From assembly GCA_019931185.1 (NCBI GenBank), contig JAINDK010000042.1, positions 1 to 43,658 on the forward strand: 43,658 bases of DNA, read 5' to 3'. The notes beneath the pieces are model-generated. The model did no database searches. It was not told where the DNA came from and was given only the letters and a program-made list of their open reading frames with translations. The DNA comes from Bryobacter sp. CoA8 C33. GTDB lineage: Bacteria > Acidobacteriota > Terriglobia > Bryobacterales > Bryobacteraceae. The translations under genes and the position numbers were made by a program. This document shows positions 1-43,658 of this stretch, in pieces (positions within the stretch are counted from its first letter, which is position 1; each line of letters starts with the position of its first letter).

Positions 1-119
1 CGAAAAGCGGCCTCACGAGTTGAAAATTCTTGGCCCACAAACGGCCCAGAATCGATCGGCAGCGGGCTGGCAATGGTTTGCTGACCCCCGTGAAAGGGTT
101 GAAATCGGCAAGAGGGGAT
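1..119. other. no recognisable gene
   Basis: This stretch precedes the IS21 remnant. I see no reading frame resembling a known protein and no clear hairpin. It may be more decayed mobile-element DNA or may belong to a feature outside the window. Confidence 0.4.
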
Positions 120-560
120 TTTTTCAACAGGCTCCTAGCGCTGTTACCGCGCGAACCATATGAATTAGCCATTTGGAAAAAAGTGCGCGTGAACATCGAT
201 TAACACGTCGAATACGAAAGCTGCCGGTACAGCGTGACGTATCAACTGAGGGGCAAGCTGGTGGACATAGCCGAGACTTCGCAGACGGTGGAGATCCTTC
301 ACGACGGCCAGCGCGTGGAATCAAATCAGTGGCTGCACCAGCCGCAGGCGGCCTCGACGGTGACCAAGCACTTGGCCAAGACGCATCAGGCGCACACGGC
401 TTGGCCTCCCTCGCAACTGATCTAATGGGCGGAGAGCGTCAGCTTGCACACGGGCCAACCGGTGGGGCGGAGCCTCAATCAGCAACCGCAGCCGGAAATG
501 GGTTATCGCGGCTGCCTGGGCTTGCTGCGGTTGGCCGAGAAGCATACGCCAGTCATTAGG
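120..560 (+). pseudogene. IS21-family transposase IstA, C-terminal remnant
   Basis: One forward frame from about 141 reads like the C-terminal part of IS21-family IstA: a PREPYELAIWKKVRVNID block, then SVTYQLRGKLVDIAETSQ, then QTVEILHDGQRVES, and further on MGYRGCLGLLRLAEK. The frame is broken by in-frame stops at 201-203 (where homologues have Tyr) and 424-426. The N-terminal HTH and the DDE catalytic core are missing, and no IstB helper ATPase gene follows. It is therefore a dead fragment. The call rests on remembered family consensus, not on an alignment. Confidence 0.75.
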
Positions 561-600
561 AAACGACCAACTCCTGACCTGAGACGCGGGTTACGCTGGC

Positions 601-1753
601 GGGTTAGGAAAAAAACTGCGCGTGGGCCTGGATGTCCATGCCGAGACGATAGCGGTGGCGGAAGGCGGTCGCGGCGGAGAAGTTCACGATTGCCAGCCGG
701 ATCGAGGCGATCGGCAAGCTGGTGAAGAAACTGCGCCAGCAGGGCGAGATCCGCGCCTGCCGCGAGGTGGGGCCAACGGGCTACTGCCTCTACTGGCAGT
801 TGATGCAGCTGGGAGTGGATTGCGAGTTGATCGCGCCGAGTCTGATTCCGGTCAAGGCCAGTGAACGGATCCAGACCGACCGGCGCGACGCCGAGAAGCT
901 GGCGCGCTGTTGCCGCGCCGGGGAACTCACCGCCTTTGGCTGTACCCAGTCCCGAGCAGGAAGCTTTGCGGTATCTGGTGCGAGCGCGCGAAGCGGCTAA
1001 TGAGGATCAACTCAAGGCGAGGCATCGCCTGGGCAAGTTCCTGCTGCGCCATGGACGCAAGCCGGAAGGCATGACGGCCTGGAGCAAACAGTATCTGGAA
1101 TGGATCAAGACAAACGTGCACTTCGAGATCCAAGCGCTGGAGGTGACGTTGTTGAACTATCCGCATGAGGTGGAATATGTGGCCGAACGTATCGCCCACC
1201 TGGAGACGGCCATTGACGAAGCGGTGCGGGAATCTTCCGCGGAGTTACGAGCGGTGATCGAAGCATTAAGGGCCTGGCGCGGAGTGGCGCAGACCACGGC
1301 GGCTATGATCGTATCGGAACTCGGATCACTGTCGCGCTTCGCGAGTCCCAGGCAGTTGATGGGATACAGCGGCCTGGTGGCCAGCGAACACTCCAGTGGG
1401 GGCAGAGTACATCGCGGACCAATCACCAAGTCGGGCAATGCGCATCTGCGGCGAGTGCTGGTGGAGGCCAGTTGGTCATATCATCACCGGCCCAAAGTGA
1501 CGGGTTTCTCTTGCGGCGGCAGAAGAATCTTGCCCTGAGTGATGAAGTGGAAGCCATTGCCTGGAAGTCGCAACACCGGCGGAACAAGCGCTACAAGGCC
1601 CTGACGGCCAAAGGCAAAAACAAGAACCAGGTGGTGACCGCACTGGCGCGGGAACTACTGGGGTTCATCTGGGCCATTGCCGTGAAAACCAGTCGCTCGG
1701 CGCTGGGCAGGGCGGCATGGATCAACCCCATACCACCCCGGCCTCCGGCGTAG
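601..1753 (+). pseudogene. IS110-family transposase, multiply frameshifted
   Basis: The family features are all present but spread over three frames. The N-terminal GLDVHAETIAVAE catalytic block is in frame 1 (from 622). TGYCLYWQLMQLGVDCE and TDRRDAEKLARC are in frame 2 (about 722-950). The Transposase_20 domain, with WRGVAQTTAAMIVSELG and MGYSGLVASEHSSGG, is in frame 3 (about 955-1500). The C-terminus is again in frame 2, to the stop at 1751-1753. At least three frameshifts (near 690, 940 and 1500) rule out a single functional protein. IS110 elements use a DEDD transposase and an associated bridge RNA; no intact element ends were identified. Adjacent to the IS21 remnant, it makes this an insertion hot spot or graveyard. 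Confidence 0.88.
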
Positions 1754-1988
1754 CGCCGGGTCCTCGCCTGTCCAGGCCAAGCCCCGCCGGTGCGCTCCGG
1801 GCAGCCTGGACTGGCTCCGGTCCGGCGAGAACCTAGCCAAGAGTAAACAAACCAATCAACCCAGCAGATGACTTCACTCTGGACAGCGGCAAAGACAAGA
1901 GCCTCCCGCCCACGAGGGCGGGAGGCTCTTGAAACAGCCGAAGAAAAACCGTCAACACCCGTGGAAGGTATTGACAGGTCGTTTCGTA
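1754..1988. other. intergenic, IS110 tail to TonB receptor stop
   Basis: There is no convincing gene here. The only clear structure is the perfect hairpin at 1897-1930. The part next to 1754 is probably the non-coding end of the IS110 element. Confidence 0.5.
1897..1930 (-). terminator. perfect 15-bp hairpin, possible terminator
   Basis: Bases 1897-1911 and 1916-1930 are perfect reverse complements around a 4-nt loop, and the stem is GC-rich. It lies 59 bp past the stop of the TonB receptor gene on the minus strand, so it could end that transcript. No clean U tract follows on either strand, so it may instead be a remnant of the IS110 element end. Confidence 0.45.
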
Positions 1989-4900
1989 TCAGAAGCTATA
2001 GCGGAGAGCTACCTGGATCTGGCGGGAATCAAGACGGGTGGAACTGATCACACCGTAGGTCGGAGTGCGTAACGTTGTGCCAGGCTGTGCGAAATTCGCG
2101 CGGTTCGGAGCATTGAAGAACTCGCCGCGCAACTCAAAGGTATGCTTGCCTTCGAGGAAGCGGAAGAACTTGTTCACGCTGGCGTCAATGCCGATGATAC
2201 CAGGCCCAATGATGGTGTTGCGGCCCGATGTGCCATAGCGGAAGACTGTAGGCGTAACCCCGGGCGCAACGCCCAACCGGTCAACGAATGCATTCGTGTT
2301 GAAGAAACGGCTGATCGATTGCTGGTTGTCAGGAAGGTTCGCTTTCTCGGATGAAATAGCGTCTGGCTTGCAGTAACCGCCGCCATTTTGGATGTTGCCA
2401 GGCCCACAGAAGGCGGTGGCGGGGAAGCCATCCTGGAAGGTAAAAATACCGCCCAGTTGCCATCCGCCAATCAGAGTGTTCGCAACCGCGTTGTTCAAAC
2501 CGATCTTCTTGCCGCGGCCGATAGGCAGTTCGTAAAGGAAAGAAGCCGTGAAACGCTGCCGGAAGTCAAACGCGGACAAGCCACGCTCCGCGGCGAGATT
2601 ATAGTTATCCGAAGGGGTCAGCGGGTCACCATCCGTCGTCCGGACTCCGGAGCCGTTGTCGATCGACTTGCCGTAGGCATAAGAGCCAAGCAGCGTAAAG
2701 CCATTCGAAAAGCGTTGCTGGAGACGCAACTGCAGCGCATGATAGCTTGAGTGGCTGGGAGCATTCATATTCTGGAAGCTCCCGTTAAATTTGGGGAAAG
2801 GTCGATTCAAGTTCGGGTTGCCTGGACGGGGCTCGGGGTTGTTGTAAGCAGTAAGCCGGCGCAGCTTGATGCCAGCCGAACCCATGTAGGTTACCTCGAG
2901 TGACATGTCCTTGGTCAACTGGCGCTGCAAGGAGGATTGCCATTGGGTGACATACGAGGTGCGCTCGCCATACTGGTTAATCAGCAAGAAGCTCGGCGCC
3001 CCGGTCGCGGTGAAAAGACGGTTCCAGGTGAGGTTGGGACGTGTGGTGTCGGCAGTCTCCGCCTGCCGGATTGTGAACGGAATATTACGAACGATATCGA
3101 AGACAGCATTGCCGATGTCACGCACGAAGTAGACGCCTCCGCTGACACGGAGAACGGTCTTGGAGTTCAACTGGTAGGCGAGTCCCACGCGGGGACCAAA
3201 ATCATTTCGATCGGGTACCCCGGCACCGCGTCCGAATCGCCCGTCACGAACCAACTGCCAGCCAGGAGGTGAGGGAAACTGTGGGTTTCCCTGATTGATG
3301 TTGCCACTGCCGGCACGAACGAAGACGGGTTCACGTGAGTTGTCCCAGGCGAAATCGACGTTTACGATCGAGTCGTTCTTATCCATGAAAGGAGACTCGT
3401 ACTCCCACCGCAAACCCCAATTGACGGTCAGTTTATTGGTCAGCTTCCAAACATCCTGAAGATAAAGACCCATGTAGTTCTGCCGGAAGCTGGCGATCGG
3501 AGCACCCACTTGTCCTTCGGTTGCCGACATCACGCCGAGCAGCATGTCGGCCATCGGCTCACCGGTATACTGCCCGTTCCAGGTAAAGCGACCTCGCGGA
3601 ACAACAGCTCCAATCTGGTTGTAGCGCAAACGGCGGTATTCCCCGCCGAACTTGAACGTGTGCTTGCCAACAGTCCAGGAAAAATTATCCGTAAATTGGA
3701 AAGTCGTATTCCAGTTAACGAACGGACAGTCGTTGCACTCTCCGACGTTGGCGAAGCCGGTAATCTGAAAAACAGGGATTCCCCAAAAGAGTGGATCCTG
3801 AGAAATACCCTGAAGACCGAGTTGCCCGACGACGTTGCGCTTGAAGGCACGCTGCTGGATGTTGGATGAATTGAAGTAATTCATGCCGAACTTGAAGTCG
3901 TTGACTTTGTTGGCGCCCATCACCAAGGTGTGCCCCAGTACGCCTTGCTGGCCAAGAATCCCGACGACATTGCCCTGGTCCTTGATGGCAAAGGGAATGT
4001 ATTGCGGCTCTTCGGTTTGCGAAAAACGGAAAAAGAAGGTTTGATTTTGGAAGGCAGTCAAATCGGAACGCAGCGTAAACTGATCGCCATCGGTACGACG
4101 GGATTCATCATTGAGATAGTTGTTCGTAATGCCGAGGGCGCCGCCGCCGGCCTGATTGGGAAGCGGGAAAAAGTCGTTCAAAACGCGCCGCGAAATCGGG
4201 CTGACACGCGACTCAGGAATCAACCCGTTGGGAAACACCTGGCCCGGATTCAGGGGATCACGGATCGGACGATTGAGAAAGCCAAGGTTTCCGCTACGGA
4301 AACGGGCGTCGGGCAGCGTGCCGGTCTGCGTGAGGGACCGGCGCTCGCGCAGCCCCTCATAGTTGAACATGAAAAACAACTTATTGCGGCCATCCACCAG
4401 TTTCGGTATGCGCACCGGCCCGGAAAATGTGCCGCCAAACTGATTCCGCTTGAACGGTGGATTGACCGGAGCGAAGAAGTTGCGTGCATCAAGAAATGCA
4501 TTGCGAACGTAGGAAAAAGCCACGCCATGAAACTGATTCGTACCCGATTTGGTCGACACGTTCACCTGAGCGATCGCGCGCCCGTATTCCGCCGAGAACA
4601 AGCCGGATTCCACCTTGAACTCCTGGAGCGCATCAATCGAGGGCAGAAACAAGTATGTGTTGAAGTTCGGATCGGTATTCTCCATTCCGTCCAAGGAATA
4701 GTGGTTGAAATGCACACGCTGGCCGGCGACATTCAGCGCAAAGCTGTTGCGCGCCCCACCCATGCGTTGCTGGCCTTGGCTCGAGGCTGGGCCGTTGGTC
4801 GTGGCCCCAGGAATCAGACTGGCCAGCTGTAGATAGTTGCGGCCGTTCAGGGGCAGCTCGACAATACGCTTGTTTTCAATCACCGTACCCACCGAGGTGG

Positions 4901-5282
4901 CCTCCGTCTCGAGAACTGGCGCCCCACCTGTCACCTCGATGACCTCCGAGACGTTTCCAACCGTAAGCGAGAAGTTTAGGCTGGGCGCTTGGCCAACCTG
5001 CAATTCAACCCCCGTCCGCGACTGCGCCTGAAAACCTTGTTTTTCCACCTTGATCGTGTAGGCCCCCGGATTTAGCGCGGGCGCGGAATAGATGCCACCC
5101 TCATTTGTACGAAGCACACGGGAGAAGCCGGTGGCTGGATTCGAAATGGTCACGGTAGCCGCCGCGACGGCCGCCCCGGTGCTGTCCGTTACCGTGCCGT
5201 TGATTTCGCCTGTGCCGGACTGGGCCATGGCAAAACTGCAGATCAGGTTGCAGAGGAAAACACACTTCGGGATGAGACGCAT
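1989..5282 (-). CDS. TonB-dependent receptor with carboxypeptidase-regulatory-like domain (Oar type)
   Basis: This is a predicted outer-membrane receptor of about 1097 residues. From the ATG at 5282 it has a signal peptide (MRLIPKCVFLCNLICSFAMA, cleavage before QSG). An N-terminal beta-sandwich domain follows (GEINGTVTDSTGAAVAAATV), then a plug with GGAPVLETEATSVG and VELPLNGRNYLQLA, then a long barrel ending in the hydrophobic/aromatic strand QIQVALRYSF. This is the architecture of Oar-like receptors expanded in Acidobacteriota, generally assigned to uptake of glycans or other large substrates. A TTG six codons upstream (5300) would also open the frame, but the ATG gives the cleaner signal peptide. 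It stands alone and is divergent from the GGDEF/EAL gene, so its substrate cannot be deduced from context. Confidence 0.93.
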   Translation of the reverse strand: MRLIPKCVFLCNLICSFAMAQSGTGEINGTVTDSTGAAVAAATVTISNPATGFSRVLRTNEGGIYSAPALNPGAYTIKVEKQGFQAQSRTGVELQVGQAPSLNFSLTVGNVSEVIEVTGGAPVLETEATSVGTVIENKRIVELPLNGRNYLQLASLIPGATTNGPASSQGQQRMGGARNSFALNVAGQRVHFNHYSLDGMENTDPNFNTYLFLPSIDALQEFKVESGLFSAEYGRAIAQVNVSTKSGTNQFHGVAFSYVRNAFLDARNFFAPVNPPFKRNQFGGTFSGPVRIPKLVDGRNKLFFMFNYEGLRERRSLTQTGTLPDARFRSGNLGFLNRPIRDPLNPGQVFPNGLIPESRVSPISRRVLNDFFPLPNQAGGGALGITNNYLNDESRRTDGDQFTLRSDLTAFQNQTFFFRFSQTEEPQYIPFAIKDQGNVVGILGQQGVLGHTLVMGANKVNDFKFGMNYFNSSNIQQRAFKRNVVGQLGLQGISQDPLFWGIPVFQITGFANVGECNDCPFVNWNTTFQFTDNFSWTVGKHTFKFGGEYRRLRYNQIGAVVPRGRFTWNGQYTGEPMADMLLGVMSATEGQVGAPIASFRQNYMGLYLQDVWKLTNKLTVNWGLRWEYESPFMDKNDSIVNVDFAWDNSREPVFVRAGSGNINQGNPQFPSPPGWQLVRDGRFGRGAGVPDRNDFGPRVGLAYQLNSKTVLRVSGGVYFVRDIGNAVFDIVRNIPFTIRQAETADTTRPNLTWNRLFTATGAPSFLLINQYGERTSYVTQWQSSLQRQLTKDMSLEVTYMGSAGIKLRRLTAYNNPEPRPGNPNLNRPFPKFNGSFQNMNAPSHSSYHALQLRLQQRFSNGFTLLGSYAYGKSIDNGSGVRTTDGDPLTPSDNYNLAAERGLSAFDFRQRFTASFLYELPIGRGKKIGLNNAVANTLIGGWQLGGIFTFQDGFPATAFCGPGNIQNGGGYCKPDAISSEKANLPDNQQSISRFFNTNAFVDRLGVAPGVTPTVFRYGTSGRNTIIGPGIIGIDASVNKFFRFLEGKHTFELRGEFFNAPNRANFAQPGTTLRTPTYGVISSTRLDSRQIQVALRYSF

Positions 5283-5300
5283 AGCCTGCAGTTCTATCAA

Positions 5301-5581
5301 CTAGGGCAATTGAAGTCAAGAGATGCCTGTGAGATGCCTGTGAGAGATGCCTGTGAGATGCCCTGTGATTGATGCCCTGTGATTTGCCTGCGACGGCAGC
5401 CCGTTTTGAACCGTGCCGCACATGCGCTAGCTCTGCTGCTTCCCGCTGGTAGATCATAGGCATAACACCCAGACAAAGAAGTTCCTGTTTCGTAATCCTT
5501 CTCCATTCGAGGAGAGAGTGCGGATAAAGTCTGCGTATCGTTCTGGATTGCATTGCCAGAGCCGATAAGTTCGATGCAGGA
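5301..5581. promoter_or_regulatory. divergent intergenic region with short tandem repeats
   Basis: The region separates the TonB receptor (minus) from the GGDEF/EAL sensor (plus) and must hold both promoters. It contains the repeats at 5320-5390. I cannot assign a specific -10/-35 pair or operator. Confidence 0.4.
5320..5390 (+). repeat. tandem repeat, 11-14 bp unit, about five copies
   Basis: Five successive copies of a GATGCC(C)TGTGA-like unit are visible, the later ones with an extra C or an extra spacer dinucleotide. It sits immediately upstream of the TonB receptor start. It could be a clustered regulator-binding site, or replication slippage DNA that varies in copy number. Units are too short and contiguous to be CRISPR. 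Confidence 0.7.
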
Positions 5582-8500
5582 ATGTTGCTTTTCGATCAAA
5601 GGCTGGTTTCATTTCGAACCTTGCTAAGCGGATATCTCGTTACGTTCACGGTGCTGGGTGCACTTGCTATGGGGATTCTCGGGGCCAGGTTGTTCGAGTC
5701 GCAACTGCAAACAGGAGCAACCCAACAACTAAAAGAGACTTGCTTTCGGGTGCGCGATGGCATCGATGCACACTTGAGAAGGCATGAAGTGGCGATCACA
5801 ACCGTAGCCAGCAGACTGAGTGGCAAGAGTGATGTTGCGCGCGATCAGGAAATTCAGCTCTCCCTGGAAGGAACGATCCAAAATAATGAAGGATTTCTGT
5901 CGATGCTGGTTACGGATGCACAGGGTGAAATACTGCGCACGGTGAGGCGGGGAGAAGCAAGCGAGGCACCGGCGGAGAAAGAAAAGCGGAGCGTCGCGGA
6001 TCGCCCATACTTCCGCGAGGTGGAAAGCACGGGTAAACCATACATTAGTGGAATTTTTCAGGGACGGGGCCTGGGCAACGACTTAATCGTTGCCCTAAGT
6101 GCGCCGATTCGAGACGCAGCCGGAGGATTTGCGGGAATCGTGGAGGGATCAATCGACATTCAACGTATTCCTCATGAAGTTGTCCTCAGCCACGAACTAA
6201 TATCCCTCGTGGTGATCGACGAGAACAATCGTGTGGTCTTTGCCAGCTACGAACAGGAGTATCCGCCTCTCTCACCATGGCAGCCGATTGAGTGGAAGAA
6301 CCAGGGTCAATGGCAACAGTTTACTGGACTCCAGGGGCAGAAAAACCTCGCGGTTGAGATGCCCCTTCTGCGTGGAGGATGGAGAGTAGTAGCAGCAATT
6401 CCCCACAAATGGATTGCAAGGGAATTGCACCAATTCTACAAAACTGGCTTTGTTTTGCTTGCTGTAATCTATCTGCTGGCAATTTGGGTCAGCCGCAGGC
6501 TGGCAAGGAGATTGGGAAGCCCCATCGAAGAAATTGCGGAGGCACTGACGGAATGGCGAAGTGAGGAAAACTCGCTGCGGCTTGCGCCGGGAAGCATGGG
6601 AATTCGGGAGATCCGTGAAATTGTATTTGCAATCGAGCAGTTTGCCCGGCGACTGGAGGAGTCATTCCGCTACTTGCGACAGGCGCTGGACAAACGCGAT
6701 GAGAAAAACAATGAACTGAAGCTCCTGACACAGGAGCTGGACGCGAAGGTGATGCAACGAACCGCGGAGTTAGCTCAATCCGAGGCCCGCTACCGCCAAG
6801 TTGTCGAAAACTCAGGGGATATAATCTACAGAACAGATCGTTCGGGTCGAATTGAATTCCATAATCCGGCATTTGAGAGGTTGTTGGGCCCGGGAGCGGT
6901 GGGAGTCAACATAGCTGCATTCATTGAACGTCCGGCCTATGCCCGTCTCCGTGAGGAAGTTGCGCGGCAAGTGAGGAGCAAGACGGCCAGCACTTTTATG
7001 GAATTGCCCATAATGACCAGCGATGGGCAGCGGCGGTGGATCGGCCAAAGCACCCAATTCCTGCGTGATGAGAACGGAAGACTGTGTGGGTTCCAATGTA
7101 TCGCAAGGGATGTGACAGAACAACATCTTGCGGAAAAAGCCCTGAAGACAGCCGAAGAGCGGTATTCGCTGGCTGTGCGGGGAAGCAATCAGGGGATCTG
7201 GGACTGGGATTGTGTATCCGGCAGAGTTTACTACTCCGAACGTTGGAAGGAAATGCTGGGCATCGCAACTGAGGCGAAATTGAGTGCGTTGGGAGATTGG
7301 CTAGGCAGAGTGCATCCAGTGGATCGGGCCGGCCTGAAAAACTGTCTTGAGAACTTCGTGATGAACCGGACGTCCGATCACTTCGAGCACGAGCATCGCA
7401 TTCGCCACACAGACGGAACATGGCGCTGGGTGCTAACGAGTGGGGCAGCGGTGCGGGACTCAACAGGCAGAGCATTAAGAGTGGCGGGATCGAGCTCGGA
7501 TTTGACAAACGGAAAGTTGCTCGATCCGCTCACGGGATTGGAAAACCGCTTGGGGATCGTGAGCAGACTGGATCAATTGCTGGAGCGGCAGCAAGAGGAC
7601 CCCGGACGCAGATTCGGTGTGCTGTTTCTGGACTTGGACCGTTTCAAATTGATCAACGACGCCATGGGCCATGTCATGGGAGATCAATTGCTGCTGGGCG
7701 TATCGCGACGTCTTGAATTGGCAATAGAGCGAACTATGCAAGGTAAGACGGCACTCGCCCGCCTGGGCGGAGATGAGTTTTTGATTGTGATCGAAGAAAT
7801 GGAATCGACGGTTGAAGCCGTGGAACTAGCGGACGAAATCCAGCGGCAAATGAAATCCGCTTTCGAACTCGGCTCAGCTCACATTTTTTGCACAACCAGT
7901 ATTGGAATCACGATAAGCAGCGTGGAGGTTTGCACGAGTGAGGATCTATTGCAGCGCGCCGATACTGCAATGTACGCCGCGAAAACGGAAGGCCGGGGGC
8001 GTTACTGCCTTTTCGACAAGGGAATGCACGACAGAGCAATGGCCCGCATCGAAATCGAGTCGGCTATGCGGCAAGCCATCGAAGATGGTGAGTTTTGTTT
8101 GTACTATCAGCCACAGGTGGAATTGCAAACGGGAAAACTGGCCGGCTTTGAGGCCCTGGTACGCTGGAACCGGCCGGAACGGGGCATGGTGCCTCCAGGG
8201 GAATTCATTCGAGTAGCGGAAGAAACCGGTTTGATTCTGCCGTTAGGACGATGGGTTCTACGAATGAGCCTCGAGCAGCTAAGTGAATGGAAAGGCGACT
8301 ACACCATGAGCGTCAATCTATCCGCGAAACAATTTGTCGACCCGGAGTTACCGGGTTATATAGAAGCAGTGCTGGCAGCCACTGGTGTCGATTCCAAGCA
8401 GTTGCATCTCGAAGTGACTGAGAGTATGGTTGCCGAAGACCCCACTATGGCACAAACAATTTTGCGCCGGCTCGAAGCTTTGGGGGTTGGCCTCGAAATC

Positions 8501-8944
8501 GACGATTTCGGCACGGGTTACTCCAGTTTGAGCCAGTTGCATAGACTTCCCTTTGACACACTGAAGATCGACCGGTCCTTTGTCGAGGAGATGCACAATG
8601 AGGGAGACCGGATTGTGGATTCGATTCTCAAGCTGGCAGCAAGTCTCGGAATCAGTGTTGTCACCGAGGGGATAGAAACCCGGGAACAGTGGGAGAAGCT
8701 TGCCAGGATGGGGTGCCGTTACGGCCAAGGATTTTTCTTCGCGCGGCCGCTGCCGGCAGCGGAAGCCGGTAGGCTTACAAAGGAAGAATTGCCATGGGGA
8801 ACACTTCAGCCGGCTGAAACCACGGATGGTCTGCGGCAGCTACTTTCCGGAGTGGCGGGCGGCGAACAGGGTGAGAGCGAGAACAGTGAGAGTGGGATTT
8901 CCGGAAGGATTTTGCGGGAAAGTGCTGGCTCCGAGAATTTGTAA
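5582..8944 (+). CDS. membrane-bound Cache-HAMP-PAS-PAS-GGDEF-EAL cyclic-di-GMP protein
   Basis: This 1120-residue protein is predicted to make and/or degrade cyclic di-GMP in response to a periplasmic signal. Order: TM1 (about 14-37), a periplasmic Cache-like sensor (about 40-280, with ADRPYFREVESTGKPYISG), TM2 (about 288-305), a HAMP-like linker and coiled coil (about 306-400), PAS 1 (about 400-515), PAS 2 (about 525-645), then GGDEF and EAL. The cyclase motif is intact (ARLGGDEF, GGDEF at 729-733). The phosphodiesterase domain has FEALVRW (EAL at 857-859), DDFGTGYSS and LKIDRSFVEE, so both domains could be active. The RxxD inhibitory site expected just before GGDEF is not visible. The 3' end overlaps the convergent GMC gene by 105 bp. 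Confidence 0.95.
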   Translation: MLLFDQRLVSFRTLLSGYLVTFTVLGALAMGILGARLFESQLQTGATQQLKETCFRVRDGIDAHLRRHEVAITTVASRLSGKSDVARDQEIQLSLEGTIQNNEGFLSMLVTDAQGEILRTVRRGEASEAPAEKEKRSVADRPYFREVESTGKPYISGIFQGRGLGNDLIVALSAPIRDAAGGFAGIVEGSIDIQRIPHEVVLSHELISLVVIDENNRVVFASYEQEYPPLSPWQPIEWKNQGQWQQFTGLQGQKNLAVEMPLLRGGWRVVAAIPHKWIARELHQFYKTGFVLLAVIYLLAIWVSRRLARRLGSPIEEIAEALTEWRSEENSLRLAPGSMGIREIREIVFAIEQFARRLEESFRYLRQALDKRDEKNNELKLLTQELDAKVMQRTAELAQSEARYRQVVENSGDIIYRTDRSGRIEFHNPAFERLLGPGAVGVNIAAFIERPAYARLREEVARQVRSKTASTFMELPIMTSDGQRRWIGQSTQFLRDENGRLCGFQCIARDVTEQHLAEKALKTAEERYSLAVRGSNQGIWDWDCVSGRVYYSERWKEMLGIATEAKLSALGDWLGRVHPVDRAGLKNCLENFVMNRTSDHFEHEHRIRHTDGTWRWVLTSGAAVRDSTGRALRVAGSSSDLTNGKLLDPLTGLENRLGIVSRLDQLLERQQEDPGRRFGVLFLDLDRFKLINDAMGHVMGDQLLLGVSRRLELAIERTMQGKTALARLGGDEFLIVIEEMESTVEAVELADEIQRQMKSAFELGSAHIFCTTSIGITISSVEVCTSEDLLQRADTAMYAAKTEGRGRYCLFDKGMHDRAMARIEIESAMRQAIEDGEFCLYYQPQVELQTGKLAGFEALVRWNRPERGMVPPGEFIRVAEETGLILPLGRWVLRMSLEQLSEWKGDYTMSVNLSAKQFVDPELPGYIEAVLAATGVDSKQLHLEVTESMVAEDPTMAQTILRRLEALGVGLEIDDFGTGYSSLSQLHRLPFDTLKIDRSFVEEMHNEGDRIVDSILKLAASLGISVVTEGIETREQWEKLARMGCRYGQGFFFARPLPAAEAGRLTKEELPWGTLQPAETTDGLRQLLSGVAGGEQGESENSESGISGRILRESAGSENL

Positions 8945-10504
8945 GTTGCGGAAACGCCAATGGCGGCTGGTGGGATCCACCACCGAAGCGGCGGGATCGG
9001 CACCCATGATCGTCCCCCCCTGGATGTGAGTGCTTTTGTAGGAGATTGCGTCATAGTGCGCCAAAGGGGGTGAAAGCGAGTACGACCGCACAGCCATCGC
9101 CTTGGCAATTGTTTCGATCTTGCTTGTGATGAATTTGTGTATACGCCGCTCGTTGTCTTGCCAGTCCAGTGTCAGCCGCAGTAGCGGATCGCCAATGTGG
9201 TCGGTGTAGATGGGGTCGAGATCCATGAAGTTTGCCGAATACGGTATGTGCTCACCCGAGGAACCAATCCGCGCCGAACGGTCATAAGCTTCGATAGCGG
9301 CTTTCTTCCACTCCGCCCCCCAGTTGGCCTTGATGTTACCGGGGACCGCGCCGAAGTTGGCGATCGGGCGGGCCCCATAAGCAGGGCTCGAAATGTAGGC
9401 GCCACGAATAAAGTCCAAACCGCTGTGGTCGAAATTATCACCGTCGAAATCACTCACCGTCATGTTGGAAGAGCCCGAACCCATGAAGCGGTTGAGCGGC
9501 TTGTCAAAGAACAGCGTAGCCCCTGCCCCCATCACTTGGTGAGTCAGATTGCGGCCAACATTCGGCCCTCCCAGGCCCGACAATAGCAGTAGCCGGGTGT
9601 TGTTCAGGGTCCAACTCGCCAGCACTACGCGGCCGGCGGGCTGAAAGTACTCCTTATTTCCCGACACATAGCTGACACCGGTGATCCGATTTTCTTTGTG
9701 AATCAACCGGCGGACGTGCGCCCCGGTCTTCAGCGTGACTTGGGGGCGCTTGTTGAGCACAGGGAGAAGTGTATTGGAAGGCTGAGCCTTCGCTCCGACC
9801 ATGCAGCCAAACCGTTCACAGAAACCACAATACTGACATGCCGGACGAATGATGCCGTCTGGATTCCGCCAAGTCTGGCTCAGATTCGCATTCGGGGCAG
9901 GAAACGGATGATAGCCAAGGGATTCACTTGCCAAAGTAAAAAGCCGCCCGAACTCGGTTTGCTTGAGCGGAGGTGTCGGATACGGTGCGGAACGCGGGCT
10001 GGCCATCGGATTTCCATCCAATCCGGAGACTCCCAGAATTCGTTCGGCGGCAAGATAAAACGGCTCGATCTGGGAATAAGTAACCCCCCAGTCCTGAATT
10101 GTCGAGCCTGGGGGTAAACGGTCCTTTCCGTAGCGTCGGATAGTAGCCGTTTTCATCTCAAAGACGTCGGGCAAGAACCGGGGTGTCATGCCGTTCCAGT
10201 GCTCGCCGGCTCCCCCCACCCCGTCTCCCGGAAGGAAGCCGCCGAACTGCCGGATTGGTAATGCCTGTTGTCCGGCGTGATTGCGAAAGGTAACAGTTTC
10301 CTTGGCGACATCCTGCATCATGCGATAACGCAGCGCAAAATCAAGTTCGTCCATGCCCTCGATATAAAGCTTGGGGTCGCGCGGTTGCCCGCGCTCGAGT
10401 ACGAGGATGCGGAGTCCTGGGGTATTGCTCAATTCGCGCGCCATTAAGAGGCCAGACCAGCCGCCGCCCACAATAACAACATCGGTTGCGGGTAGTTGAA
10501 TCAT
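8840..10504 (-). CDS. GMC-family FAD dehydrogenase, gluconate 2-dehydrogenase large-subunit type
   Basis: This 554-residue flavoprotein is predicted to oxidise a sugar, sugar acid or polyol. The FAD-binding motif is near the start (VIVGGGWSGLLMAR, glycines at about 13-18). A four-cysteine cluster, C-x2-C-x2-C-x4-C (residues 223, 226, 229, 234), recalls the iron-sulfur site of multi-subunit FAD glucose/gluconate/fructose dehydrogenases. The C-terminus has THIQGGTIMG and NPSGNPTLT, the usual position of the catalytic His-Asn pair. The start overlaps the stop of the small-subunit gene by ATGA, so the two are co-translated. Such enzymes usually also have a multihaem cytochrome c subunit; none is adjacent. 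The substrate is unknown. Confidence 0.9.
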   Translation of the reverse strand: MIQLPATDVVIVGGGWSGLLMARELSNTPGLRILVLERGQPRDPKLYIEGMDELDFALRYRMMQDVAKETVTFRNHAGQQALPIRQFGGFLPGDGVGGAGEHWNGMTPRFLPDVFEMKTATIRRYGKDRLPPGSTIQDWGVTYSQIEPFYLAAERILGVSGLDGNPMASPRSAPYPTPPLKQTEFGRLFTLASESLGYHPFPAPNANLSQTWRNPDGIIRPACQYCGFCERFGCMVGAKAQPSNTLLPVLNKRPQVTLKTGAHVRRLIHKENRITGVSYVSGNKEYFQPAGRVVLASWTLNNTRLLLLSGLGGPNVGRNLTHQVMGAGATLFFDKPLNRFMGSGSSNMTVSDFDGDNFDHSGLDFIRGAYISSPAYGARPIANFGAVPGNIKANWGAEWKKAAIEAYDRSARIGSSGEHIPYSANFMDLDPIYTDHIGDPLLRLTLDWQDNERRIHKFITSKIETIAKAMAVRSYSLSPPLAHYDAISYKSTHIQGGTIMGADPAASVVDPTSRHWRFRNLQILGASTFPQNPSGNPTLTVLALTLFAARHSGK

Positions 10505-11154
10505 GGCTCAAGATCCTCCCAGGGGCGAAGCGGGCGATTGAGAATTTGGCTGAGCGATTGCGGCCGGGGTCGAAAGGCTTGCCCCGAGTGCTGGTCGACA
10601 TCGCGCGCCCAACTCATGTAAGGCCCGGGAAATCCAATCAACTGCCATCCGATCAGGTCGCGGTTACCGCCATGCATTGGGTCGCAGAACATCCCCTCCA
10701 GAGTGTGCTGACGCAGTAGCCGAAAAAAGTAAGTCCGCTCGATCGAGCGCAAACGGTCATCCTGCTCCGTTGGAGTCAGGGAATCGAAGCCTGCCAGTAG
10801 CTTCAGCTGCTGCCGGTAAATCTGGCGTGGGTTGGCAGCAGACTGATAACCCTGCTCGGGGCTGCCATCGGCGAATGGCGGAAGGACGTAGCGGTAGCGG
10901 TCTCGCCCATAAGGGCCGGCTAGTTGACGATCAATGTAAAGCGCAACACCGGCTTCCCGCGCGCCCGGTCCGGCTTCATCCGAGGGAAAAATGCGCGAAG
11001 TCGCTGCCTCCACGATTTTCGCTTCGTCTGTCGTGAAGAACCGTAATGATACATCCACGCTTGGACCGGCAGGCTGGGGCATTAACTGGCCATCCAGGGC
11101 ATAAACCAGCAGAGGGCATTGCGCACTGAGTGTCAGGAAATGGCGGCGCCGCAT
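10501..11154 (-). CDS. gluconate 2-dehydrogenase subunit 3-like protein (Tat-exported small subunit)
   Basis: The product is 217 residues and begins with a twin-arginine-like signal, RRRHFLTLSAQ. The body matches the small-subunit family paired with GMC dehydrogenases (FFTTDEAKIVEAATSRIFP, ALYIDRQLAG, DPMHGGNRDLIGWQLIGFPG). In known enzymes this subunit is needed for maturation and for Tat export of the flavoprotein, which has no signal of its own. It is the first gene of the two-gene operon; its stop overlaps the dehydrogenase start (ATGA at 10501-10504). It is divergent from the haemoglobin gene, with starts close together, so the two may share a promoter region. Confidence 0.88.
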   Translation of the reverse strand: MRRRHFLTLSAQCPLLVYALDGQLMPQPAGPSVDVSLRFFTTDEAKIVEAATSRIFPSDEAGPGAREAGVALYIDRQLAGPYGRDRYRYVLPPFADGSPEQGYQSAANPRQIYRQQLKLLAGFDSLTPTEQDDRLRSIERTYFFRLLRQHTLEGMFCDPMHGGNRDLIGWQLIGFPGPYMSWARDVDQHSGQAFRPRPQSLSQILNRPLRPWEDLEP

Positions 11155-11185
11155 GGGCTTGATTGTATCCGTTTACGATGAGATT

Positions 11186-11572
11186 GTGAGTGAAACAAGT
11201 GTAGCTGAAGAAGATGTTTACCAGCGAATCGGGGAGGAAGGCTTTGCCCGAATGGTTTCGGCTTTTTACAGGCAGGTTTCGAGCGACGACATTCTGGGGC
11301 CCATGTATCCGAAGCACGATCTGGCTGGAGCCGAGGAGCGTCTGCGCGATTTCTTGCGATTCCGCTTCGGTGGGCCCATGGACTATCTCGAAAAACGAGG
11401 CCATCCGCGATTGAGAATGCGTCATGTTCCTTTCCACGTCGACGAACAGGCCCGCGACCGCTGGGTTCAGTTCATGGACCGCGCAATCGAAGAAGCTGAA
11501 ATCCCGGAGAATGTGGCAACAACGCTCCGCAACTTTTTCCACTCCACGGCAACTTTTCTGCGCAACGCCTAA
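11186..11572 (+). CDS. truncated haemoglobin, group II (TrHbO-like)
   Basis: This is a small haem protein of about 128 residues, likely to bind O2 or act in NO or redox chemistry. Family features are VYQRIGEEGFARMVSAFY, GPMYPKHDLAGAEERLRDFL, the FGGP turn, and GHPRLRMRHVPFHV with the proximal-histidine region. I prefer the GTG at 11186 because the resulting N-terminus (MSETSVAEEDVYQRIG) has the usual short lead-in of this family. An in-frame ATG at 11153 would add 11 residues and overlap the divergent gene by 2 bp; neither start has a strong ribosome-binding site. The adjacent flavin dehydrogenase might reflect shared redox control, but that is speculative. Confidence 0.9.
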   Translation: MSETSVAEEDVYQRIGEEGFARMVSAFYRQVSSDDILGPMYPKHDLAGAEERLRDFLRFRFGGPMDYLEKRGHPRLRMRHVPFHVDEQARDRWVQFMDRAIEEAEIPENVATTLRNFFHSTATFLRNA

Positions 11573-11584
11573 ACGCCTACACGG

Positions 11585-12075
11585 CGAGCAAGGCGCCGCC
11601 GGGATCGATCGCCGCGGCCGAAAAGCTAGGATCAAACTGGAGAGGCTCGCCGTCCGCGGGAGGACGAGTGCGATGAGGGCTGGTGTCAAGGCATGCCGCG
11701 GGCTGGTATTGAACAGCAAGTCCTTCAGCACTCACGCCACCGACAGCGCCCCGAGGGTATCTCCGGTGACTCCAGAGATTCTAATCGCGAGAGCTTTCCG
11801 CAGAATCAACCCGGCAACCCTGGCTGCTTTTGTACCCATCCGGCAAGCAGGCTAACCCCGCGAAAACCGTGATGAGAAACAACATGAAGCGCGCACGGGA
11901 CAAGAACTGACCGATCATCTTTTTCATAGCTTGGACGATCCAGACCGGCAGGCCACGATTCAGCCCAAGAACTAAGGGCCGGACAGCAGCCGCGAGTGCT
12001 GCCGGATCATGAACTACTCGAACCGCTGCGCGGTAATCGCACGCCTGCGTGTCGATCATGCGGAGCGAGACATAA
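11585..12075 (-). pseudogene. ADOP/MacB-FtsX-like permease, C-terminal remnant
   Basis: On the minus strand, 12059 to about 11845 reads VVHDPAALAAAVRPLV, LPVWIVQAMKKMIGQFLSRAR and FLITVFAGLACL, matching the region before and into the last FtsX domain of ADOP permeases. In another frame, about 11830-11590 reads LILRKALAIRISGVTGDTLG, a stop, then VLKDLLFNTSPRHALT and a hydrophobic final helix, matching the end of the domain. About 35 residues between the halves (the REIGIRMALGA region) are missing. Frameshift, stop and deletion make it dead. Its N-terminal half may be the remnant at 15560-16994. Confidence 0.75.
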
Positions 12076-12138
12076 AACTGGCCGTTTAGTTCGTATGAAC
12101 ACCTTTATCGAGACCTTCTCTTTTGACATCTTTCATGA

Positions 12139-12939
12139 CTCCCACCGCTTCCCGCCCTGAACGGAGATTCTCAAGGCCGCTTTGTATTCGGCAGCTCGCC
12201 GGGCGGCAAGTACCGGAAAAAGACCGCGGCTATGGTCGCGAGCCAGATGGTGAAGCTCTCCAGCGCCTACAACAACCCCCGTTTTTTCATGGGCGACTCT
12301 CTGATGAATCCTTACATGGAGTCGTTGTCCGCGGAGCTATTGAAAAGGAACCAGAAGGTCCTCTTCGATGGATATCTTCGTGCGAACCCTCTGCCGGGCG
12401 ATCCCGAACGCGCAGAAAAATGGGCTGCGGCCGGCTGTTATCGAGTGCGGCTTGGAATCGAAAGCGGCGACGCGGATGTTCTGCAGATGATCGACAAGCG
12501 CACCGGACCGGCAGTGATCTCCCGCGCGCTCCGTTCGTTGTCTGGAGCTGGAATTCGAACGACTACCTGCTGGATTGTTGGATTTCCCGGCGAGACTGAG
12601 TCCGCCTTTCAGGAGACCTTGCGGTTCATCGAGGCGAACCATGAATGGATCTATGAGGTGGAAGCTCATCCGTTCACCTACTTTCCCAGCGGCCAGGTCG
12701 CGTCAGATCGGTGGATTCCGGTTCGCCTCTACGACGAGGATGTCCAGAAAGCGATGAAGTTCGGAGTATGGGACGTCTCCGCAGCGAATCCGGAACGATC
12801 CGAGCGATATCGCCGGCTGCACAGGGTTGCGGCGCTGGCGTCAAAACTCAAGATGCGTAACCTGTACTCATTCCAGGAGCGGTCAGCTGCAGACGCCCGA
12901 TGGCTCGACTTGCATCCACGCGCAATTGCGGCATACTGA
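12139..12939 (+). pseudogene. B12-binding-type radical SAM protein, C-terminal remnant lacking the CxxxCxxC motif
   Basis: The frame is open from just after a TGA at 12136-12138. It carries GGKYRKKT, FMGDSLMNPYMESLSAEL, VLFDGYLRANPLPGD, RVRLGIESGDADVLQMIDKR and WIVGFPGETESAFQETL, all typical of radical SAM (Elp3/MiaB-like fold) proteins that usually carry an N-terminal cobalamin-binding domain. Where the three cluster cysteines should lie (just before SSPGGKYRKK, near 12170-12195) the frame reads SQGRFVFGSS with no cysteine. The B12 domain is absent. It therefore cannot hold the iron-sulfur cluster and is best read as a truncated, decayed gene, although the last 235 codons (from the ATG at 12232) remain open. 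Confidence 0.75.
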
Positions 12940-12945
12940 GATCGA

Positions 12946-13716
12946 TCAAAACAGCTGTGAAAGGCGCTCTCGAACGGCTCTTTGTCGATCTCGCGAGACA
13001 GTAACCTTAGTTCGGGTCTGATCGCGAAGGGTGACCGTTATCTGGTCTGCGAATCGAGTGTTCAATTCCAAAATCAAGTCTAAGTTCACCAATACCGACC
13101 TGTGTACTCTGAGGAAACGAGACCCCGGCTTCTCTTCGAGAGTTTGAATCGAAAAGTCGACCGGAAACTGCCTTTCCTGAACCACCGCGCAGATCAGTTT
13201 GTTCTTGGCCACGAAATGGCTGATGTTCTCCAGGTCGACTAGATGCACGATATCGCCGACGCGGGACGTGATGCGCTTGATCGGGTTTGCCTGCCGCAGC
13301 AATTCGGCCAGACGCAGAGGTTCGGCCATCCAAGCGGGACGGGCTTGTTCCGGTATGCGTTGTAGTTTTGCCACGGCCCGGGCAAGGGGTTCCGATTCGA
13401 CGGGTTTCAGCAGATAGTCGACCGAATTCACCTCGAAGGCGCGGATGGCGTATTGGTCATAGGCCGTCGTGAAAACCACTAGGGGCGGTTGCACAATCTG
13501 GGCAAGTAATTCAAAGCCGTTTAGGCCTGGCATCTGGATGTCCAGAAAGAGCGCGTCGAGCCCTTCGCTTCGTTCCGTTAACCTCGGGATCGCCTTTGCT
13601 GGATTGGTCTCTGTTCCCACTACAGTGACACCGAGATCTGCCAACATCGCTGCCAGACGTTCGCTGGCGAGAGGCTCGTCGTCGATTAGAAACGCCTTCA
13701 AGTCAAAACGCTTCAT
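12946..13716 (-). CDS. LytTR-family response regulator
   Basis: This 256-residue two-component regulator has a receiver domain (AFLIDDEPLASERL, phosphoacceptor Asp59 in FLDIQMPGLNGFE, Thr83 and Lys104 in the usual places). A C-terminal LytTR DNA-binding domain (about 145-256) includes RFLRVHRSVLVNLDLI. LytTR regulators usually control extracellular polysaccharide, autolysis or quorum-type responses. The start ATG overlaps the stop of the upstream kinase fragment (13713-13716), the normal coupled kinase-regulator order. Only the ATPase end of that kinase survives, so the regulator is now effectively an orphan. The stop is 6 bp from the end of the convergent radical SAM remnant. Confidence 0.94.
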   Translation of the reverse strand: MKRFDLKAFLIDDEPLASERLAAMLADLGVTVVGTETNPAKAIPRLTERSEGLDALFLDIQMPGLNGFELLAQIVQPPLVVFTTAYDQYAIRAFEVNSVDYLLKPVESEPLARAVAKLQRIPEQARPAWMAEPLRLAELLRQANPIKRITSRVGDIVHLVDLENISHFVAKNKLICAVVQERQFPVDFSIQTLEEKPGSRFLRVHRSVLVNLDLILELNTRFADQITVTLRDQTRTKVTVSRDRQRAVRERLSQLF

Positions 13717-14022
13717 GCAGTTGCTCCGGATGCTGGAGTGAACATCTCAACGCAGCAGCCTCCCGGTCTTGTGTAAACCCGCAATCCGGCTTTTCCGGGC
13801 GCGCCGTAAACCAGATCGAGGCGTGCGCGCAGATTTTCCAGCCCGTGCCCCTTAGGGGAGTCTTCGATACGGAATCCTACCCCGGAATCCCGCACCCGGA
13901 CCCACAGCATGTCGTCAGTCCGTTCCGCGCTGACGATGATGGACCCACCCTCCGGTGCTGGATCCACGGCATACTTCACTGCATTTTCCACCAGGGTTTG
14001 GATAGACATCGGTGGCACCGGC
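13713..14022 (-). pseudogene. LytS-type sensor histidine kinase, C-terminal ATPase fragment only
   Basis: About 100 residues of the HATPase domain remain: PVPPMSIQTLVENAVKYAV (N box), VRVRDSGVGFRIEDSPKG (G1) and GHGLENLRARLDLVYG (G2), ending in MFTPASGATA. Reading upstream, homology stops at about 14022, exactly where transposase coding begins on the other strand. The sensor, membrane and phosphoacceptor (His_kinase) parts are missing. A 264-codon minus-strand frame continues to 14507, but beyond 14022 it is only the antisense of the transposase. The kinase was destroyed by a transposon-linked insertion or deletion. Confidence 0.85.
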
Positions 14023-14814
14023 TCGGACTGCCAGGCGAGAAGTGGGAGAAGCAAGCCATTCTGGACTATCAAACGCAATACCCGTTGGAAGGCTACCGGC
14101 GGCTTACTTACATGATGATCGACGCCGATGTGGTGGCCGTTAGCCCGTCGAGCGTCTTTCGCGTGCTGCGCCAAGCAGACCGCTTGCGCCGGTGGGCGCA
14201 CAAGACCAGCAAAAAAGGCACGGGTTTCCAGCAACCCCTCAAGCCGCATGAACATTGGCACATCGACATCTCCTACATCAACATCCACGGCACGTTCTAC
14301 TATCCGTGCGCCGTGCTCGATGGGGCCAGCCGCTATCTGATCGCTTGGAGCCTGCGCGAGTCCATGACGGAGGCCGAAGTGGAAATCCCGCTCCAGCGGG
14401 CCAAGGAGAAGTTCCCCAACGCCCGGCCTCGCATCATCTCCGACAATGGCCCGCAGTTCATCGCCAAGGACTTTAAGGAGTTCATCCGCATCTCGGGGAT
14501 GACACACATTCGCACCGCGCCTTAGCTATCCGCAGTCCAACGGGAAGCTGGAACGCTGGAACGGCACGATCAAAAGCGAGTGCATCCGTCCGGGTGTTCC
14601 GCTTTGCCTGGACGATGCCATCCGCCTCATCGAGCAGTATGTAGCTGTCTACAACGAGCAGCGCCTGCACAGCTCCATTGGCTACGTCACGCCCAAGGAC
14701 ATGCTCGAAGGCCACCGCCAAGCGATTCATGATGCCCGCGACCACAAGTTGGAAACCGCACGCCAACGGCGGGAACAAGCATCCAGAAATCGACTCACAC
14801 AAGATGCCGCCTAA
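14023..14814 (+). mobile_element. IS3-family transposase (rve/DDE integrase core), 5'-truncated and frameshifted
   Basis: The frame begins inside OrfB (WEKQAILDYQTQYPLEGYRR) and runs through the integrase core: HEHWHIDISYINIHGTFYY (first Asp), RPRIISDNGPQFIAKDF (second Asp), then in the +1 frame SNGKLERWNGTIK (Glu) and LHSSIGYVTPKDMLEG, ending at the stop 14812-14814. The frame breaks at 14523-14525. Deleting the single G at 14525 restores TAPYYPQSNGKLERW, the family consensus, so a one-base insertion explains the break. OrfA and the OrfB N-terminus are missing, and the left side abuts the kinase fragment directly. No terminal inverted repeats or target-site duplication were identified. Non-functional. 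Confidence 0.88.
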
Positions 14815-15559
14815 CCGATAACCAGCTTGTCAGGTAAAACGGAAGCAGGCTGCGGGGACGCAACCTTGCCGAGGGATAGCCAGACGGACTCATCGAGACG
14901 ATGTATACACGGGCGGTGATGCAGTCTACGCCGCCCAGCTACCCACTCCATCGGATCGATAGATCCCCATGCCTTGAAAATCCCCGCCCGCAGGGCGGAA
15001 TCTCCCTCTTACGCGAACTCCACAACCTTCATCTTCACGCTGAACCAAAACATGCATTGATTGAGCGGATAAACCTTAGTCACATCCCGCACGTCGACCA
15101 GAGGGCCGATCCCACTGTTGGCAGTACTCATGTTCGGAAGCATAAACCGCAATTTTGCATTTCAAGCGCCACAATTGACGAAGGCTGGGATGCTTCCGAC
15201 GAAAGGCTGCATAGACACGCTATTCCGCTCCGAAGGGCGTGGTGCTGCAACTGGGCCAGGTCTCAAATTTGGGAGAACGGCAGCGTGGGCGGGTTCCATT
15301 TTCGGTTCGCTCGAGAGTTCCGCGATTTTGGAACACACCTGAAAACAGCCAATTTGCCTGGTTTCGGAAGTTTGGAGTCCGCCTTGCTTTGGTGCTTGCC
15401 GATTCGAAAGCCTAAGGGAGAGCACGCGTTGATGGAGAGTTTGTCGGGATTTCGTCATGACCAGTTTGGCATTCTGTCGCAATGGGCCGGCAGCGGAGAT
15501 TACGCCACTGTAAGTCCGGGTCCAAAGCCCGTCGGCGCCGACAACGAGTGTTCCGGAAA
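14815..15559. other. degraded DNA without a supported gene
   Basis: Several frames of 70-245 codons are open on both strands, but none resembles a known family and stops are scattered in all likely ones. A short GC hairpin (CCGCCC/GGGCGG) lies near 14986-15000. By position the right half would be the continuation of the decayed ADOP permease on the minus strand; recognisable similarity ends near 15560. Confidence 0.4.
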
Positions 15560-16994
15560 ATTTCCCTCAAAGAAAGATTTCGTTCACGATCACCACTCTG
15601 GGTGCGCTGGCATCGCCGGTACAGACGGGGGCTTATGAACAGGCCTCTCTTTGACTGAGTAAACATAAAGCGGGGACCGTGAGGTGGCGAATCGTTCTAA
15701 TCGGGGACGACACCGGGCCGGCAAGCCGTCGAGCTTGCGAGGAATCGTCTGACTGAAGCAGATTCGCGCCAGCTTATTGGCTTACATTGCGGCCCGCGAA
15801 AACACTCGCAGAGTCAGCACATGGCCGGGCGGGAAGTCGAAAGCGATTCAGGAGAGCGCGGGCATACCGCGGAAACGGTCGCGAACGGTTCCCCCCTCGG
15901 GTGCGATGCTTGAGCGTGCGCTGCAGGACTGCAGGGGACATAAGAAGCGTCGTTGGGAATACAGTGGCCAGATTGCCGAGGGCTGCCTGGACATCCGTCG
16001 CCAAGCCATCGATTCAGGGCGAACTCACCAGGAAATCGTGATGAAATGCGATGAACGCCGCCCGCGTAAGCAACAATCCGAGGATGCCACTGGAAAAAGT
16101 CAGAAGCAAGAATTTGGTCTGCAACGGTCCGATAAGTTGCCCCCGGATTGCAAACTCACCAGCGTTCGGGGCCCCGCGCGCCAACAGGAGATTGGCGACA
16201 GTGGCGCAGGCAGTCGCCGGCACAAAATCAACGGGAAAGATCAGAATCACAAGAGATAGCTTTACTTTGCCCGTGATGTTAAGGACGCGGTAGTCCGCGC
16301 CGGCAGCAGCCAGAATCAGGGCAAATTCCGCTTGGGCTTGCTCAATCGGCATGCCCGGAGACAACCGGTCCGCGGCTAGCAGGCAATGCGAATTACGGTG
16401 CTGCGCCTGCTGCGAAATCAATGCTATCCGTGTCCAGAGCTTGTTCTTCGCGAGAGAGAGAAAGCGGGTTAGAAAACACCAGTAAACCGGCGAGGCCCCT
16501 CACACAAATCAGTGAAGCTGCGTTCGGCTCAGAGCGGGAGAATCGCTCCGCCAGATGCCCTCGCAAAGAATCACTACTTCATCCCGGCCCGGCGCAAATT
16601 CTTGCGGCGTGACATTCCACCCGCGAATGATTCGTGCGCCCAGCAGAGCAAACCAGCCTTGCGACACAAGCGACGAGGCGTACCGCGCCGGTTCGGTTTG
16701 GTGCGGCTGGATGGAGACGGGCTACGAAGCCAAGCACACCAAGTCCGCCGATTGGCCTGCCTGACGATAGCCAAGAGAATGGCCGGCACGGACCGGCAAC
16801 CGGGATGGCGCGCCGTGGCGACGCATTGTTTGCCGAGGCTTGAACACGCGCTCTGGTTGCGCGCGGGTCAGCGGCTTCAGCAAGACCCCATCCACGACCG
16901 GAAACATAGCCGTGTTGTAGCCAATAGCCACGGGCGGAGTCAGAGTGGCGGCAAGCCCGAAACCGGGGTGGGCGAGAAAGGTACACGTGGTCAA
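15560..16994 (-). pseudogene. ADOP-type ABC permease, N-terminal and middle remnant
   Basis: The minus strand has separated blocks in family order. At about 16994-16850: HPGFGLAATLT, IGYNTAMFPVVDGVLLKPLT and PERVF, the N-terminal membrane segment of ADOP/MacB-like permeases. At about 16385-16030: DRLSPGMPIEQAQAEF, then ATACATVANLLLARGAP and GPLQTKFLLLTFSSGILGLL, the first FtsX domain. At about 16000-15800: a weak match to the linker. At about 15630-15560: GDASAPRVVIVNEIFL, the start of the second periplasmic domain, followed by a stop. The blocks lie in different frames with stops and lost sequence between them. ADOP proteins are macrolide-exporter-like permeases without an adjacent ATPase, abundant in Acidobacteriota. 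Clearly non-functional. Confidence 0.72.
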
Positions 16995-17051
16995 TTTGAG
17001 GTTTTGCCCGCACGTATCCGCTCAGCATAACGATATGACTTGAAATGCCGA

Positions 17052-17537
17052 TCAATCCAGCCTTCGTTTTTCGGGACGCAATGGCTCTCTTCCCATGCGG
17101 GCTGGCAGCCGGTACACATTCCGGTAATCGCTGTTTGTGAAAAAAAGATCCTGGCCACAGCTCCAGATTGCCACCAAGTCCGCGTGCGCCGCGCGAGGGG
17201 TGACGATGTGGACGGATGCCCCGGTTGGAAAGGACATCAGAGTAGCGATCCTTCGGCCCCGGTCATCGATTGCCACCAGTTTGCTGTCACTCACGGAAAG
17301 CCGAATGCGAGGCTTGGGAAGCGGGAGGTCTGGTTCGGCAACCGCCACAGCTCGAACCGGCGGCGAGGCGAGAAAGCGGTCATGATCCAATGCTCCAAGC
17401 CAAAGAATTTCCTTCCGAGTGAACCAAATCTTGGTGTGGCGTGTTCGCCCGTCATAGGCGGCCTTCAAGGGGATTCCCGAGTAGGCCGCTGAGGTGGAGG
17501 GAGCAAAGGCGGCAAGAAGAACCCGGCGGGAAAGCAT
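17052..17537 (-). CDS. hypothetical exported protein
   Basis: This 161-residue protein has no family I recognise. The start (MLSRRVLLAAFAPSTSAAY) looks like a signal peptide. The rest is beta-rich, with RTRHTKIWFTRKEILWLGAL, LVAIDDRGRRIATLMSFPTG and LVAIWSCGQDLFFTNSDYRN, and could be part of a small beta-sheet domain. The start overlaps the stop of the dienelactone hydrolase gene as TAATG (17535-17539), so it is probably translated by coupling as the last gene of that operon. The DNA just downstream is decayed, so the C-terminus might be truncated. Confidence 0.6.
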   Translation of the reverse strand: MLSRRVLLAAFAPSTSAAYSGIPLKAAYDGRTRHTKIWFTRKEILWLGALDHDRFLASPPVRAVAVAEPDLPLPKPRIRLSVSDSKLVAIDDRGRRIATLMSFPTGASVHIVTPRAAHADLVAIWSCGQDLFFTNSDYRNVYRLPARMGREPLRPEKRRLD

Positions 17538-18430
17538 TAGTCAAGCAGGTGTTGACGGAAGAAAGCAAGGGTGCGGCTCCAGGCGAGCTTGGCTGCTGCC
17601 GCGTCGTAGCGCGGTGTTGTGTCATTGTGGAATCCGTGATTCGTCCCCTGGTAGAAAAAAGCCTGGTACCGCACCTGATTGGCCTTCAGCGCTTCTTCAT
17701 AGGCGGGCCAGCCCGCATTGACTCTCGCATCGTTGCTGGCGTAGTGCAGTAGCAAAGGACATTGGATTCTGGACACGTCTTCGGCTTGGGGCTGTGCTCC
17801 ATAGAACGGGGCCGCGGCATTCAGCATCGCGCCCAGCCGCACCGCGAGGGTGTTCGAGATGCCACCGCCGAAACAGAAACCTACCGCTCCCAGATTTCCG
17901 TTGCCGTTTGGAAGAAATTTCAAGAATTCGGCGGCGGCGACAAAATCCTCCGTCATCTTCTCCCGATCGACCGATTGAAAGAGCTTCGCGCCGCGCTCAT
18001 CGCCGCCGGGATAACCGCCCACGCTCGTGAGTCCATCGGGGGCAAAGGCAATGAAGTTTTCCACGGCGAGACGGCGCGCTACATCCTCAATATAGGGGTT
18101 CAGTCCGCGGTTTTCGTGAATGACAATCACAGCGGCAATCTTCCCCGAGTGAAGGGCGGGCATCGCCAGGAAACCTCTTATGATGCCGTTGCCAGCCGAC
18201 GATTCGACGGTCGTTGTGCTCGTCGTGATCCGCTTGTCGTCAGGAGGCACCTGCCGCGCCCAGGCATAGTTCGGCCGCAAGCTCTCAAACAACATGGCCG
18301 CTGAGATGCCCCCGGTGGCAAAACGCTGGCAATTCTCGATAAAGTCACGGCGGTCCATGTCACCGTGCACGTAAAGGTCCAGCAGGTTTAGAAGTTCGGG
18401 TGGAAAATCAGAAGCTTGTTTGCGTTCCAT
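17537..18430 (-). CDS. dienelactone hydrolase family protein
   Basis: The product is a 297-residue alpha/beta hydrolase. The catalytic triad of the family is visible: Cys186 in VGFCFGGG, Asp234 in ASNDARVNAG and His265 in TNHGFHND; Glu106 in IHENRGL is the conserved partner of the cysteine. Residues 1-60 form an extra N-terminal part with MDRRDFIENCQRFATGG, a Tat-like motif placed 25 residues in, as in YghX-like members. It probably hydrolyses an ester or lactone; the substrate is unknown. It lies 47 bp downstream of the MoxR gene and is coupled to the hypothetical exported protein after it. Confidence 0.92.
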   Translation of the reverse strand: MERKQASDFPPELLNLLDLYVHGDMDRRDFIENCQRFATGGISAAMLFESLRPNYAWARQVPPDDKRITTSTTTVESSAGNGIIRGFLAMPALHSGKIAAVIVIHENRGLNPYIEDVARRLAVENFIAFAPDGLTSVGGYPGGDERGAKLFQSVDREKMTEDFVAAAEFLKFLPNGNGNLGAVGFCFGGGISNTLAVRLGAMLNAAAPFYGAQPQAEDVSRIQCPLLLHYASNDARVNAGWPAYEEALKANQVRYQAFFYQGTNHGFHNDTTPRYDAAAAKLAWSRTLAFFRQHLLD

Positions 18431-18477
18431 GAGAGGTTCAATATCGCATGAGAGGGCTCAGAACAAGGCTACCAGGG

Positions 18478-19422
18478 TTACAACAGAACCGAAACTTCGC
18501 TCAGGATCTGCTCCATGACGCGCCTGGCGATCTCCGCCGGACGCAGTCCGAAGCTTGCCTGTGTCGAGAGCCGCAGACGGTGACTGCAAACGGCTATCGC
18601 AAGCCCCTTGATGTCATCGGGGATGACATAACCGCGACCATCCAATAAGGCACTCGCCTGCGCGGCGCGAAACAGAGCTTGCCCGCCGCGCGGGCTGACC
18701 CCGAGCGAGATGCTTTCGTGGCGCCGTGTGGCCGCGACAATCTCGAGCAAGTAGCGCAGCAGTTGCGGATCCGCGTGTACCTGCTCCACCTCATCCTGGA
18801 TCGATAACAGTTCGTCGCCGCTCAGCAGGCTCGAGACATCTTGCGGCCGCATGGTTACAGCGCGAAAAATCGTGATTTCCTGCTCGGGTTCCGGGTAGCC
18901 GATCTCAATTCGCATCAGAAACCGGTCCAACTGACTCTCCGGAAGCGGATAGGCGCCCTGTTGCTCGGTGGGGTTCTGGGTAGCAATCACCATGAACGGC
19001 TTGGGCAAGGGCATGGTGCGCCCGTCGAGGGAAACCTGGCCTTCGCTCATCGCCTCGAGCAGCGCTGATTGCGTCTTCGGCGTCGCGCGATTGATCTCGT
19101 CGGCCAGTAGAAAATTGGCAAATACCGGTCCCGGACGGAATTCGAAATCCTGCACCTGCGGCCGGTAGACTGAGACGCCCACAATGTCACCCGGCAGAAG
19201 ATCAGACGTACATTGGAGCCGACGAAAATTGCCTTGAACGAGGCGGGCCAAAGATTCGGCCAAGCTTGTCTTGCCGACCCCAGGCACATCCTCGATCAGC
19301 AAGTGTCCGCGTGCGATCAGACAAATCAGCGTGAGGCGAACGGCTTGCTCCTTGCCGAGAAGCACCTGGCCAAGAGCGGAGCGCAGTTGGTCAAGCCGGT
19401 GTGTCAGGGCCAACTTCTGCAT
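18478..19422 (-). CDS. MoxR family AAA+ ATPase
   Basis: This 314-residue AAA+ ATPase has Walker A at about 46-53 (DVPGVGKTS), Walker B at about 110-115 (LADEINRATPKTQSALLEAM) and sensor 1 FMVIATQNPTEQQGAYPLPE. The C-terminal lid has SPRGGQALFRAAQASALLDG. MoxR proteins act as chaperone-like ATPases, normally with DUF58 and von Willebrand factor A proteins. No such partner is encoded nearby, which is unusual. It lies between a beta-lactamase-like hydrolase (41 bp gap) and a dienelactone hydrolase on the same strand, so probably one operon. Confidence 0.95.
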   Translation of the reverse strand: MQKLALTHRLDQLRSALGQVLLGKEQAVRLTLICLIARGHLLIEDVPGVGKTSLAESLARLVQGNFRRLQCTSDLLPGDIVGVSVYRPQVQDFEFRPGPVFANFLLADEINRATPKTQSALLEAMSEGQVSLDGRTMPLPKPFMVIATQNPTEQQGAYPLPESQLDRFLMRIEIGYPEPEQEITIFRAVTMRPQDVSSLLSGDELLSIQDEVEQVHADPQLLRYLLEIVAATRRHESISLGVSPRGGQALFRAAQASALLDGRGYVIPDDIKGLAIAVCSHRLRLSTQASFGLRPAEIARRVMEQILSEVSVLL

Positions 19423-19463
19423 GGCTTTAATTCAAGTGTAGCGTGACCGTGCGGGCAACTCCG

Positions 19464-20546
19464 TCAATTCAGCGCCGACTCGGTAAAAGCGTGGCGTGGA
19501 GCTAAATCGTCGGCATTGGAAAAATTCCCCCGCCGCACCATGAGCACCAGTGCGAGTCCCTGCGCGGGCGAAATCCAGCACTGGGTGCCAAAGGCGCCAC
19601 CGTGGCCGAATGTACCCGGGGCCAGCCGCTCCGTCTTCCCCAGGGGATTCGTCACGATCCCCACACCGAGGCCCCAGGCATGCCCCGGCAGAAAGCCCGC
19701 TTTTCCTTCGCCGGTTTCGTTGCGCGTCAGCGCGGCCATGCTTGCTGCTGAGAGGCAGCGACGCCCGTCCAATTCGCCGCCCCGCAGCAACATTCGGGCG
19801 AAGCGGCCGTAGTCGGCCGCAGTCGAGAACAAGCCGCCATTGGCGGCTGGGTACCGTTCCCGGTTCGTGGGGGATTTGCCATAAAGCACCGGATTGGTGG
19901 CAGGCTTGAAGCCACTGTCTTCCCGGCGGACCGGCATGATGAGACGCGGCAGTTGCCTCGGCTCCAGATAAAACGTTGTATCGGGCATTCGCAGCGGTCT
20001 AAACAGACGGCGTGACAGAAACTCTTCGAGTGGCAAACCAGAGACCACTTCAAGGACGCGGCCCAAAAGATTGATACCCGATTGACAGTATTGCCACCGA
20101 TCCCCAGGTGCGAAGCGCAGGGGCCGGGAAGCGATCAAGGGCACAAGGTCGGCCAGTTTCCGCAACCGCGCCAACTCCTCCGGCGTCGCCTCGGCCAGCC
20201 CTGAGGTGTGCGACAACAAGTGGCGCAACGTCACGGGGGAATCCCGGAACTCCGGGATGTGCCGCCCCAGGCGATCATCGATGCCAAGCTTGCCTTCTTC
20301 CGCCAGCATCAAGATTGCGACAGCGATGACGGGCTTTGTCATCGAAGCGATCCAGAAAATCGAGTTGCGGCGAAAATTCTTGCGATGGGCCGCGAAGTGC
20401 GAGTTCCCTTTTGGGCGAACGATCAGGGTAACAGCCCCGGGCACCTCCCCGGCGGCAATCACCTGACGCATGGCTGCGCGGATGGGCGCGTCACGCTCAC
20501 CAGCGAACAAAAAAGCCGAGAAGACGACTAGCCAAAGCAAACGCAT
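19464..20546 (-). CDS. beta-lactamase-related serine hydrolase (class C fold), exported
   Basis: The start ATG at 20546 gives a 360-residue protein with a signal peptide (MRLLWLVVFSAFLFAGERDA); the frame is open 40 codons further but would lose that signal. The active-site motif S-x-x-K is present (Ser68/Lys71 in ASMTKPVIA). The second motif is Y-C-Q (Tyr153 in WQYCQSGINLLG) instead of the usual Y-x-N, and HGGAFG near residue 333 matches the third motif. Family members are esterases, D-aminopeptidases or DD-peptidases rather than true beta-lactamases. It is the first gene of the minus-strand operon with moxR; the divergent ArsC-like gene starts 18 bp away, so each promoter must lie inside the opposite gene. 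Confidence 0.92.
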   Translation of the reverse strand: MRLLWLVVFSAFLFAGERDAPIRAAMRQVIAAGEVPGAVTLIVRPKGNSHFAAHRKNFRRNSIFWIASMTKPVIAVAILMLAEEGKLGIDDRLGRHIPEFRDSPVTLRHLLSHTSGLAEATPEELARLRKLADLVPLIASRPLRFAPGDRWQYCQSGINLLGRVLEVVSGLPLEEFLSRRLFRPLRMPDTTFYLEPRQLPRLIMPVRREDSGFKPATNPVLYGKSPTNRERYPAANGGLFSTAADYGRFARMLLRGGELDGRRCLSAASMAALTRNETGEGKAGFLPGHAWGLGVGIVTNPLGKTERLAPGTFGHGGAFGTQCWISPAQGLALVLMVRRGNFSNADDLAPRHAFTESALN

Positions 20547-20564
20547 GGCCGTTAGCTTATAGGA

Positions 20565-20936
20565 ATGAAGATAACCGTACCAAGTGTCCAGATTTTCGGC
20601 ACAAAAAACTCCTCCGCCACTCGGGCCGCGGAGCGATTCTTCAGGGAACGCCGCGTAGAGGTACACTTTGTCGATCTCAAGCAGAAACCCATGTCTCCCG
20701 GTGAGATCAAGCGCTTTCTGGACCAGTTTGGCGGCTTCGATAAACTGCTTGACCGGGAAGGCAAAGAATACGCGGAAGCGGGTCTGGCTTATCTGCGATT
20801 GAACGACTCGAGCCTGATGGAGCGAATCGGGAAGGAACCGAAATTGCTTCGCCTGCCGCTCGTTCGAGCTAACAACAAATTGGCTATCGGTCAGGATGAA
20901 GGGACCTGGAAGGCGATGTTGCCCGCCAAATTTTAA
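20565..20936 (+). CDS. ArsC/Spx-family thioredoxin-fold protein lacking the catalytic cysteine
   Basis: This 123-residue protein has the ArsC fold: VQIFGTKNSSATRAAERFF at the N-terminus, then VEVHFVDLKQKPMSPGEIKR, the LLDREGKEY and LLRLPLVRANNKLAIG segments. In arsenate reductases and Spx the first loop carries Cys (C-x2-C or C-x5-type); here it is N-S-S-A-T, with no cysteine anywhere in the protein. It is therefore unlikely to reduce arsenate by the usual chemistry. Its stop TAA is interleaved with the stop of the convergent DUF2007-like gene (shared TTAA at 20933-20936). Confidence 0.85.
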   Translation: MKITVPSVQIFGTKNSSATRAAERFFRERRVEVHFVDLKQKPMSPGEIKRFLDQFGGFDKLLDREGKEYAEAGLAYLRLNDSSLMERIGKEPKLLRLPLVRANNKLAIGQDEGTWKAMLPAKF

Positions 20937-21397
20937 GACTGATCGTCCTCGGCCCCAGCTTCCTCAGCCAGCCGCGCCAATTCCTCATCACTGATTTCCG
21001 GAGAGAGGAGCATTTGCGCGGTCTCGCGATGGTCTGGAAATGTCACCAGATCGAGCGGCGCCGTGGGGTCGAGGATGCGGCCCGAGGCATCCGCTCCAGC
21101 CAGCCAAACGGGGATCCGCTCATGCTTCAGCAATTGAAACGCATAGCGCGCCTCAGCAAAATTTTCATAGCGGCCAATCAAAACAAGTTCCCCATCTTCC
21201 GGCTTGGGAAAGGCAGCCGAATCGGAAGCAGCAGTTTCTCCGGGATCGGCCCCCGTCGGCCAGGAGAGATTGCGCGCGGCCAACTCAGCCTCATAGACGG
21301 CGCGTGCCTCTTCGGTGAGATCTTCTGGGTTCGTCTCAAGCAGAGCATCATCGCCTAACGTGCTGAGATGTTTTCGCAAGGAATCGGGATGAAACAT
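20933..21397 (-). CDS. DUF2007-like protein (putative signal-transducing domain)
   Basis: The product is about 154 residues from the ATG at 21397; a TTG two codons upstream is the alternative. The C-terminal half, GELVLIGRYENFAEARYAF followed by LLKHERIPVWLAG and DLVTFPDHRETAQMLL, resembles the small DUF2007 domain, whose function is not established. The N-terminal half is helical and acidic (DALLETNPEDLTEEARAVYE). It follows comM by 14 bp on the same strand, so is probably co-transcribed with it. Confidence 0.75.
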   Translation of the reverse strand: MFHPDSLRKHLSTLGDDALLETNPEDLTEEARAVYEAELAARNLSWPTGADPGETAASDSAAFPKPEDGELVLIGRYENFAEARYAFQLLKHERIPVWLAGADASGRILDPTAPLDLVTFPDHRETAQMLLSPEISDEELARLAEEAGAEDDQS

Positions 21398-21411
21398 GAG
21401 CAACCCCTATT

Positions 21412-22935
21412 TTAGGTCCAATACTCGCGGTCGAGACTACGGTACTGAATTGCTTCCGCAAGATGCTTCGCCGCCACTTGAGAAGAGCCCGCCAAATCCG
21501 CAATCGTTCGCGCTACCTTCAGCAAACGGTCGTGAGCGCGCGCCGAAAGCGAAAACCGCCTCACTGCCATTTCCAACGTCCGCTCCGCTGCTCCATCGAG
21601 GGGACAAAACTCGCGAATACGAGCAGGAGGAATCTGACTGTTCAGCCATCCACGCCCCAATTGCGTGGCTCGGGCCGCCAGAATCCTTTCTCGCATCGTG
21701 GCGGAGCAGACACCATCGGCTTGTCCTCGCAGTTCCTTGAACTCGACAGCGGGTACTTCGATATGAATATCGATGCGGTCGAGCAAGGGACCGGAAATCT
21801 TCCCGATATAGCGTTGGATCTGCGCCCCCGTGCAACGGCACTCCTTCGAGCGGTCACCGAAAAAGCCACACGGACAGGGGTTCATTGCGCCAAGCAGCAT
21901 GAACCGGGCAGGAAAGGTCAGGCTCATGGCTGTGCGAGCCAGAGACACGGCACCATCCTCGAGCGGTTGGCGCAACAATTCCAATACATTTCGATTGAAT
22001 TCCGGCAGCTCATCGAGAAACAAGACCCCGTTGTGTGCCAGGGAGACTTCACCCGGACGGGGAAAGCCTGACCCACCCCCCACAAATCCCGCGTCGCTCA
22101 CCGAGTGATGTGGTGCGCGAAAAGGACGTTGCGCCAGCAGCCCTTGCCCGCGCGGCAAAACCCCCGCGACCGAATGCACCTGCGTTGTCTCCAGGGCCTC
22201 GACAAAGCTCAGCGGCGGAAGAATTCCCGGCAGCCTCCGCGCCAGCATTGTCTTGCCGGATCCCGGCGGACCAATCATCAAGAGGTTATGACTACCGGCG
22301 GCCGCCACTTCGAGAGCACGCTTGCCAACCGTCTGCCCCCGAACATCGGCATAGTCGAGCGCAACGGCTTCCAAGCTTTCCGCCGCCGTTACACATTGTG
22401 GCTGCGCCGGCTTCAGCCGCCCCGGGTCATTAAGTAGATGCAAAGCTTCACCCAAATGCCGTACTCCGAATACATTGACCCCCTCGACGACGGCCGCCTC
22501 CGCGGCGTTTTCAAATGGCACCACAACGTTTGGAATACCCTGCTTGCGCGCACAAACCGCCATCGAGAGCGCTCCGCGCACCGGACGAATCATACCGTCC
22601 AAACTCAACTCCCCCACCAGAATATGCTCCTCGGACTTGGGGCACAAACCCATTGCGCCTAAGATTCCCATCGCCATCGGAAGATCAAAACCCGCCCCCT
22701 CCTTCCGCACGTTTGCCGGCGCCAGATTGATCGTAACCGATTTGGCAGGATAACCAAATCCTGAATTCAGCAGCGCACTTTTGATTCGCTCCCGGCTCTC
22801 GCGGATCGCCGTGTCCGGCATTCCCACCGTGATGAAGTCGCGCGAGGACCCTGATTGCGCCATATCTACTTCGACATCAATCAGGTGGGCATCAATTCCA
22901 AAAACTGCCGCTGAGCGCGTTCGGTAGAGGGCCAT
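21412..22935 (-). CDS. comM: YifB/ComM family Mg-chelatase-like AAA+ ATPase
   Basis: This 507-residue protein has the full ComM layout. An N-terminal Lon-protease-like ChlI domain comes first (about 1-165, ALYRTRSAAVFGIDAHLIDV). The AAA+ core has Walker A GPPGSGKTMLARRLPGILP (222-229) and Walker B LFLDELPEF. A cysteine-bearing insert NPCPCGFFGDRSKECRCT follows, then the C-terminal helical domain ending in HLAEAIQYRSLD. ComM is a hexameric helicase that promotes branch migration during natural transformation. Length matches the family. It is first in a two-gene unit with the DUF2007-like gene and divergent from the carotenoid operon. Confidence 0.96.
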   Translation of the reverse strand: MALYRTRSAAVFGIDAHLIDVEVDMAQSGSSRDFITVGMPDTAIRESRERIKSALLNSGFGYPAKSVTINLAPANVRKEGAGFDLPMAMGILGAMGLCPKSEEHILVGELSLDGMIRPVRGALSMAVCARKQGIPNVVVPFENAAEAAVVEGVNVFGVRHLGEALHLLNDPGRLKPAQPQCVTAAESLEAVALDYADVRGQTVGKRALEVAAAGSHNLLMIGPPGSGKTMLARRLPGILPPLSFVEALETTQVHSVAGVLPRGQGLLAQRPFRAPHHSVSDAGFVGGGSGFPRPGEVSLAHNGVLFLDELPEFNRNVLELLRQPLEDGAVSLARTAMSLTFPARFMLLGAMNPCPCGFFGDRSKECRCTGAQIQRYIGKISGPLLDRIDIHIEVPAVEFKELRGQADGVCSATMRERILAARATQLGRGWLNSQIPPARIREFCPLDGAAERTLEMAVRRFSLSARAHDRLLKVARTIADLAGSSQVAAKHLAEAIQYRSLDREYWT

Positions 22936-23215
22936 GTATGGACTAAAGTGTCCGTGGAGTCTGGATTATCTCAAACGAAAGTGCGCTTAAGACAACGCCA
23001 AAATCACTTCCCGGAGACGCTCCTGGCGAATTGCAAAATTTCTTCGTTAAATGTTCGCCCATCACTAGCTGTTAAGATTCGGGAGTCGGGCTTCGATCAT
23101 GAAACAAATCCACGTCCTCCGCTTGGCCTCAGGCAGGAGATAGGGTAAATGGGACAAAATGGTGAGTGGGCATAAAGTTCTGAACCGAGTTAAGAAAATT
23201 TGAATCAGGGGAAAT
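22936..23215. promoter_or_regulatory. divergent control region between comM and the carotenoid operon
   Basis: This 280-bp region has no supported gene. It must contain the promoters for comM (minus) and for the six-gene carotenoid operon (plus). It is AT-richer near 23150-23215. I cannot identify a clear operator; light- or B12-dependent MerR regulators control carotenoids in other bacteria, but no such gene is in the window. Confidence 0.45.
23206..23211 (+). promoter_or_regulatory. ribosome-binding site of the polyprenyl synthase gene
   Basis: CAGGGG lies 4 nt before the ATG at 23216. It supports that start over the in-frame ATG at 23261, which has no such site. Confidence 0.65.
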
Positions 23216-24082
23216 ATGACAAATGGAGTTCTGCGCAGAGTTGCTGAACCAGGCTATGTCATGGAATTCGTTCCAAAGGGGTCGGATTTGACGCTGGTCC
23301 GGGATAAGAAGCGGGTGGACCAGTTCCTGTGTGAGCTTTTGCGCACGGAGAGTCCCGTTTTGACCAACCCGGTGTCGAAAGCGATGGAATATGCAACAAT
23401 GGGCGCCGCACAGCGATACCGGCCGATCCTGGCCCTGCGCGTTGCCAGGATGCTCGGAGCCGAGACCGACTCAGTATTGCGGGCTGCCGCGGCGGTGGAA
23501 TTGATCCACAGCGCGAGTCTGATTATCGACGACTTACCCTGCATGGATGATGAAGCCATGCGGCGGGGCAGGTCGGCTGTTCATCGGCAGTATGGTGAAG
23601 CCACTGCCATCCTGGCTGCTTTCTCCATGGTCGCGCTTTCGGCCCGGATCGTCATGGAAACTGCCATAGGTGAATCCGAATGCATGCGGCTCCGCCGCTT
23701 CCAACTCGCGCTTCTGCGCACACTCGATGTGTCTTCTCTCGTCGGCGGCCAGAGCCTCGATCTGCTTCTAGCCGGCGACGAGCGTGAAGCGATGCGCGCG
23801 GAAATGAATGATCTTAAGACAGTCCCGCTTTTCCAACTGGCCGTCGAGGCGGGTTGTGTTTCCTATCCGGGGCCAATACCGGCCAACCTCGAGCAGTTTG
23901 GACGGATCTTCGGCGTCGCATTCCAACTGACGGACGACTTTCTCGACGGCGAATTTAGTGATCGGAGCATTTTAGATCATACCTATGAGCACTGCCGCGC
24001 CTGTCTCCAACCCTTTGGAGAACACGCTAACCCCCTCCTCCACCTCCTGGAAACTCTTGAAGAGCGGACGGCAGCCGCATAA
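23216..24082 (+). CDS. crtE: polyprenyl (farnesyl/geranylgeranyl) diphosphate synthase
   Basis: This 288-residue trans-prenyltransferase should condense isopentenyl diphosphate with an allylic diphosphate to give the C15/C20 precursor for the two enzymes downstream. The first Asp-rich motif is of the bacterial DD-x4-D type (IIDDLPCMDDE, Asp105/106/111) and the second is QLTDDFLD (Asp240/241/244). The substrate-binding loop is AAQRYRPIL where most members have GKRLRP. The C-terminus is odd: after DDFLD the usual G-K-...-K-T-Y segment is missing, and the protein ends in a short HCRACLQPFGEHANPLLHLL tail. Carotenoid context supports a geranylgeranyl role, but product length cannot be read from sequence. 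First gene of the operon. Confidence 0.9.
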   Translation: MTNGVLRRVAEPGYVMEFVPKGSDLTLVRDKKRVDQFLCELLRTESPVLTNPVSKAMEYATMGAAQRYRPILALRVARMLGAETDSVLRAAAAVELIHSASLIIDDLPCMDDEAMRRGRSAVHRQYGEATAILAAFSMVALSARIVMETAIGESECMRLRRFQLALLRTLDVSSLVGGQSLDLLLAGDEREAMRAEMNDLKTVPLFQLAVEAGCVSYPGPIPANLEQFGRIFGVAFQLTDDFLDGEFSDRSILDHTYEHCRACLQPFGEHANPLLHLLETLEERTAAA

Positions 24083-25556
24083 GGCGGTCATCATTGGGAG
24101 CGGCTTTGGTGGACTGGGCTCCGCAGTCCGCTTAGCAACCCGTGGCTATGACGTAACTCTGATTGAAGCGCGAGACCAGCTGGGCGGCCGCGCTTATGTC
24201 TACCGTCAGGACGGCTTCACTTTCGATGCTGGCCCAACGGTCATTACGGCTCCCTTTCTGATTGATGAACTCTTCACCGGCGCTGGCAGACAAACGGCTG
24301 ACTATCTTCGTATTGTTCCGGTTGATCCGTTTTACAAGATCGAGTTTCACGATGGTACAAGTTTTAGTTACAACGCCGATGAAGCCGCCACAGTCGAGAA
24401 GATCAGGAAATTCGCTCCAGATGACGTCGAAGGCTATCAACGCATGATCCGTTCCGCCAAGGCGATTTTCGAAAAGGGCTTCGTCGAGCTCTCGGCAAAA
24501 CCGTTTTTGAAGTTCACGGACATGCTCAAGATCGCCCCCGACCTCGTTCGTCTGGAGAGCCACCTCACCGTTTATCAATTCGCTTCACGCTACGTCAAGG
24601 ATGATCGTCTCCGCCGGGTTTTCAGCTTCCACCCTTTACTCGTCGGTGGCAACCCCTTCTCAACCACCTCGATTTACGCGCTCATCCATCACCTCGAACG
24701 CGAGTGGGGCGTCCATTACTGCATGGGTGGAACCGGAGCCGTGGTGAGCGCACTCGGCAAACTTTTCAACGAACTCGGGGGCAAAACGCGCCTCTCCACT
24801 GCCGTCAAGCGAATCGTGGTTGAGAACGGAAAGGCCTCAGGCGTTGAGACTTCATCGGGGGAACGGATCGATGCCGACATCGTTGTCTCCAATGCCGACA
24901 TCAATACCACCTATTCCAAGATGATCGCCCCGGAGCACCGTCGGCGCTGGACGGATCGCAAGCTACGCGGGATGAAGTACTCGATGTCGCTCTTCGTCAT
25001 CTATTTTGGTACCCGCAAAAAATACGAGAACGTCGAACACCACACCATCCTTCTATGCGAACGCTATAAAGAGTTGCTGGCTGACATATTTGAGCGCAAG
25101 CAACTCAGTGATGATTTCTCGATGTACCTGCACCGCCCTTCGAAAACAGACCCTTCGATGGCTCCCGAAGGCTGCGACTGCTTCTACGTGCTGATCCCTG
25201 TTCCGAATCAATTAAGCGGCATTGACTGGAAACAACAGGCAGGCCCCTTCCGCGATCGCGTCATGCAATGGCTCGACAAGCATTATCTGCCTGGCCTGCT
25301 CGAAAATCTGGCGACGGAACTTTATTTCACCCCGCTGGACTTTGAAACCACGTTGCAAAGCTACGCCGGGGCCGCCTTCAGCTTCGAGCCGGTCTTCACT
25401 CAAAGTGCCTGGTTCCGCCCGCACAATGTGAGCGAGGATATCGGCAACCTCTTCTTCGCCGGAGCGGGTACTCACCCCGGCGCGGGAATGCCCGGAGTAC
25501 TGTGCTCAGCCAAAATCGTTGAGGATCTCGTATGCCAGCGGATGCCGCTCGGCTAG
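23985..25556 (+). CDS. crtI: phytoene desaturase family protein (CrtI type)
   Basis: This is an FAD-dependent desaturase of about 523 residues that should introduce double bonds into phytoene or a C30 analogue. The dinucleotide-binding motif is near the start (KAVIIGSGFGGLGSAVRLA, then LIEARDQLGGRAYVY). FDAGPTVITAPFLIDELF, YCMGGTGAVVSALGKLFNEL and the C-terminal FFAGAGTHPGAGMPGVL are all CrtI hallmarks. The ATG at 23985 overlaps crtE by 98 bp; the TTG at 24057 would leave a 26-bp overlap and start 10 residues before the FAD motif, so the true start is uncertain. It overlaps crtB by 25 bp. Confidence 0.93.
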   Translation: MSTAAPVSNPLENTLTPSSTSWKLLKSGRQPHKAVIIGSGFGGLGSAVRLATRGYDVTLIEARDQLGGRAYVYRQDGFTFDAGPTVITAPFLIDELFTGAGRQTADYLRIVPVDPFYKIEFHDGTSFSYNADEAATVEKIRKFAPDDVEGYQRMIRSAKAIFEKGFVELSAKPFLKFTDMLKIAPDLVRLESHLTVYQFASRYVKDDRLRRVFSFHPLLVGGNPFSTTSIYALIHHLEREWGVHYCMGGTGAVVSALGKLFNELGGKTRLSTAVKRIVVENGKASGVETSSGERIDADIVVSNADINTTYSKMIAPEHRRRWTDRKLRGMKYSMSLFVIYFGTRKKYENVEHHTILLCERYKELLADIFERKQLSDDFSMYLHRPSKTDPSMAPEGCDCFYVLIPVPNQLSGIDWKQQAGPFRDRVMQWLDKHYLPGLLENLATELYFTPLDFETTLQSYAGAAFSFEPVFTQSAWFRPHNVSEDIGNLFFAGAGTHPGAGMPGVLCSAKIVEDLVCQRMPLG

Positions 25557-26422
25557 ATACTAACGCGCTCTACGCGCAGGCCGCGGCGGTGACGGCCAAG
25601 GGGTCAAAGAGCTTCTATTTCGCTTCCCGTTTCTTCCCGCCGGAGATGTTTCGCCAGTCTCACGCCGTTTACTGGTTCTGCCGGTCAACCGATGACATGG
25701 TCGATGAGGCTCCTTCGCTCACCGCGGGGCGCATTGCGCTCGACCGTTGGGAGGATCAGTTGCTCTTCGGCCTCAAGGGCGGACAGGTCGACGAGCCTGC
25801 TCTACACCTCTTCTTGCAAGTCCTGCGTGAACGCCATATTCCCGCGGAATACCCCCTCGATTTGATAGCCGGCTGCCGCATGGATCTCGAACGGCAGCGG
25901 TATCAGAGTTGGAATGAATTACGCCTATATTGTTACCGCGTCGCCTCTTGTGTTGGCCTGATGATGTGCCATGTGATCGGCTTCGTTCCGGACGCGGACC
26001 CCCAACAGGCGAAACAGCACGCCATCGACCTCGGGCTCGCCATGCAAATCACAAACATCTTGCGTGACGTGAAAGAAGACTGGCGGATGGGTCGCGTTTA
26101 CTTTCCCGCCGAGGACCTCGACCGTTTCGACTATGGGCTCGAAGACTTGGCCGCCAACCGCGTCAATGAAGCCTTTCGGGCTCTGATGCGATTTGAGGCG
26201 GAACGGGCTCGCGCCTACTATGCCAGCGCCATGCCCGGCATCGCGATGTTGCGCCCACAAGGCCGTTTTGCCGTCGAAATCGCGGCAAAAGTCTACTCCG
26301 GCATTTTGCGGGAAATCGAACGCGCTCACTTCGACGTTTACACCCGGCGTGCCGTCGTCTCGGCCACTGAAAAGTATTGGATTACAACACGGTCGCTTAT
26401 TGCGGCCTGGCTGCAACGATGA
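25532..26422 (+). CDS. crtB: phytoene/squalene synthase family protein (CrtB type)
   Basis: This 296-residue enzyme should join two prenyl diphosphates head to head. Family motifs: SKSFYFASRFFP, the first Asp-rich motif in YWFCRSTDDMVDEA (Asp54/55/58), RVASCVGLMMCHVIGF, and the second in LRDVKEDWRMGRVYFPAEDL. Length fits CrtB. The ATG overlaps the end of crtI by 25 bp and the stop overlaps the next gene as ATGA, so expression is coupled both ways. Confidence 0.94.
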   Translation: MPADAARLDTNALYAQAAAVTAKGSKSFYFASRFFPPEMFRQSHAVYWFCRSTDDMVDEAPSLTAGRIALDRWEDQLLFGLKGGQVDEPALHLFLQVLRERHIPAEYPLDLIAGCRMDLERQRYQSWNELRLYCYRVASCVGLMMCHVIGFVPDADPQQAKQHAIDLGLAMQITNILRDVKEDWRMGRVYFPAEDLDRFDYGLEDLAANRVNEAFRALMRFEAERARAYYASAMPGIAMLRPQGRFAVEIAAKVYSGILREIERAHFDVYTRRAVVSATEKYWITTRSLIAAWLQR

Positions 26423-27846
26423 ATTGGAAACAAAGTATCACCCGATCCTCCCTGGCCGCACTGGTCGGTGTAGCAGTGCATTTTGCCGCTGGTTATTACG
26501 CTGGATACCCCTTTCTCACCGACGTCATCGCTGAATGGATTATGGCCCGTACCCCTTCGGCTTGGGCTGTTCCGCTGCTGGAGACCATGGGCGCCTGGGC
26601 CAAGCCTTTCGCTGCCACGGGAGGCTTGGCCACTCTGGGATTATTCCTTTGGCTGGCTCAATTCGCGCCACGCCGATGGCAGCAGGCCGCCGCGGCAGTC
26701 TTGTTATTCGGCACCCTCAGTGCTGCTCTGCCTTATGAAAGTCTCCCTGGCATGGCGACATTTCTCGGCCCGGCTCTGCTGACCCTTCTCTTGCCCCAAA
26801 CCCGTAAGGTCGCAACCGATGCGCGAAGGCGGGAATTTCTCACCTCGGCCGCCATGTCATCCGGCACGATCCTCATCGCCGGTGAGGCGTGGTGGCGCAA
26901 CGAGCGCTTGGCAGCCCAAGCCGTCGAGCCCGTAGCCCTATTCCGCTATCAGGTGGATCCGGCCCGGCTCGAATGGGGTAAAGGACTCGTCCGCAAGCCA
27001 GTCACCACCGTCAAGGAGTTCTATGTGATGAGCAAGAACACCGTCGATCCCGTGGTGGATCCCAAAACCTGGCGCCTCAAGATCAAAATGGACGATCGCC
27101 TGCTTCGCGAATACAGCCTGGCCGAATTGCTTAGTCTGCCGCGTGAAGAACGCTTCGTTACGCTGCGCTGCGTGAGCAACACACTCAAGAGCGATCTCAT
27201 GGGCACTGCCGCCTGGTCGGGCCTGCGGCTCGATCAACTCGTGCGCCGCTCCGAAATCGCTCCTTCGGTGATCGAGATGGCAGTACTCGGCCTGGACGGC
27301 CACGGAGACAGCCTCAAGCTCGACTATGCTTTCAGCGGCGAACCGCTCTTCGCTCTGGGCATGAACGGCTATACGCTCAACCGCAACCACGGTTATCCAA
27401 TCCGCATGCTCACTCCCCGCTATTACGGTTTCAAAAGCATCAAATGGATCGACGAAATCCGCTTCACCTCCACTCCCTACTTCGGCACTTGGCCCAAAAT
27501 GGGCTTCACTAAGGAACCGCTGATTCACACTGCCAGCTTTGTCGATCGGATCGTCCGCAATGGCGGCCGCGCTCAGGTTGGTGGTGTCAGCTTTGCCGGT
27601 GTGCGAGGAATTGCACGAGTCGAGCTTCGCGCCGACCAAGGCCCTTGGGTTCCCGTGGAAATCGAAAAACCCTTGTCCCCCTTCACGCTTAGCCGCTGGC
27701 AGGGGGTGATGGCTCTGCCCGCCAGGGCGGAACTGCTCGAGGCCCGCGCCCTCGATGGCTCCGGCAAGTGGCAGGCCACCATCGAGAAGCCCCTCTTCCC
27801 CGATGGAGTCTCCGGGCCAACAACGAAACGGATTCCCCGCACATGA
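26419..27846 (+). CDS. membrane-anchored sulfite-oxidase-like molybdopterin oxidoreductase
   Basis: The ATG at 26419 overlaps the crtB stop (ATGA), giving 475 residues; an upstream ATG at 26377 is less likely. Residues 1-127 contain about four hydrophobic segments. A twin-arginine-like motif follows (ARRREFLTSAAMSSG, about 135-149). The SUOX/YedY-type Mo-binding domain runs from about 195 to 370, with the likely Mo-ligand Cys251 in VTLRCVSN and the conserved NHGYPIRMLTPRYYGFKSIK. A C-terminal Mo-co-dimer-like beta domain runs from about 385. The domain would face the periplasm. The substrate is unknown. Placement inside a carotenoid operon, translationally coupled on both sides, suggests a pigment- or membrane-related redox role. 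Confidence 0.9.
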   Translation: MNWKQSITRSSLAALVGVAVHFAAGYYAGYPFLTDVIAEWIMARTPSAWAVPLLETMGAWAKPFAATGGLATLGLFLWLAQFAPRRWQQAAAAVLLFGTLSAALPYESLPGMATFLGPALLTLLLPQTRKVATDARRREFLTSAAMSSGTILIAGEAWWRNERLAAQAVEPVALFRYQVDPARLEWGKGLVRKPVTTVKEFYVMSKNTVDPVVDPKTWRLKIKMDDRLLREYSLAELLSLPREERFVTLRCVSNTLKSDLMGTAAWSGLRLDQLVRRSEIAPSVIEMAVLGLDGHGDSLKLDYAFSGEPLFALGMNGYTLNRNHGYPIRMLTPRYYGFKSIKWIDEIRFTSTPYFGTWPKMGFTKEPLIHTASFVDRIVRNGGRAQVGGVSFAGVRGIARVELRADQGPWVPVEIEKPLSPFTLSRWQGVMALPARAELLEARALDGSGKWQATIEKPLFPDGVSGPTTKRIPRT

Positions 27847-28562
27847 GCAAGCCAATCGAGTACCCGATTCCGTGGGATCAGGTGATGAGCTTGTTCCCAC
27901 ACCTAAAGAACGGCACGCGGCGCAACGTGGATGATTTCTCGGCGAAAATCGTGGCTAAAATGCAACCCGGTCCGCACCTGCAAGGCCTGGAAAACCTGCC
28001 CGGAGACCCGCGCTTTATTCTCGTTGCGAATCACTATCAGCGCAAAGGCCTGTGGATTATTCACGTCGCCAGTGCCCTCACCCAGGCTGTCGCCGAGCGC
28101 TATGGGCGTCGGCAAGACCCACCGGTTCACTGGATGGTCACGGCAAATTGGCCGCCTCTCCGCTTCGGCCCTTGGTCCATGCCGTCCCCGGGAGATTGGC
28201 TCTTGCCGAAGGTTGCCCATGCCCTCAGTTGCTTTCCCGTCAGCTTTGCCGGCAATAATCCTGCCTACACTGCCTCCACGCTAAAGCGCATCCTGAAATC
28301 TAGTGAATACCTGCAAAGGCCGATTGGCTTGTTTCCCGAAGGCGTCGCCGGCACGGCCGGAAATCTGACCGATCCCCTCCCAGGGCTCGAACGGTTTCTT
28401 CCCCTGCTTGCGAAACGAGGTTGGCCAGCCGTGCCGGCAGGCATCAGCGAAAACGGCCGCTTTGTGATTCGCTTTGGCTCTTTGGTTACAGCAGAGGAAT
28501 TGTTGGCTTCCCCGAATTCAGCGCGTCTCCTCATGAGCCGCATTGCCGAAATGATTCAGTAA
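27843..28562 (+). CDS. PlsC-like acyltransferase with altered HX4D motif
   Basis: The ATG at 27843 overlaps the stop of the molybdenum enzyme (ATGA), giving 239 residues; an in-frame ATG at 27768 lies inside that gene and is rejected. The fold is that of 1-acylglycerol-3-phosphate acyltransferases: FILVANHYQRKGLW corresponds to the catalytic block and PIGLFPEGVAG to the second motif. His64 is present, but the Asp expected at +5 is Gly69 (H-x4-G). The enzyme may use an atypical mechanism or acceptor. In staphyloxanthin-like pathways an acyltransferase acylates a glycosyl-carotenoid, so a role on the pigment is possible; no glycosyltransferase is encoded here. Confidence 0.85.
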   Translation: MSKPIEYPIPWDQVMSLFPHLKNGTRRNVDDFSAKIVAKMQPGPHLQGLENLPGDPRFILVANHYQRKGLWIIHVASALTQAVAERYGRRQDPPVHWMVTANWPPLRFGPWSMPSPGDWLLPKVAHALSCFPVSFAGNNPAYTASTLKRILKSSEYLQRPIGLFPEGVAGTAGNLTDPLPGLERFLPLLAKRGWPAVPAGISENGRFVIRFGSLVTAEELLASPNSARLLMSRIAEMIQ

Positions 28563-28566
28563 GGAG
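28561..28566 (+). promoter_or_regulatory. ribosome-binding site AAGGAG
   Basis: A near-perfect Shine-Dalgarno overlaps the stop codon of the acyltransferase and lies 5 nt before the GTG at 28572. It makes that GTG the start of the next gene; the GTG at 28566 would overlap the site. Confidence 0.75.
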
Positions 28567-28571
28567 TGTTC

Positions 28572-29870
28572 GTGTTAAACAGTGCAACTTTTGGATTCAT
28601 CCTCACCGCGGCTTCCCTCTGTGCGGCATCACTACCGAAACCCACTTTCTACGGAGGCGTAGAGAAAATCCTGCAGAATCGCTGCCAGAGCTGCCACAGA
28701 CCCGGTGAAATCGGGCCCATGCCCTTGCTCACCTACGAACAGGCACGCCCATGGGCGAAAGCGATCAAATCGAGCATCCTGTCCAAGCGCATGCCTCCCT
28801 GGTTTGCCGAGCCCGGCATCGGCCACTTCGCCAATGACCGTACCTTGTCGCCACAAGAGATAGAAACCTTGTCTGCTTGGGCCGATACTGGCGCCGCAAA
28901 GGGTGATTTGAAGAAACGCCTACCGCCCATCAATTGGACTGAGGGCTGGAATATCCCAAAACCGGACGTTGTATTGGGGATGCAGAAGCCGTTTTCGATC
29001 CCCGCCAATTCCAAAATCGACTACCAGTACATCGTAATCCCCACGGGCTTTACCGAGGATAAATGGGTCAACATGGTCGAAGCACGCCCTTCAGACCGCA
29101 GTGTCGTACACCATGCTGTCGTCTTCATTCGCGCCCCTCGCTCCCGATGGCTGCGAGAGGCTCAACCCTACGTGCCCTTTCTGCCCGACCGGACAGGCGC
29201 CGAGCGCCGGCTCGACGTCGGAGGCGGGGGCAATGAGATTCTGCATACTTACACTCCCGGCAACCTTCCCGACGTCTGGAAGCCCAACCAGGCCAAGCTC
29301 ATTCCCGCCGGCGCCGACCTCGTCTTCCAGATGCACTATACCTCCAACAACAAAGACCACGAGGACATGACGAAAATTGGCTTGGTCTTATCCAAACAGC
29401 CGCCCGATCAGCGCATTATGACCGTTTCAGCCGGTGACGAAGGCTTCGCGATTCCTCCGGGTGATCCCAACTTCCGAGTAACCAAGTCGTTGACTATGCC
29501 AAATGAGGCAACCCTGCTGAGCTTTTTTCCCCATATGCACCTGCGTGGCAAGGGCTTTGAATATTACCTGATCGACGGAGATCGGCGTGTGCCCCTTTTG
29601 AAGCTGCCCCGCTACGATTTCAACTGGCAGCTGACCTACCGCCTCGCCGATCCGATTGAACTGAAGCGAGGCAACAAGATTCAGGTCGTAGGAGTTTTTG
29701 ATAACTCCCCGAACAACCCCAACAATCCCGATCCCGCGGCAACGGTCCGCTGGGGCGAGCAGAGTTGGGAAGAGATGCTTTACGGCTTCTTCGATATCGC
29801 CATCGACGCCCGACACGACCGCCGCACCTGGATCATGCGGAAACAACTTCCGTCCAAAAGCGACGACTAA
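28572..29870 (+). CDS. cytochrome c / copper type II monooxygenase-like exported protein
   Basis: The product is 432 residues from GTG 28572. The N-terminus is hydrophobic (FGFILTAASLCAAS), a likely signal peptide. A single haem c site, CQSCH (38-42), opens a cytochrome c domain of about 90 residues with GEIGPMPLLTYEQARPWAKA and a MPPWFAEPG segment. The C-terminal two thirds resemble the copper-binding fold of ascorbate-dependent monooxygenases: RSVVHHAVVFIRAP, LVFQMHYTSNNKDHE and SFFPHMHLRGKGFEY supply the His-rich motifs. Such fusions are frequent in Acidobacteriota and of unknown substrate. As last gene of the carotenoid operon it might act as redox partner of the molybdenum enzyme or in oxidative tailoring. 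Confidence 0.85.
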   Translation: MLNSATFGFILTAASLCAASLPKPTFYGGVEKILQNRCQSCHRPGEIGPMPLLTYEQARPWAKAIKSSILSKRMPPWFAEPGIGHFANDRTLSPQEIETLSAWADTGAAKGDLKKRLPPINWTEGWNIPKPDVVLGMQKPFSIPANSKIDYQYIVIPTGFTEDKWVNMVEARPSDRSVVHHAVVFIRAPRSRWLREAQPYVPFLPDRTGAERRLDVGGGGNEILHTYTPGNLPDVWKPNQAKLIPAGADLVFQMHYTSNNKDHEDMTKIGLVLSKQPPDQRIMTVSAGDEGFAIPPGDPNFRVTKSLTMPNEATLLSFFPHMHLRGKGFEYYLIDGDRRVPLLKLPRYDFNWQLTYRLADPIELKRGNKIQVVGVFDNSPNNPNNPDPAATVRWGEQSWEEMLYGFFDIAIDARHDRRTWIMRKQLPSKSDD

Positions 29871-29898
29871 AAGTTTCTGCCCAAGTCCGCGGAGTTGG

Positions 29899-29904
29899 TA
29901 TACT
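29899..29904 (+). promoter_or_regulatory. candidate -10 box of the tRNA-Val gene
   Basis: TATACT ends 25 bp before the tRNA. The -35 region (near 29874-29881) is a weak match, so only the -10 is offered. Confidence 0.4.
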
Positions 29905-29929
29905 CATAGAGGGTGCGTCCTAGTCCCAG

Positions 29930-30006
29930 GGGCGCGTAGCTCAGCTGGTTAGAGCGCCTGCTTCACACGCAGGAGGTCCGGGGTTCGAGTCCCTGCGCGC
30001 CCACCA
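29930..30006 (+). tRNA. tRNA-Val (anticodon CAC)
   Basis: This 77-nt cloverleaf includes an encoded CCA. The acceptor stem pairs GGGCGCG (29930-29936) with CGCGCCC (29996-30002), and ACCA ends it. The anticodon stem CCTGC/GCAGG encloses loop TTCACAC with anticodon CAC at 29964-29966. The T loop is TTCGAGT. It is the attachment target of an integrated element: its 3' part is repeated at 34911. Confidence 0.97.
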
Positions 30007-30019
30007 TTAGAATCAATAG
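29961..30019 (+). repeat. attachment-site-like direct repeat, copy 1 (tRNA 3' half)
   Basis: These 59 bp are identical to 34911-34969. They run from the anticodon stem through the CCA and 13 bp beyond. This is the usual crossover site of tyrosine-recombinase islands at tRNA genes. In this copy the repeat is part of the intact tRNA. Confidence 0.93.
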
Positions 30020-30506
30020 CTTGCGGAGCTCGAAAGAAGGTATTTTTAGAGCATCTGCTTTTGCAGCAGGAAATCAATGGTCGTCGACATTGGGCTCGTT
30101 TCGAAAACTCCTGAATCTTCTTGCACTTCGCTAGACTCCATACCTGAAGTTCACAACGGCAATTCTCAGAACGTATCAAAACCGTATCAGCACGAAACTT
30201 TTTAGCTTAGGGTACAGTGCCCTAGGCGAAATCTACACAGTAGAGATCTAAACAGGTCCCTCATCGCCAATTGGGTAATAGCGAGATGCCCCACCCCTGT
30301 TCGAAGTTATGATCGTTGTCGCCCAGAGCTTCTACAGAGTGCATCGTAGTATTTCGAGGGAAGCGCCGAGGCAAAAACATTCATGCTGACAATTGTTGTT
30401 TCTGCCCTCAAGGGTCACTGCCAATCTCGCCAGTCGCGGTCACCAAGATGCGGACAGTCAAAAGGGAACTGACGCCGGAACCGATCAAGGAGTTCCTTCG
30501 GCGTAA
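30020..30506. other. island left end, no supported gene
   Basis: The first 175 bp are a diverged copy of the DNA after repeat copy 2 (34970-35143), including the CGTATCA block at 30156-30193. From 30200 to 30506 I find only short frames; a fragment near 30448-30530 (KRELTPEPIKEFLRRKL) may be coding and joined by a frameshift to the HTH protein that follows. Confidence 0.5.
30156..30193 (+). repeat. CGTATCA block, copy a
   Basis: A 38-bp stretch containing two direct CGTATCA heptamers. It differs from 35106-35143 at only 3 positions. Direct heptamer pairs beside an attachment site could be recombinase or excisionase arm sites. Confidence 0.7.
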
Positions 30507-30653
30507 GCTCCGCGTGACCAGTGGCCCAGGCAAAGAAAGCCACGCTGGGACCGGCAGGAGCGCGATGCGATTGAGCGTGGGCAGAACCCCAACGGGCGTA
30601 GCAGTGCGGCCCTTCGAAAACACAAGCAACGTGTCGAGAAGCGCACTGAAGAA

Positions 30654-30929
30654 TTGGAGGATCAGCCGCTTACCGTGAGCCAAGTGGCGCACTATATCGG
30701 CCGCTCCCGCACGACAGTGCAGCGACTGCTGAAGAGCGGCTACATGCGTCGGTTCAAGGGACGAATCGCCGAGTCCTCGTTTGAGGCCTTTCTACGGGAG
30801 CATCTTGAGCCCGTACCCAATACAAAGTTGTCCCCCGCCCAGAGGGAGAAGGAATGGTTGGTTCTGAATGGGTTCCCAGACCCAGCGGTTTCGTTGAAGG
30901 TGCCCAATCTGCGGGGATTGTTGGAGTGA
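30654..30929 (+). CDS. small helix-turn-helix (excisionase-like) DNA-binding protein
   Basis: The product is about 91 residues from a TTG at 30654; the frame is open back to 30507, and the upstream codons (RKHKQRVEKRTEEL) look coding, so the true N-terminus may be longer. TVSQVAHYIGRSRTTVQRLL is a clear winged-helix/MerR-like helix-turn-helix of the excisionase type, followed by RRFKGRIAESSFEAFLREH. It lies 0.65 kb inside an island flanked by tRNA repeats, which fits a recombination-directionality or regulatory protein. No integrase gene accompanies it. The start is weakly supported and the gene may be partial. Confidence 0.6.
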   Translation: MEDQPLTVSQVAHYIGRSRTTVQRLLKSGYMRRFKGRIAESSFEAFLREHLEPVPNTKLSPAQREKEWLVLNGFPDPAVSLKVPNLRGLLE

Positions 30930-31069
30930 CATTCGAGAATCCGTCATTCGCAAGCCACAGAAACGAATGACACTTCGGCGTCCAGAGTGGAACAATAGAC
31001 TCTACGCTCAGATAAGCCAACATGACGCTGCTCGAACAGCTCTTTGCTGGGATGGCATAAGCAGCCGAC
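30930..31069. other. convergent intergenic region with 8-bp inverted repeat
   Basis: A perfect 8-bp inverted repeat (30943-30950 and 30964-30971, 13-nt loop) lies between the HTH gene and the stop of the GH5 gene. No U tract follows on either strand, so terminator function is doubtful. Confidence 0.35.
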
Positions 31070-32845
31070 TCACTGAATGGCCACTGTTGTTACAGGCGGG
31101 GAGCTAACTCCATTGACTTCGACTACAACCTGGATATTGTTCCCCGTACGGATCTCCATCGGAACGCGGACGTTTAATTGCCCCACGCCGGTAACCAAGC
31201 TAGGGGCGGCACCCGAATACAACACTTCTGAGGCGACGCCGTCTATCCGGACCCGCACGGGAAGCCTGGTGGGTAGAGTGGCAGTTGCGAGCGCACCATC
31301 CGGCAGACTCTCTCGCAGGAGACCACCGCCGGTCATGAATACCGAAACCACCGATCCGCGCGCCGCCGGGCTCGCGGACCCATTGATCGAGCCGTCCTGG
31401 TTCAGTGCCGCCACTTGGCCCTGACCACTTGCATTGGTCGTGAACAAGCCGGGTGAAGCAGCGTCCGTCCTAACGCGAAAAATATCGGAAAACCTCTGCG
31501 CCTGCAGCGTCACATCCACCTCACTCGATCCAGCGATCGACTGAGGGACAACACCCACAATTTGCCCTGGGCCGGCATAAAGCAACGGCGCCGCCACACC
31601 ATTGAACAAAACTGCGACTCCGCCCAGTGAGGCCGAAACCCGTCCCCTGCCATCCAGCCTTGCGCCAAGCGGCTCCGGCACACCATAGCCATCTCCAAAC
31701 AGAGCAAAGATCTGCAAGGGCGATACAACGCCGCCAGCGAAAGATGCACCATTGACGAGGCCGGTGATGCGCGGCGCGGCAAGGCGATTGGCCGCAAAGT
31801 AGGAGCGCAGCAACTCAATGCGCGGCGTGGTCTCAAATCGAGTCTCATCCTGTTGGTCTGTGTTGCTCTTCTCCGCATCCCACACCGATGCAATGCGGAA
31901 GGAATGATACGTCCAACTCCACCCATAGCGTTCGGCAATGTCGGCAATATCACGCATCCAGCGGTTTCCATCCTCACCGGCCCAGCGTGCTGCAGCAAAC
32001 TCACCCAAATAGATCGGTACGTTGTATCGATGCTGGAACTCAGCCACGGGCTCCAGTAGCCGCCGGTGCAGCTCCGCGTTCCAGGTCGTATTGCGATAAA
32101 AACCCGGGTAGCGCAAATTCACCGGCCTCCCGTCAACGCCCTGATGGGTGAACTCGCCAGGCCCATACCAGTGCACGCTGTAAACGGTATTGGCATCGTC
32201 AATCGGCTTGAGATAACCCACCATTTCTGCCACCGGAGGCAATCCGCCTGGCGCATTGGCAAAGATCGGAAACTCTACAACCAGCGTGTGCTTGGTATCA
32301 ATAGCGCGAATCGCGGCTGCCAGCTTGCGTACAAGCAGGTTCCAGTTCGCTGGTGTACCTTCGGCGGCTGCTCCCCGCGGCGGAGAAGGTTCGTTCAGCA
32401 AATCATAGCCGGCGATCACCGGACCACGGTCCCTGTAGCGTTCGGCGAGAAATTTCCACAGCCGGATCAGATGGTCGTGAAATGCGAAATCGTGCCAGAT
32501 CGGATCGGTCGGGACAGTTGAAGTCGACGACTGCGTGCCGGGTGTTGTGTGCGGATCGAGAATCGCCTTCAGTCCATTCTGCTCGCACACATCCAGGATG
32601 CGATCCAGTGCCTCGACAGCATTCATCTGGATCTCAAATGGCGCCTGCTTCTGCATCAGATTCAACTGGTGAAAATTGATGCGCACCACGTTCGCCCCCC
32701 AGCCGGCAAGGACTTTGGCATCGGCATCGGTGAACTGATGATTGATGTTCGCACCCCGGTAGCGGCCCCAGTCGAGAAGGTTCGCCTGCGGCAATTGCGC
32801 GCTCAAAATTGCCGCACAGGCCATTAGCTTCAAACAGAACTTCAT
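31070..32845 (-). CDS. GH5-family glycoside hydrolase (cellulase-like) with TIGR03437-type C-terminal domain
   Basis: This 591-residue exported enzyme begins with a signal peptide (MKFCLKLMACAAILSA). The GH5 barrel spans about 20-350; the acid/base Glu152 is in AGYDLLNEPSP and the nucleophile Glu282 in VPIYLGEFAAA, with VHWYGPGEF between. It should cut beta-1,4-glucan, mannan or similar chains. From about 358 the protein carries a second beta-rich region (PRITGLVNGASFAGGVVSP, APGLFTTNASGQGQVAALNQ-like segments, ending VNGVSSPPVTTVAIQ). This matches the C-terminal extension TIGR03437 found mostly in Solibacter-type acidobacteria, perhaps for cell-surface display. The ATG overlaps the stop of the upstream esterase gene. 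Confidence 0.93.
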   Translation of the reverse strand: MKFCLKLMACAAILSAQLPQANLLDWGRYRGANINHQFTDADAKVLAGWGANVVRINFHQLNLMQKQAPFEIQMNAVEALDRILDVCEQNGLKAILDPHTTPGTQSSTSTVPTDPIWHDFAFHDHLIRLWKFLAERYRDRGPVIAGYDLLNEPSPPRGAAAEGTPANWNLLVRKLAAAIRAIDTKHTLVVEFPIFANAPGGLPPVAEMVGYLKPIDDANTVYSVHWYGPGEFTHQGVDGRPVNLRYPGFYRNTTWNAELHRRLLEPVAEFQHRYNVPIYLGEFAAARWAGEDGNRWMRDIADIAERYGWSWTYHSFRIASVWDAEKSNTDQQDETRFETTPRIELLRSYFAANRLAAPRITGLVNGASFAGGVVSPLQIFALFGDGYGVPEPLGARLDGRGRVSASLGGVAVLFNGVAAPLLYAGPGQIVGVVPQSIAGSSEVDVTLQAQRFSDIFRVRTDAASPGLFTTNASGQGQVAALNQDGSINGSASPAARGSVVSVFMTGGGLLRESLPDGALATATLPTRLPVRVRIDGVASEVLYSGAAPSLVTGVGQLNVRVPMEIRTGNNIQVVVEVNGVSSPPVTTVAIQ

Positions 32846-33894
32846 TGCGAAATACTCCGTGCCGAAACCGGCAATGCCTTACCCAAGAACGCGGTTACAT
32901 CCTGCAGCACCTTCACCACAGTCTCAACCGGAGTGGCGCTGCCGAAATAGAATCCATGCCCCTCGCCCTTGTACCATCGCCACTCCACCTTCACTCCCGC
33001 CTCGATCGCGGCCGGTAGCAGGATCTCGTGATTCATCACCTTCAACGGGTGAATGTCTCCTGACAACAGCAACAGCGGACACTGTATCCTCCTCAATTTC
33101 GATTCCATGATTTGCCGCTGCTCTTCTTTGTAGTAAGCCTCGGGATCACCCATCATGCGCAAACGAGGCTCGTAATCGCCAGTCTTCAACATGCCCGCGA
33201 ACAGGATCGTAGCCGGTTCTCCGGCAATCACGGCCGCCGGCCTGTGCCGCGATGCGATCTCCAGCGCAAGACTGCCGCCCCCGCTTCCCCCGAATAACAC
33301 CACACTGCCCGGATCCACTCCTGGCAACGACTTCAACTTCATATAGAGCGCCTCCACGTCCAGGTCAGGCCCCGGCGCCAAAAGATTCTGCCGGTCATAA
33401 GATCGAAACGTTGCCTGCGCCACAATAAAACCCGCCGCCAGCAACCGCGTATGCACCGGGCACTCCGTGAGGAACCACGACTGCTTCTCGGGCCGTTGCG
33501 GGTCCAGTCCGCCATGAATCATCAGTACCGCCGGGAAAGGCCCCTTGCCGGGAGGCCTGCGGTAAGACCCTTGAATCACTCTGCCATCGGTGGCCGTTGC
33601 CGCGAGAATCTCAACCGGCGCGCGATCCAGCCCAATCCGCACTGGCTGCGCCTGAAATACCTCGCCAGTACCATCGCCCGTCAACCCGGCCAGCGCCAGT
33701 CGTGTAGCCATCGGCGAGTTCTGTCGCGAGTCGAGGGAGGCAAGTGCCTTGGCCAGATACTCCTGATCCTGGGTAGAAAGCACGGTGCCACGTACTTGCT
33801 TCTCGCGCAAATCCACCACGCGCTTCCAGTCGATTCCCTGCTGCGCGGCGGTAACCTGCACAGCGAGACAAACCAGTATGAAATATCGTTTCAT
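32842..33894 (-). CDS. exported alpha/beta hydrolase (esterase/peptidase S9-like)
   Basis: This 350-residue protein has a signal peptide (MKRYFILVCLAVQVTAAQ). The nucleophile is probably Ser204 in LFGGSGGGSLALE, the oxyanion region is VLMIHGGLDPQRP, the acid Asp lies near 286 (LLLSGDIHPLK) and the His near 323 (GEGHGFYFG). It probably removes acyl groups or cuts esters from polysaccharides before or with the GH5 enzyme. It is coupled on both sides by ATGA overlaps (MarR stop at 33891-33894, GH5 start at 32842-32845), so the three form one operon. Confidence 0.88.
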   Translation of the reverse strand: MKRYFILVCLAVQVTAAQQGIDWKRVVDLREKQVRGTVLSTQDQEYLAKALASLDSRQNSPMATRLALAGLTGDGTGEVFQAQPVRIGLDRAPVEILAATATDGRVIQGSYRRPPGKGPFPAVLMIHGGLDPQRPEKQSWFLTECPVHTRLLAAGFIVAQATFRSYDRQNLLAPGPDLDVEALYMKLKSLPGVDPGSVVLFGGSGGGSLALEIASRHRPAAVIAGEPATILFAGMLKTGDYEPRLRMMGDPEAYYKEEQRQIMESKLRRIQCPLLLLSGDIHPLKVMNHEILLPAAIEAGVKVEWRWYKGEGHGFYFGSATPVETVVKVLQDVTAFLGKALPVSARSISQ

Positions 33895-34376
33895 ACGGCC
33901 TCCTTCTCCCTTGACTTCATGGCCCGCAACCGCGTCTGGATGTTGCCTGAAACCTGTGTCATCAAACGGCGCAGCAACTGCTGCTGGCCCGCGGGAATTC
34001 CCGCGTTCAACTCCGCCTCCAGCGCTTTACTAACCGCATAACACCGCGTACGCAAGTCCTCAGCCCGCCGCGTCAGACGCAAGCGAAAACTTCGTCGGTC
34101 CTCCTCGTCGGCTTCCCGCTCCAGCAGGCCAGCCTGCTCCATCCGCCGAACCATCCCCGTCAGGGTGGAGGCCGCAATCCCGGCCCGGCGAGTCACCTCC
34201 TTGAAGCTCAAATTGTCTTCCTCAAACAGCACAAACAACACTCCGCCCATCCCGGGAATCAGATGCTCGTCCAATCCCGTTTCTCTCAGATGCTGGGTGA
34301 GCAGCGCGACGTAGTTGTAATAAACTCGCCCCACGAGAAAGCTTAGGGGCTGAAGGATCGGCTTCGCGCACTTCAT
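33891..34376 (-). CDS. MarR family transcriptional regulator
   Basis: The product is 161 residues from the ATG at 34376; a further ATG at 34403 would add nine residues. The MarR winged helix is clear: LSFKEVTRRAGIAASTLTGM for the helix-turn-helix, then RRMEQAGLLEREADEEDRRS for the wing, which has the D-x-R pattern. It is the first gene of the esterase-GH5 operon and probably controls it and itself; a perfect palindrome abuts its start. Confidence 0.92.
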   Translation of the reverse strand: MKCAKPILQPLSFLVGRVYYNYVALLTQHLRETGLDEHLIPGMGGVLFVLFEEDNLSFKEVTRRAGIAASTLTGMVRRMEQAGLLEREADEEDRRSFRLRLTRRAEDLRTRCYAVSKALEAELNAGIPAGQQQLLRRLMTQVSGNIQTRLRAMKSREKEAV

Positions 34377-34387
34377 TCGGTACCGAA
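34376..34387. promoter_or_regulatory. 12-bp palindrome, candidate MarR operator
   Basis: TTCGGTACCGAA is a perfect palindrome directly upstream of and touching the ATG at 34376. MarR proteins bind palindromes near their own start sites, so autoregulation is plausible. No second copy was noticed in the window. Confidence 0.35.
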
Positions 34388-34403
34388 CAAAATAATGACT
34401 CAT

Positions 34404-34910
34404 CCAATGGTGGCTGTCAAGTACCTAAGGAATACTGCCACTGTGGGCATACGAGTAATGAGTTGCTTGGATCCGGAATCGACCGGAGTCATCATTGCTG
34501 TCTGCGCAATAATGGCCCCCTTCCTATGGCCCTATGGAACAAGCCAATCGGTCCCTCCTGCCAAGGGGATCCGCCAATACTGAACCTGTTGCGAAAGGCC
34601 GTTGCAGCGGTCCCCCGTCCGTTCCGAAGGTCGAAAGCGAAGACAGCGGCGACATCCAACTGATTGCTGTCAAGCGGTGTCGTGCCAATTAAGCAGCCGA
34701 CAATTCAAATTATGCTGACCTAACCTTGAAAGGTCCGACTATCCGGGCAAGAAGTCGAAGGGAAGCGAATGAACCGTATCAAAACCGTATCAAAACTCCA
34801 TCTGAAGCAAACAAAAGGCTTAGGGACTCGGCTCGAAGCATGTGGCCTAACTTGTTGAAAAGCAAGAAAAACGTATGGAGCCAATAGAACAAATGGAACG
34901 AGTTCTCCTT
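34404..34910. other. island right end, no supported gene
   Basis: Upstream of the MarR gene. One forward frame (about 34400-34672) has Cys/His pairs (YCHCGHTSNELLG, RSHHCC) and a NLLRKAVAAVPR tail that faintly recall a transposase zinc ribbon, but not enough to call. The last part, 34771-34890, is a copy of the CGTATCA block. Confidence 0.4.
34771..34890 (+). repeat. CGTATCA block, copy b
   Basis: About 115 bp similar to 35121-35240: paired CGTATCA heptamers, then matching stretches around AGGCTT, GGACTCGGCT, GTGGCCTAA and GCAAGAAAAAC. This copy lies immediately before attachment repeat copy 2. Confidence 0.75.
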
Positions 34911-34969
34911 CTTCACACGCAGGAGGTCCGGGGTTCGAGTCCCTGCGCGCCCACCATTAGAATCAATAG
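34911..34969 (+). repeat. attachment-site-like direct repeat, copy 2 (orphan tRNA-Val 3' half)
   Basis: Identical to 29961-30019. It starts in the anticodon stem and lacks the 5' half of the tRNA, so it does not encode a functional tRNA. It marks the distal end of the inserted segment (4950 bp from repeat to repeat). Confidence 0.93.
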
Positions 34970-34976
34970 TTTACGA

Positions 34977-35013
34977 TGCTCCACAAAGGCGATTTGTGGA
35001 GCATCTGCTTTTG
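34977..35013 (+). terminator. rho-independent terminator after the orphan tRNA half
   Basis: A perfect 11-bp stem (34977-34987 with 34993-35003, 5-nt loop) is followed by TCTGCTTTTG. It looks like the original terminator of the tRNA-Val gene. The corresponding place after the intact tRNA (about 30025-30062) has a broken stem. Confidence 0.7.
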
Positions 35014-35105
35014 TAGCAGCTGTTCCAGTTGCGGAAAGAACCGAGTCGCCTCTCAATTACTTAATTTTTCAATAACTTCGGATGAATCCTGATTCGAGGT
35101 TCCAG

Positions 35106-35250
35106 ACGGCAATTCTCAAAACGTATCAGAACCGTATCAACACTTCATCGGAAGCAAATGATAGGCTTCAGGACTCGGCTGGAAGCAGTGGCCTAAGTCG
35201 TTATAGCGCAAGAAAAACCGATAGACCACTTGGAAGAATTTGACCCTTGC
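35106..35250 (+). repeat. CGTATCA block, copy c
   Basis: The first 38 bp match copy a with 3 differences, and the remainder matches copy b. It thus links the two other copies into one repeat family tied to the attachment sites. Confidence 0.75.
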
Positions 35251-35417
35251 CTGGAAAGATGGCCAACGTGGATACAACAGAATCGTCGCTGTTATCCTCC
35301 CAATTCCTTTATCTTCGAACTCTTTAGGATCGGTGTTCTCAGGTAGCGAAGCCTCAGCGGCTTGTGCGCCCGCAACGCATGAATCGAGCCCATCGGCTGA
35401 CCTAGCAGTCGCTCCCG
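35251..35417. other. intergenic, nothing recognised
   Basis: This lies between the repeat block and the stop of the SMP-30 gene. I find no gene, and no terminator for the sugar operon could be identified here. Confidence 0.5.
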
Positions 35418-36263
35418 TCAGACCGCCGGGATGGCCAGCCCCCCCTCAATAAAGGAACGGCTGACGACGTAAATGCTAGTTCGCGCCGTGACCCACAAAG
35501 AGCCATCCGGATCGAGCGCCAAGTTGGCTGGAATTTCTGGAATGGGGATTCGACCAGCGAGTTCCCCTTGTGCGCTGAGCAAAAGGATTCCGCCAGGCCC
35601 TGTCGCCACCATGCTCCCATCTGGCCGAACCTTCAGCCCGTCGGGAACCCCAGCATCTCCACTCGGCAAGCTCAGCAGCCGAATCGGCGCTCCGATGCTG
35701 CCGTCAGCGTATAGGGGAAAACGATTCCAATACATATCCGCGGGATCGGAGTTTGCTACATAGAGAAACTGCTCATCCGGCGACAAGGCCAATCCGTTCG
35801 GTTTTGCCATCGCCTCACACAGCAAGCTAAGGCTCCCCTCCTGCCAACGGAAGAGGCCATTGAACGGAAGTTCCTTTTGCGCATCACCATCCCGATCGGC
35901 CAAACCGTAGGGCGGGTCCGTAAAGTAAATAGCTCCCTGGGAATCAACGATGACGTCGTTGGGACTGTTCAGGCGTCGGCCCTCGAAATCCCTGCTCAGA
36001 ACCTCAATCGTGCCATCACGACATTGCCGGCTGAGGCATCTGCGACCGTGCTCGCAAATGATGAGGTCCCCAGAAAGATCGAGCGCAAGGCCATTCGGAT
36101 GCATTCCCGGGCGATCGAGGTAGACATAGACCTCCCCGCGGGAAAAACGATAAATCCTGCTGCCGTGAATATCGCTGAACAGAAGGTCCCCGTCAGGCAG
36201 GAGTACGGGGCCTTCCGTAAACTGAAAGCCAGTCGCCACCCGCCGAACATCCGGGCGGCTCAT
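35418..36263 (-). CDS. SMP-30/gluconolactonase/LRE family protein
   Basis: This 281-residue beta-propeller lactonase should open a sugar lactone. Metal-ligand positions of the family are visible: Glu17 in GFQFTEGPVLLPDG, the Asn in RRLNSPNDVIVDSQG, and the Asp in GVPDGLKVRPDGSM. No signal peptide, so cytoplasmic. The ATG overlaps the stop of the SDR gene (36260-36263). As last gene of the operon it would hydrolyse the lactone made by the dehydrogenase upstream. Confidence 0.92.
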   Translation of the reverse strand: MSRPDVRRVATGFQFTEGPVLLPDGDLLFSDIHGSRIYRFSRGEVYVYLDRPGMHPNGLALDLSGDLIICEHGRRCLSRQCRDGTIEVLSRDFEGRRLNSPNDVIVDSQGAIYFTDPPYGLADRDGDAQKELPFNGLFRWQEGSLSLLCEAMAKPNGLALSPDEQFLYVANSDPADMYWNRFPLYADGSIGAPIRLLSLPSGDAGVPDGLKVRPDGSMVATGPGGILLLSAQGELAGRIPIPEIPANLALDPDGSLWVTARTSIYVVSRSFIEGGLAIPAV

Positions 36264-37018
36264 CGGAAGTAGAATCCCCCGTTGACGTCCAGAGTGGCGC
36301 CTGTAATGTGCTTTGCTTCGTCGCTGGCGAGGAAGACCACGGACGTTGCGACATCCTGAGCCGATCCTAAGCCCAGTGGAATATCCTGTGCGACTGCGCG
36401 AATTCCCTCTTCGCCATGCGCGGTGCGCAGCATCTCGGTTTCAATCACACCAGGCGCCACCGCGTTCACGGTGATGTGGAACGGGGCCGCTGTTCGGGCC
36501 AGCGTGTGCACCAAGCCAAGTTGTCCGGCTTTGGCGGCAGTGTAGTGGACGAAACCGCGAATCGCGCCCCGGAAGGCCGTCACGGAACTATTTACGATGA
36601 TGCGGCCGGAGCGCTGCTCCCGCATTCGGAACATCGCGGCCCGGGCGCAGAGAAAGAAGCCCGTTAGATGAGTGTCCAAGACCTCGTGCCATCCTTCCAG
36701 CGTTGTTTCAAAGATATCCTCGCGACGCGTCACCCCAGCGTTGCTAACCAGAATATCGATGCGCCCAAAGTGAAGAACTGCGGCCTCGAACATAGCATCG
36801 ACTTCACGTTCCACCCGCACATCGGCGGGATAGAATAGCGCCCGAGCGCCAGCAGCTTCAATGGCGGCACAAGTTTCGCGCGATTCCGCGGTTTCTCGCA
36901 GATCATTTACCACCACCGCCGCGGCTCCCGCATGGGCCAGCGCAATTGCGATACTCGCGCCTAATCCACGGGCTGCACCGGTGACCAGGGCAACCTTAGC
37001 GTCCAGTTGGAACATCAC
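36260..37018 (-). CDS. SDR family NAD(P)-dependent oxidoreductase
   Basis: This 252-residue short-chain dehydrogenase has the cofactor motif VTGAARGLGASIA (Gly 14-20), NAG in LVSNAGVTRRED, the catalytic Ser145 in IIVNSSVTAF, and Tyr159-x3-Lys163 in HYTAAKAGQ. The C-terminus (ITGATLDVNGGFYFR) is complete. The operon suggests oxidation of an aldose to its lactone. It overlaps the dehydratase gene by 23 bp and the lactonase by 4. Confidence 0.93.
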   Translation of the reverse strand: MMFQLDAKVALVTGAARGLGASIAIALAHAGAAAVVVNDLRETAESRETCAAIEAAGARALFYPADVRVEREVDAMFEAAVLHFGRIDILVSNAGVTRREDIFETTLEGWHEVLDTHLTGFFLCARAAMFRMREQRSGRIIVNSSVTAFRGAIRGFVHYTAAKAGQLGLVHTLARTAAPFHITVNAVAPGVIETEMLRTAHGEEGIRAVAQDIPLGLGSAQDVATSVVFLASDEAKHITGATLDVNGGFYFR

Positions 37019-38204
37019 TCTTCCTCACTGAATAGTAGGGTCGCGCGTCCGGCGGACGAATCCCGGTGAGCGCTCCACTCTTGTAATGCCGCAAATCGTG
37101 CGGCTCATATGGGAACTGCTTGGCGCAGTCCTCGTCCAGATCAATTCCCAGTCCAGGATGCTTAGGTACCAGCATGCATCCGTCTTCCAGAACCAGTGAC
37201 TCCGGCGCCACCTCGGCCCGCCAAGCCACGTCGCTCATCATGGTTTCCAGCATCAGGAAGTTCGGAGTGGAGGCCGCTACCTGGAGCGTCATCGCATTGC
37301 AGATCGGACCATTCGGATTGTGCGGGGAAATCCCCTTCTCATGCAGCAAAGCCAAGCTGGCCACCCGCTTGCATTCGAGCATACCTCCGACGTGGCAGAC
37401 ATCCGGCTGCGCGATATCAAGGGCCTTGCGATCAAAGGCGTCCGCAAAACGGCCCACCTCAAAGAAGCGCTCACCCGCGGCCACGGGGATGCGAATACGA
37501 TCCCGGACTTCGGCCAGCGCGGAGAGGCTCTCCGGAGACACCGGCTCCTCGTACCAGTAAGGATTCAGTCTTTCGAGTTCTCTGGCCATCGAAACCGCGC
37601 TAGGCACGTCGAGACGTCCATGCACTTCGATCAGCAGGTCGACGGCAGGCCCAACGGCGTCGCGCACCGCTTCCACGATCTCCACCGCCATGCTCCGCTC
37701 TTCCGGCTCCAAAGTGCGATAGGCGGAACCGAAAGGGTCGAACTTCAGGGCGCGAAAGCCAAGTGCTGCCGCGGCCCGAGCCTTTTCAGCGAATTGCAGG
37801 GGTGTGCGGGCGCCGGCGAACCAGCCATTGGCGTAGCACTTCACGCGATCGCGACTGCGCCCGCCGAGCAGTTCGTAAACGGGAACGCCGAGTGCCTTTC
37901 CCTTGATGTCGAGCATGGCCGCTTCTACAGCGCTCAGAGCCGTACGCAGAATAACGCCGCTTCTCCAGTAGGAGTCACGGTTCATGATGTGGATGTGGTG
38001 TTCGACCGCAAAAGGGTCCTTGCCTAAGAGGTAGCGGCCGAGTTCTTCGACGCCTTCGGCAATCGTACGTTCGCGCATTTCGACGGTCGCTTCGCCGACG
38101 CCGGTGATGCCCTCATGAGTGTACAGTTTGACGAATACCCAGTTGCACCGATAGGCGTTCACGACGAAGGTCTTCAGGGCGGTAATGGTGAGTTGTTGAC
38201 GCAT
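36996..38204 (-). CDS. mandelate racemase/enolase superfamily sugar-acid dehydratase (galactonate dehydratase-like)
   Basis: The product is 402 residues. The capping domain is followed by a barrel with HGR in LLIEVHGRLDVP (Glu193, His195), the second ligand in YWYEEPVSPES (Glu219/220), the third in VAAGERFFEV (Glu245) and the catalytic His295 in ISPHNPNGPI. These are the marks of the D-galactonate dehydratase-like group, which makes 2-keto-3-deoxy sugar acids. The first metal ligand is normally Asp; here the aligned residue appears to be Glu193, which may be a subgroup feature. Exact substrate cannot be told. It is 3 bp downstream of the GH42-like gene. Confidence 0.9.
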   Translation of the reverse strand: MRQQLTITALKTFVVNAYRCNWVFVKLYTHEGITGVGEATVEMRERTIAEGVEELGRYLLGKDPFAVEHHIHIMNRDSYWRSGVILRTALSAVEAAMLDIKGKALGVPVYELLGGRSRDRVKCYANGWFAGARTPLQFAEKARAAAALGFRALKFDPFGSAYRTLEPEERSMAVEIVEAVRDAVGPAVDLLIEVHGRLDVPSAVSMARELERLNPYWYEEPVSPESLSALAEVRDRIRIPVAAGERFFEVGRFADAFDRKALDIAQPDVCHVGGMLECKRVASLALLHEKGISPHNPNGPICNAMTLQVAASTPNFLMLETMMSDVAWRAEVAPESLVLEDGCMLVPKHPGLGIDLDEDCAKQFPYEPHDLRHYKSGALTGIRPPDARPYYSVRKSDVPTGR

Positions 38205-38207
38205 TTT

Positions 38208-40352
38208 CTATCCGTTGAGTTCTCCCCCAGTCAGCAGATACAGTTTGACTGCGCCAGGCTGGTGAGGGATTCTGAGACGGCCGTCCCTTACTTCGAGCAA
38301 TCCCCCGTCGAAGAGTTCTTCGGCCTGCAATTTCCTTCCGCTCGCCAAGTGAAGATCCGGAGCCTGTGGCGACTGCATGTGGACCCCGATTAGCCGGCTG
38401 TTTACATACACAGGATCGGTACCGGAGCTATAAATGTGTACGCCCGCTTGGCGCGCCAGTTCCCGATACAAGTCCGCTGGCAGATTCGGCACCGCGCTAT
38501 ACACCGAAGTGTGTTCGGCCAATCGTTTGTATCCCAATGCGGGAATACCACTGCCGGCGTATCTGCCGAGAACAGTAACGCTTTCGTCCGCGATGCGGAA
38601 CAAAGGGAACAGGCGCTCGGAAAAACCGAAGCGCGCGCCGCTCGCATCCAACTTCACACTGCCATCCACGGAATCGTGCCTGGCAATTCGCATCCCGGTC
38701 ACGGCTGAGATGCCATCCGAGGATACTTGATCCGCTTGAATAAAGTTGGGCGCCCAGATCCAGACGAGCGTGCGACCGTTCTTTGCTACCCGTTTTTCGA
38801 TGAACTCGCGTTGTTGATTGCCGATGCGCAGACAGTTCAGAAACACAACCATGCGGTACTGCTGCCAAGGTATGTTCTCGTTGGCAATATCGGAAAAGGT
38901 GTAGATATCCCAAGGGGCTCCCACCCGCGCCAGCACATCCGGGGGATTCACCAACAAGTCGTCACTCAGGCGGGAGAGCGAGGATGTGTAGTACATCGAC
39001 TGCGTGTCTCCAAACACGGCGATCTGAGCGACCGAGCGCATATCGATGTCCTCAAGCCGGCGGCTTACCTTTACCAGATTTGCTATTTCCTTGCGCAGCG
39101 GATCGGAGTCGTAGTAGCCGCCGAAAAAATCGAACCACCACAAACCCGTTCGCTTCACGCGCGTCAAGAGAAATTCCCTTCGCAGTACCATCCTGGTCTC
39201 GAATTCGTCCTTTAGCTTCGAGTCCGAACCCGGTATGCGACGCCCGTTTTCCACCGTCGTGGGAGCGACATAGGTCGTGTGGTCGATCTCCTGAAAGCTC
39301 AGCTTCCCATGCAAGGCCAACGAATCGACGGTAGCGAGATAGCCGCTTGCGCCCCCAAAACTGCGAGGTTCCCCGTAACGCGCCGGGCTGAAGATCATAT
39401 CGAGGTTTGGGGATTTCCAGACTGCTTCGTAGCCGAGGTGGCCCTCTTCGAGCAACCGCTTGCCACGAAGAGTGTTCAGATATCCGTAGAAGACTCCCAG
39501 CAGCTTACGATGTTCGATCACTTCCTGAGCACGGGCAGCGAAATACAGAATGGCATCCGCGATGATTTCGTTGTGAAATCGCCAGTAGCGCAAGGCGGCG
39601 GCGTCCCGCTCCGGGTGCCGCAGCACGCCCTCGGCGCTTTGGTAAAGTTCGTGCAAAGGAGGAAGCGTTGCCTCAGGACTGCCAAGGACCTTCCGGTATG
39701 CCGCCTCCTTGATGGGGTGGGCGCGAACTGCGGCATCCGTGCGGCGCGACTGGGAATTCGTATACCACTCTGTGGAAGAACCACAGAACAGGCTATAGGC
39801 GAATACATGGTCTCCATACTTTCGTTCGACATAGCGCATGATGTCCTGCAAAGCTTGGGCGGCATCCTTCCTCCATGGCTCGTGGCCGGCCATCTCCACC
39901 AGGTTGCGAAAGGTGTTGGAGTATTCCGGATGAGCCTTCAGGTACCAGTCACGCGTGTCCAGTTGCAGCATGATGTTGAAGTGGGCCTCCGGCGCACACT
40001 TTATGAAGAGGTCCATCTGCCGGTCGAAGTTTTCGAAGTTGTATTGTCCGGGCCCGGTCCAGATCTCGCCAAACTGAGAGTACGGCACATCGAGAGTGCA
40101 ATCCATGCCGGTGTGCAGCACGCTCATCAGCCGGACGCCGGCGTCATAAAACTGCCGGATGTTCTTTTCCGATGCACGGAAAGACCGAAAGGCAAGCGGC
40201 TCATAGACACGACCGCCCACTTCGATCTTGAATTCGCCGCTTCGGCGTACCAAACGAGCTAGTGCGGGACCGCCCATGCCGGCGCCCCGTTGGGCAGCTG
40301 CGAGGGGGAGACCGCCAGAAAGGGCGAGGAAGGTCCGCCGCGTCTTGCTCAT
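38208..40352 (-). CDS. Tat-exported GH42-like (beta-galactosidase fold) hypothetical protein
   Basis: The ATG at 40352 overlaps the GntR stop (ATGA), giving 714 residues; the frame is open 27 codons further but those lie in gntR. The signal is twin-arginine (KTRRTFLALSGGLPLAAAQ). The body suggests a TIM-barrel glycosidase (IWTGPGQYNFENFDRQMDLF, FNIMLQLDTRDWYLKAHPEY, AYSLFCGSSTEWYT). A flavodoxin-like domain follows, resembling the beta-galactosidase trimerisation domain (MVVFLNCLRIGNQQREFIEK, KNGRTLVWIWAPNFI). I could not identify the catalytic glutamates with confidence, and family assignment is by fold pattern only. In the operon it would release the sugar used by the enzymes encoded downstream. 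Confidence 0.7.
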   Translation of the reverse strand: MSKTRRTFLALSGGLPLAAAQRGAGMGGPALARLVRRSGEFKIEVGGRVYEPLAFRSFRASEKNIRQFYDAGVRLMSVLHTGMDCTLDVPYSQFGEIWTGPGQYNFENFDRQMDLFIKCAPEAHFNIMLQLDTRDWYLKAHPEYSNTFRNLVEMAGHEPWRKDAAQALQDIMRYVERKYGDHVFAYSLFCGSSTEWYTNSQSRRTDAAVRAHPIKEAAYRKVLGSPEATLPPLHELYQSAEGVLRHPERDAAALRYWRFHNEIIADAILYFAARAQEVIEHRKLLGVFYGYLNTLRGKRLLEEGHLGYEAVWKSPNLDMIFSPARYGEPRSFGGASGYLATVDSLALHGKLSFQEIDHTTYVAPTTVENGRRIPGSDSKLKDEFETRMVLRREFLLTRVKRTGLWWFDFFGGYYDSDPLRKEIANLVKVSRRLEDIDMRSVAQIAVFGDTQSMYYTSSLSRLSDDLLVNPPDVLARVGAPWDIYTFSDIANENIPWQQYRMVVFLNCLRIGNQQREFIEKRVAKNGRTLVWIWAPNFIQADQVSSDGISAVTGMRIARHDSVDGSVKLDASGARFGFSERLFPLFRIADESVTVLGRYAGSGIPALGYKRLAEHTSVYSAVPNLPADLYRELARQAGVHIYSSGTDPVYVNSRLIGVHMQSPQAPDLHLASGRKLQAEELFDGGLLEVRDGRLRIPHQPGAVKLYLLTGGELNG

Positions 40353-41059
40353 CGAATTCTTCTCGCTTTCTTGGATTGCGCGATGCCCGACGCCTCGCGT
40401 TGGGCCAAAAGATCTTGACGGGCATTTTCGCAATGCAGGAGTGTCACCCGCTCGGCTTCAGCGGCATCGCGCCGGTCGAGCGCGCGAATGAGCGCACGAT
40501 GTTCAGCCACGAGTTGATCCAACCGTTCAGCCCCGAATCCGAAAGTCCGTCGCATGGTAATGACGAGTTCCCAGTTGCGCTCCAAGAGTCGAAGGGCATC
40601 CACATTGTCGGCAATCTGGTAAATCACATGGTGGAAAGCTTTGTTCTCCCGGAGGACCCCGTCGAGATCTCTCTGCCGGGCGCATTCTTCGTAACGCGCT
40701 TCGATAGCGTGAAGACGGAAGATATCGGAGTCCTGAATCCGGCTAATCGCGCGGCGCATGAGGAGGGCCTCCAGCGCCCCCCGAATCTCATACATGTTTT
40801 CAATGAAGTGTTCATCGACGTTGCGAATGCTGGCACCGCGATTCGGGGCAAAAGTGATGAGACCTTCACCTTGTAGCATTTGGAGCGCTTCGCGCACTGG
40901 CATCTGACTGACCCCATAGCGTCGAGCGATATCAGCGATTTTGATCCGGTCCCCCGGACTGAAGACGCCCTTGAGGATGTCCGTCCGGATCTGCTCTCGC
41001 ACCCGCACATAAATCGGATCCGCGATACCAGGTACTACGGGTTGCACTTCGTCAGTCAT
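40349..41059 (-). CDS. GntR family transcriptional regulator (FCD domain)
   Basis: This 236-residue regulator has an N-terminal winged helix (PIYVRVREQIRTDILKGVFS, IADIARRYGVSQMPVREALQ, GLITFAPNRGASI) and a C-terminal FCD effector domain. Ligand-type residues are in the YEIRGALEALLMRRAI, NKAFHHVIYQIADN and LVAEHRALIRALDRRDA segments. FCD-type members sense sugar acids or related carboxylates. It lies inside the operon it presumably controls, overlapping the MFS and GH42-like genes by ATGA on each side. Confidence 0.94.
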   Translation of the reverse strand: MTDEVQPVVPGIADPIYVRVREQIRTDILKGVFSPGDRIKIADIARRYGVSQMPVREALQMLQGEGLITFAPNRGASIRNVDEHFIENMYEIRGALEALLMRRAISRIQDSDIFRLHAIEARYEECARQRDLDGVLRENKAFHHVIYQIADNVDALRLLERNWELVITMRRTFGFGAERLDQLVAEHRALIRALDRRDAAEAERVTLLHCENARQDLLAQREASGIAQSKKARRIR

Positions 41060-42276
41060 GGGCTTACCTTCTTATGATCCTTCTCGAACGAAAACAGTGC
41101 CGCACCAAGGACGGCGACACCTCCTATGATGTACACGGCGGAGAGAGAGCGGATGCCGAGAGACAATCCAGCGGCCTGCTTCAGTGCGCCGAGGATGATG
41201 GGAGCGGCCGCAGCCGTCAGAAAAGCAAAGCAAATCATCAGGCCCGAAATCGATGCATGGTACCGCGCCTCCACTACTTCAAAGACGGTCGTGTAGGTAT
41301 TGGCTTCATAGAGACCGCGGCAGAATCCAAACAGCGCCAGCGAAACATAGAGGGTACCAAGGCCTCCCGCCGCGCCCATGCCGTAGATAAAGGGAGCGCC
41401 TGCTATAAGAGCTACCGACTGCTGCAAAAGCCGCCGACGGGGGGCGGCCACGGCCATGGCATCCGAAATTCGACCGCCTAGCATGACTCCGGCGAATGCG
41501 GCCGCGTGGTGATAAAACATGCTGGAGAATCCGGATTGCGAGAGGCTCTGACCAAATTGCTCGTGCAGGTAGGTCGGCATCCACGTCAGATATCCCACAT
41601 TCACAAAGACCAGGGACGAAAAGCCAAGGGTCAGAAGCGCCAAGGTGGGACGACTGACCACAATGCGAAAGATTTCCCTCAGTTCAGGTCGGCCCGCGGG
41701 ATGCACGGCGCGGCTATCCCGCAAGCGCAGCGCAAGCACGAGCGAAAGCAGAATCCCTACAGCTCCAAAGACCACGAATGCCGATCGCCACCCGAAGCGG
41801 TCAGCCAGCCAGCCCGCCAGTAGTCCGCTCGCCACGACTCCGCAGTAGAGTGAAGTCTGGTGGATGGCCATGGCCTGCGCCCGCGTTTCTCTATGGTGTT
41901 CTCCAATCAGGGCGTTCGCCGCGGGAGCGTAAACGGCCTCCCCCGCCCCGGTGGCGATGCTGCGGATTCCGATGAGTTGTCCAAGGCTTGCCGCGAAAGC
42001 CGTCAGCAGTGTTGATGCACTCCAACTGAAGAGGCTGCCCGACACCAGCCAACGACGGTTCCACAGGTCGCCGAGATATCCCGCCACCGGGACCGTGACG
42101 GCCAAGGAAGCCGTGAAGAGTCCCGCAATCCAGCCAGCCTGGATATCGGTCAGGCCCAGGTCTACCTTCAGTTGCGGCAGCACGATGGCAAAGACCTGTC
42201 GATCCGCCTGATTGAAGAAGAAGGCCAGCCAGAGCCAACCAACGAGTTCCCACCGGTACGGAATCCCTTTCGGCAT
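41056..42276 (-). CDS. MFS transporter (hexuronate/sugar-acid type)
   Basis: This 406-residue inner-membrane protein has about 12 hydrophobic segments. The start (WLWLAFFFNQADRQVFAIVL, LGLTDIQAGWIAGLF) and the loop GYLGDLWNRRW are typical of the anion:cation symporter group that takes up hexuronates and related acids. The ATG overlaps the receptor stop as TAATG (42274-42278) and the stop overlaps gntR, so outer- and inner-membrane transport are encoded in sequence. Confidence 0.92.
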   Translation of the reverse strand: MPKGIPYRWELVGWLWLAFFFNQADRQVFAIVLPQLKVDLGLTDIQAGWIAGLFTASLAVTVPVAGYLGDLWNRRWLVSGSLFSWSASTLLTAFAASLGQLIGIRSIATGAGEAVYAPAANALIGEHHRETRAQAMAIHQTSLYCGVVASGLLAGWLADRFGWRSAFVVFGAVGILLSLVLALRLRDSRAVHPAGRPELREIFRIVVSRPTLALLTLGFSSLVFVNVGYLTWMPTYLHEQFGQSLSQSGFSSMFYHHAAAFAGVMLGGRISDAMAVAAPRRRLLQQSVALIAGAPFIYGMGAAGGLGTLYVSLALFGFCRGLYEANTYTTVFEVVEARYHASISGLMICFAFLTAAAAPIILGALKQAAGLSLGIRSLSAVYIIGGVAVLGAALFSFEKDHKKVSP

Positions 42277-43658
42277 TAAAAGTTGTACTTCAGGCCAAAT
42301 TGAATGATGCGTGCGGGCGCGGCGCTGGAAATCACTCCGAAGTTGACGTTCCCGACGGAATTGCCGGGCTGCCCGAAGTTGGTGTGGTTGGGCACATTGA
42401 AGAACTCCGCCCGGAACTGTAAGGACTGGCCTTCAAAAGTCGGAAAATCCTTCAGAATCGACACATCCAGATTGACCCTACCGGGCCCTTTGAGGATGTT
42501 CCGCCCGGCATTGCCGAAAGAGAACGGGTCCGGGCGGCGGAAGGCGGCGGTATTGAACCAGCGGCTGAGTGACCGCTCATCAGAGGGAAGGTTCACCTCT
42601 CCACTGACGTACTGCGCGCGCAATCCACCGACACCTGTATTGGCGTCGCCAATGGATCGGGGAGAAAACGGGATTGCGTTGAGCCAGCTAAAGAAACCAC
42701 CAATCTGCCAATTCTTGAGTGCAGAGTTTGCCAAGCGGTTCATTGACGGGGTTGGGATGGTCGCCGTCCAGCCCAGTCGAAAGCTGTGGGCAATGTGGTA
42801 ATCCGACAACCCGCGCTCCAGGTCCCGGCGCCGTTCGTCTTGCGCAAAGTCGCCGGAGCCGGGGTTTGCGCGGGACGTGCCGTCGTCGATTGCCTTGCTC
42901 CACGTGTACGCGGCGATTAGGCTATAGCCGCGAGAGAATCGCTTCTCCGCCCTTGCCTGCAGTCCGTGATAGTTAGAATTCACCAGGGGGGCCATCGGAG
43001 TCACGGTGCCCACCAGCGGGGAAGGCAGGCGGCGCGGTTGCGCGGGTCCAGGTCCCGGAGGAGCGATGTTGAGCACTTGAAATGCGGAAATCTTGTGCCC
43101 TTGATTGCCGCTGTAACCGATTTCCACGACTGTATCATTGCCCACTTGGCGCTGTAGCGTGGCGCTGTATTGAAAGACGTAAGGCATCACCAGGTCGCGT
43201 GCCAGCGAGAAAATGCGCGGTTGGGTCACAAGGGTGATTCTCGAGCTGCCCTCTCCAAAGGGATCTGTGATCGGCAGGTCGGGACGCAAAGGATCCGCCA
43301 CCGGCGCCTGCCTCACCCCTTGCGGTGGGTTGCTGGTCATGTCATTCAACGGGTTTGCGAAATCTTCGCTAAAGAATGCCCCGAAGCCCACCCGCAGGCT
43401 CGTCCGTCCCCGGCCATCCGCGTTCCAGGCCAGTCCCAACCGGGGAGCCCAGTTGTTCCTGTCCCACTTCGTGGGGTAGCGGCCAAACCTTCCGTCGCGA
43501 ACGTAGGGAATCCCGGGATCCAGGCGAATGTTTGCGAATCCGGCATAGGGGTCGCCCGTCCCCATGCGTACCAACGTGACGTCATTGCCTACAATCGCCG
43601 AGATCAGGTTATCGTTCTTCTCCAGAAAAGGACTGGCCAGTTCGTAGCGCACACCCAG
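42276..43658 (-). CDS. TonB-dependent receptor, C-terminal part (cut by window end)
   Basis: The frame runs off the right edge (the last bases read LGVRYELASPFLEKNDNL), so at least 460 residues of barrel are seen and the signal peptide, plug and any regulatory-like domain lie outside. Features are Oar-like: RNNWAPRLGLAWNADG, YEKRFSRGYSLIAAYTWSKA-like strands, FRAEFFNVPNHTNFGQPG and a terminal IIQFGLKYNF. An upstream ATG inside the barrel at 43652 is not the real start. As first known gene of the sugar operon it presumably imports the glycoside. Confidence 0.93.
   Translation of the reverse strand: MGVRYELASPFLEKNDNLISAIVGNDVTLVRMGTGDPYAGFANIRLDPGIPYVRDGRFGRYPTKWDRNNWAPRLGLAWNADGRGRTSLRVGFGAFFSEDFANPLNDMTSNPPQGVRQAPVADPLRPDLPITDPFGEGSSRITLVTQPRIFSLARDLVMPYVFQYSATLQRQVGNDTVVEIGYSGNQGHKISAFQVLNIAPPGPGPAQPRRLPSPLVGTVTPMAPLVNSNYHGLQARAEKRFSRGYSLIAAYTWSKAIDDGTSRANPGSGDFAQDERRRDLERGLSDYHIAHSFRLGWTATIPTPSMNRLANSALKNWQIGGFFSWLNAIPFSPRSIGDANTGVGGLRAQYVSGEVNLPSDERSLSRWFNTAAFRRPDPFSFGNAGRNILKGPGRVNLDVSILKDFPTFEGQSLQFRAEFFNVPNHTNFGQPGNSVGNVNFGVISSAAPARIIQFGLKYNF

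Follow-up and report, generated by a model that had tools for sequence, protein, structure and literature searches.

Genomic islands without a recombinase are common, and it is usually uncertain whether a given one is inert or can still be mobilised by a helper. CIMEs and accretion are reportedly the subject of work by Pavlovic from 2004, as cited in PMC5704250. CIMEs, as far as the part of PMC5704250 drawn on here describes them, are decay products that are mobilised together with an incoming integrase-bearing element. For the ssrA gene of Dehalococcoides, the cited part of PMC3146451 reports 15 islands without an integration module and reads them as possible cis-mobilizable elements.

In this work, we analyzed a window of 43,658 nucleotides, contig JAINDK010000042.1 (C11 in the following) of Bryobacter sp. 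CoA8 C33. Here a tRNA-Val(CAC) gene is followed by probably three tandem elements, E1, E2 and E3, that are best read as a CIME-like, non-autonomous form of the known tRNA-targeted islands. These labels, like P and P′ for left- and right-hand ends and IntVal for an integrase family, were coined in this analysis. Similar to CIMEs as outlined in PMC5704250, E1–E3 are bounded by att sites and stand in tandem with att-like junctions, and integration genes were not found in them. In contrast to that outline, they form an integrase-less row, no integrase-bearing neighbour was found in the genome, and their ends represent a conserved lineage common to several genera. The Dehalococcoides islands, in the cited part of PMC3146451, are likewise arranged in tandem at one RNA gene and carry catabolic cargo. 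However, serine recombinases and a tmRNA target are involved there, whereas a tyrosine integrase family and tRNA-Val are concerned here, and arm pairs tie our integrase-less elements to a candidate helper. The IntVal elements of relatives resemble tycheposons, given in the cited parts of PMC10872708 and PMC11389934 as cargo carriers that border on a tRNA and encode a tyrosine recombinase along with nutrient genes. This likeness is one of description; a tyrosine recombinase near a tRNA was found in the relatives' IntVal elements but not in E1–E3. MITEs and CALINs, as portrayed in the relevant part of PMC11389934, share the dependence on an enzyme made elsewhere, whereas the measured members of the window's lineage range from about 1.6 to more than 20 kb, target a tRNA and bear cargo. 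No published description of this lineage was found in the literature searched.

Results

The first-pass annotation had marked a 5-kb island at the tRNA gene, bounded by a perfect 59-bp tRNA-derived repeat (Table 1). Both copies are indeed identical (59/59 bp) and comprise the tRNA 3′ half plus 13 bp; no other exact direct repeat of this length occurs in the window, and the chance expectation is about 3e-27 pairs. As had also been claimed, copy 2 lacks the tRNA 5′ half, with positions 34907–34956 matching tRNA positions 28–77. The element thus shows the tRNA-type insertion layout of a 3′ half in direct repeat, and the core restores the tRNA after insertion. Strand exchange probably takes place at or near the anticodon loop, because the core copies start agreeing there. 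Beyond the cores, the similarity of the two boundaries continues in register to 30193 and 35143, respectively. Since similarity runs past the core and arm pairs flank both of its sides, the second boundary is a junction of two elements. The island is hence real, but it is not a single one: E1 (29961–34910; 4,950 bp) is the first element behind the tRNA in an array of probably three. The G+C content was uninformative (56.8% in the E1 segment vs 57.3% in the left flank).

Table 1. Features of the array within the window. G numbers denote genomes of the family, C numbers contigs.
Feature	Position	Strand	Basis or remark
tRNA-Val(CAC), target gene	29930..30006	+	ARAGORN; Rfam RF00005, 71.4 bits
Core copy 1, attL-like (tRNA 5′ half left, element right arm right)	29961..30019	+	59-bp exact repeat
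E1 right-hand end (P′), class with ~165 bp from tRNA end to arm pair	30020..30210	+	Aligned with C91, G001, G138, G139, G140, G186
Arm-type repeat pair GAACGTATCA-A-AACCGTATCA, E1 P′ end	30169..30189	+	
HTH_17 gene relic, 5′-truncated, frame change	30507..30929	+	Pfam and protein comparison
GH5 (Cellulase) protein, cargo	31070..32845	-	PF00150, 8.7e-31
Alpha/beta hydrolase (esterase/peptidase S9-like), cargo	32842..33894	-	PF00326
MarR regulator, cargo	33891..34403	-	PF01047
E1 left-hand end (P)	34741..34910	+	85–91% identical to left ends of C91, C58, first of G001, G186
Arm-type repeat pair, E1 P end	34772..34792	+	Fits 108–123 bp pair-to-core distance of P-side places
Core copy 2, E1/E2 junction, attP-like (P arm left, P′ arm right)	34911..34969	+	Repeat, arm pairs, tRNA match
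E2, window part	34911..43658	.	11,305 bp core to core across C91 overlap
Strong hairpin, then TGCTTTTG, directly after tRNA 3′ copy	34975..35005	+	Conserved in the window's lineage
Arm-type repeat pair, E2 P′ end	35119..35139	+	
E2 cargo genes	35418..43658	-	Pfam for first six named and C91 part of barrel

Array elements are built of core, right arm pair, cargo, left arm pair and core, and E1 and E2 both retain attL and attR, seen as a core and an arm pair at each end. The genome is a draft of 138 contigs, three of which (C11, C91 and C58) the array spans. The ends of C11 and C91 overlap exactly over 141 bp, and E2 ends at the C91 core. E3 is probably at least 22 kb long and would end at a core on C58, across an assembly gap; a direct join of C91 to C58 was not achieved, as each of the two contig ends has further copies in the genome. 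The congener G001 has the same architecture with two elements. In another congener, G003, the upstream gene and the tRNA are the same as in the window, such an arm pair is lacking, and the DNA directly 3′ of the tRNA is 92% identical over 330 bp to that following core 4, the last of the array. This array-free site, the missing 5′ half in copy 2 and the conserved left arm in its place support the originally proposed site-specific integration, and the latter two exclude a tandem tRNA duplication.

Pfam bore out the initially described content of E1, an HTH gene and a MarR-esterase-GH5 set. The HTH_17 relic has 81% amino acid identity over 139 residues to a 205-residue protein of G011, encoded some 9 kb away from an integrase-associated tRNA-Val. 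An excisionase-like protein accompanies IntVal in relatives; such a role is unsupported for the E1 HTH gene, which is broken. In core copy 1, behind the real tRNA, the hairpin with TGCTTTTG has decayed. E1 is hence partly decayed, as seen from this loss and the broken HTH gene. A search of the 237 family genomes for the E1 hydrolase (E≤1e-60) had a single hit, that in the window's genome, and thus revealed no relative with E1 content but lacking the second repeat. E2 encodes SGL/gluconolactonase-like, SDR, mandelate-racemase family, GntR-FCD and MFS proteins, a 741-residue protein without Pfam match and a TonB-receptor-like barrel, whose C-terminal part lies in the window and whose N-terminal part, supported by Pfam, on C91. 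The cargo is best read as GH5/esterase functions in E1 and sugar-acid catabolism in E2. Neither transfer nor phage genes were among the Pfam hits of ten scanned E1/E2 proteins.

The absence of an integrase from the segment, reported at the outset, extends to its whole contig. With PF00589 and an integrase HMM, we found no tyrosine recombinase in E1 and E2, in what is sequenced of E3 or on the contigs of E2 and E3, and no tandem neighbour carrying an integrase in the sequenced parts of the array. Genome-wide, 15 PF00589 matches were obtained, none of them on array contigs and none an IntVal gene at E≤1e-40. A weak phmmer match (4.8e-4) at window positions 4837–5028, obtained with a query from locus L023 that was probably translated in the wrong frame, was unsupported by PF00589 or the HMM.

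Paired 10-bp repeats of the AACCGTATCA type adjoin the cores and, judged by sequence, resemble the arm sites of tyrosine integrases. The window's genome (5.05 Mb, ≤3 mismatches) contains six such pairs vs two for the reversed control; all are beside cores on C11, C91 and C58, three at P′ and three at P. Within the family, 33 of 237 genomes carry the pair (reversed control, 2 hits). At 48 of 61 family places, a tRNA 3′ match lies within 420 bp in the right orientation; half of these (24) are P-side places with a pair-to-core distance of 108–123 bp. To the right of the core, the pair stands at one of few spacings, and the window's elements fit the geometry on both sides. The geometry classes do not include the remaining 13 places, where no tRNA match had the expected orientation; at two of the P′ places, G208 and one of G207, a short tRNA-like match is additionally present on the opposite side.

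At several places in relatives, a tyrosine integrase gene, IntVal, stands directly beside the arm pair, and IntVal is likely the cognate enzyme family. At E≤1e-40 it occurs in 30 of 237 family genomes, but in none of the 8 of the window's genus. The pair (≤1–2 mismatches) was found with close IntVal relatives beside tRNA-Val, -Arg, -Asp and -Lys; given these four tRNA kinds, its occurrence appears to be tied to the integrase and not to the tRNA. This tie is imperfect, because some IntVal relatives at tRNA-Val with 72–77% identity lack the pair (G138, loci L251 and L261). Of 13 other P′ sites with enough sequence (two at contig ends, in G070 and G085, were left out), 5 have an IntVal gene behind the pair, vs 0 of 9 in the window's lineage (Fisher p = 0.054, for groups set by hand after viewing the table and nine non-independent sites). 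A prophage or virus was rejected as helper: no IntVal relative was confirmed in IMG/VR, matches among 50,697 phage records were all below 60% identity (26–28% among those listed), and the relationship of IntVal to phage and plasmid integrases is only remote.

The right-hand end of the window's lineage occurs in at least 6 of 237 genomes from 3 genera; the search scored at most three first-look candidates per genome and omitted the window's own tRNA right end, so diverged ends are undercounted. Nine right-hand ends share one spacing (164–171 bp) and noncoding sequence alignable across genera, and no recombinase lies behind any of them. In agreement with this, 14 stretches, including 12 from contigs that bear the window's lineage, had no match to the integrase HMM (of its five controls, four were also in the training set). 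Lineage ends were seen in seven genomes, of which only G138 also has an IntVal gene, and the search of the family genomes yielded no parent element having these ends. The left ends form one group with a split support of 100, within which the P-side tree is not resolved. In the right-end tree, based on about 180 bp, the G001 ends group with G186 from another genus (ultrafast bootstrap 97), excluding all copies of the congener G000; rpoB, on the contrary, groups G000 with G001. For a PIN gene common to G001 and G186, third positions (101/157) are scarcely more similar than for rpoB (659/1089), and transfer between genera thus need not be recent.

Some candidates were set aside. G075:C38 comes close in its right-hand spacing (161 bp), but by its left end it falls into the other lineage, and it does not enter the lineage counts. 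With a spacing of 140 bp and one mismatch, G212 was not used for the alignment statistics. For its 248-bp distance, the IntVal locus of G138 was considered as a possible integrase-bearing member but rejected, its half-sites lying 69 and 99 bp from the tRNA, unlike in the lineage. Where type VI secretion names were given, three proteins were checked by Pfam, and the further names are putative.

Discussion

From the sequence comparisons, we consider it rather probable that E1 is the first of probably three tandem elements at tRNA-Val(CAC) that were integrated in trans by an IntVal-type integrase and are now stranded. Recombination of the tyrosine integrase type would have inserted the 4.95-kb E1 at the tRNA 3′ half, with IntVal supplied by a co-resident helper. 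The same trans-supplied enzyme may have moved the elements between cells, and stacking could have arisen by insertion into core sites already present. At present, E1–E3 look stranded, because the assembled genome yielded no IntVal gene. The first reading of E1 as a decayed or trans-mobilised element with missing integrase is supported. The arm pairs of the array match those beside IntVal in relatives, where the integrase gene lies directly behind such a pair at a tRNA.

Alternatively, E1–E3 could be deletion remnants, i.e., CIMEs that lost their own integrases after insertion, became fixed and never moved in trans. The truncated and frame-changed HTH gene and the decayed hairpin of E1, a further relic on C58 (a core and 85 bp of a right-hand end), the G186 element, whose left-end core is lost, and the lack of an IntVal gene in the window's genome all agree with such decay. 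However, independent deletions are expected to leave differing break points, and thus the spacing and alignable noncoding DNA common to nine right ends across genera count against it, as do the left ends, which form one lineage. Moreover, the conflict between right-end tree and rpoB suggests movement after integrase loss, and altogether we regard pure deletion as unlikely.

A different host recombinase might also move the lineage, for example the integrase on C56. It matches at 4e-98 an integrase of G031 that ends 26 bp from tRNA-Val(CAC); yet the stretches read around both (for C56 the first 20 kb) contain no arm pair at up to 4 mismatches, all six pairs of the genome are on the array contigs, and the pair does occur beside IntVal genes. 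The C56 integrase was hence rejected as the cognate enzyme, and we deem this whole explanation very improbable. An ancient duplication of the tRNA or an artefact of the assembly is hardly credible as the origin of the repeat. A draft with the array spread over three contigs would allow it, but E1 and both its cores lie within one contig, a congener repeats the architecture, the arm geometry recurs in many genomes, and G003 shows the locus without array.

Returning to IntVal-driven integration in trans, the lineage may even be a dedicated non-autonomous one that keeps only the recombination ends of an integrase family but never the enzyme gene, exchanges catabolic and toxin/defence cargo and passes from genus to genus by means of helper integrases, although we put this forward tentatively, at somewhat less than even chances. 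By analogy, and just as tentatively, such a lineage could be the cargo-bearing counterpart of MITEs for tRNA-specific tyrosine integrases. As both the substrate and the likely enzyme can be named, movement in trans is directly testable. The array also illustrates how genes for sugar catabolism and toxin/defence functions can accumulate at a single tRNA gene in soil Acidobacteriota.

The arm pattern also appeared in 3 viral contigs, which we took as unrelated; no integrase was found in the parts covered, and one of them, L192, was inspected and has many short ACCGTATCA-like repeats. In G200, one of the 13 places outside the geometry classes, IntVal adjoins the pair and a tRNA-Pro is oppositely oriented.

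Results

The first-pass annotation had described a 5-kb island at tRNA-Val(CAC), bounded by a 59-bp tRNA-derived repeat. Coordinates and description of this repeat hold. It is the sole exact direct 59-bp repeat of the window, and its second copy begins to agree with the tRNA at position 28 and hence lacks the tRNA 5' half. The likeness of the two boundaries exceeds 59 bp, remaining in register up to 30193 and 35143, and on its left side the boundary at 34911 carries further conserved sequence of its own. The tRNA 3' copy is directly followed by a conserved hairpin and then TGCTTTTG, with one paired change in the hairpin. The three copies folded gave z values of -4.4 to -5.5; after the real tRNA the hairpin has decayed (z -0.6). 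It is supplied by the element and may be a tRNA terminator or a protein-binding site.

Features at tRNA-Val(CAC) and cargo of the probable tandem elements E1, E2 and E3
Feature	Position	Description
tRNA-Val(CAC)	29930-30006	
Core copy 1	29961-30019	tRNA 3' half plus 13 bp; exact repeat
Core copy 2	34911-34969	exact repeat of 29961-30019
E1	29961-34910	4,950 bp; MarR, alpha/beta hydrolase, GH5 and a broken HTH gene
Hairpin, then TGCTTTTG	34975-35005	
E2	34911 to core on contig C91	11,305 bp; gluconolactonase-like, SDR, mandelate-racemase family, GntR-FCD, MFS, TonB-receptor-like barrel
E3 (part)		FAD oxidoreductase, ROK protein, second TonB-receptor-like barrel

Searching the window's own genome (G000; 5.05 Mb, 138 contigs) revealed three further tRNA-less cores, one on contig C91 and two on C58. 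At its 3' end the window contig shares exactly 141 bp, without a mismatch, with the beginning of reversed C91. Exact end overlaps are a typical leftover of k-mer assemblers, and E2 thus ends at the C91 core. Around the cores, 10-bp repeats occur in pairs, as AACCGTATCA-N-AACCGTATCA or a close variant of it. With up to three mismatches, this pattern found six arm pairs in G000, every one beside these cores (reversed control, two matches). Three mark right-hand (P') and three left-hand (P) ends, the count expected for three elements. We infer E3 to be a single element with its right end on C58; the path from C91 to C58 enters repeated sequence, and the link across the gap is unclosed. The congener G001 has the same kind of array, with elements of 8 kb and 1.6 kb, three cores and a total of four arm pairs. 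The E1 hydrolase (E<=1e-60) occurred in 1 of the 237 family genomes, the window's own.

In G003, of the same genus, upstream gene and tRNA are as in the window, with no arm pair of this kind. Directly after its tRNA comes sequence that shares 92% identity, over 330 bp, with that after the last array core on C58. This common stretch resembles the terminus of a further element type, marked by arm-like ACAGCCCACCC repeats and present in G011 at tRNA-Val together with an integrase; the array therefore appears to have entered between the tRNA and an island already there. We did not find the true chromosomal right flank: G001, G002, G004 and G006, the genomes compared, match that stretch only in the tRNA/core. 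The ACAGCCCACCC type uses the same tRNA-Val core on C58 (L009/L081), in G003 (L065/L066) and in G011 (L075), where the integrase directly follows the tRNA; it bounds stretches of 4.2 kb on C58 and 22 kb in G003. A further G000 integrase lies at a contig end (L082:1-1401, C56). Its relative in G031 ends 26 bp from tRNA-Val(CAC); for the C56 integrase itself no attachment site was found.

Across the family, the arm pair (up to one mismatch) occurred in 33 of 237 genomes, with two matches in the reversed control. All 61 arm places were inspected: at 48 a correctly oriented tRNA 3' match lay no more than 420 bp away, and at 13 there was none. The 24 left-hand pairs lie 108-123 bp from the core match, and the 24 right-hand pairs fall into classes of 44-45 (3), 68-81 (10), 140 (1) and 161-171 bp (10). 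At five right-hand sites, all of the 68-81 class, a tRNA-facing tyrosine integrase (PF00589) stands directly behind the pair; a sixth integrase beside a pair, in G200, is at tRNA-Pro in the other orientation. In two viral contigs (L192, L193) the pattern appears twice, once on each strand; the matches in L192 sit among clustered short ACCGTATCA-like repeats that may be replication iterons.

We call the likely cognate integrase family IntVal. It was found (E<=1e-40) in 30 of 237 family genomes, in none of the eight of the window's genus, and at 78 loci from named genomes, every title naming an Acidobacteriota taxon. Its relatives in Acidobacteriota (L145-L174, L209-L286) adjoin tRNA-Val, -Pro, -Ala, -Thr, -Arg, -Asp and -Lys, some facing the tRNA 5' end. 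An HTH gene adjoins the integrase in G224, where it is excisionase-like (HTH_17, Pfam), and in G008, where it is similar by eye. A 36.2-kb G224 element (contig C287, L137:1250 to L138:17662) reads tRNA, arm pair, integrase, xis-like gene, cargo, left arm pair and core. Its cargo includes type VI secretion genes, three of them Pfam-checked (VipB, IcmF-related, ClpV-like). Behind its second core lies another integrase, in two pieces.

The pair (up to one or two mismatches) adjoins tRNA-Val, -Arg, -Asp and -Lys where the integrase is a close relative (at least 74%), but is absent within 700 bp of relatives at tRNA-Pro, -Ala and -Thr in standard orientation. Like arm-type sites, the repeats hence seem to belong to the integrase, and arm sequences seem to change along with integrase identity. 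Exceptions are G138, L251 and L261 (72-77% identity, tRNA-Val), which lack the full pair.

With 164-171 bp to the arm pair, the right-hand ends in the window fall into a class that can be aligned across G000, G001, G138, G139, G140 and G186. Queried with the G140 sequence, this end was found in 6 of 237 genomes from three genera, a search that did not pick up the most divergent copy, which follows the tRNA of the window; G085, G029 and G224 gave additional arm-only matches. Left ends of G000, G001, G186 and G144 share 73-91% identity with one another and 49-62% with the other lineage compared, a split with support 100. IntVal stands behind none of nine right-hand ends in the window's lineage versus 5 of 13 others with enough sequence (Fisher p = 0.054, with hand-set groups and non-independent sites). 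A tyrosine recombinase profile matched none of 14 stretches (12 from contigs carrying the lineage and two from G075:C38) and all five controls, four of them also in its training set. PF00589 had no match on G001:C41, G186:C11, G140:C13, G138:C77 or G139:C200.

Discussion

The first-pass annotation read the island, missing an integrase, as possibly decayed or trans-mobilised; our analyses support integration at the tRNA and extend it to a probable three-element array. As the most likely mechanism, we consider it fairly probable that an IntVal-type integrase, acting in trans, inserted these elements and that they stacked at cores already present, the assembled G000 genome now having no such enzyme. 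Our confidence is held slightly lower because the tie between arms and integrase identity is imperfect and HMM training and control sets overlap. This would resemble CIME accretion and the Dehalococcoides ssrA islands. However, CIMEs are described as a decay product, and integrase-less ends that are conserved and common to several genera go beyond that.

G001 right-hand ends cluster with those of G186, of a different genus, to the exclusion of all copies from the congener G000 (ultrafast bootstrap 97), whereas rpoB joins G000 and G001 (95% amino acid identity, versus 83% for G001-G186). The 1.6-kb G001 element matches both ends of a 14-kb element in G186 (79% identity over 471 bp, 81.5% over 1,099 bp); the G186 element has lost its left core, and both carry a PIN-domain gene (PADLOC PDC-S70; 83% amino acid identity). 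From sequence comparison, this pattern fits intergenus transfer without an on-board integrase; against it stands that of seven genomes with the lineage only G138 also has IntVal. Such a transfer may be old, as third-position identity of the PIN gene (101/157) is hardly above that of rpoB (659/1089).

Near their ends, other lineage members carry the PIN gene and, following the right-hand end, an AbiEi-like antitoxin gene. The latter is a 198-aa open frame in G140 (L139:10930-11523), is shortened in G001 (L064:10504-12118), and lies in two pieces in G186 (L125) with about 12.7 kb of cargo between them. On G075:C38 (L127), two tRNA-less cores enclose a 4.5-kb element whose cargo, compact and defence-like, comprises AbiEi, AbiEii and an AEP-TOTE primase/helicase protein.
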